From Nymphaea colorata (Eukaryota > Streptophyta > Magnoliopsida > Nymphaeales > Nymphaeaceae): DNA of 64,000 nucleotides. A model generated the notes under the pieces. That model did no database searches. It saw only the letters and a list, made by a program, of their open reading frames with translations, and had not been told where the DNA came from. A program made the translations under genes and the position numbers. Positions 1-64,000 of this stretch are shown here, piece after piece. How positions within the stretch are numbered: position 1 is the first letter of the stretch; each line of letters begins with the position of its first letter. Location: NCBI RefSeq assembly GCF_008831285.2, contig NC_045148.1, forward strand, positions 8,871,001 through 8,935,000. Direction: 5' to 3'.

Positions 1-253
1 TTTGGATTCAAATATGGTCTTTCCTCATGCATATTGGAATGCCAACATGTAACGAGTTGGGTGTTACAGGTTGATACACACAATCAAGGGGAATATCAGA
101 TCTGATGTCACAATATCAGCATGTACAATCTTTAATTTTTTTTAGTAAAATTCTTGTCACAACGGAATATTGCGTAATGCCAGATTCCGTGACTTTAACT
201 CTCGTATTAAGGTTCCATAATGGCTGCAGAAATCTTGGTACTAAAGTTTAAGT

Positions 254-440
254 GTTTGTGGAACTAGAATTTTTTCATGAGGGGAGCCGAATTAAAGTTT
301 CTAAATTTTGACACAAGTTAAAATATCATTTTTCAAAATTTTTATATAGGACAAGTAAAATTTTCTAAAGTTTAAATGTAAATTAAAAGGAAATTGAAGC
401 GGGGCCAGGGCCCATGCATGCCCCCTGGTTCCGCCCTTGT
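254..440. repeat. Short inverted-repeat (MITE-like) element, copy 1
   Basis: AT-rich stretch in the 3' flank of TPS locus A. Its right end reads like an inverted copy of its left end: the left end resembles GGGGCGAAGCCA (degenerate here) and the right end is TGGTTCCGCCCTTG. Related copies occur at 9563-9681, about 33611-33800 and about 61765-61951, and fragments with the phrase GGTGGAGCC lie near 6893 and 18540. The shape (short, terminal inverted repeats, AT-rich middle, no ORF) suggests a non-autonomous DNA element, but I see no clean target-site duplication. The rest of 1-780 is gene-free flank. Confidence 0.35.
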
Positions 441-780
441 TTGTCTGCAGCTACAACTTTCCACCTAATTTAAACTAAAGTTACACCGCTACAGCAAAGT
501 TCCAACCATTCAAACGGGCTCCAAGTCAATCTCGTGCAACAATTAATACAAAGTATCAATTCTTTCCTTGTGAATTTCTAACCTTAGCCAAACAACCTGC
601 TACTTCATTAGATAAAACTGGTTTCTAAAGGGCACAACATGTGATCTCTCCATCCCCATTCTTATCTCCATATTTCACCTCCCATGATCTCCGTGTAAAT
701 AATATAATACCATATAGGAGATGATGGTCGTCATGATAATGACATGGCTGGATATGATGAAGATGATCATCCGTCTCGTA

Positions 781-2573
781 TCAAACACTTTCCACCATCA
801 ATCTCAGTATACTCTCTGCAGGATAATCTCTCCCTAGAAAACCATGACCATCTCCATGTTGATACATGAACTGTGCCATTCTTGCAACATTCAGGGCACA
901 ATGTACAAATGGGTGATTAGTGCCATTAGAAGTAGCTTCGGCACATTCATTATGGATTCTTTTCCAAGCATTTCTTAGCAGACCGTCAATATGTTGACGA
1001 GCAGCTTCCTCTGACACACTCGTCTCCTTCATGTAACACAGTATGCATTTGGGCACGTCTCCTCTTTCAATCTCATCCTTCAAAAAATGTAGGTAAAATT
1101 TTGTCACTTAAGAGGAAGAAAATCTCTACATATTAATTATTAGCTCATGAAGACAGTAACATGTGCAGTAATGGAGAAAAAAGATCTAGCGACAGACAAT
1201 TTATTTATAATTTGGAGAAAAAGTTATCTCTTCAATCAAACTAGATGAAGTTTTCAACAACTTATCATGTATCTTTCAAAATCAGATATTTTCTTAGCGT
1301 ATCTCAAATTATTTTTCAGTTAAAAAAGGAACAGAGGGTTGAGCTAAAATCTCCACTAAAAAAAGAGGGTTCTTTTCATACTTTTCCTTTCGTCTTGATT
1401 TATTTTGGAAGATGGAAAAAGTGAATGACCTTAGAAGTTCCAAGATCATCATGAAGCCGCACAACTAGGGATGACATCTTTATGAGGTTGGAGTAATGGT
1501 CTAAGCTCATGGCAGCATCTTCCTTCGTGTCATGCTGCAAAAAGACAATAATTGTGAACCAAACCCAGAGCTATTCCTAGAGAACCCCACGCATTATCCA
1601 AATATTCTTCCACTGTGGGCGTATGTCCATTGTAGAACCACTTTGCCTCCACCAAGTATGACTTGCCCTGATCAGCCCACTGGAACAAATGATGAATGTT
1701 AATTGCAAAGACTCTAAAAGGCCATGTCACTGAAATATGATAAATTTTAGTAAGTCAATATGTTATTAAGAAAGATAAATATATATTCACCGCTCTTGTC
1801 AAGTAGCCTAAGATGTTTTGACCTTTGTCCCGCATGAAATCATAGACAAATTGATTGGTTGTGTTAAAGAGCGCAAGGAAACACATCCGCATATACTGAG
1901 GAAGTTTATCAATATATCCAACATCCCATCTGCAAAATTCATTAATCCAGCAAATCAAGGAGGATCTGAATGGTTAATATATATCAAAGAATATGGAATA
2001 CATGATGAAGATGGTCTTGTGCCTGCCTATGGAGACAAATTAAGGATGTGTACTATTAGTAAGTTGATATAAACCAAAGAACAAAAAAAAGGTCGGACAG
2101 AGAATCGATGATTGATGTGGACTTCAATGTTCCACAAATAGCACTCCATCAACCTGTCCCTCTAAAATTTCAAGTTCTCTGCCAACACAAGGCCCCTCCA
2201 CCACCTAGAGAAGGTTAATTATTACAATGAATTGAATCAATGTTTGAAATTAGATTAGTTTATTATGATATATATGCGAATGAAGCAAACACATTTGCTT
2301 GGTATTACCAACCTTAACATCTCCTTCACTTCTGCTTGGTACAAAGACTGCACATTGTTGAAATCCAGCTTTGCAAGTTTGAGTAAACCAGAGTGGTGAC
2401 CAGGCATCCTTTCATAAACATCTATGTAGTTCCTTGCTTCTGTTCTAAGCATTCTTCTAGAAAGAGGGAGTTCCAAGGCATGAGTTACTTGTCATCCAAG
2501 GATGGAGTGTATGTTCAGCACCTTGGCACTTTCCTCGAGGTGATGGGTTGCGAAGGTCATTGCCTCATGGTAA
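781..2573 (-). pseudogene. Terpene synthase pseudogene A (DDxxD deleted, exons 1-2 missing)
   Basis: Remnant of a 7-exon terpene synthase, closest to locus B. Recognisable pieces: exon 7 at 781-1077, exon 6 at 1430-1679, exon 5 at 1791-1929, the 5' half of exon 4 at about 2093-2204, and the 3' part of exon 3 at 2313-2573. Lesions: (1) the 3' half of exon 4, which should encode DDVYD, is deleted together with adjacent intron; (2) exon 3 stops abruptly at about 2573 and continues into sequence that in B lies upstream of the gene, so exons 1 and 2 are gone; (3) exon 3 carries an in-frame TGA where B encodes the Arg of ARHVAHALE; (4) exon 6 is 250 bp instead of 249, a one-base insertion that ends the frame soon after VHNY. 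It cannot make a catalytic enzyme. Exon 7 and exon 5 are still open. Confidence 0.9.
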
Positions 2574-3104
2574 CAAAAAAATGAGCATCCCATTGTCGCT
2601 GGCGAGGCAAGGCTGGCGCCAATCCTCTGCAATGATGGGGAGGAACGACCTCCTCCCCTTTCATTGCCTTTTTCAGTTCTTAAGAAGAGGACGTCATGGG
2701 AGGTGACGATCACCTCTGTTTTATTTACTTTTGCAATGAAGGGAGGCTGTGCCTCTCCCATCGTCGGCAGTGGTCTGCCACGGCTACCTCCCCTCTATCA
2801 ACGCTCGCCGTCCGAGCATTTTTTTTTTAAGATAAACATCAAACTAGCATAGTGAAACGCTCAGCTGACAGAAAGAGAGAGAGAGGAAGAGCCAATAAAA
2901 TGAGAATTCATAGCAAAAATTAAAAGAAATTCCCTAAATAAATAAAACAAAATAGAGAATTTGTGGCAATAAGTTCCTTAAATAAAAGAACAAAATTTTG
3001 AGGAAATCTCCCGGATAAAAAAAGAAAAAGAAAAAATAAACAATTTGATGACAAGATAAACAAGAGAGAGAGAGAGAGAGAGGCTAAGGAAGGTAAGGAA
3101 TTAC
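2574..3104. other. Former upstream region of locus A, joined to exon 3
   Basis: No gene. From about 2575 the sequence matches 14112 onward, which is the leader intron of locus B: a GC-rich block, then AT-rich DNA and a GA microsatellite at about 3063-3082. This shows that the material between exon 3 and the leader intron was deleted from A. Confidence 0.7.
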
Positions 3105-3261
3105 ATGGTATGATATGGAAGCTGGGGTTCTGACAATGAATGACAAGCTTCAACTACTCTTGACTCGCAGTTCGCCTGACTCCTCCCTCAAGCCGGGGGT
3201 CGAGAAGAAGGTCCGAATGGTGGATGATTGATTGGCGTTAAAATGGGTTTGCCAGTTTATA
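3105..3261 (-). promoter_or_regulatory. Orphan promoter and leader exon of locus A
   Basis: Copy of the B promoter module. A TATA box (TATAAACTG, minus strand, 3253-3261) is followed about 30 nt downstream by a leader that ends at a possible donor, T then GTAATT, near 3105. The module is preserved although the gene it served has lost its coding exons 1 and 2. Transcription from it would run into the truncated exon 3. Confidence 0.5.
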
Positions 3262-4549
3262 AGATGCCGCAAGATTCCATTTTGACACAACAGGTGCCAT
3301 TGGCAAAACTTTGAAAATTGGTCCGCTTACACGTTCATCTTGCCAAAAAAATGATGGTTCAAATCTTTTTTAAGGCATTTACATATATAACAATCAAATA
3401 TATCAAAACATTAACATATATATTAAATTAATTTTGAGAGGCAGCCACCATGTGGCTATGCCATTGGCCACGATGAACTCAATTTAGGACTCAATTTAGA
3501 CTAAATTGAACTCAACATATGTCACCAGTTGCCAAAGCTCTTTCTATGTAGTGTCGTTTTCATGCCAACTAGTGTCATTTGTAGTGTCATTTTCATGTCA
3601 ACTCGAGGATCTCCTTCCTCGTTACCACATTTTTTTTCAATATTTCTCAATATTTAATAAATGGATCAGATGTTGTGGGTCATTGAGCTTGTGCAAAGCC
3701 ACACGTCTTATAGGTTTTGACAGTGACAATCCTCGGATACCTTGCTTCGATTGCGGTTGTTTAGTCTATTTCCTGGCTGATTCAGATTTTCACTAACTGC
3801 AGCTCAGAAGTTTTGTTTGAAGTGGATGAATTTTTTTCTATCTGTAAGCCAGCATTGTTGTGGCCTAGATCCTCCATTGAACTACAATCAGCACTGTGTT
3901 TAATTCACGTAAAGTAGGTTGAGCTGTGAATCAACTTTTCACGTCGATAGAACTATCAGATTTTCAGGAACAATATATTACTATTCCAAAGATCATATGT
4001 ATTTCATTTTTCCCTCATCTAAATCAGTTGTACATTCTGATCTTGGGTTCTAGTTCTCCTATTTGCTGGAACTAGGCGCTAAATTTTACATTTAACCTTA
4101 ACATTAAATTGAATAATGCGTTCTACGTTCTTCGAGTGTGCACCATAAAGTTATCCAAGTGTTGCATGTGAATGAAAAATATTGTACATACTTAAAACTT
4201 ATTTCTTGTATCATAAGGATCGAGACATTAACCTGATTTTCTAAGGCCATCAAAATTTCATGCACTGTATTGCTTCAACCAGAATCTTAGTTGAATGGCA
4301 AGACTACTTACATAGCATTCTTTACTAATTCCCCTTTGCTTCTTTTCATACGAGAATTACAAGACAGTATACATTATATAATAGCGCTTGATACATTAGA
4401 CGCAAGCTCCACCACTCTAGCGTTTTTAAAAGACAGTATACATGTATAATTAAATACACCGAAAGAGTTTACATCAGCTAACTACATAGAACATGGTCAT
4501 AAAACTAGTAATTTAACAGTTTCTTATGACTGTTCTTACATTGACATCC
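3262..4549. other. Intergenic region, no gene seen
   Basis: AT-rich. Two copies of a 33-bp minisatellite unit start at 3551 (three copies in the second duplicate, at 15036). No coding signal beyond short chance ORFs. Confidence 0.6.
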
Positions 4550-4978
4550 ACAGTAGGGTTAATATGCAAACATTTTATGGCTTTAGTTATCTCTTCGTGT
4601 CATCTCCACATGTTTGACCTCAGCATCATTCACACGATCACATAATTCCTCAATCTTTCTTCCAAATGCAATACCTTTTCATGTGCACAATCTAGTTGAT
4701 TGATAAAAAAACTGCACAGTTCGTTCGCTAAATAGGAAGCATTCTGTTGTAAATCCACTGAAAGAAGTAATAAAGTCTAGTTGTTCCCTACAAAAGAAAG
4801 CAATAAGGCTATGAACAATATCACATTTTGAGCATTCCAAACCAACAATTGAAACTGATACATACATAATTCCGGCAACCATAAAAGAATCTAGACCATT
4901 TCTTACTAAATAAACGACGGATGGCCATCCACATTTACATTGATAACTTTGATGATTAGAGGAGTTCACCATTTTCAA
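4550..4978 (-). pseudogene. GRF-type zinc-finger gene relic, copy 1
   Basis: Minus-strand translation shows a CKCGxP..VYLVRN segment, then a disrupted FYGC-like part, then a tail rich in E, K and D that reads like a short coiled coil. This is the pattern of plant GRF-type zinc-finger proteins (CxCGxPA...V...N.GR.FYGC.N...C). In this copy a frameshift follows VRNG, and the second half of the finger is not in frame with the first. A sister relic lies at 15400-15869, where the finger is better preserved. No start, splice signals or complete finger can be built, so I treat it as a dead fragment. GRF fingers are common in repeated, often mobile-associated plant genes. Confidence 0.5.
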
Positions 4979-6137
4979 TCGCTCAAAAATTCGAACAAGA
5001 AGTGAATATGAATCATAATTCTAAAAATCATTGAGCATGTGCATTCACATAAAAGCATCAAGGATTCAACTTTTTACGTGCAAGAGGCACACAGCTTAAA
5101 AACTGTTTCAACATAGGTCTCAACCTGCTTCAGTCGCAAAGTCGAAGAAAACACATCACTTCATCAGCAAAATCGAGCCATGTTCAGCGACTGAAAAACT
5201 ATACATGGTAAACCGAACAGCATTCAAATTTTCAGATGCATTTATCCCTGACTATAATATTATCCAACTTGATTACATGTAAATGTTGAATATTTTCCAA
5301 CGCACCAAAAATGTTTAGATCCGGAAGGTTACTTTTAAAAATTCAGTCCAAGGACAAGTTTTGTTAAGGTAAACCCGAACACAAACCGGACCACTTACTA
5401 GCTCAATATCTCATTATTAAAAGATATATGTACAGTAAGCTAACATCAATCTTAAGGATATATAAGTACAAATTAAGGTATCACTTCTACAGAACCTGAA
5501 GTGAAAAGCAAGAAAAGATTTCTAGATTTGAAACCAAACAAGCCCTAAGATTATGTTAGTGATGAACAGAGTAACATTTAAATGCCATAACAATATAATA
5601 ATACATGTTATATATTATTTCACCCATGTGTCATTAGTATTATTTCATTAAAGTAAATAAATAGATAAATTATTCATTATTTGTAAGTGAAACTGAAATC
5701 CGTGTTAATGAATGTCACTTTTTTTTACAGCCCACAACAAATTCCTGGGCGTGAGGATTCTGTTGACGAGGAAGGCGACGTGGTTATGGCAATGGATGGT
5801 GTGAGCGAGAAAACCTGGTTAGATACATTGTACTCGTGCTGGAATTTTGTGCACTATGATTAAAGTACCCTTCATTCACACTAAAAAAGATTTTTTTTTT
5901 TCACAAACGAAAATGAAAATCTAAAAAACGTAAAAAGACTATAAAAACATTTCTTTTTTACAAATGATGAAAATACCTATTTCACCTTTGCACCGTACCA
6001 CACAACTTTGTCTTGTCTAGTGCAAGGGTGAAGGGGCAGCAGCTTATTAAGTCCGGGGACCAAAAACATGAGGCCCTGAGGTTTTTGGGCTTTATGGTGT
6101 AGTTTTCTCAGCCCATCTCATCAATGTGTCATCAATA
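4979..6137. other. Intergenic region, no gene seen
   Basis: AT-rich sequence that matches 16640-17440 of the second duplicate (for example the shared stretch at 5720-5830 and 17105-17200). No coding, RNA or regulatory signal recognised. Confidence 0.6.
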
Positions 6138-6552
6138 GGATGTCAATATATTCGAGATGCCCATCCAAATTGACAAGAAAAAATCAGATATAAAAAGAAA
6201 AATTAACATTCGATTAAGAAATTACATCAAATCTGGATTTAATAAATGACATTCGATCGAATTCAGATATACATAAATATTCGATGGAATTCGAATACGG
6301 ATTCAGATCGGATTCGTTTTTAGACAAATATCTTATATCTAATGTTATTAAATCTGGAAAATTGGCAAAATCCAGTTCAAAATTTTGATTCGGATTCGGA
6401 TATAAATATAAAAATGAGATTTCAGTTTCAGATTTGGATATGGCTTTTTCTTTATTCAAATTTTAATCCGGATTCGAATATGAATATGTGAACATCCGAA
6501 AAAAGAATATGATTAAGGATATATCAAATTCAAATCCGATCTGTTGACATCC
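6138..6552. mobile_element. Inverted-repeat element with GGATGTCAA termini, copy 1
   Basis: A 415-bp segment that begins GGATGTCAA and ends TTGACATCC, a perfect 9-bp inverted repeat. The interior is rich in variants of ATTCGGATTC and ATATCCGAAT on both strands. A diverged copy sits at the same place in the second duplicate (about 17442-17882), and shorter relatives lie inside intron 1 of loci E (36299-36482) and F (43656-43825), with a partial one at about 8926-9300. It codes for nothing visible. A non-autonomous DNA transposon or a piece of an LTR element would both fit; I see no target-site duplication. Confidence 0.5.
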
Positions 6553-8159
6553 CCATTCATCAAGGGGAGGGAGGGAGCTTGGTTGCATCTTAAACAAGGT
6601 CATCTCGAGAAAATAACGGGAAATACTTTTTTACAAGTCTTGACATCATGTATATGCTTTAACAAATCTTTTTTAGTTGATGTTTTAATCAGAAATAAGT
6701 ATTTCTTAACTTCAACAAGTCATTTCTTTTTAGCATCTTCATTAGATTGGATATTAATATCTGACCCCAATTCAATATTCATAATTAATGTCCTAGAAAA
6801 TAAGATTCCCTACATGTTTTCAGCTTCCACAATTACAGCTGTTAATCTTTTCAAAATTATTTAATGAAGACTAGCACAGACAATGGGAAGCCAAGGGTGG
6901 AGCCAATAATTTTTCAGTACGGAAATCAAACTATAGTTTCAAAATATAATTTTTAACAATTTTATATAAGTTAACTTCACCAGACCCACTCGCTTGGTCA
7001 ATTCTGACTCAACACCCACACAGATGGGTCTGTGGAAACTTCCACCAAATTCCACACATTCTTATAGGGCCAGTTTGAAGGGAAGGATATTTTCCGTAGC
7101 ACTGGAAATAAAATTTAAAATTTTAAATGTTTTTCTTGACCATCAACCTTAGGATGAAAAATGTATCCGTTGGATTGGTTTTCAGATTTTTTTTTTTTTT
7201 GGAAATTTTTTTTACCCCAAGTAGCCGTTGGGCTTTCAAAGCATTCCTTAATCCAAAGATTTTCTTTTTTCATCTTTCATTCTTCTTAAACTTAAACTGA
7301 GAAATTTGGTTTCTACAATATAAATCCAAGTCTAGCAAACACAAAAGAGCTCTGAAAATCTGGATTTTGTTTTTATTTTTTGAATTCTTGAAATAAGTTT
7401 CTGGAAATTTCTTTCCAACTCTATAATTCTAATGCATCAAATGGCCCTATAAAGAAACATTTTTTTTATCTGATCATGCAGGGTATCTCTTTGACTCTTC
7501 TTGAGAGTTGAAGATGAACATTACAAGAAAGACAATGTCAATATAAAGGCCCAACCAACCGGATTTTCAACAGTGTTTGATGTGCTCTATGCGTTTGTAG
7601 TCTCACTGTTTTCTCGTTTTAATAGTTTTGTAATTTTTTGTTCCAAACAAACCCTGCTGGACGATGGGCCTTCCACCCTTTTTAATTGAAAAGATAAACA
7701 AAATTGCTATGATGAGAAAACTAGTGAAATGCAGACTAATAATTTCAAGGAAAAACATAACAAAAGTTTGTTCGAAGTCTGTGCTGCTCTCCAAGAGTCC
7801 CCGAATCCAAGAGAATGTATATCTGGCAGTTGAAATGGCAGGCAAGGATAAAGAATCTATATGCGTAACAAGGTTTTATAAATTTTTTGCTTGTTTGCAA
7901 CAAAAGGAAAGGATCCCATCTTCCAGAGGATTTGCAAGGGAACTGGATTTTCAACAAATAAACGATAATTTGAATGAAAAGAGTCAAAAGACTGCAATAT
8001 GAATCTGTCAATCACAAAAAGACAGAAACTGATGCCTCGGTTGCCTTCTAAATCTCAAGGAATTTTGAATATGGCGCAGAATATTAGAGACCACGTATAT
8101 TGAGATAAAAAAATTTAAGATCCTAGGCTTGCATATCAGGGTAACTCAAAGTTCTTTCT
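6553..8159. other. Intergenic region, no gene seen
   Basis: AT-rich DNA that aligns with 17883-19735 of the second duplicate. It contains a fragment of the GGTGGAGCC repeat near 6893 and several poly-T runs. ORFs here are short, overlap on both strands and are not conserved in the sister copy. Confidence 0.6.
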
Positions 8160-8545
8160 TGGAATGTTTCTTCTATCAACACAAAGGAAGTGCTTAGAGG
8201 AAGGGGATAATGCCCAGGGCAAGACTTGCTTGCCTATGCCATCCTCGGCAATGACAAAGAACTCTACTGCCGTCTCGCTCTATAGTGGCAAGAACCTGCC
8301 AGATACCATGACGATTCTGCTTATTTATGCCGCTAATAACATCAATGTCAGGAACGAGCACCTATGCTTAGAGGGGACTCTTGTGCCCGAGAAGGTCGTC
8401 GGGATGATTGTGCTTCCCAATTGCAGGATAGGGACACCATCCTGAAGGCCACCGGCAGCGCCCCTTGCCAACATGGAGGCCAACAGCGGGCTCGGTGCGG
8501 ATGCTCATCTCCTACCCACCAAAGGCAAGCAGATGGTAAAGGGTT
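8160..8545 (+). other. GC-rich island of unknown origin, present only in the first duplicate
   Basis: A roughly 380-bp block of clearly higher GC than its surroundings, with an ORF of 93 codons on the plus strand (8164-8445). It has no counterpart at the matching place in the second duplicate (around 19740). The base composition looks like a fragment of exon sequence, perhaps a captured or retro-copied gene piece. I do not recognise the protein in any frame, and a second frame is also open for a stretch, so the coding claim is weak. Confidence 0.3.
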
Positions 8546-9562
8546 AAGTCTTTATATTTTCAAATATATGCATAGGTTCTTCTGCTAATTATCCAAATTA
8601 TTTGCAATTTGCCTTATTAGATGCCTTTGTTGAATGGGTCTGGTCTCATATAAGTCGCATTAGAGTAAGTTACTTTCAAAATTCTTCTCTTTTGAAGTGC
8701 TTATTCAAAAGTTTCACCAAATGGACGCGATGTCCATGCTTAGTGTGCAAAATACTGTAAACTTTCAAATGGTTCAAAGCTTTGAATCTTCTCGCAGTGA
8801 TAAAAATAGTACTTTTACTTTCAGATCGATCAATGCAAAAATGTAATAGAAGGCTTTCAATTGTATATATATGAAGTATGAGCGGATATTGATACACCTA
8901 AGTTGCAAGAATTGTAAAAATGAGGGACATCAATATATCTGAATTTTGATCGGATATTCAAGCGAAACATTCAGAAAAAAAAAAAAAAAAATCAGACGTG
9001 AAAAAAACAATTAACATCCAATTAAGAAAGCGGATGAGACTCAAATTTTAAAAAAAATTAACAAATCGGGTGAGACTCAAATTTAAGAAATGACATCAGA
9101 ATAGATACAAGTTCAGGTGTATATGAAAATCTGATATGATTTATACTAGGATTTGGATCGAATTTAGTAGTAATTAAATATTCTATATTTAAAGATTTTA
9201 CATTTTTCAAGTCAGTCAGAATCATTTTAAAATTTAGATTCGGACTCAAATATGAATTTAAAAATCAGATTCAAATTAGATTTTGAATTTAGATTCAAAT
9301 ATGGCTTTTCCTCATGCATGTTGGAATCCCAACATGTAACGAGTTGGGTGTTACAGGCTCATACACTCAATCGAGAGGAATATCAGATTTGATGCCCCAC
9401 AATATCAGCATGTATAATCTTTAATTGTTTTAGTAAGTCTTGTACCAACAGAATAGTATATTGTTCTGTTGTGTAATGTCAGATTCCGTGACTTTAACGC
9501 CAGTACTAAGGTTCCATAATGGCTCCAAAAGTCTTGGTACGAAAGTTTTGGTGTTTGTCTAT
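8546..9562. other. Intergenic region, no gene seen
   Basis: AT-rich. A partial member of the GGATGTCAA family (about 8926-9300) lies here. From about 9287 the sequence matches position 1 of the window, which marks the boundary between the two duplicated units. Confidence 0.5.
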
Positions 9563-9681
9563 AGGGGCGAAGCCAAAATTTTTTTATGAGAGAAGTAAAA
9601 TTTTTTAAAATTTACATGTAAATTAAAAAAAAATTGATATGAGGCCAAGAACCATGCGGGCCCCCCTTAGCTCGGCCCTTG
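9563..9681. repeat. Short inverted-repeat (MITE-like) element, copy 2
   Basis: Begins GGGGCGAAGCC and ends AGCTCGGCCCTTG, with an A/T-rich middle. It is shorter than the homologous element at 254-440 and lies at the matching position in the second duplicate. It has no ORF. Confidence 0.35.
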
Positions 9682-10006
9682 TTTGTCCGCAACTACAACT
9701 TTCCACCCGATTTGAAGTAAAGTTTCACCGCTACAGAAAATTTCCATGTATTCAAACGGGCTCCAAGTAAATCACAAAGTATCAATTCTTTCCTTGTGAA
9801 TTTCTTACATTAGCCAAACAACCTGCTACTTCATTAGAAAAAATTGGTTTCTATAGGGCACAAAATGTAATCTGTCCATCCCCATTCATTTCTCCATATT
9901 TCAGCTCCCATGAACTCCATGTAAATAATATAATACTATATAGGAGATGATGGGCAACATGATAATGACATGGCTGGACATGATGAGGATGATCATCCAT
10001 CTCGTA

Positions 10007-13000
10007 TCAAACACTTTCCACCATCAATCTCAGTATACGCTCTGCAGGATAATCTTTTCCCGGAAAACCATGACCATCTCCATGTTGATACATGAACTGT
10101 GCCATTCTTGCAAGATTCAGGGCACAATGTACAAAAGGGTGACTAGTGCCATTAGAAGTAGCTTCGGCACATTCTTTATGGAGTCCTTTCCAAGCATTTC
10201 TTAGCAGACCGTCAACATGTTGACGAGCAGCTTCCTCCGACACACCCTTCTCCTTCATGTAACACTGTATGCATTTGGGCACGTCTCCTCTTTCAATCTC
10301 ATCCTTCAAAAAATTTAGGTAAAAATTTGTCACTGAAGAGGAAGAAAATCTCTGCATATTAATTATTCGATCATGAAGACAGTAATATGTGCGTCAATGG
10401 ATAAAAAAGATCTAGCCACAGACAATTTATATATAATTTGAGAAGAAGTTATCTCTTCAATCAAACATGATGAAGTTTTCAACAACTTATCATGTATCTT
10501 TCTAATAAAATATTTTCTTACCATATCTCAAATTATTTTTCAGCTAAAAAAGGAACAGAGTGTTCAGCTAAAATCTCAATTAAAAAAAGAGGGTTCTTTT
10601 CATTTTTTTTTAACTTTCGTCTTGTTTTGTTTTGGAAGATGGAAAAAGTGAATGAACCTTAGAAGTTCCAAGATCATTATGAAGCCGCACAACTAGGGAT
10701 GACATCTTTATGAGGTTGTAGTAGTGGTCTAAGCTCATGGCGGCATCTTCCTCCATGTCATGCTGCAAAAAAAAATAATTGTGAACCAAATCCAGAGATA
10801 CTCCTATAGAAACCCACGCATTGTCCAAATATTCTTCTACAGTGGGCGTATGTCCATTGTAGAACCACTTTGCTTCCACCAAGTATGACTTGCACAGATC
10901 AGCCCACTGGAACAAATGATGAATGTTAATTAAAAAGACTCTAACGGCCATGTCACTGAAATATGATAAATTTTAGTAAGTCAATATGTTATTAAGAAAG
11001 ATAAATATATATTCACCGCTCTTGTCAAGTAGCCTAGGATGTTTAGACCTTTGTCACGCATGAAATCATAGACAAATTGATTGGTTGTGTTATAGAGCGC
11101 AAGGAAACACATCCGCATATATTGAGGAAGTTTATCAATATATCCAACATCCCATCTGCAAAATTCATTAATCCAGCAAATCAAGGAGAATCTAAATGGT
11201 TAATATATATCAAAGAATATGGAGTACTTAATGAAGATGGTCTTGTGGGTGCCTGTGGAGACAAATTAAGGATGTGTACTATTTGTAAGTTGATATAAAC
11301 CAAAGAACAAAAAGGTGTCGGGATTTTCATATATTAAGAAGAATGCAATTTACATGGGGCAGCCTCCGTGGACCACTTAATTAATTACTTAGCCAACTTC
11401 TGTGTTCGGTCTATGAACATTAGCCTCTGACTGATATTAATGCCTTAGTTTATAATTTGTCTCGCTTCACTTTAATGCATACTCGAAAAGAAAGAGCCAG
11501 AGTCACATTTCCACATGCAGAATAAAACTTATGAAGTTTGATTATCTTGAGAAAACAAAAGAGAAAAAGATATAGTTGTGAACTGAATTCGTCAGCATGC
11601 ACTGCACTGACAGGCAACTGCTCATGAGATGCCCGGAAGTAAATTAAAGGAATGGAGGGGTTACTTGTCAACAGCCTCAGTGAATAGTTCTAGCTCATCA
11701 ATTGTGCCGTATACATCATAAACATCATCAATCGTCGTGATGAGGCAATTGAGTTTTGTGATACTTTTTCTACAGACAGAGAAGCGAGGATTGAAGTCGA
11801 CTCCTATGTTCCACAAATAGCACTCCATCAACCTGTCCCTTGAAAATTTCAAGTTCTCTGCCAACTCAAGGCCCCTCCACCACCTAGAGAAGATTAATTA
11901 TTACAATGAATTGAATCAATGTTTGAAATTAGATTAGTTTATTATGATATATATGCGAATGAAGCAAACACATTTGCTTGGTATTACCAACCTTAACATC
12001 TCCTTCACTTCTGCTTGGTACAAAGACTGCACATTGTTGAAATCCAGCTTTGCTAGTTTGAGTAAACCAGAGTGGTGTCCAGGCATCCTTTCATAAACAT
12101 CTATGTAGTCCCTTGCTTCTGATCTAAGCATCCTTCTAGAAAGAGGGAGTTCCAAGGCATGAGCTACGTGTCTCGCAAGGATGGAGTCTATGTTAAGCAC
12201 CTTGGCACTTTCCTCGAGGTGATGGGTTGCGAAGGTCATTGCCTCTTCCAATATGTTCTCCCCATCAAATCCTAGGTGTGAAGCTTCATACAAGCTCAAC
12301 AACCCCTTCACATCTTGTGCAAAGATGTTCTTAAATCTCCCTTTTTCATCCATAAATCTTTTAAAAACTTCTGTGACAATCCTCCACCAAGAAAACAAAG
12401 AAAAAGTTACAGTATGAGTATGAACTCAAAATCAATGAAAGTTCATCACATCAGTTTAACAAAGAAAGGATTATGTTGGAATATGCATCAATTCACCAGG
12501 GAAAGCACGATATCCATGTTGCCTCAACAATCTGAATCTAAGAGCTGCAGCATGGAGGTCCTCATATTCCTTGTTGTCTATGAAAATGGAATCCAGTACA
12601 ACTTTGATCTCCTTCTCAAATTGGTATGAAACTCCTAATCTTTGAAGGCTGTCGACGAGCTCCAGCTGAGCCACTGTCTCCTGGCAAGCTTCCACCATCA
12701 ATTGCTTCACGTCTTGTTTAATCTCCTCAATGTTCTCGCTTCCATGCCTGCCCTGGGTTGATCTCTTTCATGTAAATAACGTCAAAGAGGTAGAAAGCAA
12801 TGTATGATTATTATTCTTTTGTCTTAACCATTAAGTGTCAAGATGCATGACACTTATCCAGTAACAACATTTCAAACGACTTAATAAATAAACTTGAATT
12901 ACTTCTAATTAACCAACTGAAGGAGGACAGGAGCCAGCGGATCTAGAATCCGTTAAAATCTCATTGATTTTTTACAGAACGCACGACTAACACGAGGTTA

Positions 13001-13229
13001 AGTTGATGAGAAATTTTATACTGAAAAGAAAATTTTACCCATATGTGCTTCTCAGTGACAGGATGAGGTCATCTTTCCACGGGCTTGGTCCATAATTTCC
13101 CGATCGCCTCTGAGGGCTAAGTTGGCATCTACAGTAAGCTTTCATTCGGTAGCTCAACAGTTTTCTTGCTCTCTTTGCAGTAGATGTGGCACCCCATATA
13201 GTCCACACTGGTAAAGGCAAGGTGCTCAT
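10007..13229 (-). CDS. Terpene synthase B, plastid-targeted type, about 579 aa
   Basis: Class-I terpene synthase (mono- or sesquiterpene forming). Exons, in gene order: 13039-13229, 12497-12762, 11992-12370, 11665-11883, 11017-11155, 10658-10906 and 10007-10303, all with GT-AG borders; total 1740 nt. The first about 40 residues are Ser/Arg/Lys-rich with no acidic cluster, like a plastid transit peptide, followed by [11 protein letters not shown] (RRX8W). Exon 4 has RDR and IDDVYDVYG (Mg2+ and diphosphate binding). NDLGTSK at the end of exon 6 plus DE at the start of exon 7 completes NSE/DTE. Exon 7 ends near MVESV then TGA. Oddity: exon 1 has lost one base at its donor (TATGG then GTAAAA). 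With the acceptor that aligns to its sisters (exon 2 from 12764) the frame breaks; with the AG two bases further on (12762) it is restored with loss of one Arg. Product specificity cannot be read from sequence. Confidence 0.85.
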
Positions 13230-14618
13230 GCTTCTGCAAGCATGGAACTAAGTAATCAACGTTTTGTAGCTATAAAAGATATTGCCAGAACTAAATTCTG
13301 TAATTATATAATAAGTAATGATATAATAAGCACTCATGTTGACCGATCCAGGTAGAATTGAATCACATGTAAAATGGACAAAGGCTAAAAGGTTCGGGAT
13401 CCCTGGCCATAATTGAAGGAGCCAGCATCTTTCGTAGCTAGGTCTCCGTGCTCTGCATTATGTGCATATTGAATATTGTTCCACCATTTTATGTTTTGTA
13501 GACAATCAATCAAAAGTATTGCCAATTTCAATATAGGGATCACAAGCTGAATTGTTTTATTGATGCAAGATGAAAGCATAACCAAATCTTGCAATTGGAT
13601 CTAGTCATATTTTAAGTACTTGTACATAGATTCAGATCGGCTATTCATCTCTTTCTCTATATAAAGAGACGTGACAGTCAACCAGTTGAAAAAATAAAAG
13701 AGATGCAATCCCCTTCTAGTTTTCTCCTGTTCTTCCAATTTGTTTTTTCTCCTGTTCTTCCTTTTCCTAAGTTATAATTAGTGTTAAGCATAATTTTAGC
13801 TTAGTCTTGAATGCAGTTGGATTAAGATTCGTTGATCTTGATCCTTCTTGCATCACATGTACAATAATAGCTTGGCTAGAAAATCAATTTCTTAATTTGA
13901 CCCACTTTCCTACTTTGAAACACACTATAGACATTGAATTGTTGTTACTAATAAGTACGACTTAAAAAGTGTATATATGTATATAATAGTAAAACCCCAG
14001 CAAAGCTAAACTGCTCAGCTGGTTTTTCGCCTCCCCCTTCGTTGCCGGTTTTCCACCGCTGGCAGATAGTCCGTAGAGTGGGGAAGTCGGCAGCAGCCCA
14101 CCGGCTTTTTTTTGTAACAAAAAAACCAGCATCCCATTGTCGCTGGCGAGGCGAGGCTGGCACCAATCCTCCGCAACGATGGGGGAGGAATGACTTCCCC
14201 TTTCGTTGCCTTTTCCAGTTCTTAAGAAGATGACGTCATGGGAGGCGACCGTCACCCCTGTTTTATTTACTTTTGCAATGAAGGGAGGCTGTGCCTCTCC
14301 CATTGCCGCCGGTGGTCTGCCACGGCCACCTCCCCTCTATAAAGTCTCGTCGTCGAGCATTTTGTTTTTAAAATAAACATCAAACTAGCATAGAGAAACG
14401 TCGACTGACAGAGGAAGAGCCAATAAAACGAGAATTCATAGAAATCCCCTAAATAAATAAAACAAAATGGAGAATTTGTGGCAATAAGTTCCTTAAATAA
14501 AAGAACAAAATTTTGAGGAAATCTCCTGGATAAAAAAAAAAGAAAAAGAAAAGATAGACAATTTGATGACAAGATAAACAAAAGAGAGAGAGGGAGTCTA
14601 AGGAAGGTAAGGAATTAC
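13230..14618 (-). other. Probable leader intron of locus B
   Basis: No coding exon. The 3' end (TTTGCAG, four bases before the ATG at 13229) looks like a splice acceptor, and a donor-like GTAATT lies at the far end next to the leader at 14619. The middle contains a GC-rich block at about 14030-14345. Short ORFs inside that block are shared with locus A but are not supported as a gene. Confidence 0.5.
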
Positions 14619-14775
14619 ATGGTATGATATGGAAGCTGGGGTTCTGACAATGAATGACAAGCTTCAACTACTCTTGACTCGCAGTTCGCCTGACTCCTCC
14701 CTCAAGCCGGGGGTCGAGAAGAAGGTCCGAATGGTGGATGATTGATTGGCGTTAAAATGGGTTTGCCAGTTTATA
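14619..14775 (-). promoter_or_regulatory. TATA box and untranslated leader exon of locus B
   Basis: TATA box TATAAACTG (minus strand, 14767-14775). The following about 120 nt contain no ATG until the donor itself (CCAT then GTAATT at 14618). The same module precedes A, D and G. Distance to coding exon 1 is about 1.4 kb. The inference is a 5' untranslated exon spliced to the acceptor just before the start codon. Confidence 0.55.
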
Positions 14776-15399
14776 AGATGCCGCAAGATTCCATTTTGAC
14801 ACAACAGGTGCCATTGGCAAAACTTTGAGTATTGGTCCGCTTACACGTTCATCTTGCCAAAAAAATGGCATCCATAAATAACGAGTGGGCCTGAATGGTT
14901 CAAATCTTTTTTAAGGCATTTAATACCTTTAATTTTTTAAGGCATTTAGTGGCTATGCCATTGGCCACGATGGACTCAATTTAGACTAAATTGAACTCAA
15001 CATATGTCACCAGTTGCCAAAGCTCTTTCTATGTAGTGTCGTTTTCATGCCAACTAGTGTCATTTGTAGTGTCGTTTTCATGCCAACTAGTGTCATTTGT
15101 AGTGTCGTTTTCATGTCAACTCGAGGATCTCCTTTCTAGTGTGCATCATAAAGTTATTCAAATGTTGCATGCGAATGAAAAATGTTGTACATGTTTAGAA
15201 TTTATTTCTTGTTTCATGTGGGTCTTGACATGAACCTGATTTTCTAAGGCCATCAAAGTTTCTTGCACTGTAATGCTCTCAACTTGAAAACTGGTTTATG
15301 GACCGAATAGTCTGTCACTTTGTTGAACAGTTTCTTCACATAACCTTTCATCAGCCATGATTCAAAGTGTTATGACTGTTTACATTAACATTCACAGTA
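14776..15399. other. Intergenic region with a 33-bp minisatellite
   Basis: Three tandem copies of a 33-bp unit beginning GTGTCGTTTTC start at 15036, 15069 and 15102 (the last one partial). The first duplicate has two copies at 3551. No gene seen. Confidence 0.55.
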
Positions 15400-15869
15400 G
15401 GGTTAATATGCAAACATTTTATGCCTTTAGTTAGCTCTTCGTGTCATGTTCGCATGTTTGACTTCAGCATCATTCACACGATCACATAATTCCTCAATCT
15501 TTCTTTCAAACGCAATATCCTTTCTTGTGCACAATCTAGTTGATTGATAAAAAACTGCTCACTTCGTTCGCTACATAGAACCATCTTGTTGCAAGTCCAC
15601 CGAAAGAAGTAACAAAATCTAGTTGTTTCCTACAAAAGCACTAAGTATAAGGTTATGAACAATATCACATTTTTAAGTTTTCCAAACTAACAATTGAAAC
15701 TGATACATATATAATTCCGGCAACCATAAAATAGCCTCTTTGAATTTGGATCATTTCTTACTAAATAAATGACTGCTGGCAATCCGCATTTACATTGATA
15801 ACTGAGAGAGAGAGAGAGAGAGAGAGAGGCAAAGAGAAGGAGGAAAAAAATTGAACTAATCTGAGCCAT
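15400..15869 (-). pseudogene. GRF-type zinc-finger gene relic, copy 2
   Basis: The better-preserved relic of the two. A single minus-strand frame from about 15800 reads QCKCGLPAVIYLVRN, then NSKRLFYGCRNY, the first two thirds of a GRF finger; the frame ends soon after, before the final Cys and Trp expected in the family. A helical, charged tail follows in other frames (around 15470-15540). The upstream side is interrupted by a GA repeat (15804-15829), which encodes a run of Ser-Leu and may have destroyed the 5' end. Non-functional in this form. Confidence 0.5.
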
Positions 15870-17441
15870 CCATCTAAGATGAATGGTTCAGATTTGATGT
15901 CTCTAAATGTATACTTGATGTTAGAGTCACCATTCGTAGACTATATATATATATATAATATTTTTGCCTACCCAGCTATATTGGGTGGACAATTATAAAA
16001 GAAAATGGCCTCCAATGCAGTAATAATTGGTCGATGAACCATTGTCACAAAAAACGTGTACGAATATTATACGGCAAGAAATTTCTCGGATATAATACAA
16101 CAAAGTCATATATCTCAAAAATATCTCGGTGAATTTTTTAAAATTTTAAAACATTTAATAAATCTTAAAAATTATAAAAAATAAAAATTAACAAAAAAAC
16201 TAAAAAACAGCAAAAAACAGAAAAAAATGGGAATAATACCATATAATAAGGGTATTATACACGTTTTTTGTTTTTTGGTATTTTTTTAAAAAACACATTT
16301 TTTTCACGTTTTATGTGGCTGACTTGTTTTTCAAGTTTTGTACGTGTTTCTTTCGAATAAAACGCGTTTTTTGTGACAACAACCCTTTGATCTACCTTAA
16401 AACATACAACAATGAAACTAAATTGTTGTTATCAAACAAAAAAAGCCGGCCTATGTAAGGTAAAAAGGTAGGGATGAAAATGGGTCGGTAAATTAAAATC
16501 CCAATCAAGAACCAAATTTTTAGTCAAGTTGGGTAAAGAAAAATGAATGGCTGTCATAATCAAACTCAGACCCGGCCCATAATTTAGTCATATGACCAAA
16601 CCCGCAAGAAAGAGCGAGCCTTGAACCCCTGAATATCGTATTATCCAACTTGATTACATGTAAATGCTGAATATATTTTCCAACGCACCGTTAATGTTTA
16701 GATCTGGAAGGGTAATTTTAAAAATTCAGTCCAAGGACAAGTTCTGTTAAGGTAGATCCGAACACAAACCGGACCACTTACTAGCTCAATATTTCATTAT
16801 TAAGAGATATATCTACAGTAAACTAACATCAATCTTAAAGATATATACGTACAAATTACGGCATCACTTTTCCAGAACCTGAAGTGAAAAACAAGAAAAG
16901 GTTTCTAGATTTGAAACCAAACAAGCCCTAAAATTGTGTTAGTAATGAACTGAGTAACATTTAAATGACATAACAAGATAACAATACATGTAATATGTTA
17001 TTTCACCCATTTGTCATTAGTATTATTTCATTAAAGTAAATAAATAGACAAATTATTCATTATTTGTAAGTGAAACTGAAATCCGTGTTAATTAATGCCA
17101 CTTTTTTTTTACAGCCCACACCAAATTCCTGGTCGTGCAGGATTCTGTTGACGAGGAAGGCGACGGTTATGGCAATGGATGGTGTGAGTGAGAAAACCTG
17201 GTTATATAGATGTACGAATTTTATGCACTATGATTAAAATACCCTTCATCCACACTCAAAAAGAATTTTTTTGTACAAACAAAAATGAAAATCTAAAAAA
17301 TGTAAAAAAGACTATAAAAACATTTCTTTTTTACAAATTATGGAAATACCTATTTCTCCTATCGTACCACACACAACTTTCGCTAGTGTGAGGGTGCAAG
17401 GGCAGCAGCGTATTAAGTCGCAGGACCAAAAATATGATCTT
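15870..17441. other. Intergenic region, no gene seen
   Basis: AT-rich. Bases 15950-16620, absent from the first duplicate, are an insertion rich in A and T with no recognisable ends. From about 16640 the sequence matches 5255 onward. No gene or RNA signal. Confidence 0.5.
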
Positions 17442-17882
17442 ATCAACGGGTCATATATATTCAATTTGAATAAGATATCCAACCAAATTGATTGGTAAAA
17501 ATCAGATTTGAAAAAAAAAATTAATATTGGATTAAAAAATCAGATCGGATCTGGATTTAATAAATGACATTCGATTAGATTCAGATTTAAATTCGGATAT
17601 ATATAAATATCCGATTGAATTCGAATACGGATTCAGATAGATTCGTTTTTAGAAAAATATTTTATATCTAATGTTATTAAATCTTGAAAATTGGCAAAAT
17701 CCAATTCAAAATTTTGATTCGGATTCAGATATAAATATAGAAGTCAGATTTCGGATTCGGATTCCGATACGACTTTTTCTTTATTCAAATTTGAATTTGA
17801 ATTCGAATCTGAATATGTGAGTATCCGAAAAAAGGATATGACTAAGGATATATCTGATTCTAGTCCGATCCGTTGACATTCC
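17442..17882. mobile_element. Inverted-repeat element with GGATGTCAA-type termini, copy 2
   Basis: Diverged sister of the element at 6138-6552, at the same position in the second duplicate. The right end reads TTGACATTCC; the left end has decayed. The interior keeps the repeated ATTCGGATTC theme. It was present before the two units separated. Confidence 0.45.
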
Positions 17883-20048
17883 TATTCATCAATGGGAGGG
17901 AGGGAGCTTGGTTGCATCTTAAACCAGGTCTTCGCTAAGGAGATCCGCTATTCTCATACCTATTTATTTTAGTTATAGAAATAGTATTGGGTAGCCTAGA
18001 GGCGCAAGTTTTAGCCAATCATATTCACATCGATCATATATAAAATTGCTAAATTCTGTATGAAGTCCACAAATAAAAATTATCACAAACGTGTCCTATT
18101 GATAGTAGACTCAGATCAATTTGAGAAAACTCACCACAAATATTTTTAAATCTTCATAAAATATTTTGCTATCGACATGTTTCCCTAACTTAATGTGGCT
18201 ATTTTTTTTTTTACCAATAGTTGTAGGTGGGCATCATTAGCTCGAGAAAAATAATGGGCAACACTTTTTTAAAAGTCTTGACATCACGTATATGCTTTAA
18301 TAATTCTTTTTTAGTTGATGTCTTAATCAGAAATAAGTATTTCTTAGCTTCAACAAGTCATTTGTTTTTAGCATCCTCATTACAAGCGATACTAATATTT
18401 GACCCCAATACTATATTCATAATTAATGTCCTAGAAAATAAGATTCCATACATGATTTCCAGCATCCACCATTACTACTCTTAAGCTTTTCAAAATTATT
18501 TAATGCAGACTTACTCTAGCACACGCAAGGAGAAGCCAAGGGTGGAGCCAAGAATTTTTCATTATAGGGATCAAACTATAGTTTCAAAATATTTTTTTTT
18601 TTAATTTTATATAGGTTAAACTAATTTTTTTAAAAATTTATATATAACATTTTGAACTTTTGTAGGCTCCCACCCCCTGCCTTTGACACTCAACTTCACC
18701 CACACCCACTTCACACGAGCCACTGGCTTGGTCAGTTCTAACTCAACACCCACACAAATGGCTGGGGCAGCACCCCTATTAATTTTGGTATTCCACACGT
18801 TCTTAGAGAGCCGGTTTGATGGTCGGTAGCACTGGAAATAAAATTTAAACTGTTAAAAGTTTTTCTTGCCCATCAAACTTGGGATGAAAAAAGTATTTTT
18901 TGAGTTGGTTTTCAGATTTTTTTTTTCAGAAATTTTTTTCACAAAAAAATTTCGATGAAAAAAACTTTTTAGGATGAAAAAAGTAACAGTTGGACTTTCA
19001 AAACATTCCTTAATCCAACGATTCCCTTTTTTCATTTTTCATTCTTTTTAAACTGAGAAATTTATTTTCTGGGACATAAATTCAAGTTTAGCAAACACAA
19101 AGGAGTTTTGAAAATTTGGATTTTGTTTTTATTTCTTGAATTCCTAAAATAAGTTTCTGGAAACTTCTTTTCAACTCTATATTTCCAATACATCAAATGG
19201 CCCCATAAAAAAACATTTTGTTTATCTGATCATGGATAGTCAGGTTGAGTAGCAGTATCAAGCTTGATCCTTGGTCATCTTCTAATATTTGAGGGCAATG
19301 GCTAGTATGTAAGACATCTTAAATATATATATTTATAATATTTTGTTATAATTAATTATATTTATATATTATTTTATTTTTAAAATATATTTTAAAATTT
19401 AATAAGGCTAAAACCGAGCCCGACTTGTTATCAGGCCGGGCCAGCAAGATGCCCGGGCTTAGGTTTGTCTGTAAATTCTTGTATAGAGTGGGATCATTTT
19501 TCTAGTGTTTGATGTGCTCCATGCGTTTGTAGTCTCACTGTTTTCTTTAATCGTTTGTAATTTTTTGTTCCGAAAACAGACCCTACTGGAGGATGGTCTC
19601 CGATGCTTTTTATTAGAACAGATGAACAAAATTACTATGCACGAAGAGGACAAAACCAGTGAAACTCAGACTGATAATTACAAGGAAGAAAGTATAGCGG
19701 CGGTAGTTGTAGTTGGAATGTTGAGCAATGATTGAGGGAAGTTTAACTCAAAACAGTTTTTTTTATTTTCTAATGTCTATTTATTACAAATCTACTTATT
19801 TTTTATGTTTGGGTTATTAGTTTTTCAGTTATTATTTTGTTTTTAAATTTAAAAAAAAAACTACCATATTTTTTCTTTTTCTTTCAAACCAACTCACCGT
19901 TTAAAACTGCAGAAAGTTTTTTTGTAACTGTGGTTATAAAATTACTCGATCATATGGACATTATTTCTTTGGCTGAACGGATGGATGCAAGGAAACGGTA
20001 ATATCGCTATTCTTTCTTATAATAATACAATGCCACACCTTGCATCAT
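17883..20048. other. Intergenic region, no gene seen
   Basis: AT-rich, aligning in part with 6553-8000. A fragment of the GGTGGAGCC repeat lies near 18540. No gene supported. Confidence 0.55.
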
Positions 20049-20130
20049 GTGGACGTGCCGGAGTGGTTATCGGGCATGACTAGAAATCATGTGGGCTCTG
20101 CCCGCGCAGGTTCGAATCCTGCCGTCCACG
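20049..20130 (+). tRNA. tRNA-Ser (anticodon AGA)
   Basis: Complete class-II tRNA of 82 nt. The acceptor arm pairs GTGGACG with CGTCCAC, followed by discriminator G; no CCA is encoded, as expected for a nuclear gene. The anticodon stem CATGA/TCATG encloses loop CTAGAAA with anticodon AGA at 20082-20084 (decodes UCU). A long variable arm (GTGGGCTCTGCCCGC region) is typical of tRNA-Ser. The B box GGTTCGAATCC and a T-run shortly downstream (TTTT near 20138) support polymerase III transcription. It looks intact. No intron. Confidence 0.97.
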
Positions 20131-20939
20131 ATTTGTCGTTTTGTTCGTTTGTAATTACTTTTTCCACCACCTGTTGATATCTAGTTTTCATAAATGTTCC
20201 TTTTGCTAAACTTCTTCAATGAAATTTTAAAAGATTTTAAGAGCCTGGGACATGACATTATTCAATAACTCAGCCATGCACCAATTAAGCTAGGGCCTAC
20301 AAACTATTACTGCTGACACCATCACCACCTGGACTACTAATGCTAATTAGGAATAATAATGATTGTTATTGTTAAAGCATTTATTATTGTTATTAGCCGA
20401 TAACAGTGGCACATTCAATTTGGTATACATATTGTTAAAGTATGACTGAAATGTCGCTAAAAAGTACAAAAATTATGTGGAAATTGTTTATATTTTCAAA
20501 TATATGAATTGGTTCTTCTTCTAAATTTGTCAAAACTTTATTGGCAATTGACACATTGCTTCTTGCTTTGTTATGAAAGAAAAATTGATCCTGGACCTGT
20601 TATTTGCCATTGAAGGCGAATCCTTCCTTGTAATTGTCATTAAAGCAAGAACTTAACCAAATTACCATGTGCCTTTCATCCCGATTCAACTTAAAAGCAT
20701 GTTCCCAGAAATGGATATCATGAGTTATTTGGGTAACAGTTGCTGATAACCTCCACATGCATTATACATGCCAAAGTTTAAAGCACATCCAAAGCATATA
20801 TATCTTTTGAAAATGCTTTCCTTTTATGAGTTCAAAAGTTCTTGAAAAAAGGTAATTAGTGCACTAAATGTTCAATACAATAAGAGTTTCTTTCTCTTTC
20901 TATTGCTTTATTTTGGAGGATAGAAGAGAGAGGGTGTAC
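20131..20939. other. Intergenic region, no gene seen
   Basis: AT-rich. From about 20660 the sequence resembles intron 6 of loci D and G (compare 25740-25960), so it is the remains of the C gene's last intron or 3' flank. Exon 7 of C is not recognisable here. Confidence 0.5.
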
Positions 20940-22114
20940 CTTAGAAGTTCCAAGATCATGATGAAGCTGCATAATCATGTTTGAAGTAATGGTGTAGGTC
21001 CATCGCAGTATCTTCCTTCATGTCATGTTGCACGAGAAAATAGGCATGAACCAAGGTCCTGATATAGAAAACCATGCATTATCCACATATTCTTTTACAG
21101 TGGGTGTATATTCATTATAGAACCACTTTGCTTCCACACATTACAGGTCAGCCCACTACAATAGGTGAGAACTGTTAATTGTAGAGAAGCTATTAAAGAT
21201 AAAAGGAACAAATAAAGAACTTGCACTGGAGTTTTAGTTATCATAAATTTTAGTTAATTAATATGAAGCAAGACATTTACCACCCTTGCCAAGTAAATTA
21301 AGATGTTGGGGCCTTTGTCCCGCATGAAATCATAGGCAAATTGATTGATTATGTTATAGAGAGCTAGGAAACACAACCGCACGTACTGAGGAAGTTTATC
21401 AGTATATCCAAGTTCCCATCTGCAAGATTCACGAATCGGACAAATTAAGCAGGAATTAAAAAGATACTATCAGCAAAGATGAAGGAAATGATCGTGAATA
21501 AATTAAAATGGTTGTGCTACTGTGCCAATGCAAAGAAATTAAGCAAAAGAAAAGAATGTGCATAGGACAGTCTTATTTGTTGTCCAAATATTTTCACATG
21601 ACAACATAGACCCAAAATAAAAATAACAGTAAAAAATTTGATGTTTTACCAAGAATTTAATTTCATGGGTTTCTGCATATGAGCATGCCTCTTAATCAGA
21701 CCATTAATCAATTACTTGGCCTTCTAAATTTTCCTCTAAGTGCTTGCCTAATTATCTAGCTTCTCTTGCAAACGTTTGTAGTTTCTTGACACCAATGGCT
21801 TAATCTATGATTTCCTACACACAGGAAAAAGAGGATTGAAGATGACCCCTAGTTTTCCATCAACCCGTCCCTAGAAAACTTCAACTTCTCTACCAACTCA
21901 AGGTCCCTGCACCATCTAGAGAAATTAAATTAAGGATTGAAAAGAATCGATTCCGTGTTTCAAATCTAAGTTTATTTTGGTATCGGCAATCAAAAGAAAT
22001 GCATCGATCTGGTATTGCCGACCTTAACATCTCATTGACTTCTGCACGTTCTTACTCTCTTTTAATTTGCAAAGCGCTCCAAATGGCCCACACTGGTAGG
22101 GGCAAGACGCTCAT
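20940..22114 (-). pseudogene. Terpene synthase relic C
   Basis: Fragments in the right order: exon 6 at 20940-21155 (216 bp instead of 249, with several gaps), exon 5 at 21281-21419 (139 bp, still open, WELGYTDKLPQYV...), the 5' part of exon 4 at about 21826-21915 without DDxxD, the last about 24 bp of exon 3 (22023-22046), and the first about 45 bp of exon 1, with its ATG at 22112-22114. Exon 7, exon 2 and most of exons 1, 3 and 4 are missing. The exon 3 end is joined almost directly to the exon 1 start. Sequence flavour ([12 protein letters not shown] at the old leader acceptor) places it nearest to D and G. Confidence 0.85.
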
Positions 22115-22359
22115 GCTAATGCAAACACGGGAGTAACTAATTATTATTTTTTTATTGAAAAAATAATTACCACACTAATTAATTTCATAAAAAAAAGTAA
22201 TGAATTATAGGCCTGGACTGCAATCAGTTCCCCCTTCTCTATCTTGCTATACTGCACGCGTGCTTTACATTGTTTGTAGTTGATTCTTAGATTCTTAAAA
22301 AGATAGCTTGGCTTTTTTATATGCAATTTCATTTCTATTGATCTACATAAAATTGATTG

Positions 22360-22360
<1 letters not shown>

Positions 22361-22450
<90 letters not shown>

Positions 22451-22454
22451 GAGG
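22361..22454. repeat. TA then GA microsatellite
   Basis: About 27 TA units followed by about 20 GA units with one break. It lies upstream of relic C. Confidence 0.95.
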
Positions 22455-25279
22455 ACCAAATGGAAAAACATTAACAAGAACTTGGTGACAAGAAGTCATG
22501 CAAAAAAAAGGGAAAAACAAAAAAGAATAGAAAACAACAAAAAGAAGAGAGTAGAAGGAGATGAAAAGGGAGGCTAAACAGCGGCCAACGACAATGACAA
22601 CGACAAGAGCAAGTTCATGCAACAATAGTTCTACTGTCCGATGAATTTATCTCAAAACTTTAGGACAAATTCATGCGACCAAACTGACAAAAGTCAGCTC
22701 AGGGATGAAGAGAGAGATTCATGATCGATCCAAGTACAATTGAATCACATGTAAAATAAACAAAAGCAAAAAAGTTCACGATCGCTGGCCATATTTGAAG
22801 GAGAATCTTTCCTAGGGTTTCGTCGTTTTTACTGTAATTTTTAAGATTCCATTACCAAAGGATATATCTACCTTTTTTGTTTTACATGTCCTAGATCCCG
22901 TACTCTGCATTGTGGAGGCAGTACTCAACATCGATTCACCATTTATGCATGTTCTTTAGACAATTAACCAAAAGTGGTGCCGATTTCAATACCGGAATCA
23001 TAAGCTGAATGGTTTCCCAAATACATGTGTTACTTACTTGCCTAGAAATCAGTACCTTGATGTGAACTAGCCGCTTTCTACTTTGAAAAACATACAAAAG
23101 AAATTATATGTATTGTCTTTATCTGTTTAATAATGGGGCAATCTAGGTAGAATGGCAGGAATTCCAATGGGATGCAAAATCTAATTTTTTGTCTAATTGA
23201 GTAAAGAAATGCATATATATCACAATCGAAAACTGAGACTGATATCCAATTTGGTTACACTTAGAAGTGGAATTTTCAAAAGTTTGGATGTGGATTTGAT
23301 TTAAAAAATTCAGGCTCAAAGGTCCAGGAATTCAAATCCCCACCAAGGTTTGCATCGGATATCCTGAAGATGAATGAATCTGCTACAAAATGAAACAGCA
23401 CTAGGACTGAAACAACAATTTCATAATTAACCAATCAACAAAAAAAGTCCTTCACTAATTGTGTACCATGTGAAGAAAAGCGAGAAAAGGAAGAACTAAA
23501 ATTATTGCTATTTTTAGAAAATAAAAATTTATATGTTAAAAATTGGGAAAAAAAATAATTTTCCCCATGTGAAAATTTTGTGAAAAAAACAGTGGCCCCT
23601 GGTCATAAATTTTGATAAATTTTATCTATCGAGTCTCTCTTCAACCTCTGAAAGTCTCTCTTCAGCCTCTCAAGAAAGAAAACCATGGCTCCACCTCTAA
23701 ACCCAACATGCAACAGCCATGCATTGAAGAGAAACAAGGGAGTTGAAGTATTTTACGATTTTTTTTTTTTAAAATGTCTTTTTTTTTTTTTGGACTGATC
23801 ATTACATACTTTGGTGCACAACTTTTTGGGCACATAGTTTGCACATAACCAGCTGCTTCATATTTATCATGGTAAAAGTGAGGAGGCGGCCCACAATTGA
23901 TTCATTTCAGGCTGACAATTCTCAAGGTACGTCAGCCATCGCCAGCGTTACTTTGAAGAAGCATCTTTGTATTTTTTGTAAAGGACGGAAGACCATCTCC
24001 GGGCTGCTTTTTATCCGAACCAGGTCATGTATATTTATCATTAAAGTTTTTTTTTTCAGTCTAACCTTGTAGAAATAATCTTTAAGGCCAATTTGGTGAA
24101 GAACATTATTAACTTCGTTATTTTTTTAATTTAATAATATTTTCTTAATAATAAAAAAATAAACGGCTCTAAAAACATCAAAATTTTTATAGTGGAGAAG
24201 ATCATTTTTTTCATAAAAATAACTTGATCAAAAACATGTTTTATATTAAATTATTGTTTTAAAACACATTAAGTTGTTCATATTTTGTTTAAAACACATT
24301 TTAACACAAATGTAAGAGGTCAGGTTTTTATTTCTTACCCAAGTGTGTGTTGGTGTGTGTGTATAAACCAATGTATTAATTTAATACAGGTTGCAGAGGC
24401 GTCCCTTGGCTAAAAAAAACCAATGTCTTTGAAACCGTTTTCAGCTTTATTAACATACAAGAAACAATTCAGGTCCAAGGCCAAGTCCGGTTAATGGAAA
24501 GTCGATTAGTCCAGATTCAATAAATGGTGAACCCGAACTTAGTCCAGATCCAGACCACTTACATCTCCATAAATTAAACTTACTAAGTGGTAAATATTGT
24601 CCAATTATTCTGAAAGGTCATGGGCCTGCCATTAGTGCCGACCCACGAAAAATTGTTTAGTAAGATCCCCGTGGATTAGTACGATCCTCCGGGATACTGA
24701 TGCAGATAGTTGAATTAAATGTCATTATTAAGAATTTAACGCACAGAGAACCAAAGGTTTTGAAGCATGCTTTGTGAACCCTGAGGGTGGTCGGCACAGA
24801 GAGAGGCTGTAGTCTTTCTTAAAGATGTTGGAATGAACCACTCACCCTTAACAAAAAAAAAAACAAAAAAAAAAATAATTTTTTTCAAGTGAAAGATGTA
24901 GGCAAAAAATTATCCTTTTTAATAATAATAATAATGCACCATATTTCCCCCCTTAATGTATATACCTCTTTTAGAGACTAGAACTAACTTTTTTCTTTAG
25001 CGAAAACAAAAATTAAACATAAATTTCTGGATGATACCTTGTTAATTTTTTGTTGGCAAGCTACTGCCCATTAACCTACTAATTGCATTTGATAAAGTTT
25101 TTTAAAAAGTGAGCAAATGTAAGGTGCTATAATAATAGATAAAATTCTGAAGAAAACACAGTACAGAATATATCCATCCCCATCCTTCTCTAGTTCCTAC
25201 AGCCTCGCTGATCTCCATATAATAGAAGATGACCATCATCATGAGGATGACCCAGGGGAAGATGATCATCCATCTCGTA
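22455..25279. other. Intergenic region between C and D
   Basis: No gene. The part from about 23600 to 25200 matches 52480-54180 upstream and downstream of the D/G duplication, and a shorter piece (about 24470-24740) also matches 39060-39340. Long A and T runs make chance ORFs common. Nothing else recognised. Confidence 0.6.
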
Positions 25280-28200
25280 TCAAACACTTTCCACCATTAG
25301 CTTCAGTATGGGCTCCACAGGATAATCTCTTTCCGCGAAACCATAAGCATCCCCATGTTGATACATGAACTGTGCCATTCTTGCGAGATTCAGGGCACAA
25401 TGTACAAGAGGGTGACTAGTGCCATTAGAAGTAGCTTCGGTGCATTCTTTATGGAGTTCTTTCCAAGCATTTCCTAGAAGACCATCAACATATTGACGAG
25501 CAGCTTCTTCTGACACACTCTTCTCCTTCATGTAACACTGTATGCATTTGGGCACGTCTCCTCTCTCAATCTCGTCCTTCATGAATGTAATGTAAGGAAA
25601 TTGACTTAGAAAGGAAATGTCTACAAATAAATTCGTAGACCAAGAAAGTAAGATGATTATTTACTCACAACTTATTTCAAATTTTTAGGATAAGTTATCT
25701 CCTTAGTCAAACAGATAGAAGTTTTAGCCAAATTGTCATCTGTTTTTCATCCTGATTCACCTTAAAAACATGTTTCTAAAAAACCAATTTCATCATGAAA
25801 ACAGATATCGTAAGTTGTTTGCTAACAGTTGTTTTAGATAAGTTTTACATGGATCATACATGACAGTTTAAATTACATCCAAAGTATATATCTTTTGAAA
25901 ACGCCAAATTGAAAAGGTAATAGTTTTTGATAGGAACACAAGTGACACTAAAAGTTTAATATAGCAAGAGTTTCTTTCTCATTCTATTGTTTTATTTTGA
26001 AGGTTAGGAAAAAGCGAATGAACCTTAGAAGTGCCAAGGTCATTTTGAAGCCGCACGGTGATGGAAGACTTCTTTATCAGGTTGATGTAATGGTCTATGT
26101 CCATGGTAGCGTCTTCTTTTATGGCATGTTGCATGAAGAAATAAGCATGGATAAGAAACACAGGTCCTGACATGGAAACCCATGCATTATCCAAGTATTC
26201 TTCTACGGTGGGTGTATATCCATTATAGAACCACTTTGCTTCCACTAAATATGCCTTGCACAGTTCAGCCCACTGTAATAAATGACGACTGTTAATTGCA
26301 GTGAATCTGAAAAAACTTAGTGTTGAAGTGCCATCATTTTTTTTTTGGGTAAATCAATACAAAATACCATGTCGTTAATAAAGATAAATGTATACTTACC
26401 GCTCTTGTCAAGTAGCCTAAGATGTTGCGGCCTTTGTCCCGCATGAAGTCATAGGCAAATTGATTGGTTGTGTTATAGAGAGCTAGGAAACACAATCGCA
26501 TGTATTGAGGAAGTTTATCAATATATCCAATTTCCCATCTGCATATTTCATGAACCCAACAAATTCAGGAGAAATTTAAGGATAATATCAGCGAAGATGA
26601 AGAACATGCTATTGAAGAAATTATAATGGTTGTGCTACTGCGCCAATGCAAAGAAATTAAGTAAAAGAAAGTGATGTGCATTGCATAGTACTCCTATTTG
26701 TTTGTGTAATACCTTCATAAGTTCACATAAACAAAAAGAAAAAGGAAATGGAAAAACTGTCAAAAGCTTGATGCTTTACCAAGAATTTAATTTTGTGGGC
26801 TTCTGCATATGAGCAAGCATCTTAACCAACAAATTAATTACTTGGCCTTCTCTATTTTCCTTTAAGTGCATGCCTAATTAATCTATGATTTGTCTCACAT
26901 CCAAAAAATAGAGAGCTATAATCATGAGTCTAAGTGCAAAAATATAATTGATAAAATTTTGTTTTTTTATAGAAATAGAGAAAAAGAGGAATGACTTAAT
27001 TTTTGGGTGAGCATGAAGAATATTTCATTCTACCTCTTAAATGACAGTTTTGTCTCTCTAAAGTACAAGACCTGCTTTCGACAACTTCACTAAACTTCAA
27101 CTTGGGTATTAATTGGCCCCCCATTTTGCAGCACAGAGTGTTGACACCCTGAAAATTTGAAATGAAAACTGGCCGCCTACCAGCCCCCACTCTAACAGAT
27201 ATGTCAACCCCCTCGGGGATGATAAATGATCTTAATTACTTGACATGACTAGCCCAATCATTGCAGAGCCGAGAAGTAAATTAAGAGCATGGAATTACAT
27301 TTCAACCTAAGAAGTAAATTAAGGGCAAGGACTTACTTTTCCACAACCTCACTGAACAGTTCTAACTCATCAAGTGTGCCATACACGTCATAAACATCAT
27401 CAATGGCGGTGATAAGGCAAGCGACTTTTGTAAGTCCTTTCCTACAGACAGAGAAAGGAGGATTGAAAATGACTCCTACAGCCCATAAATAATTGTCCAT
27501 CAACCTGTCCCTAGCAAATTTCAGGTTCGTTGCCAATTGAAGTTCCCTCCACCACCTAGATAGAGAAAATTAGTTATTGAAATGAATCGAATTAGTGAAT
27601 CAAATATAAGTTTATTTTGATATACATAAACAAAAGAAATTCATCAATTTGGTATTTCGGACCTCGACATCTCCTTCACTTCTGCTTGGTACAAAGACTG
27701 CACATTATTGAAATCAAGCTTTGCTAGTTTGAGTAAACAAGAGTGGTGCCCAGGCATCCTTTCATATAAATCTATGTAATTCCTCGCTTCTGATCTTAGC
27801 ATCCTTCTCGAAAGAGGGATCTCCAAGGCATGAGCAATCTGTATCGCGAGGGTGCAGTCTGAATTATTCGACTTGGTCGTACTTTCTCGGAGATGATGAG
27901 TTGTGAAGTCCATGGCCTCTTTCAATATGTGCTCCCCTTCAAATCTAAGATGTGAAGCTTCATACAAGTTCAGCAACGCCTTTAAATCTTCTGCAAGGAC
28001 ATTTCTAAATCTGCCTCTTTCATCCACAAATACTTGAAAAACATCTGTGACAGTACATCACCAAAAAAAAAAAAAGGAAAAAGTTGGACTAGATACTTAG
28101 AACAAAAGTTTATGCATTAATCAGAAAAAATACATACGCTAATTTATAATATTTACCCGGAGAAGCATGATAGCCATGTTGCCGCAGCAATCGGAATCTA

Positions 28201-28742
28201 AGAGCTACAAAGTATAGGTCTTCACATTCCTTTCTGTCTTCGAAAATGCAGTCCATTACAAGTTTGATCTCCTTCTCAAAGTGGTATGAAACTCCTAACC
28301 TTTGGAGATCATCCACGAGCTCCATCTGAGCCACTGGCTCGTCGCGACCTTCCAGCACTTGCCTCACATTTTGTTTAATCTCCTCAATGTTCTCGCTGCC
28401 ATGGTCATCCTGCCGTGATCTCTTTCAGTTAATTAACCATTACCGAAACAAGCCAGTGTAGAAAAATAACATGCGATCATTATATATTATTAGCATGCTT
28501 AACCATCTAAGTGTGAAGATGCAGCATACATGGATATTTCAGCAAAAAATGAAACAACTGATTGCTGAATTAGTTCTAGACAACTGAATGAGGAGAGTGG
28601 TAGATCTAGAGTCCGTTGAAATTTGACAAGCTTTTGTATAGGAACGACTTACCTCGTGTGTGCTTTTCAATGACTGGATGAGATCATCTGTCCACCGGCT
28701 TGGAGGATAGTTCCCCGAACGTCTCTGAACTGGTTGAGACAT
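25280..28742 (-). CDS. Terpene synthase D, without transit peptide, 546 aa
   Basis: Complete 7-exon class-I terpene synthase. Exons in gene order: 28653-28742, 28157-28421, 27663-28044, 27337-27555, 26400-26538, 26024-26272 and 25280-25576; 1641 nt, all GT-AG, phases consistent throughout. It starts MSQPVQ directly before [11 protein letters not shown] (RRX8W), so it lacks the targeting peptide of B, E and F and is probably cytosolic. The N-terminal alpha-barrel is exons 1-3. The catalytic alpha-domain has RDR (exon 4), IDDVYDVYG (exon 4) and NDLGTSKDE across the exon 6/7 junction. Exon 7 contains [10 protein letters not shown] and ends MVESV then TGA. The start was chosen because the aligned ATG of the other loci is ATA here, and the next ATG is two codons downstream. 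Cytosolic location would favour farnesyl diphosphate as substrate, but that is inference. Sister gene: G. Confidence 0.92.
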
Positions 28743-29824
28743 GGTGCTTATGCTTATGCAAACATGGAATTCACTAATCAATTTCTTTGTTAAAAAAACA
28801 AAAAGACCACATTAATTAATTTCATAAAGAACAGTAACGAATTATATGTGTACAATCAGTCTCCCCTTCTCTAACTCTCTCTATACCGCCTGCGTGGTTG
28901 ATATTGCTTGTACTTGAGCATTTAATATATGAGTTAAGGATCTGGAAGAAAAGGGATCTCGAACCATAAGTAAATTAACCTAGCTAAGGCGGAGAGAAAT
29001 TAAGAGGGGAGGCAGACGGGCAGTCCGAAGGGGCAGAGCAAAGAGTCACAATGTTGTTTAAAACATCATAAACCATCACTATATAGTAAATGATTGCTAA
29101 TACTGTGGTTATGTGATATTTTTTGCCAGGGTTTATAAATATTTTATCATTTCATAATCGAATATGAGGTAGATGAGATAAGTTGTAATAGAAATCAAAC
29201 TATTTTTTAAAGAACCTGATATACCCCTCAAACGGGACGAGGGTTTTCATTTGAGAAAACTCATTTATTTTCCTTTTTTGTCTTATAAACGGTATCTTAG
29301 GGTTTTAGTTTAAGGAAACTCATTTATATCCCCTTCTTTTCTCTGTTTTTTCTCTTATAAATGTGTCCTAGACTTTTGAAAAAACAGATTGGCTTTTCTA
29401 CTTATAACTTAGATTCTTAAAATCGATGGCCAAGATGGTTTTCATTAAATTTGGTACTCTCTCTCTCTCCACCTCGCCCCACCCCCCCCCCCACCCCCCT
29501 CTCTATACCAATGCACCACCATAAAACATAAAACACTGAGTAAATAATGGAATACATAGTTCTGTCATATAAAAAAACTCAGAAAGAACACCAAAAAAAA
29601 ATCATCTTTTCCCAATGCTGTTGTGGTGTTTTGTGTGGGAGACAGAACAATGGGTTCTAATCCCGAACATCATGTGATGCCCCTTATCAGGAGGATGAGC
29701 TGCAATGTAGCGAGCTACATGCCTGCAGCCACTTGGGTCACGCCCTCTAGCTTGAGTCACAGGACTTGAGAACTCAAACATATGCATGGTAGAGATTAGA
29801 GAAGCTGGGAAAGCAATGAATTAC
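28743..29824 (-). other. Probable leader intron of locus D
   Basis: About 1.07 kb between the leader donor (CAC then GTAATT) and coding exon 1. The acceptor seen in B, E and F (TTTGCAG) is TTTGCAT here; the nearest substitutes are the AAG triplets 10-16 nt before the ATG. It includes a poly-C/CT stretch at about 29460-29505. No coding exon. Confidence 0.45.
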
Positions 29825-29994
29825 GTGATATGATATGCAAGTTGGGTGCTGATGCTCGATCAGAAGCTTCAACTCTGCTGTTCCTCCCTCGCACTTCTCC
29901 TGATTTCTCCTTCTAGCTGGTTGATCAGAACAATGATCAAGGTAGGTGGGTAGATGATTCAATATTTTGTGCTCACAAGGGTTCCCTATTTATA
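29825..29994 (-). promoter_or_regulatory. TATA box and leader exon of locus D
   Basis: TATAAATAG on the minus strand (29986-29994), about 30 nt upstream of an ATG-free leader of about 140 nt that ends at CAC-GTAATT. The leader is nearly identical to the one upstream of G (59809-59978) and related to those of A and B. An open frame of 62 codons runs through it in D and G but starts with TTG, so I read it as untranslated. Confidence 0.55.
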
Positions 29995-31640
29995 AGATGC
30001 ATGCCTTGACTTTCCACTTTGAGACAATTCCCAGTAATTACATGACGCTTGCAGTGAAGCTGCTTCCATGCAGTGCTTGTGCATGGCGGTATAATGACAC
30101 CAAAATACCTTTGTTCACTAAAAAGGAAGCCCTTCTACAAGGATTAAAAGTCTAAAAAAAAAGACCTTTTTCAAAAATCCTGAAGGCGACCCAAGGCTGA
30201 AAAGTTCGCAATAATTAAGGGAGAATATTTCGTGAGATTTGTTGCATCGTGGAAGCAGTAAATATCGGTTCACCATTTATGTTTTGTAGACAGCTAATTG
30301 AAAGTAGTGCAGAATTCAATATCGGCATATATCATAAGCTGAATCGTTTCACTAATACATGTCCATCTAACAAGGGGCCAACATAAGTCCAATTTTGCAT
30401 GTCTGGGCTACAGATAAAAGGTAATGAAGTCTTTCTTTTAACAACTTCAGCAGCACCGGTAGTATGCGTCTTTAAAAGAAAAAAGAATTTGCAACGGCAG
30501 AGATAATTCCTCCGTTTCTAACTATTTATTTTTGTGTGCTCATATATCTTATATACTGCGGTTTACAACCAGTTAAAGGATAATAACTGCCCACGACCAT
30601 AACTGCGCTTGGTAGTTCTGGGAACTGCCGCGTCCACACGTTCAGCATGATCAACATTATGCGCTTGATAGTTTTAGAAACTGATCTTGCACTTCACGTT
30701 TGGTGGTTTCTAGAACTGACCATGATGTCATGCTTGGTGGTTTCAGCCTCACACGATCAGCACATGTCATGCCTCAGCACGTCATGTTGGTGGTTCCATG
30801 CATCACACGATCAGCACATTTCATGCTTGCTAGTTTAGAAACGTCTATCTTACTAGTCTTTGGGAGCATGGGAAGAGAATCTCACCACCCGATCAAGGGC
30901 TGAACACCGTTCCGTTCTTCCCCCTCCTAACCCGCACAGTCTAAAGCTACTTGATGTCATGCACCTCCAACTTGATAAACAAGTGCTCATGCTTTTGTCG
31001 TCCAGGGCCAAGTAAAAACTTTTCTGCCATCTGTTCTTTATAAGTATGTATGTGTATATATATTATATGTGTAAAAACACCATTTTGGAGTTTAAGAGTG
31101 CCAAATTGATGACTTTTAGTTTGCGAAAGAAATATGGAGTGCCAAGATAAAGGAAGATTAAGTTTCAACTCTGGCAAGGTTTTCGGATGGTGTTTCTCCA
31201 ATGCCATCGGGTGCTTGCGCTTCATTATAATGGTATTGCCGTATCGTCCTACACTGACTTATATCAAGCAAATTCTTTAAAAAAAAATAAATAAACCAAT
31301 TAGTAAATACTTTCAAATAAAAATACATCCTCATGGGCCAGCGGTTAGCAGCTACTACGGTCGGCTGAACTCTGGCCAACGCTGGTTTGGTCCTTTTATG
31401 AATGGAAGGAAGTCTTCTTTTGTAGTTAAAAGGCTTGTTTTTTTATGAGATTTCTGTTCCGGAAAGGAAAAACGCGGTGTATATTACGCAATCCATGGAA
31501 ACAGTGTCATATCATTATCGAATATTATCAATAAAAGAAAATGAAAATTATATCGTACATCGTGTCCATGCATCGAATAAGAAAAATAAGAAAAGGATTA
31601 AAGAGAAAGAAAGAATAAACTAATCTACATTCCCTCAGCA
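29995..31640. other. Intergenic region with a degenerate minisatellite
   Basis: No gene. Between about 30600 and 30840 a theme of roughly 54 bp recurs: TCACACGATCAGCACAT occurs at 30749 and 30803, with looser copies of the phrase around TTGGTGGTTTC before it. 30230-30420 and 30930-31080 match 60250-60420 and 60545-60680 of the G unit. Confidence 0.5.
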
Positions 31641-32473
31641 GATACCGGCTCGTCTGAGAGCAACTCAGCGTTCCCCTTCTCCGGCAATAATTGCTTGAAA
31701 ATCTTTCTTAAGATTTTATTGCTTCCTTCGTAATTTACAAGATTCTATTGCAACGAGCTGGTCGCCGACATATGCACTCCCTAATCTGTCATAGAATCCC
31801 GTACTCTGCATCGAGGAAGCGGTAAATATCGGTTGACCATTTATGTTTTGTAGACAGCTAATCAAAAGTAGTGCCGACTTCAATATCGGCATGTATCATA
31901 AGTTGAATCGTTTCAGAAATTCATATGCATTACTTTACTTGGCAAGAAATTAATATCTTAATGTGAACTCCTGGCCTCTTTCCTAAGTACTTTGAAACAC
32001 GCAGAAAAGAAATTATATTGTTGTTATCCATCTAACAAGGGGCCAATATAAGTCCAATTTTCCATGTCTGGGCCAAAGATAAAAAGGTAATGAAGTCTTT
32101 CCTTAATCAACTTTAGCAGCACCGGTACTATGCGTCTTTGGGTGAATGGGAAGAGAATCTCACCACCCGAGCAAGGGCTGAACCCCGTTCTTCCCCACCA
32201 TTACTCGCACAGTCTGATGCTGCTTGATGTCATACATCTTTAATTAATGGGCCACTTACTAAACAAGTGCTCATGCTTCTGTGTCCAGGGCCAAGCAAAA
32301 ATTTTTCTGCCATCTGGATTGGGCAGGGATGGGATAAGATGTTGAGATGTTCCTCATAGGGTGCTGGACTTGTCGGTTGGCTAAGGGACAGTTGCAGAAC
32401 AAGAAGCAGAGAATAAAGAAGACGATACGTAGGTTTTTCAATCGATCGCTAAAACGACGTACAACTTTCTCGA

Positions 32474-32531
<58 letters not shown>

Positions 32532-34332
32532 AAGCCAAAGAAAATTATGTGTCGGTAAGACACTGACAAATTTATCAAGTAAAGAAAGGAAAGTAGCAAG
32601 TTTGATGAACGAGGAGAAAAAAAAGTCGTGGATGATAAAAACTTAAATACCGTAGCCTTCATGTTCAGCATAGAAGGAGAGGAAGAGAGGGCACTTGGTA
32701 TAACATTTTAAATTTTATTGCCCAATAATATCAATATCAAAATAAGAAGTTTTTTTAGTCTACGTGGGGAATTGCTCACATGTTTGCCCACACCTAACTT
32801 CGCCCTTGGATAGAAGGGTCTTGACATCGATCTGACGTGAGTAGCTACTACATTCCTCTCTTAAATTAAGCATTGTTTTTCTCGTTTAAGCATGCAAAGC
32901 TTCATGGGATGTAATATGCGATTGAAATAATGGAATCGAGTGGCGTTTGAAATGAGTATTCATATTTCCCGTCCTTCAAACGGCTCTTTTGCAAGTGTAT
33001 ACATCCAGAAGCAGGGATGGAGCCAGAATATTGGCTTTGGGGAGTAGAATAATGACAGAGAAGTTATTATTGCCAATAATATGTAAATGTACTTGGAGCA
33101 TAATTTTTGCACGGGTGTTATTTCTCCTTTACGTGCAACGATCTCAAAACGAGGTACCCAGTATATATTTTCTTGTCCTTATAAATCTCGGATGCTTTGC
33201 AGTACTAACAGTTTCAAAATCAGATTAAAAAACTGAATCATTTTATGACATGCACATCACTTAGGATAAAAAGTCAATTAACGAAATTAAACTTTCTCTA
33301 TTGTAACTTTGAAATAGGAGAATTGAAATCGCCCGGCCTTGTGGTGGCTAAAAAATTAGAAATGTTCCCCCTTATCTTTAACTTTTTCTTGAAAATGAGT
33401 TGTTAAAAAACAATGTTCTATATACTTGATCCTGCTAAAAGAAAGTAAATCTTTTATTCTGATGATATAGAATAAAAAAAGTTAACTTTGAACTTCTAAA
33501 AACAGAGGTAACATAGATTGAATGAAATTTAAAATTTTTTTATTGTGCCTCTGCGTGATACAGGTGCAAGTGTTCTTTCATTTTTTAAAGAAAAAATGGA
33601 ATTGAGCGAGTAGGGGCAAAGCGAAGATTTTGTTTTGGGGGGTTAAACTTTTGCGGAGCGCTAAATAAAATTTCTCAAGTTCAAAGAGACATCTCATAAT
33701 TTTTCAAAGTATTATAAGGGCTAAACCAGAATTTTGAAGATTTTGATGTGCAAAATTTGATTTTTCAAAATCTGCGGAGGAGGGCTTGGCTCCACCTGTA
33801 GAATAGTGCCCCCTGAATTTCCCAGCAGGGATACATAGGAAGGCAACTGGTGTATGGGCTCTTCGATGATCCTGGATGGGGAGAATTGGGTAGGAAGATC
33901 AACACCATTTCATTTTTCTTCAAACCATACAAGGAAAAGGTTCATCAATGATCATTTGATAATGACAATAGTAACAAATTATTTTATGAATCCGCTTCAA
34001 AGATTTTGACAAGTTCATAGAACACTATATTGTAATGTTCTAGAATCTGCTCCAATATTATTGGGATATTCGTGGGATGATTTATTACACTCTTCATAGT
34101 GAGGGATCTTTATAAGCTGTTTGGCACAAGTAACACATTATTACTGTCTAGTGAAACTGGCCAAAAAATTAAGAAAAATTTATAGAACCTTATAACATGG
34201 TGTTATATGAATGTACCATAAATTTTGAGGCAGAATCACTAGACAGGAACAATCTAAATACTTTATTCTCATTTACATCATCATATGATTCCACGACTAG
34301 GGCTTTGGATTTGACAAAGGAATATTGGTACA
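31641..34332. other. Intergenic region 3' of E
   Basis: No gene. A TA microsatellite lies at 32479-32527. Sequence from about 32550 to 34330 matches 60870-62430 in front of locus H, including an inverted-repeat (MITE-like) element at about 33611-33800 (GGGGCAAAGCGAAG ... GGCTTGGCTCCACC). This establishes E and H as products of one duplication. Confidence 0.55.
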
Positions 34333-34410
34333 TAAGCTGAAATATTATCATAATTTTTGGTAAATTACTATAAAGTATATCACTATTAAGAAAGATAAAT
34401 GTATATTTAC

Positions 34411-36750
34411 AGCTCTTGTCATGTAGCCTAGGATGTTGAGGCCTTTGTCCCGCATGAATTCGAAGGCAAATTGGTTGGTTGTGTTATAAAGAGCTAGGAA
34501 ACACATCCGCCGCATGTACTGAGGAAGTTTATCGATGTATCCAATGTCCCATCTGCAAAATTCGTGAATTCAGCAACTCAAGTAAAAATTAAAAGGATGA
34601 AACTTGAGAAAAGGAAAACAGAATGAAGGAAATGGTTGTGTGGCTGCCTATATATGCAAAAAAACATAATTAAGAAGATATGAATTTTTATCAGTTTCTT
34701 AGGACCTATTAAGTAACTGGCTTTCTTTACTTAATTTATTGCGTAAGAGCCTCAGCAGGTTTCTCTTGCAAACATCAGCTTCCTCACATTAGTGTCAATT
34801 TATAACATTATCACAAATATCCTTCAGTTTCCTCTCCCTGACCAATAAGTACGAATCTAAATTGTGCCATAATCAGAATCCTATATGCAGAAATGGAATA
34901 GATAAAGTTTGATTTTTCTGAGAAAAAAAAAATATTCTGGATCGCTTAGCCGGTTGGCATTCAGTACTGATGTCCAAATGCTTATAACATGCCAAGAAGT
35001 AAAGAAGGCATCGTGGAGTTACCTGTCAACAGCCTCTGTGAACAGTTCTAGCTCATCAATTGTACCATACACATCATAAACATCATCGATAGTCGTGATG
35101 AGGCAATTGAGTTTCGTATGACCCTTTCTACAGACAGATAAAAGAGGATTGAAGTTGACTCCTATGGTACACACGTAGTTCTCCATCAATCTGTCCCTCG
35201 AAAATTTTAAGTTCTCTGCCAACTCAAGGCCCCTCCACCACCTGGAGAAGATCAATTGTTACAATGAATTGGATAGTTAATGTTTCAAATTATATAAGTT
35301 TAGGTGATGTAAGAAAAAGAAATGCATCTACTGTTACCAAGTACCTTAACATCTCCTTTATTTCTGCTTGGTACAAAAACTGCACATTATTGAAATCCAG
35401 CTTTGCCAATACAAAAACTGCACATTATTGAAATCCAGCTTTGCCAATCTGAGTAAACCAGAGTGGTGTTCAGGCTTCCCTTCATAAAAATCTATGTAAC
35501 TCCTTGCTTCCGACCTAAGCATCCTTCTTGAAAGTGGAAGCTCCAAGGCATGTGCTACCTGCTTCCCAAGGCTGGAATCTAAGTTCAGCATCTTGGCACT
35601 TTCCTTGAGGTAATAAGTTGTCAAGGTCATGGCCTCTTCCAATATGTTCTCCCCTTCGAGTCCTAGATGTGAAGCTTCATACAGGCTCAGCAACCCCTTC
35701 ACGTCTTCTGCAAGGATGTTCTTGAATTTCCCTGTTTCGTCCTTAAATACTTTAAAAACATCTGTGACGATCCAAACAAGAAAAGGTCACGCTATGAACT
35801 CAAAAATTAATGAAAGTATGTTCCTTCATATTATAAACCAAGATTAATATTTACCATGGGAGGCAGGATAACCGTGTTGCCTCAGCAATCTGAATCTAAG
35901 AGCTGCAGCATGGAGGTCTTCACATTCCTTTCTGTCTTCGAAAATGGAGTCCATTACAACTTTGATCTCCTTCTCAAAGTGATACGATACTCCTAACCTT
36001 TGGAGGGTATCCAAGAGCTCCATCTGAGCCACTGGCTCATGGCAAGCGTCCACCATTAATTGTTTCACGTCTTCTTTGATCTCCTCAGTGTTATCGCTTC
36101 CATGCTTGCCCTGCATTGATCTCTTTCGATTAAAGAAAACAAAGCGGCTCTAGAGTAATACGTATATGTCTATTAATATTTCTTAGACCATCTAAGCGTG
36201 AAGATGCATATATGCACGAATCCTCTAACAACTGAAACAACCGATCGTAATCTTTGAATTAATTCTTTACCAATAGAATGAGGACAGGTGCTTGCTAAGG
36301 ATGTCAATGTATCTGATTACAATCAGATATCGGACATGAATGTAAAAATCTGATTCAGACCATATTTCAATTTCAGATTTGACTTTTCTTCATTGTATTT
36401 GAATCCAAATTCAAAACTCAATATGCTAAAAAAGTATTTAGAGTTATGAATATATTTTCTTCAAATCCAATCTGTTGACCAGCACAAATATGAAATCTTT
36501 ATAAAGGTTTTATTTATTTTGTATAACAACAATTTACCTCGTGTGTGCTTCTTAATGAGAGGATGAGATCATCTTTCCACTGGCTTGGCCCATAATTCCC
36601 CGAGCGTCTTTGAACCGGTGCTTCTACAGCTTGAGGGCTAAGCTGGCATCTCCAAGACGCTTTCTTGCGAGCACTCAACCGTGCTGTTGCTCTCTTCGGC
36701 GTAGCCGAAGCACCCAGTATAGTCCACGGTGGTAATGACAAGGAGCTCAT
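34411..36750 (-). pseudogene. Terpene synthase pseudogene E (exons 6-7 deleted, exon 3 frameshift)
   Basis: Exons: 1 at 36538-36750 (71 codons, with a Ser/Arg/Lys-rich transit-like region and [11 protein letters not shown]), 2 at 35855-36122, 3 at 35345-35761, 4 at 35023-35241 (IDDVYDVYG intact), 5 at 34411-34552 (one extra codon, MRRM). Exon 3 is 417 bp because a 38-bp stretch (35372-35409) is repeated in tandem (35410-35447), which shifts the frame. Exons 6 and 7, with NSE/DTE and the C-terminus, are absent: 3'-flank sequence equivalent to that of H runs directly into intron 5 at about 34343. Intron 1 contains a GGATGTCAA element (36299-36482), shared with F. The gene is recent, since all other exons are clean. 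Confidence 0.92.
36299..36482. mobile_element. GGATGTCAA element inside intron 1 of E
   Basis: About 184 bp. Begins GGATGTCAATG and ends CTGTTGACC. A short relative of the 415-bp element at 6138. It is also present in intron 1 of F (43656-43825), but not in B, D or G, so it marks a common ancestor of E and F. Confidence 0.45.
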
Positions 36751-36792
36751 GTTTCTGCAAATGCGACACTAACTGGTGTTGACAAGGGTTCC

Positions 36793-36805
36793 CTATTTAT
36801 TATAA
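36793..36805 (-). promoter_or_regulatory. TATA box of locus E, fused next to exon 1
   Basis: TTATAATAAATAG (minus strand) followed by GGAACCCTTGT, the same words as in the D and G promoters. It lies only about 45 nt before the ATG at 36750. The TTTGCAG of the old leader acceptor still precedes the ATG. The leader exon and almost all of the leader intron have been deleted. Confidence 0.6.
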
Positions 36806-39800
36806 GACGTTTCCCACGTTCCACCAATAGCAATTATTTGCATTAATCACGTTATTAACATTGCAAAAGAACGTCGCATCCAAAGAGGGAAAGGAAGCCA
36901 GAGAGAAACAGTTAGCGTCCAAAGGAGACAATAGATGGATAGAAAGGGAACCCCATGATAGGCGAAGATTCCTAACCATAGATTCCCAAGAAGCAACAAC
37001 ATCATGAGCCATTATTATTAAAAAAATAAAAAAAGTTGACCCTTTCTTTTCTGTCACGTTGGTCAAGTAAAAAATGTCCTTCATATATATATATATATAT
37101 ATGATCGACTTCAGCAAGACCCTAACTAATATATTTTTACTTGTTTTACGCGGCCCTAATCATGACCGGCTACGTTTTGAAAATCTGAGATTAGAAACTT
37201 GATTGCTTGTAAAAGTCTGATTACTTCGCCCGCCAATATCAATGTTTGGATCTGGATTCGGTTTAAAAAATTCTGGCCCAAGTCCAAGTCTACTTAAGTG
37301 AGATCCATTTAGGTCGTGGACCCGAACTGAGTCCGAACCACTTATAATATGCCAGCAGTAAGTTAATTTATTCACGTTAAGTAGTGTCCATGCAAGTATT
37401 CCTGGTAAGTAAACTAAATGCAATTGTTAGGTGTTTATTTTGCCTGAGCTTTTGCGAAACTATAATTTAACAATCCGCAGGAAGACAGGGAATTGGCTTC
37501 GACCATCGATGACGGCCATAGATCTATCCATGCTACCTCATGATCTCAATATTATTACAAGAAATATGTCTACAATAAATTATGTTCGATTTAAAAAATG
37601 TGTACAAAGGCATCTCTAGTTGTCCAGAAAATGTAATTCAAGAGAAAACTATTATTAGTAACCTTTTAATGTATTAAGTTAATTAATATTTAATAGGTCC
37701 TGCGAAAGCCGCATGTTGATGGGTAGGTCCCAATCCTTATTAAGGAGAGCTAGGGAACTTACTCAATTCCTGGACATGAAAGGAATTGCAAACATAATAA
37801 ATAAATAAAGCTTTGGTGGTTAGCGGATGCCAAAAACGACCGCATTTAGGGCAAAATTATAGATCCTGGGGTTCCAATATTGACCTACGGTACAAAGTGG
37901 TGGAAATGTTTTAGAAGATGAGCGACAAGAGGATTTGAAATTAAAATTTTGGGAAGCACCTTGGCTTTTACAGCATGTAAAATAAGCGAAATTGAAAAGA
38001 AAATGAGGGGTCGAAACGGAGTGAGTAACTTTTCCGTTGAATTTAAGGTTGATTTTGAGGCTAAAAGAAACTGTCCTTGTACTTTTTGGGTTATAAAAAT
38101 CAAATACTTTATGTATATACAATGTGTGAATGATTACTCTTTACCAACCTTCCAATAAGGGTCATCAATTTGAAGCACATGAATGATTGACTGAAAAATA
38201 AAGAGAAAAATGTATAGACTAATACTAGATGACGAAGATATTCATCGACTATTTCTCCTTGTTTTTCTCTTAATTATTTATCATGATGGATCAAAATGCT
38301 TAGATGGTTGGGTGATACTAAAGCCCTAACGAGGACCGTTTACCTAAGTAGATGTATGGTTTAGAGAAAAACAGTGAGAAAAATATGTGAATTAATATTA
38401 TATAACAAAAATGCTCATTATAAGAAAGTTGAATGGTACTCTGACTTTTCAAAGTTACCAAACCATCTAACTAAACTTGTCGGATCCAACACAATGGACA
38501 GTTAAGAGAAAAATAAGAAAAAGAAGGCGACTGACATTTGATATAGTTCACATCTTTTTTTCTTTGTTTTTCTTTTACTCATCCATCTTTTTCAAATGGA
38601 CTGCCCTTGATTGGAGACTCTGGATGATGAAAGTTATATATATATATATATATATATATAAACAAACCTCTGGCTTTCAAATTTTCATGCTAGCATAGTA
38701 TTGAGAAAAGATATTTTGGTATATTTCGTCACATTTATAGTCCTAATATTCTCAAAATGTGACATCAAACATGTTTTTCTAATTCATCTACGCTAAACAA
38801 AAGAGTAACTCTTTTGTCTTAACAAGATAATAATATGAAACTTTTCTTTTGTGCCAAAGAACGTTAGAAACATAATTTCTAATGCAGTATGTTTTCTTTA
38901 TTTGACAAAGGGAATGTACACTAGGCATCCAAACCGAGTGCTTGCATTTGGGAGAAAACTTTCCTTAAAACTGGATAAAGTTATACTTGCTTTGGATGGA
39001 AGCCTACTCCCCGCAGATAAGGGGCTGGAACTTTAGAATGAGGGCCTTTTCCTGTTTGATAAATAAAGAAACAATACAGGTCCAAGGCCAAGTCCGGTTA
39101 GTGGAGAGACGATTAGTCCAGATTCAATAAATGGTTACCCAAACTGGGTCCAGATCCAGACCACTTACATGCCCATAAGTTAAATTTACTAAGTCTGGTA
39201 AATATTGTCCAGTTATTTTGAAAGGTCATGGGCCTGCCATTGCCAACCCATGAAAAATTGTTTAGTAAGATCCTTGTGGATACTAATCCAGATAATTATA
39301 TTAAATATCATGATTAAGAATTTAACCCACAGTCTGAGTGAAAGCCCAAACTTTCATTTACTACATCGGTGTTAAATTTGAACCCAATGTATGTCTACTA
39401 CAGCAGCTCTTCATTCTTTCTTCACCACAAAAAGATCCCCATACAAACTCTTTCAATTCGGGGGCGAGAGGTACAACGGGAAAGTTAAGGCCTCTCTTTT
39501 GATTGGTGGAAAAATAACCACCCACTGGAAAAAAAAAAGAAAGAAAAAGACAAGATCATTAAGTAGAAAGTAACATGACGATTAAAAAGTGCTGGATATA
39601 TGCTAGAAGATAACAACATTAAGAGGACTGAACCCAAAATTTGACAATTAGCCGATCAATAGAAAAAACTCATAATTTGCTTTCATAGCGTGTGCAAAAT
39701 AAGAGAGAGAAAAAACAAAGCAAGTGAGAGGCGAAATGCCGGTGAGAGACACCAGTCAGTGGATCCATCGACTTTATGGGGGGCAAATACTTCAGATCAA

Positions 39801-40821
39801 ATTTCAAAGTAAAAAATAAATTATCTGTAACTTTCTGGGTAAAAATGACCTTAATTAAATTGGAGAGAAACATGTCATCTGCCCCTTAGGAAGGATTCAA
39901 AATAATTGAATATATGGGAAATTCTAAATTAAATGAAATGCAAAAAGTGCTGGATTTCATTTTCCTGATTTTCAAGGTTTGTCAAACAGCACGCTTTACC
40001 AAAAGAACACAAAATGAGATTTCTAAGAACTTGAGATGTGATAGATTTGCAAACGAATAAGCCCTAAAATAATGTTAGTTTGGCATTTGATAACACTGAA
40101 GTATGTTAGAAATCTAGTTTGAGCTAGGCATGTAAAATAATTTGAGGCGAACTATTTTTTGTGCTAAAATATGCGATTGTCCTCGTGCTTTTTATGTAAT
40201 TTCCATTTATCAGAGGAGGGAAACATGTAAAGAAATTTTTCATTTTAATTGTGGATCAATCATTTTCCATTTATGCTAGAATATTGTGCAAGAAAAACGC
40301 AGTTGTTAATTGTGTGTGCATGATTGAGCTTTGTGTAATTTATTCTGAACAGAGATCAATCCAAACAGAAACAGAGTAGCGGTATATTGGTACATCATTT
40401 ACATTCTCATGTGATTCCTCGAGTAGCCTTACTTCAAGGAGGGTAGTGTTTTGCTATCTTATTTTGATAGGAGAAATGATCAATTTTTTTACAAAAATAG
40501 CTCCAAATAAGACATGATTTACATTAAATTAATGTTTATAAATACATTAGGATGTTCATGCGCGCAAGCTAAGTATACATAACATTGGGCAACCAATTTA
40601 GTCCTTCAATTTTTTTTAAAAAAAAAAACATCAATTAAGGAACTATAAATATAATTCTCAGTATACGCTTTGCAGGATAATGACACGGCTGGATATTCAT
40701 CCCCAGTATTCTTTTTCCCATCTACAGTAATAACATATGCAAGGGTACATAATAATATAATATGGCTGTTATCATGATAATGACACGGCTGGAGATGATG
40801 AAGATGACCATCCATCTCGTA
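36806..40821. other. Intergenic region between E and F
   Basis: No gene supported. 37033-38700 matches 48690-50460 beyond the copia element, so this is shared upstream DNA of E and F. 39060-39340 resembles pieces of the D and G flanks (24470, 53340). TA microsatellites lie at about 37084-37102 and 38636-38660. From about 40370 the sequence is the 3' flank of F and matches 62350-62840 of H. Confidence 0.6.
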
Positions 40822-43800
40822 TCAAACACTTTCCACCATCAATCTCAGTATACGCTCTGCAGGATAATCTCTTCCCGGAAAACCATGACCATCTCCATGT
40901 TGATACATGAACTGTGCCATTCTTGCAAGATTCACGGCACCAATGTAGAAGAGGGTGACTAGTGCCATTAGCAGTAGCTTCTGTGCATTCTTTATGGAGT
41001 TCTTTCCAGGCATTTCTTACAAGACCATCAACATACTGACGAGCAGCTTCCTCCCACACACCCTTCTCCCTCTTGTAACACTGTATACATTTGGGCACGT
41101 CTCCTCTCTGAGTCTCATCCTACATGATGGAAATGAAATTGACTTAGTGAAAGATAATCTCTACAAATTAATTCTTAGATCAAGACTAGTAAGGCGGGTT
41201 TGAATGAATGAGAAAACTTTTGCTGACAAACAATTTATTTCTATTTCAATCATGGAGTTGTCTATTGCCGGATCTCTCAATTAAGTTAATTTGATAATTT
41301 TTTAAGGTGGATTTTAGTCCCCACTTGGCCTGGCGTACTTTCTTTTAAGATATTTCTCTTTTTTTTTCTTTATGATATTTGCTTCATTTTTTAAGCCATT
41401 TTGTTTTTATTCTTTTGCATTTTAAGGGCATTTTAGTCTTTTGGCTTAAAGCATGAACTTTACTATATGTTGGACTTAATTTTCATCATATTGGTATCTC
41501 AAACAAAAAAGTCTTTTTCTTGAATTCATATCTAAATATGATCAGGTTTTTCTTGCTATAGCTCAAATTATAATTAAGTAAAAAAGGTACTAAAAAAATT
41601 AGAGATAAGCACCTTAGAAGTTGCGACATCATCATGAAGCCGCAGAATCCACGAAGAAATCTTTATAAGGTTGGGAAAATGGTGTAGGTCCACGGCAGCA
41701 TGTTCCTTCATATCATGTTGCACAAGAAAATAAGCATGAATCAAGATCACAGGTCCTGATTTGGAAACCCATGCATTATCCAAGTATTCTTCTACTGTGG
41801 GTGCAAATCCATTATACAACCACCTCGCTTCCACCAAATATGCCTTGCATAGATCACCCCACTGTAACAGATGACGATTATCAATTTAATTACATTGTAG
41901 AGAATCTAAAAAAATTAGGGCCGAAATGTTATCATAAATTTTGGCAATTTAGTATAAAGTGTATCACTATTAATAAATATATATTTAACGCTTATGATGT
42001 TGAGGCCCTTGTCCCGCATGAATTCGTAGGCAAATTGGTTGATTGTGTTATAAAGAGCTAAGAAACACATCCGCATGTACTGAGGAAGTTTATCGATGTA
42101 TCCAATATCCCATCTGCAAAATTCGCAAATTCAGCAACTCAAGTTAAAAATTAAAGGATCAAACTTGAGAAAAGGAAAACACAATGAAGGAAGTGGTTGT
42201 GCCGCTGCCTATATATGCGGAGAAATTAATTAGAAAAAGAAAAAGAAGTGCTCAGATCGTTTTTTTTTTTTTTGCATACAAATATGGACACAAGTTGATA
42301 TAAACCAGAGAATATAGGTCTAAAATTGTAATATTTTTAAGAAGATATCAATTTTTATCAGTTTCTTAGGACCTATCAAGTACCTGGCTTTCTTTACTTA
42401 ATTAGTTTCTTAAGAGCCTCAGCAGGTTTCTCTTGCAAACATCAGTTTCCTCACATTAGTGTCAATTTATAACACTATCACAAATATCCTTCAGTTTTTT
42501 CTCCCTGACCAATAAGTAAGAATCTAAATTGTGGCATAATCAGAATCCTATATGCAGAAATGAAATAGATAAAGTTTGATTTTTCTGAGAAAAAGGAAAT
42601 ATTCAGGAACACTTGGTCGGCATTCAGTACTGATGTCCAAATGCTTATAACATGCCGAGAAGTAAATTATAGGCATGGAGGAGCTACCTTTCAACAGCCT
42701 CTGTGCACAGTTCTAGCTCATCGATTGTACCATACACATCATAAACATCATCGATAATCGTGATGAAGCGATGGAGTTTTGTAAGACCCTTTCTACAGAC
42801 AGAGAAAAGAGGATTGAAGTTGATTCCTATGGTCCACACATAGTTCTCCATCAATCTGTCCCTTGAAAATTTCAAGTTCTCTGCCAACTCAAGGCCCCTC
42901 CACCACCTGGAGAACAATTGTTACAAAGGATTGAATAATTGATGTTTCCAATTATATAAGTTCAGCATCTTTGCACTTTCCTTGAGGTGATAAGTTGTGA
43001 AGGTCATGGCCTCTTCCAATATGTTCTCCCCGTCGAATCCTAGATGTGAAGCTTCATACAGGCTCAGCAACCCCTTCACGTCTTCTGCAAGGGTGTTCTT
43101 GAATTTCCCTCTTTCGTCCTTAAATACTTTAAAAACTTCTGTGACGATCCACCACCAGGAAAAATAAGAAAAGTCAGGGTATGAACTCAATAACTAATGA
43201 AAGTCTGTTCCTTCGGTTTACAAACCAAGATGAATATTTACCAGGGGAGGCAGGATAACCGTGTTGCCTCAGCAATCTGAATCTAAGAGATGCAGCATGG
43301 AGGTCTTCACATTCCTTACTGTCTTCGAAAATGGAGTCCATGACAACTTTGATCTCCTTCTCAAAGTGGTATGATATTCCTATTCTTTGGAGGGTATCCA
43401 GGAGCTCCATCTGAGCCACTGGCTCATGGCAAGCGTCCACCATTAATTGCTTCACGTCTTCTTTGATCTCCTCAATGTTATCGCTTCCATGCTTGCCCTG
43501 CGTTGATCTCTTTCGGTTAAATAAAACAAATCCGTTATAGAGTAATCGCTATATGTTTATTACTATTTCTTAAACCATCTAAGCCTGAAGATGCATATAT
43601 GCATGAATCCTCTAACAACTGAAACAACCGATCGTAATCTTTGAATTAATTCGAAGGATGTCAATGTATCTGATTTCAATTGAGCATAAAAATCCGATTC
43701 AGATCATATTTCAAATTTAGATATGACTTCTCATCATTGTATTTGAATATGGATTCAAATCTCAATATGCAAAAAAAATGTTTACAATTAAAAATATATT

Positions 43801-44102
43801 TTCTTCAAATCCGATCAGTTTACCAGCACAAATTTGAAATCTTTAAATAAGTTTCATTTATTTTGTATAACAACAATTTAACTCGTATGTGCTTCCTAAG
43901 GAGAGGATGAGGTCGTCTTTCCACTGGCTTGGCCCATAATTCCCCGAGCGTCTTTGAACCGGAGCTTCTACAGCTTGAGGGCTAAGTTGGCATCTCCAGG
44001 AAGCTTTCTTGGGAGCACTCAACCGTGCTGTTGCTCTCTTCCGGTTAGCCAAAGCATCCAGTATAGCTGTATAGCCCACGGTGGTAAAGACAAGGCGCTC
44101 AT
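40822..44102 (-). pseudogene. Terpene synthase pseudogene F (many lesions)
   Basis: Exon pieces: 1 at 43882-44102, 2 at 43242-43509, 3 (5' part only) at about 42961-43138, 4 at 42688-42906 (IDDVYDVYG intact), 5 at about 41990-42113, 6 at 41613-41861 (open, ending HDDVATSK), 7 at 40822-41119. Lesions: exon 1 is 8 bp longer than in E, a frameshift from a small tandem duplication; its donor is GAG-TTAAAT where E has GAG-GTAAAT; the 3' half of exon 3 and its donor are deleted into intron 3, removing the RRMLR region; exon 5 lost 15 bp at its 3' end; exon 7 has a one-base insertion (298 bp) that breaks the frame. Intron 1 holds the GGATGTCAA element at 43656-43825. The promoter is gone, replaced by a copia element. 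Confidence 0.93.
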
Positions 44103-44904
44103 GCTTCTGCAAATGCGATACTAATTATCCATCATTTTCTTAAAAAACCAATACCGATTTTTGTAAAGCGCCTCACTTTTAAAAGGTGGCGCTTAAATGT
44201 AGTGACTAAAAGAAATAAAATGTAGTGACTAAAAGAAATAAAATAATAATAATAATAATAATAATATAATGTGGTCTATTCTTCCACCACCGACCTGTCC
44301 TCCCTATAAATAGTTGGGTTGGGCATTATGAGTGCATCGAATAAAAATTGAGTGTTGAGTGTGTGCTCACTTTGTAAGATGGTGTGTGAGCATTGAATGA
44401 CAGTTAAGTGCAAAGGGCGTGGAATTGCTTGGGTGTGAAAGTTCACTGTGTGAGCTTAGGTGAGTTTCCTTGAGTCATTGTTTGTAAAGTTCATTTTGAT
44501 GAATAAAGTAGTTTACATTTTGAGATTATCAATTGTTGAGTTTTAGATCATTTTGTGAGTTATTTTATTTGGTTATTAAGTTTTATTAAGTATACTTTGT
44601 CAATTATATTATTGAGAATTATTCCGGACATCTAGACTCTACCGGTTTTTCTCCGCATAAATTATTCAGGCTGGATCTAAGTTATATCTTGTGCCCACAT
44701 TTTCGCATATAATTGGTATCAGAGTGAGGTTCCGTGTAATGGCCAGTTTAGTAGTAAGATTAATTGCGCTAATTATATTTTGAGACTATAGAGGCATGAG
44801 CAGTTATATTAAATAATATTGAAAAGCTTAACAATAGCAATTATGGCTATTAGAAATCTTGCATTGAGTCATATTTTTTAGGACAGAAAATATGAGATAT
44901 AGTA

Positions 44905-45225
44905 TTGGAATCAGACACAAATATTCATGTCAACGAGGTAGCTAAGAAGAAATGGATAATCAAAGAAGGAAAAACCCTATTTACAATTAAAGTATCAATT
45001 GAGAATGATTTATTAAAGCATATATGTAATGCTAAGACTCCTAAAAAAGCATGGGACGCTTTTTGCGACACTATTTTCAAGGCTAATGACACTCATCTAC
45101 AATTGTTAGAAAATGAATTAGCTACATTAACTCAGGAAAACATGTTGATAAAAGAGTATTTTGTGAAAGTCAAAAACATCTATGTGGAGAATTCTCAAAT
45201 TGACCATAAGACTAAGATTAGTTAG
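44905..45225 (+). pseudogene. copia gag fragment
   Basis: 106-codon open stretch with the copia Gag (UBN2-type) pattern: KAWDAF near the middle, then LLENELATL and a lysine-rich tail. It ends at a stop in mid-domain; the rest of Gag continues in broken frames to about 45640. Confidence 0.8.
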
Positions 45226-45678
45226 ACTTGTATGCGAAGAATTCTTGTTCGTGGACTTCATCCAGAATATAACAGTTTTATAACTGGTGTTCAAGGCTGG
45301 AGTCCAACCAACTTTGTTGGAATTAATGAATCTTTTGATCAATCTAAAAACATTAGCAAAACAAATGGCTGGACTTTCACTCAAAGTAAATAATGAGGAA
45401 GCTTTATTTAGTAAGGGTGAGATATCACATTAACCAGCTAAGCAAGTCATTAAGTCTCCAAGTAGAAACATTGATGAAAAGAAAGAGAAAATATAAAAAA
45501 GAAAACAACAGAAACTACAGAGCAGTGGAGACCAAGGAAGAAGTCTTTTAGATGTAAAAAATTGGGTCATTTTGCCCATGATTGCAGAGTCAAAATAGAT
45601 GAAGGAAATGCAATCTCGATAAGTAAGCAGCATGGGGGAGTTAATGACATTGTGTAGAAAAGTTCATTTATATACTCA

Positions 45679-46074
45679 ATGGAGGTTAAAGAAGATATTA
45701 AACAAGAAAGATGTAATTCTCCTCATATAAAACCTATAAAAGTTAAGGACGAGACTATCAATTATCAAATTGATTGGATAATTGATTCTGGATGCTCAAA
45801 TCATATGAATAGTAATGAAAACAAGTTTGTAAGTATGAAAAAATATAATGAAAATCGAGTTGTTTTTACTGCTAAAAACACAAAGCTCTCAATGGCACAT
45901 ATTGGAAAAACAAAGGTTGTAGCAAACCTTGGTAAAGACCGAATTTCATGGAACATTTATCATGTTCCAGGAATGAGTAAGAACTTGTTGTCTATGTCAC
46001 AACTTACAGCTTTAGGTCACTATGTATTGTTCGGCCCAAATGATATGAAAGTTTATAGAAACTCCAATATTTAA
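45679..46074 (+). pseudogene. copia protease region fragment
   Basis: 131-codon open stretch with an aspartic-protease active-site pattern, IIDSGCSNHM, about residue 35, followed by a segment that ends in YHVPGMSKNLLSMSQL, the usual end of the copia protease region. Frame broken on both sides. Confidence 0.85.
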
Positions 46075-47795
46075 AGGAAGAAAAGTTGAGTCAATTTATG
46101 TCTTGTCAACAAAAACAACATATATTGACAAAACAATGAAGCATAACACTTCATATATCTGGCGTGAGAGACTCACTCACCCTAGGTATAACAAACTCCT
46201 AGAGATGTCTAATAAAGGACAGTTGATTGGTCTGCCAAAGCTTAAGGTATGAACAGACAAAGTATGTTCAGGATGTCAATATGAAAAGGTGCACAGGAGG
46301 TCATTCAAAGAATTTAAGTATAAAAAAAAAGCACCATTCGAGCTTGTGCATTCAGATGTATTCGAAAAAGTACCAAACCCATCAGTTGGAGGCAAGTGGT
46401 ATTTTATCACATTTATGGATGATCTTTTGAGATATACTTGAGTCTATTTCATGAAAGAAAATTCTAAAGCACTTGAAAAGTTTAAGGAGTTTTACCAAAT
46501 AGTAAAAAAAAAAACTGGGTGTAGAATTCAGTGTCTATGAACTGATAATGATGGCGAATATGTACCTGACATGTTTATGCATACATGAAGTAACATGGTA
46601 TTCGAAACAATTTACATATCCCAGGAAAAATTCTCACATAGCAGGAACATGTAGAAGTCTGATGCATGCGAAGAACATAATCCCAAGATTTTTAGCCGAG
46701 TGTGCCAACACAGCACTGTAGTACACGTAATTAATCGATTACCATTACCAAGATTTAATTTTAAGTCTCCATATGAAATGTTTCATAAAAAGAAGCATTT
46801 GTGAGTTATTTTAAAATACTTGATTGTGTATGCTATGTTTTTTTTATCTAAGCATCACAATACTAAGTTTGATAAGAAGGCACAAAGGTGTGTCTTTGTT
46901 GGATATGATTCATAGCGGAAGAAATAGAGATGTGTTAATCCTAGCACAGGAAAAGTTCATGTTTTTTCCGATGTCATCTTCGATGAAGCATGATCATGGT
47001 GGTTAGAAGAGAAGAAGGTGCTTCCAGACTCTCCATTTTTTGAAAGAGATGTTCGAAACAAAATACAATTTGGATAAATCAAGCAGAGCCTGAACTGAAA
47101 GATAAGCAAGATGATTAGATAAACAAGTTCAAACGCTTAGACATAGCCCAAGACGAGAAGAACGAGCAGATTAATGGAGAACAGGAGTTTGTCATGTTCA
47201 ATAAGAAAGTATACAAGAAGAAAGACCATCACAACTTGAAGAACTAGAAGAAGCATTTACAACATTAAGAAGATCAACAAGAATACCGAAACCAAATCTC
47301 AATTATGCAAATGCAGACTGTGCCATCATGGAGGAGATCAAGCCAGCTTTTTTTTGAAGAAGCAAAAGATGTTGAAAAACGGTATGCTGTAATGAAAGAT
47401 GAAATGAAGGTTTTGGAGCATAACGAGACTTGGGAGCTCGTACCAAAGCTTGTAAGAGTAATGCTCATTACTTGTAAGTAGGTTTACAAAATAAAAAGGC
47501 AGACAACTCAGTCTATAGATATATCGTTGAACTTGTTGCGAGAGAATTTTCACAGCAGTATAGCATGATTTTGAAGAAACTTTTAGTCTTATTGCGCAAA
47601 TCACATATGCACGTATTTTGATAGCTATCGCTGTAAGCAAGACTTATAAGCTATAACAAATGAATGTGAAGAATGTTTTCTTGTATGGAGATCTCGTTCA
47701 CTCCAAATAAGTCAGACTATGTATGCAAGCTAAGAAAAGCACTCTATGGATTAAAGCAAACACTCAGAGCATGGTATAAAAAAATAATTTAATTT

Positions 47796-48210
47796 TTGAT
47801 ATTTAGTGGATTTCAAGTCACCTCAGCAGATTCGAGTCTCTTCGTCAAGAATAGAGGTATGAAGATTCCTATTTTGTTAATTAATGTTAATGATTTAATT
47901 ATTACTGGAGATGACAAAGAAGAAATTAATCTCATTCATAAACAACTCACGGTGAGATTCAAAATGAAAGAGCTACAAGAGTTGCGACACTTCCTTGAAT
48001 TGAAAATTTATTATGAATCTGAAAGAGTTATTTTCAAGTCAAAAAAAATATGTTCATGACTTATTACGTAAGTATAGTATGCTCGGTTGCAAATCTATCT
48101 CAACAACAATTGAGATAAATGCAAGACTTAGAATTGATGAAGGAGATAAGTTAGAAGATGTCACTATGTGCCGGCAAATGGTTAGAAGTTTAATGTACTT
48201 AACATTATGA
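47796..48210 (+). pseudogene. copia reverse transcriptase fragment
   Basis: Two overlapping open pieces (47796-48059 and 48013-48210) cover the palm and thumb of a copia reverse transcriptase: SLFVKN, then VNDLIITGDD (canonical YVDDLIITG) and FKMKELQ. The first catalytic Asp of the box is lost, so the enzyme would be dead even without the frameshift near 48050. Confidence 0.85.
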
Positions 48211-48732
48211 AGGTCTGACATTGCCTACGGAGTTGGTGTTGTGAACAGATTCATGCAAACTCCAAGGAAGCCACATTTAGAAGCAGTGAAAAGAATATTA
48301 AGGTATGTCAAAAGAACTCATGACTTTGGTGTATTTTATGAAAAAGGACAACCTATCAAATTGTTGGTCATTATGATGCGGATTATGCCGGAGACTTATC
48401 AACTCGAAGATCAACCTTGGATATACATCCAGTCTTGAAAATAATGCAATTTTATGCTGCAGAAAAAGATAGCCAATAGCTTCACTGTCTACAACAAAAG
48501 CAAAGTATAGGGAAGCACCTCAAGCAGTATAAGAATGTGTGTGGCTAATGCGATTGCTGAAAGGCATTAAAAAAAATGTAGATTATGTAGTGAAGCTCTA
48601 CTACGATAATCAAAGTGCAATTAGACTTGTAGGGAATCTTGTTTTCTATGATCGATCATTTTATGAGAAAGAATGTACTCAAAGAAAGTTGACCCTCGCT
48701 CTTCTGACACATTGGTCATGTAAACGATAGCC

Positions 48733-48737
<5 letters not shown>

Positions 48738-48801
<64 letters not shown>
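48738..48801. repeat. TA microsatellite with CA tail
   Basis: About 25 TA units followed by about 6 CA units, just downstream of the copia 3' junction. The E locus has a shorter TA run at the same position (37084-37102). Confidence 0.95.
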
Positions 48802-51800
48802 GACTTCAGCGAGATCCCTAACTAATATACTTTTACTTGTTTTACCCCCCAATCATGACTGGTTATGTTTTGAAAGTCTGAGATCTGAGTGTATATGATT
48901 AGAAACTTGATTGCGTGTAAAAGTCTGATCAATTCACCCGCCAATATCAATGTTTGGATCTGGATTCGATTTCAAATATTCTTGCCCAAGTCCAAGTCTA
49001 CTTAAGTGAGATCCAATTAGGTCGTGGACCTGAACAGAGACCGGACCACTTATAATATCCCCAGCAGTAAGCTAATTTATTCACGTTAAGTAGTGTCCAT
49101 GCAAATATTCCTGATAGGTTAATTAAATACAATTGTTAGGTGTTTATTTTGCCTGAGCTTTTGTGAAACTATAATTTAACAATCCGCAGGGAGACAGAGA
49201 ATTGTCTTCGACCATCAATGACGGCCATAGATCTATCCATGCTACCTCAAGATCTCAATACTATTATAAAAGATATATCTACAATAAATTAAGATCGATT
49301 TTAAAAATGTGTATAAAGGCATCTCCAGTTGTCCAGAAAATTTAATTCAAGAGAAAACTATTCTCTGTAACCTTTTAATGTATTATTGATTTCTAACATT
49401 CCACCCAAGTTGATGGGTGTATCATTCCAATTTTATGGATGTTATCCAGGAGACCTTCAAATTGATTGGTGAGTTAATTAATCTTCAATAGGTCCTGCAA
49501 AAGCTGCCTGTTGATGGGTAGGCCCCAATCTTTATTAAGGAGAGCTAGATAGGTTTTCAACTCACTCAATTCCTGAACATGAAAGGAATTGCAAAAATAT
49601 ATAAATAAATAAGCTTTGGTGGTTAGCCGATGCCAAAAAAACGACCGGATTTAGCGCAAAATCATTGAATCCTGGGCTTCCAAATATTGACCTACAAAAT
49701 GGGGGAAATCTTTTGGAAGATGAGCAACCAGGGGATTTGAAATTAAAATTTTGGAAAGCACCTTGGCTTTTACGGCATGAGAAAAACAAGGAAATTGAAA
49801 AGAAAATGAGGGAGGAAACGGAGTGACACAATGATGCAGGTAGTGATCGTATCTAACGGCAAAAACTTTTTAATCAAATTTTAGAGTCAAAAGGGGAAGT
49901 TGTAACTTTTTCGTTAAGTTTAAGGTAGATTTTGAGGCTAAAAAAAATTGTATTTTGTTTTGTCATAAACAAAATTTATATACTTCATGTATATATAATG
50001 TGTGAATGATGACTCTTGTTATCTATTGTTATTCAGCCATCCAGCCAGGGTCATCAATTTGAAGCACATGAATGGTTGAGACAAAAACAATAATAAAAAT
50101 GTGTGGACTAATACTAGATAATGAAGATATTTATTGACTATTTCTGTTTGTTTTTCTCTTAATTGTTCATCATGATGGATCAGATAGTATTGATTAGATG
50201 GTTTGATGATATTAAAAAGCCTTAACCATGACCGTTTAATTAAAGTAAATGTATGATTAAGAGAAAAACAATGAGAAAAAGATATGAACTAATACTATAA
50301 AACAAAATGTTCATTATAAGAAAGTTGAATGGTGACTCTGACTTTTCAGAGTTGCATCTTTTTTTCTTTTGTTTTTCTATATTCGACCTCCTGCTATCAA
50401 ATTTTCATCCTAACATAGTGTTGAGAAAAGATATTTTGGTATATTTTGTCACATATATAGTCCAAATATTCTTGAAGTGATACATATCAATGTAGAATAT
50501 ATATGATACATATCAATGTAGAATATATAATAATTAAAACTGAGGACCAGGCCATGTACCGGAAGGGCACCCAGGTATACTAGCGGAGCACGGACCAGGC
50601 CCGAGCTGCAGTTGTAGCTTAACGTTTGAAGCACATCCATATTAATATGATAATATCTCTTGAAAATGATGAGCTGGAATGGTCTTTTCTATCTAACCTC
50701 AGTTGATCCTCCACAGGAAGGAAATAGTTGTGAAAAAGACACTTATGTGGGGTGCTTGTCTTTTCTACTTACCTACGTTCTGTTATGGTCATTTGTTTCC
50801 CGTGAAGTCAATTTGGCTAGTGTATAAAAAATTGGGCACCGGGCAGTATAATGATCAGAAAAAAGAATAGCCCCGTTACGATGACAAAAAAAAAAAAGAG
50901 TAATGTAGAAGTTGAAAGTCCAACAAAAATATTCTTGGTGCGTATCTGTTGTTCTCACTCTCTTTGAAGGGGTTTGAAATAAAATCCATGATTGCACGTT
51001 CGCAAGGAAGCAGTAGTGCAAGCATAAAGGTCTTAAGCCATTATTTTTAAAATTATCTCGTGGACTGTAGATTGAAAATGGCCCAGTTATTTCTTCAAGA
51101 AATGAGATTCAAATTTCGTTTTTGTACCTGAAATTTTTCAAAGATATCTGGTAGTTTTTCTAAGAGTGAAAGACAGACCCAAAGTTAAAGTACACCATTA
51201 ATGAAAAATAGCCTTTTCTGGGATCCATAAGATCCTGGCATTTCACTAACTTAAGTTTGTGTTAATGTGATAAAATGATCAAACCGTCCCTAATATAATT
51301 GATTACGTGATGTGGTACGTCATCGATCAATTGATGGTGGAGTCCACTTCTGGATAAAGTTATGCTAGCTTTGGATGGATGCCTACGCCTAGCAGGAAAG
51401 GGGCTGGAGCTTTAGAATGGTGGTTTTTTCCTGTTTGATGTATTGGTCGGAGACGACATAAATCGCAACCTCCATCAGCCGCTCACAGTGAAATGTTCAA
51501 TTGAAGCATTTAGAGGACATTTAGTAACAAGAACACAGCATTATTTAGAACGTTGTATTCAATGAATGCGTTCATTTTTTGAGACACATTCATGGAACAC
51601 GGTATTTCAAAAAATGAGTGTTTATATTATCAAGCACCATCTTAGAATGTCCGTATGTCCTGCCAACATAGTGGCCTTCCACCGGAGATGAGGATAGGCC
51701 TCGCCGGAAAAGTATAAAGAGGTCACCTGAGTCAACAAGCTTATCAACCTAAAGATACATATACAGCTGAAGTTTGAACATGACCCCTTTAGCTTAATCC

Positions 51801-54186
51801 CTTCATAAGCTTAGATTGCAACAGTTGGAAACAAGCCAAGCTTCGCTCATCAACTACATCCTACTGTTGGCTGTATGAGGTTTAAGGTTGGAGATACTGT
51901 CCCCTTCAAGCCTCGTTAACCCAAGAGTATAACGCCCAGGGGAGTAGAAATCGATCAATGAACTCTCCCCTTCAACTCCCATCAAAAAGAAAAAAAAATG
52001 GTACTACATTCAGGTTTATATTAGACACAATGTACCTTTTAAATTGGTATCACAGCCCATTCCATTAACGCAAGAGAATAATGCCCGTGATTAATGAACA
52101 AACTCGACTAGCTATTTGGCCCTTGAGGCAAATAGTTCAAACTTTCAAAAGTGTGAAATCAAGTTAACGAATTCAAAATAAGTTCCTGAAGAATATTATG
52201 CGGGTGAGATTAACTTGTAAATATAGAAATCAAACTATTTATTAAAGAGCCTGATATACCCCTCAAATGAGACAAGGGTTTTCATTTAAGAAAACTCATT
52301 TATTTCCCTTCTTTTCTCTTTTCCTCTTATAAACGGTATCTTAGGGTTTTCGTTTAAGGAAACTCATTTATATCACCTTCTTTTCTCTGTTTTTCCTCTT
52401 GTAAATGCCTCTTAGCCTTTTGGAAAACAGATTGACTTTTCTACCTACAAACTTTATACGATGGCCAAGATGGTTTCCATTGAAAAATTTTATCTATCTA
52501 GTCTCTCTTCAACCTGTCAAGGAAAAAAAAAAGATCATGGCTTCGCCTACGCGTGCTAACCCAAACAAGGTGCATCCAACAGCCATGCACTGAAAATAGA
52601 CAGGGGAGTTGAGGTATTTTACGATTTTTTAAAAAAATATCTTTTCTTCTTCTTTTTTTTTTTTTACTTATTCTGATCATTACATACTTTGGTGCACAAA
52701 TTATTGGGCACATAGTTTGCACATAACCATCTGGAGGCAGCCCACAATTGATTCATTTGAGACTGACAAGGCTCAAGGTACGTCACCCACCGCCAGCCTT
52801 ATTTTGAAGAAGCATCTTTTGTATTTTTTTTTTATAAAGGACCGAAGGCCTTCTCCGGCTGCTTTGCATCCGAACCAGTCATGTATACTTATGATTAAAG
52901 TTTTTTTTTTTTCTGTTTAACCTTGTGGAAATGATCTTTAAGGGCAATTTGGTGAAAAACATTATTGAATTCGTTATTTTTTTAATTTAATAATATTTTC
53001 TTAATAATAAAAGAATGAACGGCTCTAAAAACATCAAAATTTTATAGTAGAGAAGATCATTTTTTTTTACAAAAATAACTTGATCGAAAACATTATTTAT
53101 ATTAAATTATTGTTTTGAAACACTTAAAGTTGTTCATATTTTGTCAGGTTTTTATTCCTTACCCAAGTGGTGTTGGTGTGTGTGTCTATATATAGTCAAA
53201 TTTTTTATCAGTGTACAATTTACATTCCAAGCGCCATACATTGATTTAGTTAAAACAGGCTGCATAGGCGTCCCTTGGCTAAAAAAAAAAACCAATATCT
53301 TTGAAACCGTTTTCTACTTTATGAACGTACAAGAAACAATTCAGGTCCAAGGCCAAGTCCGGTTAATGGAAAGCCGATTAGTCCAGATTCAATAAATGGT
53401 GAACCCGAACTGAGTCCAGGTCTAGACCACTTACATCCCCATAAACTAAATTTGCTAAGTGGTAAATATTGTCCAATTATTCTGAAAGGTCATGGGCCTG
53501 CCATTATTGCCGACCCACGAAAAATTGTTTAGTAAGATCCTCGTGGATTAGTAAGATCCTCGTGGATACTGATCCAGATCGTTAAATTAAAGGGCATTAT
53601 TAAGAATTTAACCCACAGTCTGAGTGAGAAAGACCAGAGAACCAAACGGCATGACGATAAAGCCATGGAACGGCCAGCTCAAAAGCAGCATGGTAACATG
53701 GGGCAAAGGTAAAGGAGGTAGAAGAAGAAATGGGCTAAGTAAGGGATAGGTGGGCTAAGTAGATGAAATCGGTAGGGCGGGGAAAATGTGCTTCCAAACG
53801 TGGGATGTAGAACGGACAAGGCTTATGGCATGCCAGGTATGAAGTGGAAGATGTACGTAAGAAATTACCTTTTTTAATAATAATAATGCACTATTTTCCC
53901 CCCTTAATGTTTATACCTTTTTTAGAGACTAGAACTAACTTTTTTCTTTAGCTAAAACAAAAGTTAAACATAAATTCCTGGATGATTACTTCTTAATTTT
54001 TTGTTTGCAAGTTCTGCCCATTAACCTACTAATTGCATTTGATAAAGTTTTTCAAAAAGTAAGCAAATCTAAGGTACTATAATAATATATAAAATTCTGA
54101 AAAAAAGCACAATACAGAATATATCCATCCCCATCCTTTTCTAGTTCCTACAGCTTCCCAGATCTCCATATAATAGGCGATGACCA
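48802..54186. other. Intergenic region between F and G
   Basis: No gene supported. 48690-50460 repeats the E upstream region (37033-38700). From about 52200 to 54180 the sequence repeats the D region's flanks (29200-29400 and 23600-25200). The middle, 50460-52200, is unique in the window, with only short ORFs. Confidence 0.55.
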
Positions 54187-54689
54187 TGTTGGGAAACGTA
54201 ATGCGGGCCCTAAATATAACTCAACTATAAACTCAAATTTATGTGAAGAAAATCTAGCAGAGTCTTGGCAAAGTATACTAAACTATTTATTCATCAAAAT
54301 AAACATTACAAAAGAGGACTTAAAACAAAAGTTAAACATAAATTCCTGGATGATTACTTCTTAATTTTTTGTTTGCAAGTTCTGCCCATTAACCTACTAA
54401 TTGCATTTGATAAAGTTTTTCAAAAAGTAAGCAAATCTAAGGTACTATAATAATATATAAAATTCTCAAGAAAAGCACAATACAGAATATATCCATCCCC
54501 ATCCTTTTCTAGTTCCTACAGCTTCCCAGATCTTCATATAATAGGCGATGACCATGTTGGGAAACGTAATGCGGGCCCTAAATATAACTCAACTATAAAC
54601 TGAAGAAAATCTAGCAGAGTCTTGGCAAAGTATACTAAACTATTTATTCATCAAAATAAACATTACAAAAAAGGATTTAAGAAAACTCA
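53954..54689. repeat. 368-bp tandem duplication across an LTR insertion point
   Basis: The stretch starting AAAACAAAAGTTAAAC at 53954 recurs at 54322, offset 368 bp. Each copy contains about 233 bp of 3' flank of G followed by the beginning of an LTR (TGTTGGGAAACG at 54187 and 54555). The second copy has an 11-bp deletion near 54600. The duplication therefore happened after the LTR insertion. Confidence 0.85.
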
Positions 54690-55090
54690 CCTCGACTCAC
54701 GCAGTGAGCTAACACACCCAACGCCCTTAAAGCTTCAACACTCAAGTTCACGAAGTGAACACACCACCAGTTCATAAAGTAAGCACACACTAAGACTCAA
54801 CCCAACTCATACACACTAAGACTCAACCCAACTCACAATGCTCAACCCAACTCATAATTTTTTACACCCTCAAAATGACCCAACGTCCCTATTTATAGGG
54901 AGAAGAAGTCGGTGGATGAAGTTTCCACCGATTTCCACATTTTTTTTTTTTAAATTTTCTTTCTCTTTCATAATGACATCCACCCACTTTAAAAGAAACT
55001 TCACCGACTTGCAAAAGGAGGAGGCTACGAGCCTCTTGAGTCTTCTCGACTCTTCCAAGAGAGTCGGTGATGACTCTCTACAGACCAGCA
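54555..55090 (-). mobile_element. Solo LTR of a copia-like element
   Basis: 536 bp. Read on the minus strand it starts TGCTGG and ends CCAACA, short terminal inverted repeats of the TG...CA kind. The matching site in locus D (25230-25245) is empty, so the ends are well placed. It contains a TATA-like CTATAAATAGGG (minus strand, about 54887-54898), repeated phrases such as GAGTTGGGTTGAG, and a segment (TTTATTTTGATGAATAAA) also seen in the LTR of the 44.2-kb element, so both belong to one family. No internal region. A first partial copy lies at 54187-54321. Confidence 0.7.
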
Positions 55091-55131
55091 TCATGATAAT
55101 GACCCAGGGGAAGATGATCATCTATCCCATA

Positions 55132-58100
55132 TCAAATGCTTTCTACCATTAGCTTCAGTGTGCGCTCCACGGGATAATCTCTTTCTGGGAAACCATAACC
55201 ATCCCCATGTTGATACATGAACTGTCCGACTCTTACAAAATTCAAAGCGAAATGTACAATGGGGTGACTAGTAGCACCAGCAGCCTCCGCCCATTCTTTA
55301 AGGAGTCCTTCCCAAGCATTTTTTAGTCGACCATCAAAATGGTGACGAGCAGCTTCTTCTGACACACTCTTCTCCTTCATGTAACACTGTATGCATTTGG
55401 GCACGTCTCCTCTCCCAATCTCGTCCTTCATGAATATAAGGAATTTGACTTAGAAAGGAATTGTCTACAAATAAATTCGTAGACCAAGAAAGTATGAAGT
55501 GTTTGAATAGAGTAATTACTCACGTACAATTTATTTCAAATTTTTATAATAACTTTATCTCCTTAGTCAAACATACAGAAGTTTTAACCAAATTATCATG
55601 TGTCTTTCATCCTGATTCACCTTAAAAGCATGTTTCTAAAAAACCAATTTCATCCTGAAAATAGATATCGTAAGTTGTTTGGTTACAGTTGTTTTAGATA
55701 AGATTCACATGCATCATACATGACGCAGTTTAAATTGCATCCAAACTATATATCTCTTGAAAACGCCAAGTTGAAAAATAGGAATACCAGTGACACTAAA
55801 AGCTTAATATAACAATAGTTTCTTTCTCATTCTCTGGTTTTATGTTGAAGGTTAGGGAAAAGAGAGTTCACCTTACAAGTTCCAAGGTCATTTTGAAGCC
55901 TCACCATCATGGAAGACTTCTTTATCAGGTTGAAGTAATGGTCTACATCCATGGTAGCGTCTTCTTTTATGTCATGTTGCATGAAGAAATAAGCATGGAT
56001 TAAAACCAGAGGTCCTGATATGGAAACCCATGCGTTATCCAAGTATTCTTCTACCGTGGGTGTATATCCACTATAGAACCACTTTGCTTCCACTAAATAT
56101 GCCTTGCAGAGTTCAGCCCACTGTAATAAATGAGGATTGTAAATTGCAATGAATCTGAAAAAACTTAGTGTTGAATACCATCATAATTTTCTTTTTGGGT
56201 AAGTCAATACGAATTACCATGTGGTTAATAAAGATAAATGTATACTTACCGCTCTTGTCAAGTAGCCTAAGATGTTGGGGCCTTTGTCCCGCATGAAGTC
56301 ATAGGCAAATTGATTGGTTGTGTTATAGAGAGCTAGGAAACACAATCGCATGTATTGAGGAAGTTGATCAATATATCCAATTTCCCATCTGCAAAATTCA
56401 TGAACCCAACAAATTCAGGAGAAATTGAAGGATAATATCAGCGAAGATGGAGAACATGATATTGAAGAAATTAAAATGGTTGTGCTACTGCGCCAATGCA
56501 AAGAAATGAAGTAAAAGGAAAAGATGTGCATAGGATAGTACTCCTATTTGTTCTTGTAATACCTTCACAAGTTGACATAAACAAAAATGGAAAACTGTCA
56601 AAAATTTGACGCTTTACCAAGAATTTTATTTCGTGGGCTTGTGCATATGAGCAAGCCTCTTAATCAGACCAATTAGTTTCTTGGCCTTCCCAATTTTCCT
56701 CTTAGTGCATGCCTAACTAGCAGGATTCTTTGGCGGACATTAGTAGTTTCTTGACATCACTGGCCTAATTAATCTATGATTTGTCTCACCTCTATAAAAT
56801 ATTAAACTATAATCACAAGTCTATGTGCAAAAATGTTATCGATAAACTTTTGTTTTCTTATAAAAATAGAGAAAAAGATGAATGACTCAATTTTGGTGAG
56901 GAGAATGTGTATTTGATTCTACCTCCTACATGAGCTTCATCCTCCTAATGTACCGAGTGTGCTTTCGGTGCCTCGAGATGCCAACTCCATCACAGTTCAA
57001 CTTATATATTAAGTGGTTCTTCTTTGCATGACAAATAGTTGATACGTCCAGAATTCTAAATAAAAACTTGCCACCTAGCAGCAACTATCTCAACTGCTAC
57101 ATCAGCCCCCTCTAGAACGAGAAATGACCTTAATTACTTGACATGACGAGCCCAATCATTGCAGAGCTAAGAAGTAAATTAGGAGTTAAAAAGTAAATTA
57201 AGAGCATGAAATTACTTTTCCAGCAAAGAAGTAAATTAAGGGCAAGGAATTACTTTTCGACAGCTTCACTAAACAGTTCTATCTCATCAAGTGTGCGGTA
57301 CACGTCATAAACATCATCAATAGTCGTGACAAGGCAACCGACTTTTGTAAGTCCTTTCCTACAGACAGAGAAAAGAGGATTGAAAATGCCTCCTACAGTC
57401 CATAAATAGCTGTCCATCAACCTGTCCCTAGCAAATTTCAAGTTCTCTGCCAACTGAAGACCCCTCCACCACCTAGCTAGAGAAAATTAATTATTGAAAT
57501 GAATCAAGTTAATGAATCAAATATAGGTTTATTTTGATATGCATAAACAAAAGAAATGCATCAATTTGGTATTCGGGACCTTAACATCTCCTTGACTTCT
57601 GCTTGGTACAAAGACTGCACATTATTGAAATCTAGCTTTGCTAGTTTGAGTAAGCAAGAGCGGTGTCCAGGCCTTCTTTGATACGAATCTATGTAATTGC
57701 TCGCTTCCAATCTTAGCATCCTTCTCGAAAGAGGGAGCTCTAAGGCTTGAGCTATCTGTCTCGCAAGGATGCAGTCTGAATTATTCATCTTGGTCATACT
57801 TTCTCGGAGATGATTTGTGAAGTCCATGGCCTTTTTCAATATGTGCTCCCCTTCAAATCTAAGATGTGAAGCTTCATACAAGTTCAGCAACCCCTTTAAA
57901 TCTTCTGCAAGGATGTTGCTAAATCTGCCTCTTTCATCCACAAATACTTCAAAAACATCTGTAACAGTATATCACCAGAAGAAAGTAGGAAAAGGTTGGA
58001 CTAGATACTGAGAGCAAAAGTTTATGCATTAACCAAAAAAAACATACGCTGATTGATAATATTTACCAGGAGAAGCATGATAGCCATGTTGCCGCAGCAA

Positions 58101-58651
58101 TCGGAATCTAAGAGCTGCAAAATATAGGTGTTCACATTCCTTTCTGTCTTCGAAAATGCAGTCCATTGCGACTTTGATCTCCTTCTCAAAGTGGTATGAA
58201 ATTCCTAACCTTTGGAAGTCATCCACGAGCTCCATCTGAGCCACTGGCTCGTCGCGACCTTCCAGCATTTGCCTAACATTTTGTTTAATCTCCTCAATGT
58301 TCTCGCTGCCATGGCCATCCTGCCGTGACATCTTTCAGTTAATTAACTATTACCAAACAATCCAGTTTAGAAAAATAACATACGATCATTACATATTATT
58401 GCATGCTTAACCATCTGAGTCTGAAGATGCAGCATACATGAATATTTTCACTAACAAATGAAACAACTGACTGCCCTGAATTAGTTCTTAACAACTGAAC
58501 GAAGAGGGGTAGATCTAGAATCAGTTGAAATTTCACCAGCTTTTGTATAGGAACTGCTTACCTCGTGTTTGCTTTTCAATGACAGGATGAGATCATCTGT
58601 CCACTGGCTTGGCGGATAGTTCCCCGAACGTCTCTGAACTGGTAGAGACAT
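55132..58651 (-). CDS. Terpene synthase G, without transit peptide, 544 aa
   Basis: Complete 7-exon terpene synthase, sister of D. Exons in gene order: 58562-58651, 58067-58331, 57580-57958, 57254-57472, 56250-56388, 55872-56120 and 55132-55425; 1635 nt, all GT-AG, phases consistent. It begins MSLPVQ directly before [11 protein letters not shown], so no targeting peptide. RDR and IDDVYD are present in exon 4; the residue after DVY is Arg where D, B, E and F have Gly. NDLGTCK at the end of exon 6 joins DE of exon 7, so NSE/DTE is complete. Exon 7 is one codon shorter than in D and more diverged ([17 protein letters not shown]). Exon 3 has one codon fewer than D. Likely cytosolic. Activity is probable but less certain than for D because of the Arg substitution and faster change in exon 7. 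Confidence 0.9.
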
Positions 58652-59808
58652 GGTGCTTATGCTTATGCAAACATGGAATTCACTAATCAATTTCTTTGTT
58701 GAAAAGAAAAAGTACCACAATAATTAATTTCATCAAGAACAGTAAAGAATTATATGTGTAAAATCAGTCCTCCTTCTCTAACTCTTTATACTGCCTGCAT
58801 GCTTGATATTGCTTGTAGTTGAGCATTTAATATATGAGTTAAGCATCTGGAAGAAACGGGGCCTCGAACCATATAAGTAAATTAACCGAGCTAAGGCAGA
58901 AAGAAATTAAGAGGGGAAGCAGACAAGCAGTACGAACGGGGCAGAGGAAAGAGTCACAACGGTGATTAAAACATCATAAACCATCACTATATAATAAATG
59001 ATTGCTAATACTCTGGTTATGTTATATTTTTAGCGAGGGTTTTTAAATACTTTATCATTTGGTATTCGAATATGATGTGGACGAAATAAGTTGTAAATAT
59101 AAAAATCAAACTATTTTTTGAAGAGCCTGATATACCCCTCGGATGAGGCGAGGGTTTTCATTTAAGGAAACTGATTTATTTTCCTTTTTTTTTTTTCCTT
59201 TTTTCTCTTATAAACGGTATCTTAGGTTTTTCGTTTGTATCCCCTTCTTTTGTCTGTTTTTTCTCTTATAAATGTGTCCTAGAAAAACAGGTTGGCTTTT
59301 CTACTGGTGCGGACCTGAAAAGAGCGCATCTGCATTTGGTAAGATGTCTTTCCCTATTTCACCTCGTTCTCTTATCAACTGGGTTGAGATATGTTCATTT
59401 GACTCTTCTCATCCATTTACACTTGAACTCTGTCAACTCTCTCTCTCTCCCTCCTCTACCTTTGTAGTTTTGTGATTCATGGTTGAAACACTGAGCAAAT
59501 AATGGAATACAATCATACATATTTCTGTCATAAAAAAAACTCAGAAACAAACACCAAAAAAACTCAAAAAAAAAAAAAAGAAAATCATCTTTTCCGAATG
59601 CTGTTGTGGTCGCTTGTGTGGGAGACAGAACAATGCGTTCTAACCCCGAACAGCATGCGATGCCCCTTATCAGAAAGGACGAGCTGCAATGTAGCGAGCT
59701 ACATACCTGCAGCCACTTGGGCCACGCCCTCTAGTTTGCGTCACAGGACTTGAGAACTCAAACATATACATGGTAGAGATTAGAGAAGCTGAGAAAGCAA
59801 TGAATTAC
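58652..59808 (-). other. Probable leader intron of locus G
   Basis: About 1.15 kb between the leader donor (CAG then GTAATT) and coding exon 1. As in D, the old TTTGCAG acceptor reads TTTGCAT. It matches the D intron over its full length. No coding exon. Confidence 0.45.
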
Positions 59809-59978
59809 CTGATATGATATGCAAGTTGGGTGCTGACGCTCGATCAGAAGCTTCAACTCTGCTGTTCCTCCCTCGCACTTCTCCTGATTTCTCCTTCTAG
59901 CTGGTTGATCAGAACAATGATCAAGGTAGGTGGGTAGATGATTCAATATTTTGTGCTCACAAGGGTTCCCTATTTATA
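59809..59978 (-). promoter_or_regulatory. TATA box and leader exon of locus G
   Basis: TATAAATAG (minus strand, 59970-59978) and an ATG-free leader ending CAG-GTAATT, a better donor than the CAC-GTAATT of D. Nearly identical to 29825-29994. Confidence 0.55.
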
Positions 59979-60830
<852 letters not shown>

Positions 60831-62849
60831 AATAGTTTAGCAGCAAAAAAGTTAGCAGTACTGGAGCCAAAAAAAATTAAGTGTCGGTGAAACACTGATG
60901 TGCAAATTTATCAAGGAAAAAAGGAAAGCAGCAAGTTTGATGAAGGAGAAAAAAATCGTGGATGATGAAAAAATCACGTTCAGCATACAAGGAGAGGAAG
61001 AGTGGCAGTGGTAGAGTCAACAAAAAAAAAATTGGGTATGGGGCACTAGGTATAAAATTTTAAATTTTTAAGGAGCAACAATATATAATTGAGGAAAATT
61101 GCTCAAAAATATCAATATAAAAATAATAAATTTCTTTAGTCTTTGTGGAGAATTGCCCACAGGTTGCCCACACCTATCTCTGCCCGAGTAAAAAATAACA
61201 CGTAAGTGTACAGAATTTCGCACGGGTGTTGTTATTTTCTCCCTTACAAGCAACGATCTCAAAACGAGGTACGCACTATATATTTTCTTGTCCTTATAAA
61301 TCTCGGATGCTTTGTAGAAATGACAGTTTCAAAGTCAGATTCACAGACTGAATCATTTTGAGACATGCACATCACTTGCGATAAAAAGTCTGTTAACAAA
61401 ATTAAACTTTCTTTATTGTAACTTTGAAATAGGAGAACTGAAAATCGCTCGACCTTGTGGTTGCTAAAAAATTAGAAATGTTCCCCCTTACCTTTAAGTT
61501 TTTCTTGAAAATGAGATGTTAAGAAACAACATTCTATATACTTTATCCAGATAAAAAAGGTAAATCTTTCATTTTGATGATATAAAATAAGAAACGTAAC
61601 TTTAAACTTCTTAAAACACAGGCAACATAGACAGAATGAAATTTACGTTTCTCTTTGCTGTTGCCAACACCCATTCAGCATCCCAAAAAAAAAATTCTGA
61701 CTCCGCCTCTACATAAAGGTGCATGTGTTGTTTCATTTTTTAAAGAAGAAGGAAATTGAGTGAAAAGGGTCAAAGCCAAGATTTTGTTTTGGGGGTTAAA
61801 CAATTAATTTGTGGAGCACTAAATAAAATTTCTCAAGTTCAAAGAGGCAACTCATAATTTTTCAAAGCATTACAAGGGCTAAACAGAAATTTTTGAAGAT
61901 ATTAATATGCAAAATTTAATTTTTCAAAAGGTGCGGAGGGGGGCTCCACCTATAGAAGAGAGCCCTCTATATGTCCCAGCAGGGTTACATAGAAAGGCAA
62001 ATGGTGTATGGTCTATTCGATGATCCTGGGCGGGGAGAATTGGGTAGGAAGATCAATACCATTTCTTTTTTCTTCAAACCATATAAGGAAAAGGTCCATC
62101 AATGATCATTTGACGATGGTAATAGTAACAATTTATTTCATGAGTTTACTTAAAAAATTATTGCATATTGTAATGTTTTAGAATCTGCTCCAATATTAAG
62201 GGGATACTCATGGGATGATTTATTACACTCCCATAATGAAACGGCCCCTTATAAGCTGTTTGGCACTTAACATATTGTTACTGTTCAAAGAAGTGCTCCA
62301 AAAATTAGGACAGATTCATAGAATCACTGGACAATAACAATTTTAAAACTTTTACTCTCATTTACATCATTTACATCATCATGTGATTCCTCGACTGGGG
62401 CTTTGGATTTGACAAAGGAATATTGGTACGTCAACTGTGCTAGCCTTACTTGAAGGAGCATCTTTTGTGGGTATTGCTTCGCTATCTTTCTTTTATAGTA
62501 GAAGATGATCAATCTTTTATCAAAAATAACTCCAACTAAAACATGATTTACATTAAATTAATGTTTATAAATACATTAGGATTTTCATGCCCGCCAGCTA
62601 AATATACATTGGGCAACCAGCTTTCTGCTTACGTTAGACAATTTTGTCCTTCAAAATTGGAAAAAAAAAAACAATCAAAGAACTATAAATATAATTCTCG
62701 GGGAAAACATGCCACCTAATCTTTTCATCCCCAATATTCTTTTCTCCATCTACAATGATATCACATGCAAAGGTACATAATAATATAATATGTCTGTTAG
62801 CGTGATAATGACACGGCTGAAGATGATGAAGATGGTCATCCATCTCGTA
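60831..62849. other. Intergenic region 3' of H
   Basis: No gene. Homologous to 32530-34340 in the E flank, including an inverted-repeat element at about 61765-61951. 62350-62840 also matches the 3' flank of F (40380-40820). Confidence 0.55.
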
Positions 62850-64000
62850 TCAAACACTGTCCACCATCAATCTCAGTATACGCTCTGCAGGATAATCTCT
62901 TCCCGAAAAACCATGACCATCTCCATGTTGATACATGAACTGTGCCATTCTTGCAAGATTCAGGGCACAATGTACAAGCGGGTGACTAGTGCCATTAGAA
63001 GTAGCTTCTGTGCATTCTTTATGGAGTTCTTTCCAAGCATTACTTAGAAGACCATCAACATAATGACGAGCAGCTTCCTCCGACACACCCTTCTCCCTCA
63101 TGTAACACTGTATACATTTGGGCACGTCGCCTCTCTCAATCTCATCCTGCAAGATGGAAATGAAATTGGCTTACTAAAGGAAAATCTCTAATAATTAATT
63201 CTTAGATCAAGACTAGGAAGGGCGGGTTTGAATGAATGAGAAAACTTTTCCTGACAAACAATTTATTTCTATTTCAATCATGGAGGAGTTATCTATTGCC
63301 GGATCTCTCAATTAAGCTATTTGATAGTTTTTGAAGGTGGATTTTAGTCCCCACTTGGACTGGGGTACTTTCTTTTAAGCTATTTCTCTTTTTTTTCTTT
63401 AGGATACTTGTTTCTTTTTTTAGGCCTTTTTGTTTTTTTTAGTCTTTTGGCTTAAAGCATGGACTTTACTATAGGTAGGACTTAATTTTCATCATATTGA
63501 TATCTCAAATTAATATATTCATGCGATTTCAGAGGCTTTCCAAACAAAAAGCCTTTTTCTTGAATTCATATCTAAATAAGATCAGGTTTTTCTTGCTATT
63601 GTTGAAATTATAATTAAATCAAAAAGGTACTAAGAAAATTAGAGATAAGAACCTTAGAAGTTGCAACATCATCATGAAGCCGCAGAATCCTGGAAGACAT
63701 CTTTATAAGGTTGGAAAAATGGTGTAGGTCCACGACAGCATCTTCCTTCATATCATGTTGCACAAAAAAATAAGCATGAACCAATATTTCAGGTCCTGAT
63801 ATGGAAACCCATGCATTATCCAAGTATTCTTCTACTGTGGGTGCATATCCATTATAAAACCACCTCGCTTCCACCAAATATGCCTTGCATAGATCAGCCC
63901 ACTGTATCATATGACGACTATTAATTTAATTATATTGTAGAGGATCTAAAAAAATAGCGCTGAAATATTATCATAAATTTTTGGCAAATTAGTATAAAAT
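62850..64000 (-). CDS. Terpene synthase H, 3' part (exons 7 and 6), cut by the window end
   Basis: Exon 7 at 62850-63146 (297 bp) and exon 6 at 63653-63901 (249 bp), both open with good GT-AG borders. Exon 6 starts [19 protein letters not shown] and ends HDDVATSK; with DEIERGD of exon 7 this gives an NSE/DTE motif of the DDVATSKDE type, shared with F, while B, D and G have NDLGT. Exon 7 contains [13 protein letters not shown] and ends MVDSV then TGA. Exons 1-5 lie beyond the window. Nothing in the visible part is broken. Among the visible genes it is closest to F, and its 3' flank also matches E. Confidence 0.87.

Follow-up and report, generated by a model that had tools for sequence, protein, structure and literature searches.

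We examined a window of 64,000 nucleotides of the Nymphaea colorata genome and identified a tandem array of eight TPS-b terpene synthase copies (A to H), all of them on the minus strand, as are the gene features reported below. The number of copies was taken from a tblastn search of the exons of D against the whole window, and we grouped the matches into eight copies. Three copies were intact and had complete seven-exon models in which every intron was GT-AG: B (10007..13229; 574 aa), D (25280..28742; 542 aa, six introns) and G (55132..58651; 540 aa). Copy E (34411..36750) had a frame break in exon 3, and its exons 6-7 were not found. Copy F (40825..44102) was a pseudogene with a frameshifted presequence, a first donor changed from GT to TT, shortened matches to exons 3 and 5 and a frameshift in exon 7. 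Copy A (784..3261) was also a pseudogene, in which exons 1-2 were not found and stops occurred in exons 3-4. Copy C (20940..21914) was a broken fragment comprising exons 4-6 only, while copy H (62853..63901) showed exons 6-7, and its remainder would fall beyond the window edge. Exon 1 was visible in five copies, namely B, D, E, F and G.

The Pfam domains of D corresponded to the terpene synthase N-terminal domain (PF01397, on the ORFs of exons 2 and 3) and to the metal-binding C-terminal domain (PF03936, on the ORFs of exons 6 and 7). The RRX8W motif was found near the N-terminus in all 5 copies with a visible exon 1, and the DDVYD and NDLGT(S/C)KDE motifs were present in B, D (as NDLGTSKDE) and G. 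The closest solved structures by sequence were isoprene, camphene and limonene synthases. The best PDB match scored 486 bits (isoprene synthase, 3n0f), versus 355 bits for the best entry of aristolochene-synthase type; we take these entries to be TPS-b and TPS-a, respectively, and on that reading the copies of the array would stand nearer TPS-b than TPS-a. An isoprene synthase identity, as the best match might suggest, was rejected: the Phe at the poplar F338 position, which is present in 3n0f, was absent from the five copies compared, the residue being Asn (B and E), His (F), Ala (D) or Gly (G). A role of this Phe in isoprene synthase has been described (PMC8247113). Finally, a Pfam scan of ten non-TPS ORFs gave a match in one of them; a plus-strand ORF near F (45658-46074) matched Pol_BBD (PF22936, E 2.5e-19) and represents a retrotransposon fragment.

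We then compared the N-termini of the copies. Exon 1 of D (28653..28742) runs from the ATG at 28742 to a GTAAGT donor. The six residues before RRX8W that the earlier note had read in D and G were recovered in both gene models (MSQPVQ in D and MSLPVQ in G). Its long leaders in B and E were recovered as well, although the exact figures are 40 residues in B and 47 in E instead of 40-45 in both. The 40 residues of B include 8 Ser/Thr, 7 Lys/Arg and no acidic residue, and the presequence region of F contains its frameshift. The 5' end of B could be matched to a segment of D (28729..28781) along 53 bases with no gaps, which ends in ACCAGT and contains the old codon 1 as ATA (28751-28749). The identity over this match was 43/53 for D and 44/53 for G, and the match scores (33 and 35, respectively) were well separated from the shuffle maxima (15 and 17), with none of the 2000 single-base shuffles run for each copy reaching its score. 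In a five-way MAFFT alignment, the leader of D and G had instead been aligned with the second (3') half of the presequence of E; this placement was rejected because 3'-half placements in E or B score only 5-7, against 33-35 for the 5' placement on B.

The junction lies between ACCAGT and TCAG inside exon 1 of D. Downstream of ACCAGT, D and G continue with TCAGAGACG, where E has TCAAAGACG downstream of ACCGGT and B has GTGGACT downstream of its own ACCAGT. The reading that ACCAGT runs in D and G straight into the words that follow ACCGGT in E is thus borne out, and so is an in-frame loss of the targeting region: compared with E, D and G miss 38 codons (114 bases; codons 9-46 in E numbering). 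The proposal that this deletion took place between short direct repeats stands in part, since the deletion is real and the repeats are a 5/6 match (ACCAGT and ACCGGT) drawn from two different copies, the letters strictly common beside the join being GT. The two repeat words never occur together in one visible copy: B has the 5' ACCAGT but no longer contains the piece in which the 3' word would lie, and E has ACCACC at the 5' position and ACCGGT at the 3' position. Matches of this quality are rare in the leaders: among in-frame 6-mers at least 60 bases apart, 5/6 matches were found in 1 of 975 B-E comparisons, which was the ACCAGT/ACCGGT pair itself, in 8 of 975 E-E comparisons and in 3 of 513 B-B comparisons. 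A repeat-mediated deletion is plausible on this evidence, and the loss of the targeting region in one common ancestor of D and G is well supported.

The presequence of B was also shortened, by a deletion that is independent of the one in D and G: relative to E, the 21 bases encoding QAVEAPV are gone at about 13110-13124, with microhomology of TCA type. One stretch of presequence was therefore hit twice in the array, and, given that PVQ is kept in D and G, their deletion did not begin from the present sequence of B.

The deletion, which the earlier note had given as the N-terminal change in D and G, is not the only one, since the start codon has also moved. Codon 1 of the long form, an ATG in B, E and F, reads ATA in D as well as in G. 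The ATG available to these two copies is the old codon 4, which is TTG in B and E. The 53 bases directly 5' of this ATG in D (28743..28795, a segment other than the one aligned with B) were 98.1% identical to G. We also detected, about 1.1 kb upstream of exon 1 of D, a block with a TATA box and a predicted 5' leader exon (29825..29994) ending in a GTAATT donor. Corresponding blocks were found in G (59809..59978), in B (14619..14775; about 71% identity to D over 114 bases) and in A (3105..3261; also with a GTAATT donor at its end). Between D and G, identity reached 98.4% over the 182-base TATA/leader block (29808-29989 in D), compared with 85.0% in the interval separating that block from the 53-base upstream segment and 83-91% in introns 1-6. 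We predict that the block comprises a promoter and a 5' leader exon, and the 5' UTR of D, G and B is likely to contain an intron of about 1-1.4 kb. A sigma-70-type promoter scan, of a kind ill-suited to plants, gave no match. In E, 19 bases (36782-36800) are identical to the TATA region of D and G, and the ATG of E follows about 30 bases later, which looks like the outcome of a deletion of the leader exon together with its intron. Finally, a block of about 90 bases occurs twice upstream of D (30261-30349 and 31825-31913, about 1.56 kb apart) and a third time in the interval that separates exon 1 of B from its leader block (about 13472-13557).

An N-terminal transit peptide, the mark of the plastid-targeted type, was not found in D or G, which have six residues before RR and no ATG in the leader block. 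Judged by their N-termini, the two proteins would resemble the cytosolic TPS-b sesquiterpene synthases, which have no transit peptide, and a cytosolic location is very likely. That a transit peptide was lost in D and G we hold to be highly probable.

We next considered the active site. One alignment column, which we take to be the equivalent of SfCinS1 N338 and MsLimS N345 from full-length numbering and chain offsets, held Asn in B (Asn319, codon AAT, 11748..11750) and E, His in F, Ala in D (Ala287, codon GCT, 27420..27422) and Gly in G (Gly286, codon GGT, 57337..57339). The column is not diagnostic, because it holds N (2/6), F (2/6), T (1/6) or I (1/6) among the six aligned reference enzymes. 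At a second column, 579, D and G share Tyr, a residue that 0/6 of the reference enzymes have there, and B, F and H have His; this position is reported to vary among H, F and Y (PMC10563020). In SfCinS1, the N338A replacement widens the pocket and lets in FPP (PMC10992375, PMC8247113). The same mutant nonetheless strongly favours GPP, and it is N338C that has the lower KM for FPP (PMC8247113). The description of N338A as strictly GPP-using was made against NPP and has no bearing on FPP (PMC6707142). The pocket change in D and G would thus permit the use of FPP rather than prove it, because the N338A mutant remains far more efficient with GPP, and we give about even odds to FPP use by these two copies.

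The best-surviving alternative is that D and G are cytosolic and yet essentially monoterpene synthases, with GPP or dual use and no real change of substrate. It would agree with the intact RRX8W of both copies, with isoprene and monoterpene synthases as the nearest solved relatives and with the preference of SfCinS1 N338A for GPP (PMC8247113), as well as with the greater affinity of LaBERS and AmGAS for GDP than for FDP (PMC4940680). It has to be set against the small residue that D and G each have at a pocket position occupied by Asn in B and E, and against the TPS-b enzymes without a transit peptide in Table 1 of PMC4940680, all of which use FPP, although that table covers multi-substrate enzymes only and GPP is used too. 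We regard this alternative as a serious one that falls short of even odds.

The state of the two genes bears on a second alternative, in which D and G are decaying and the loss of the presequence was part of pseudogenisation. Both reading frames are intact and all 12 introns are GT-AG. The dN/dS ratios were 0.43 (D-G), 0.27 (D-B) and 0.26 (G-B), each below 1 by Fisher test (p 6.6e-6, 1.3e-21 and 1.6e-24, respectively), and the exon alignments of D and G contained 6 gapped columns, made up of a one-residue gap (3 columns) in exon 3 and another in exon 7, compared with 153 in introns 1-6. These observations, together with the 98.4% identity of the promoter and leader block, argue against decay. 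In its favour are the four broken neighbours (A, C, E and F), the D-G ratio, which is the highest of the three, the Arg that follows DDVYDVY in G, where B and D have Gly, and a diverged stretch in exon 7 of G. In this stretch (about 55225-55325), approximately 100 bases of G reached no more than 70-80% identity with any of the five further copies that have exon 7, while B, H, F and A were 86-96% identical to D in the same region; either conversion from an unseen copy or fast change may be responsible. The D-G identity was 89.5% in exon 4 and 86.1% in exon 7, which is not above that of the introns. Conversion of exon 7 of D by a B/H-like copy had also been considered and was dropped, as stretch-by-stretch counts pointed to G as the divergent copy. 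Overall, we consider decay of D and G improbable.

The earlier note had named two findings that would speak against the loss. The first, an upstream exon supplying a transit peptide in the D/G transcripts so that nothing was lost, gains some plausibility from the conserved exon-like block about 1.1 kb upstream: a leader exon seems to exist. However, an ATG was found in 0/4 of the leader blocks (A, B, D and G). We read the B leader as spliced, by prediction, to the AG directly before AAGCATG; this AG is AT in D and G, in which candidate acceptors are left at distances of 10, 4, 31 and 42 bases on the 5' side of the new ATG. With predicted splicing to either of the two nearest AGs, the joined message has no ATG ahead of the new one, and with either of the two farther ones a single upstream ATG appears 23 bases before it, opening a short and out-of-frame reading. 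The acceptor 42 bases before the ATG gives no in-frame stop in the 60 codons examined, which speaks for this alternative, but the 163 gapped columns between D and G from the leader block to exon 1 speak against it. We therefore judge an upstream transit peptide very improbable.

The second was an outgroup with the short form as the ancestral state, and none was found, in a test that is weak because it involves two chains with possible tags and an array root at 49%. The DNA tree of exon pieces from all eight copies grouped D with G (100%), C with D and G (93%) and E with F and H (100%). In the protein tree with six outgroup segments, D and G fell outside B, E, F and H, with a support of only 49%, which is also the support of the root among B, D/G and E/F/H. 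Two PDB chains had long N-termini: RR lies near residue 53 of 607 in the citrus limonene synthase 5uv0_A and near residue 77 of 639 in the terpinolene synthase 9no6_A. Both may include tags, and the other chains are cut. TPS-b monoterpene synthases are as a rule made with a plastid presequence. The ancestral status of the long form rests on these two chains, on that rule and on parsimony, and Asn is the likely, not proven, ancestral state of the pocket position in D and G because of the 49% support at the array root. That the short form is ancestral and B, E and F gained their presequence would suit the position of D and G in the protein tree, but it requires an in-frame insertion of 38 codons, rich in Ser/Arg and poor in acidic residues, and runs against the long reference chains, possible tags included, and the usual presence of presequences in this group, so that we give it hardly any credence.

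The explanation that we prefer, with a probability of about 0.72, is a presequence deletion and a start shift that gave rise to cytosolic, FPP-taking D and G. Under this explanation, D and G would go back to a single TPS-b gene of the monoterpene-synthase type, and an in-frame loss of 114 bases, probably at the ACC(A/G)GT microhomology, would have shortened the presequence of that gene. The old start codon would have become ATA, with translation moving to the new ATG at the old codon 4, in an order of steps that we infer. The resulting proteins, starting 6 residues before RRX8W and without a transit peptide, should stay in the cytosol. The predicted promoter and leader, the reading frames and the catalytic motifs have been kept in both genes, and the active sites have been altered (probably Asn to Ala in D and to Gly in G); with these features kept and the pocket changed, D and G would therefore be cytosolic synthases taking FPP. 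Within this explanation, we put at about even odds that the two enzymes produce sesquiterpenes in the plant from FPP, which they would probably use in addition to GPP. More tentatively, the array as a whole may be a stepwise record of a natural switch of compartment and substrate, running from a single microhomology deletion through the relocation of the start and of the leader acceptor to the opening of the pocket by Ala or Gly and to cytosolic FPP-derived products. If this holds true, D and G would be natural counterparts of the SfCinS1 N338 mutants.

Several known systems can be compared with this array. In Arabidopsis, AtTPS02 and AtTPS03 (At4g16730 and At4g16740) are a beta-ocimene and alpha-farnesene synthase, and their localisation is said to differ, one having and the other lacking a transit peptide (PMC4940680). 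They resemble the present case in being a TPS-b pair with neighbouring locus numbers and a transit peptide in one member only. They differ from what is proposed for D and G in that both are listed with GPP and FPP products, and the part of PMC4940680 that treats them mentions no deletion footprint of the D/G kind. In the carrot TPS-b cluster of chromosome 4, DcTPS26 represents a compartment switch by transit-peptide loss; the account of it in the relevant part of PMC7705728 mentions no breakpoint, start-codon shift or pocket residue, as opposed to those of D and G. The lavender bergamotene synthase LaBERS and the sandalwood santalene synthases are TPS-b enzymes, like D and G. For these enzymes it has been suggested that an ancestral monoterpene synthase lost its plastid signal and either came to accept a wider range of substrates or adapted its active site (PMC4940680). 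They have listed products, while D and G are known from their genes and have a long copy as a neighbour within their array. SfCinS1 N338A has the same exchange, Asn to Ala, at the same pocket position as D relative to B, but it is a laboratory mutant, whereas D and G occur in nature and have further differences. More broadly, 22 angiosperm TPSs with noncanonical substrate or localisation have been reported (PMC6593445). Among the matches listed, no terpene-synthase paper title or abstract start described transit-peptide loss by deletion between repeats.

That TPS-b genes can change compartment by losing the transit peptide is already known, and what is unusual here is the legibility of the steps. 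The shift from plastid GPP to cytosolic FPP has often been inferred from separate gene pairs, whereas in this array the long and short copies adjoin. The breakpoint, the inactivated start codon and the altered pocket position can all still be read, so that an exchange of 38 codons, or of a single residue, would put each step to the test.
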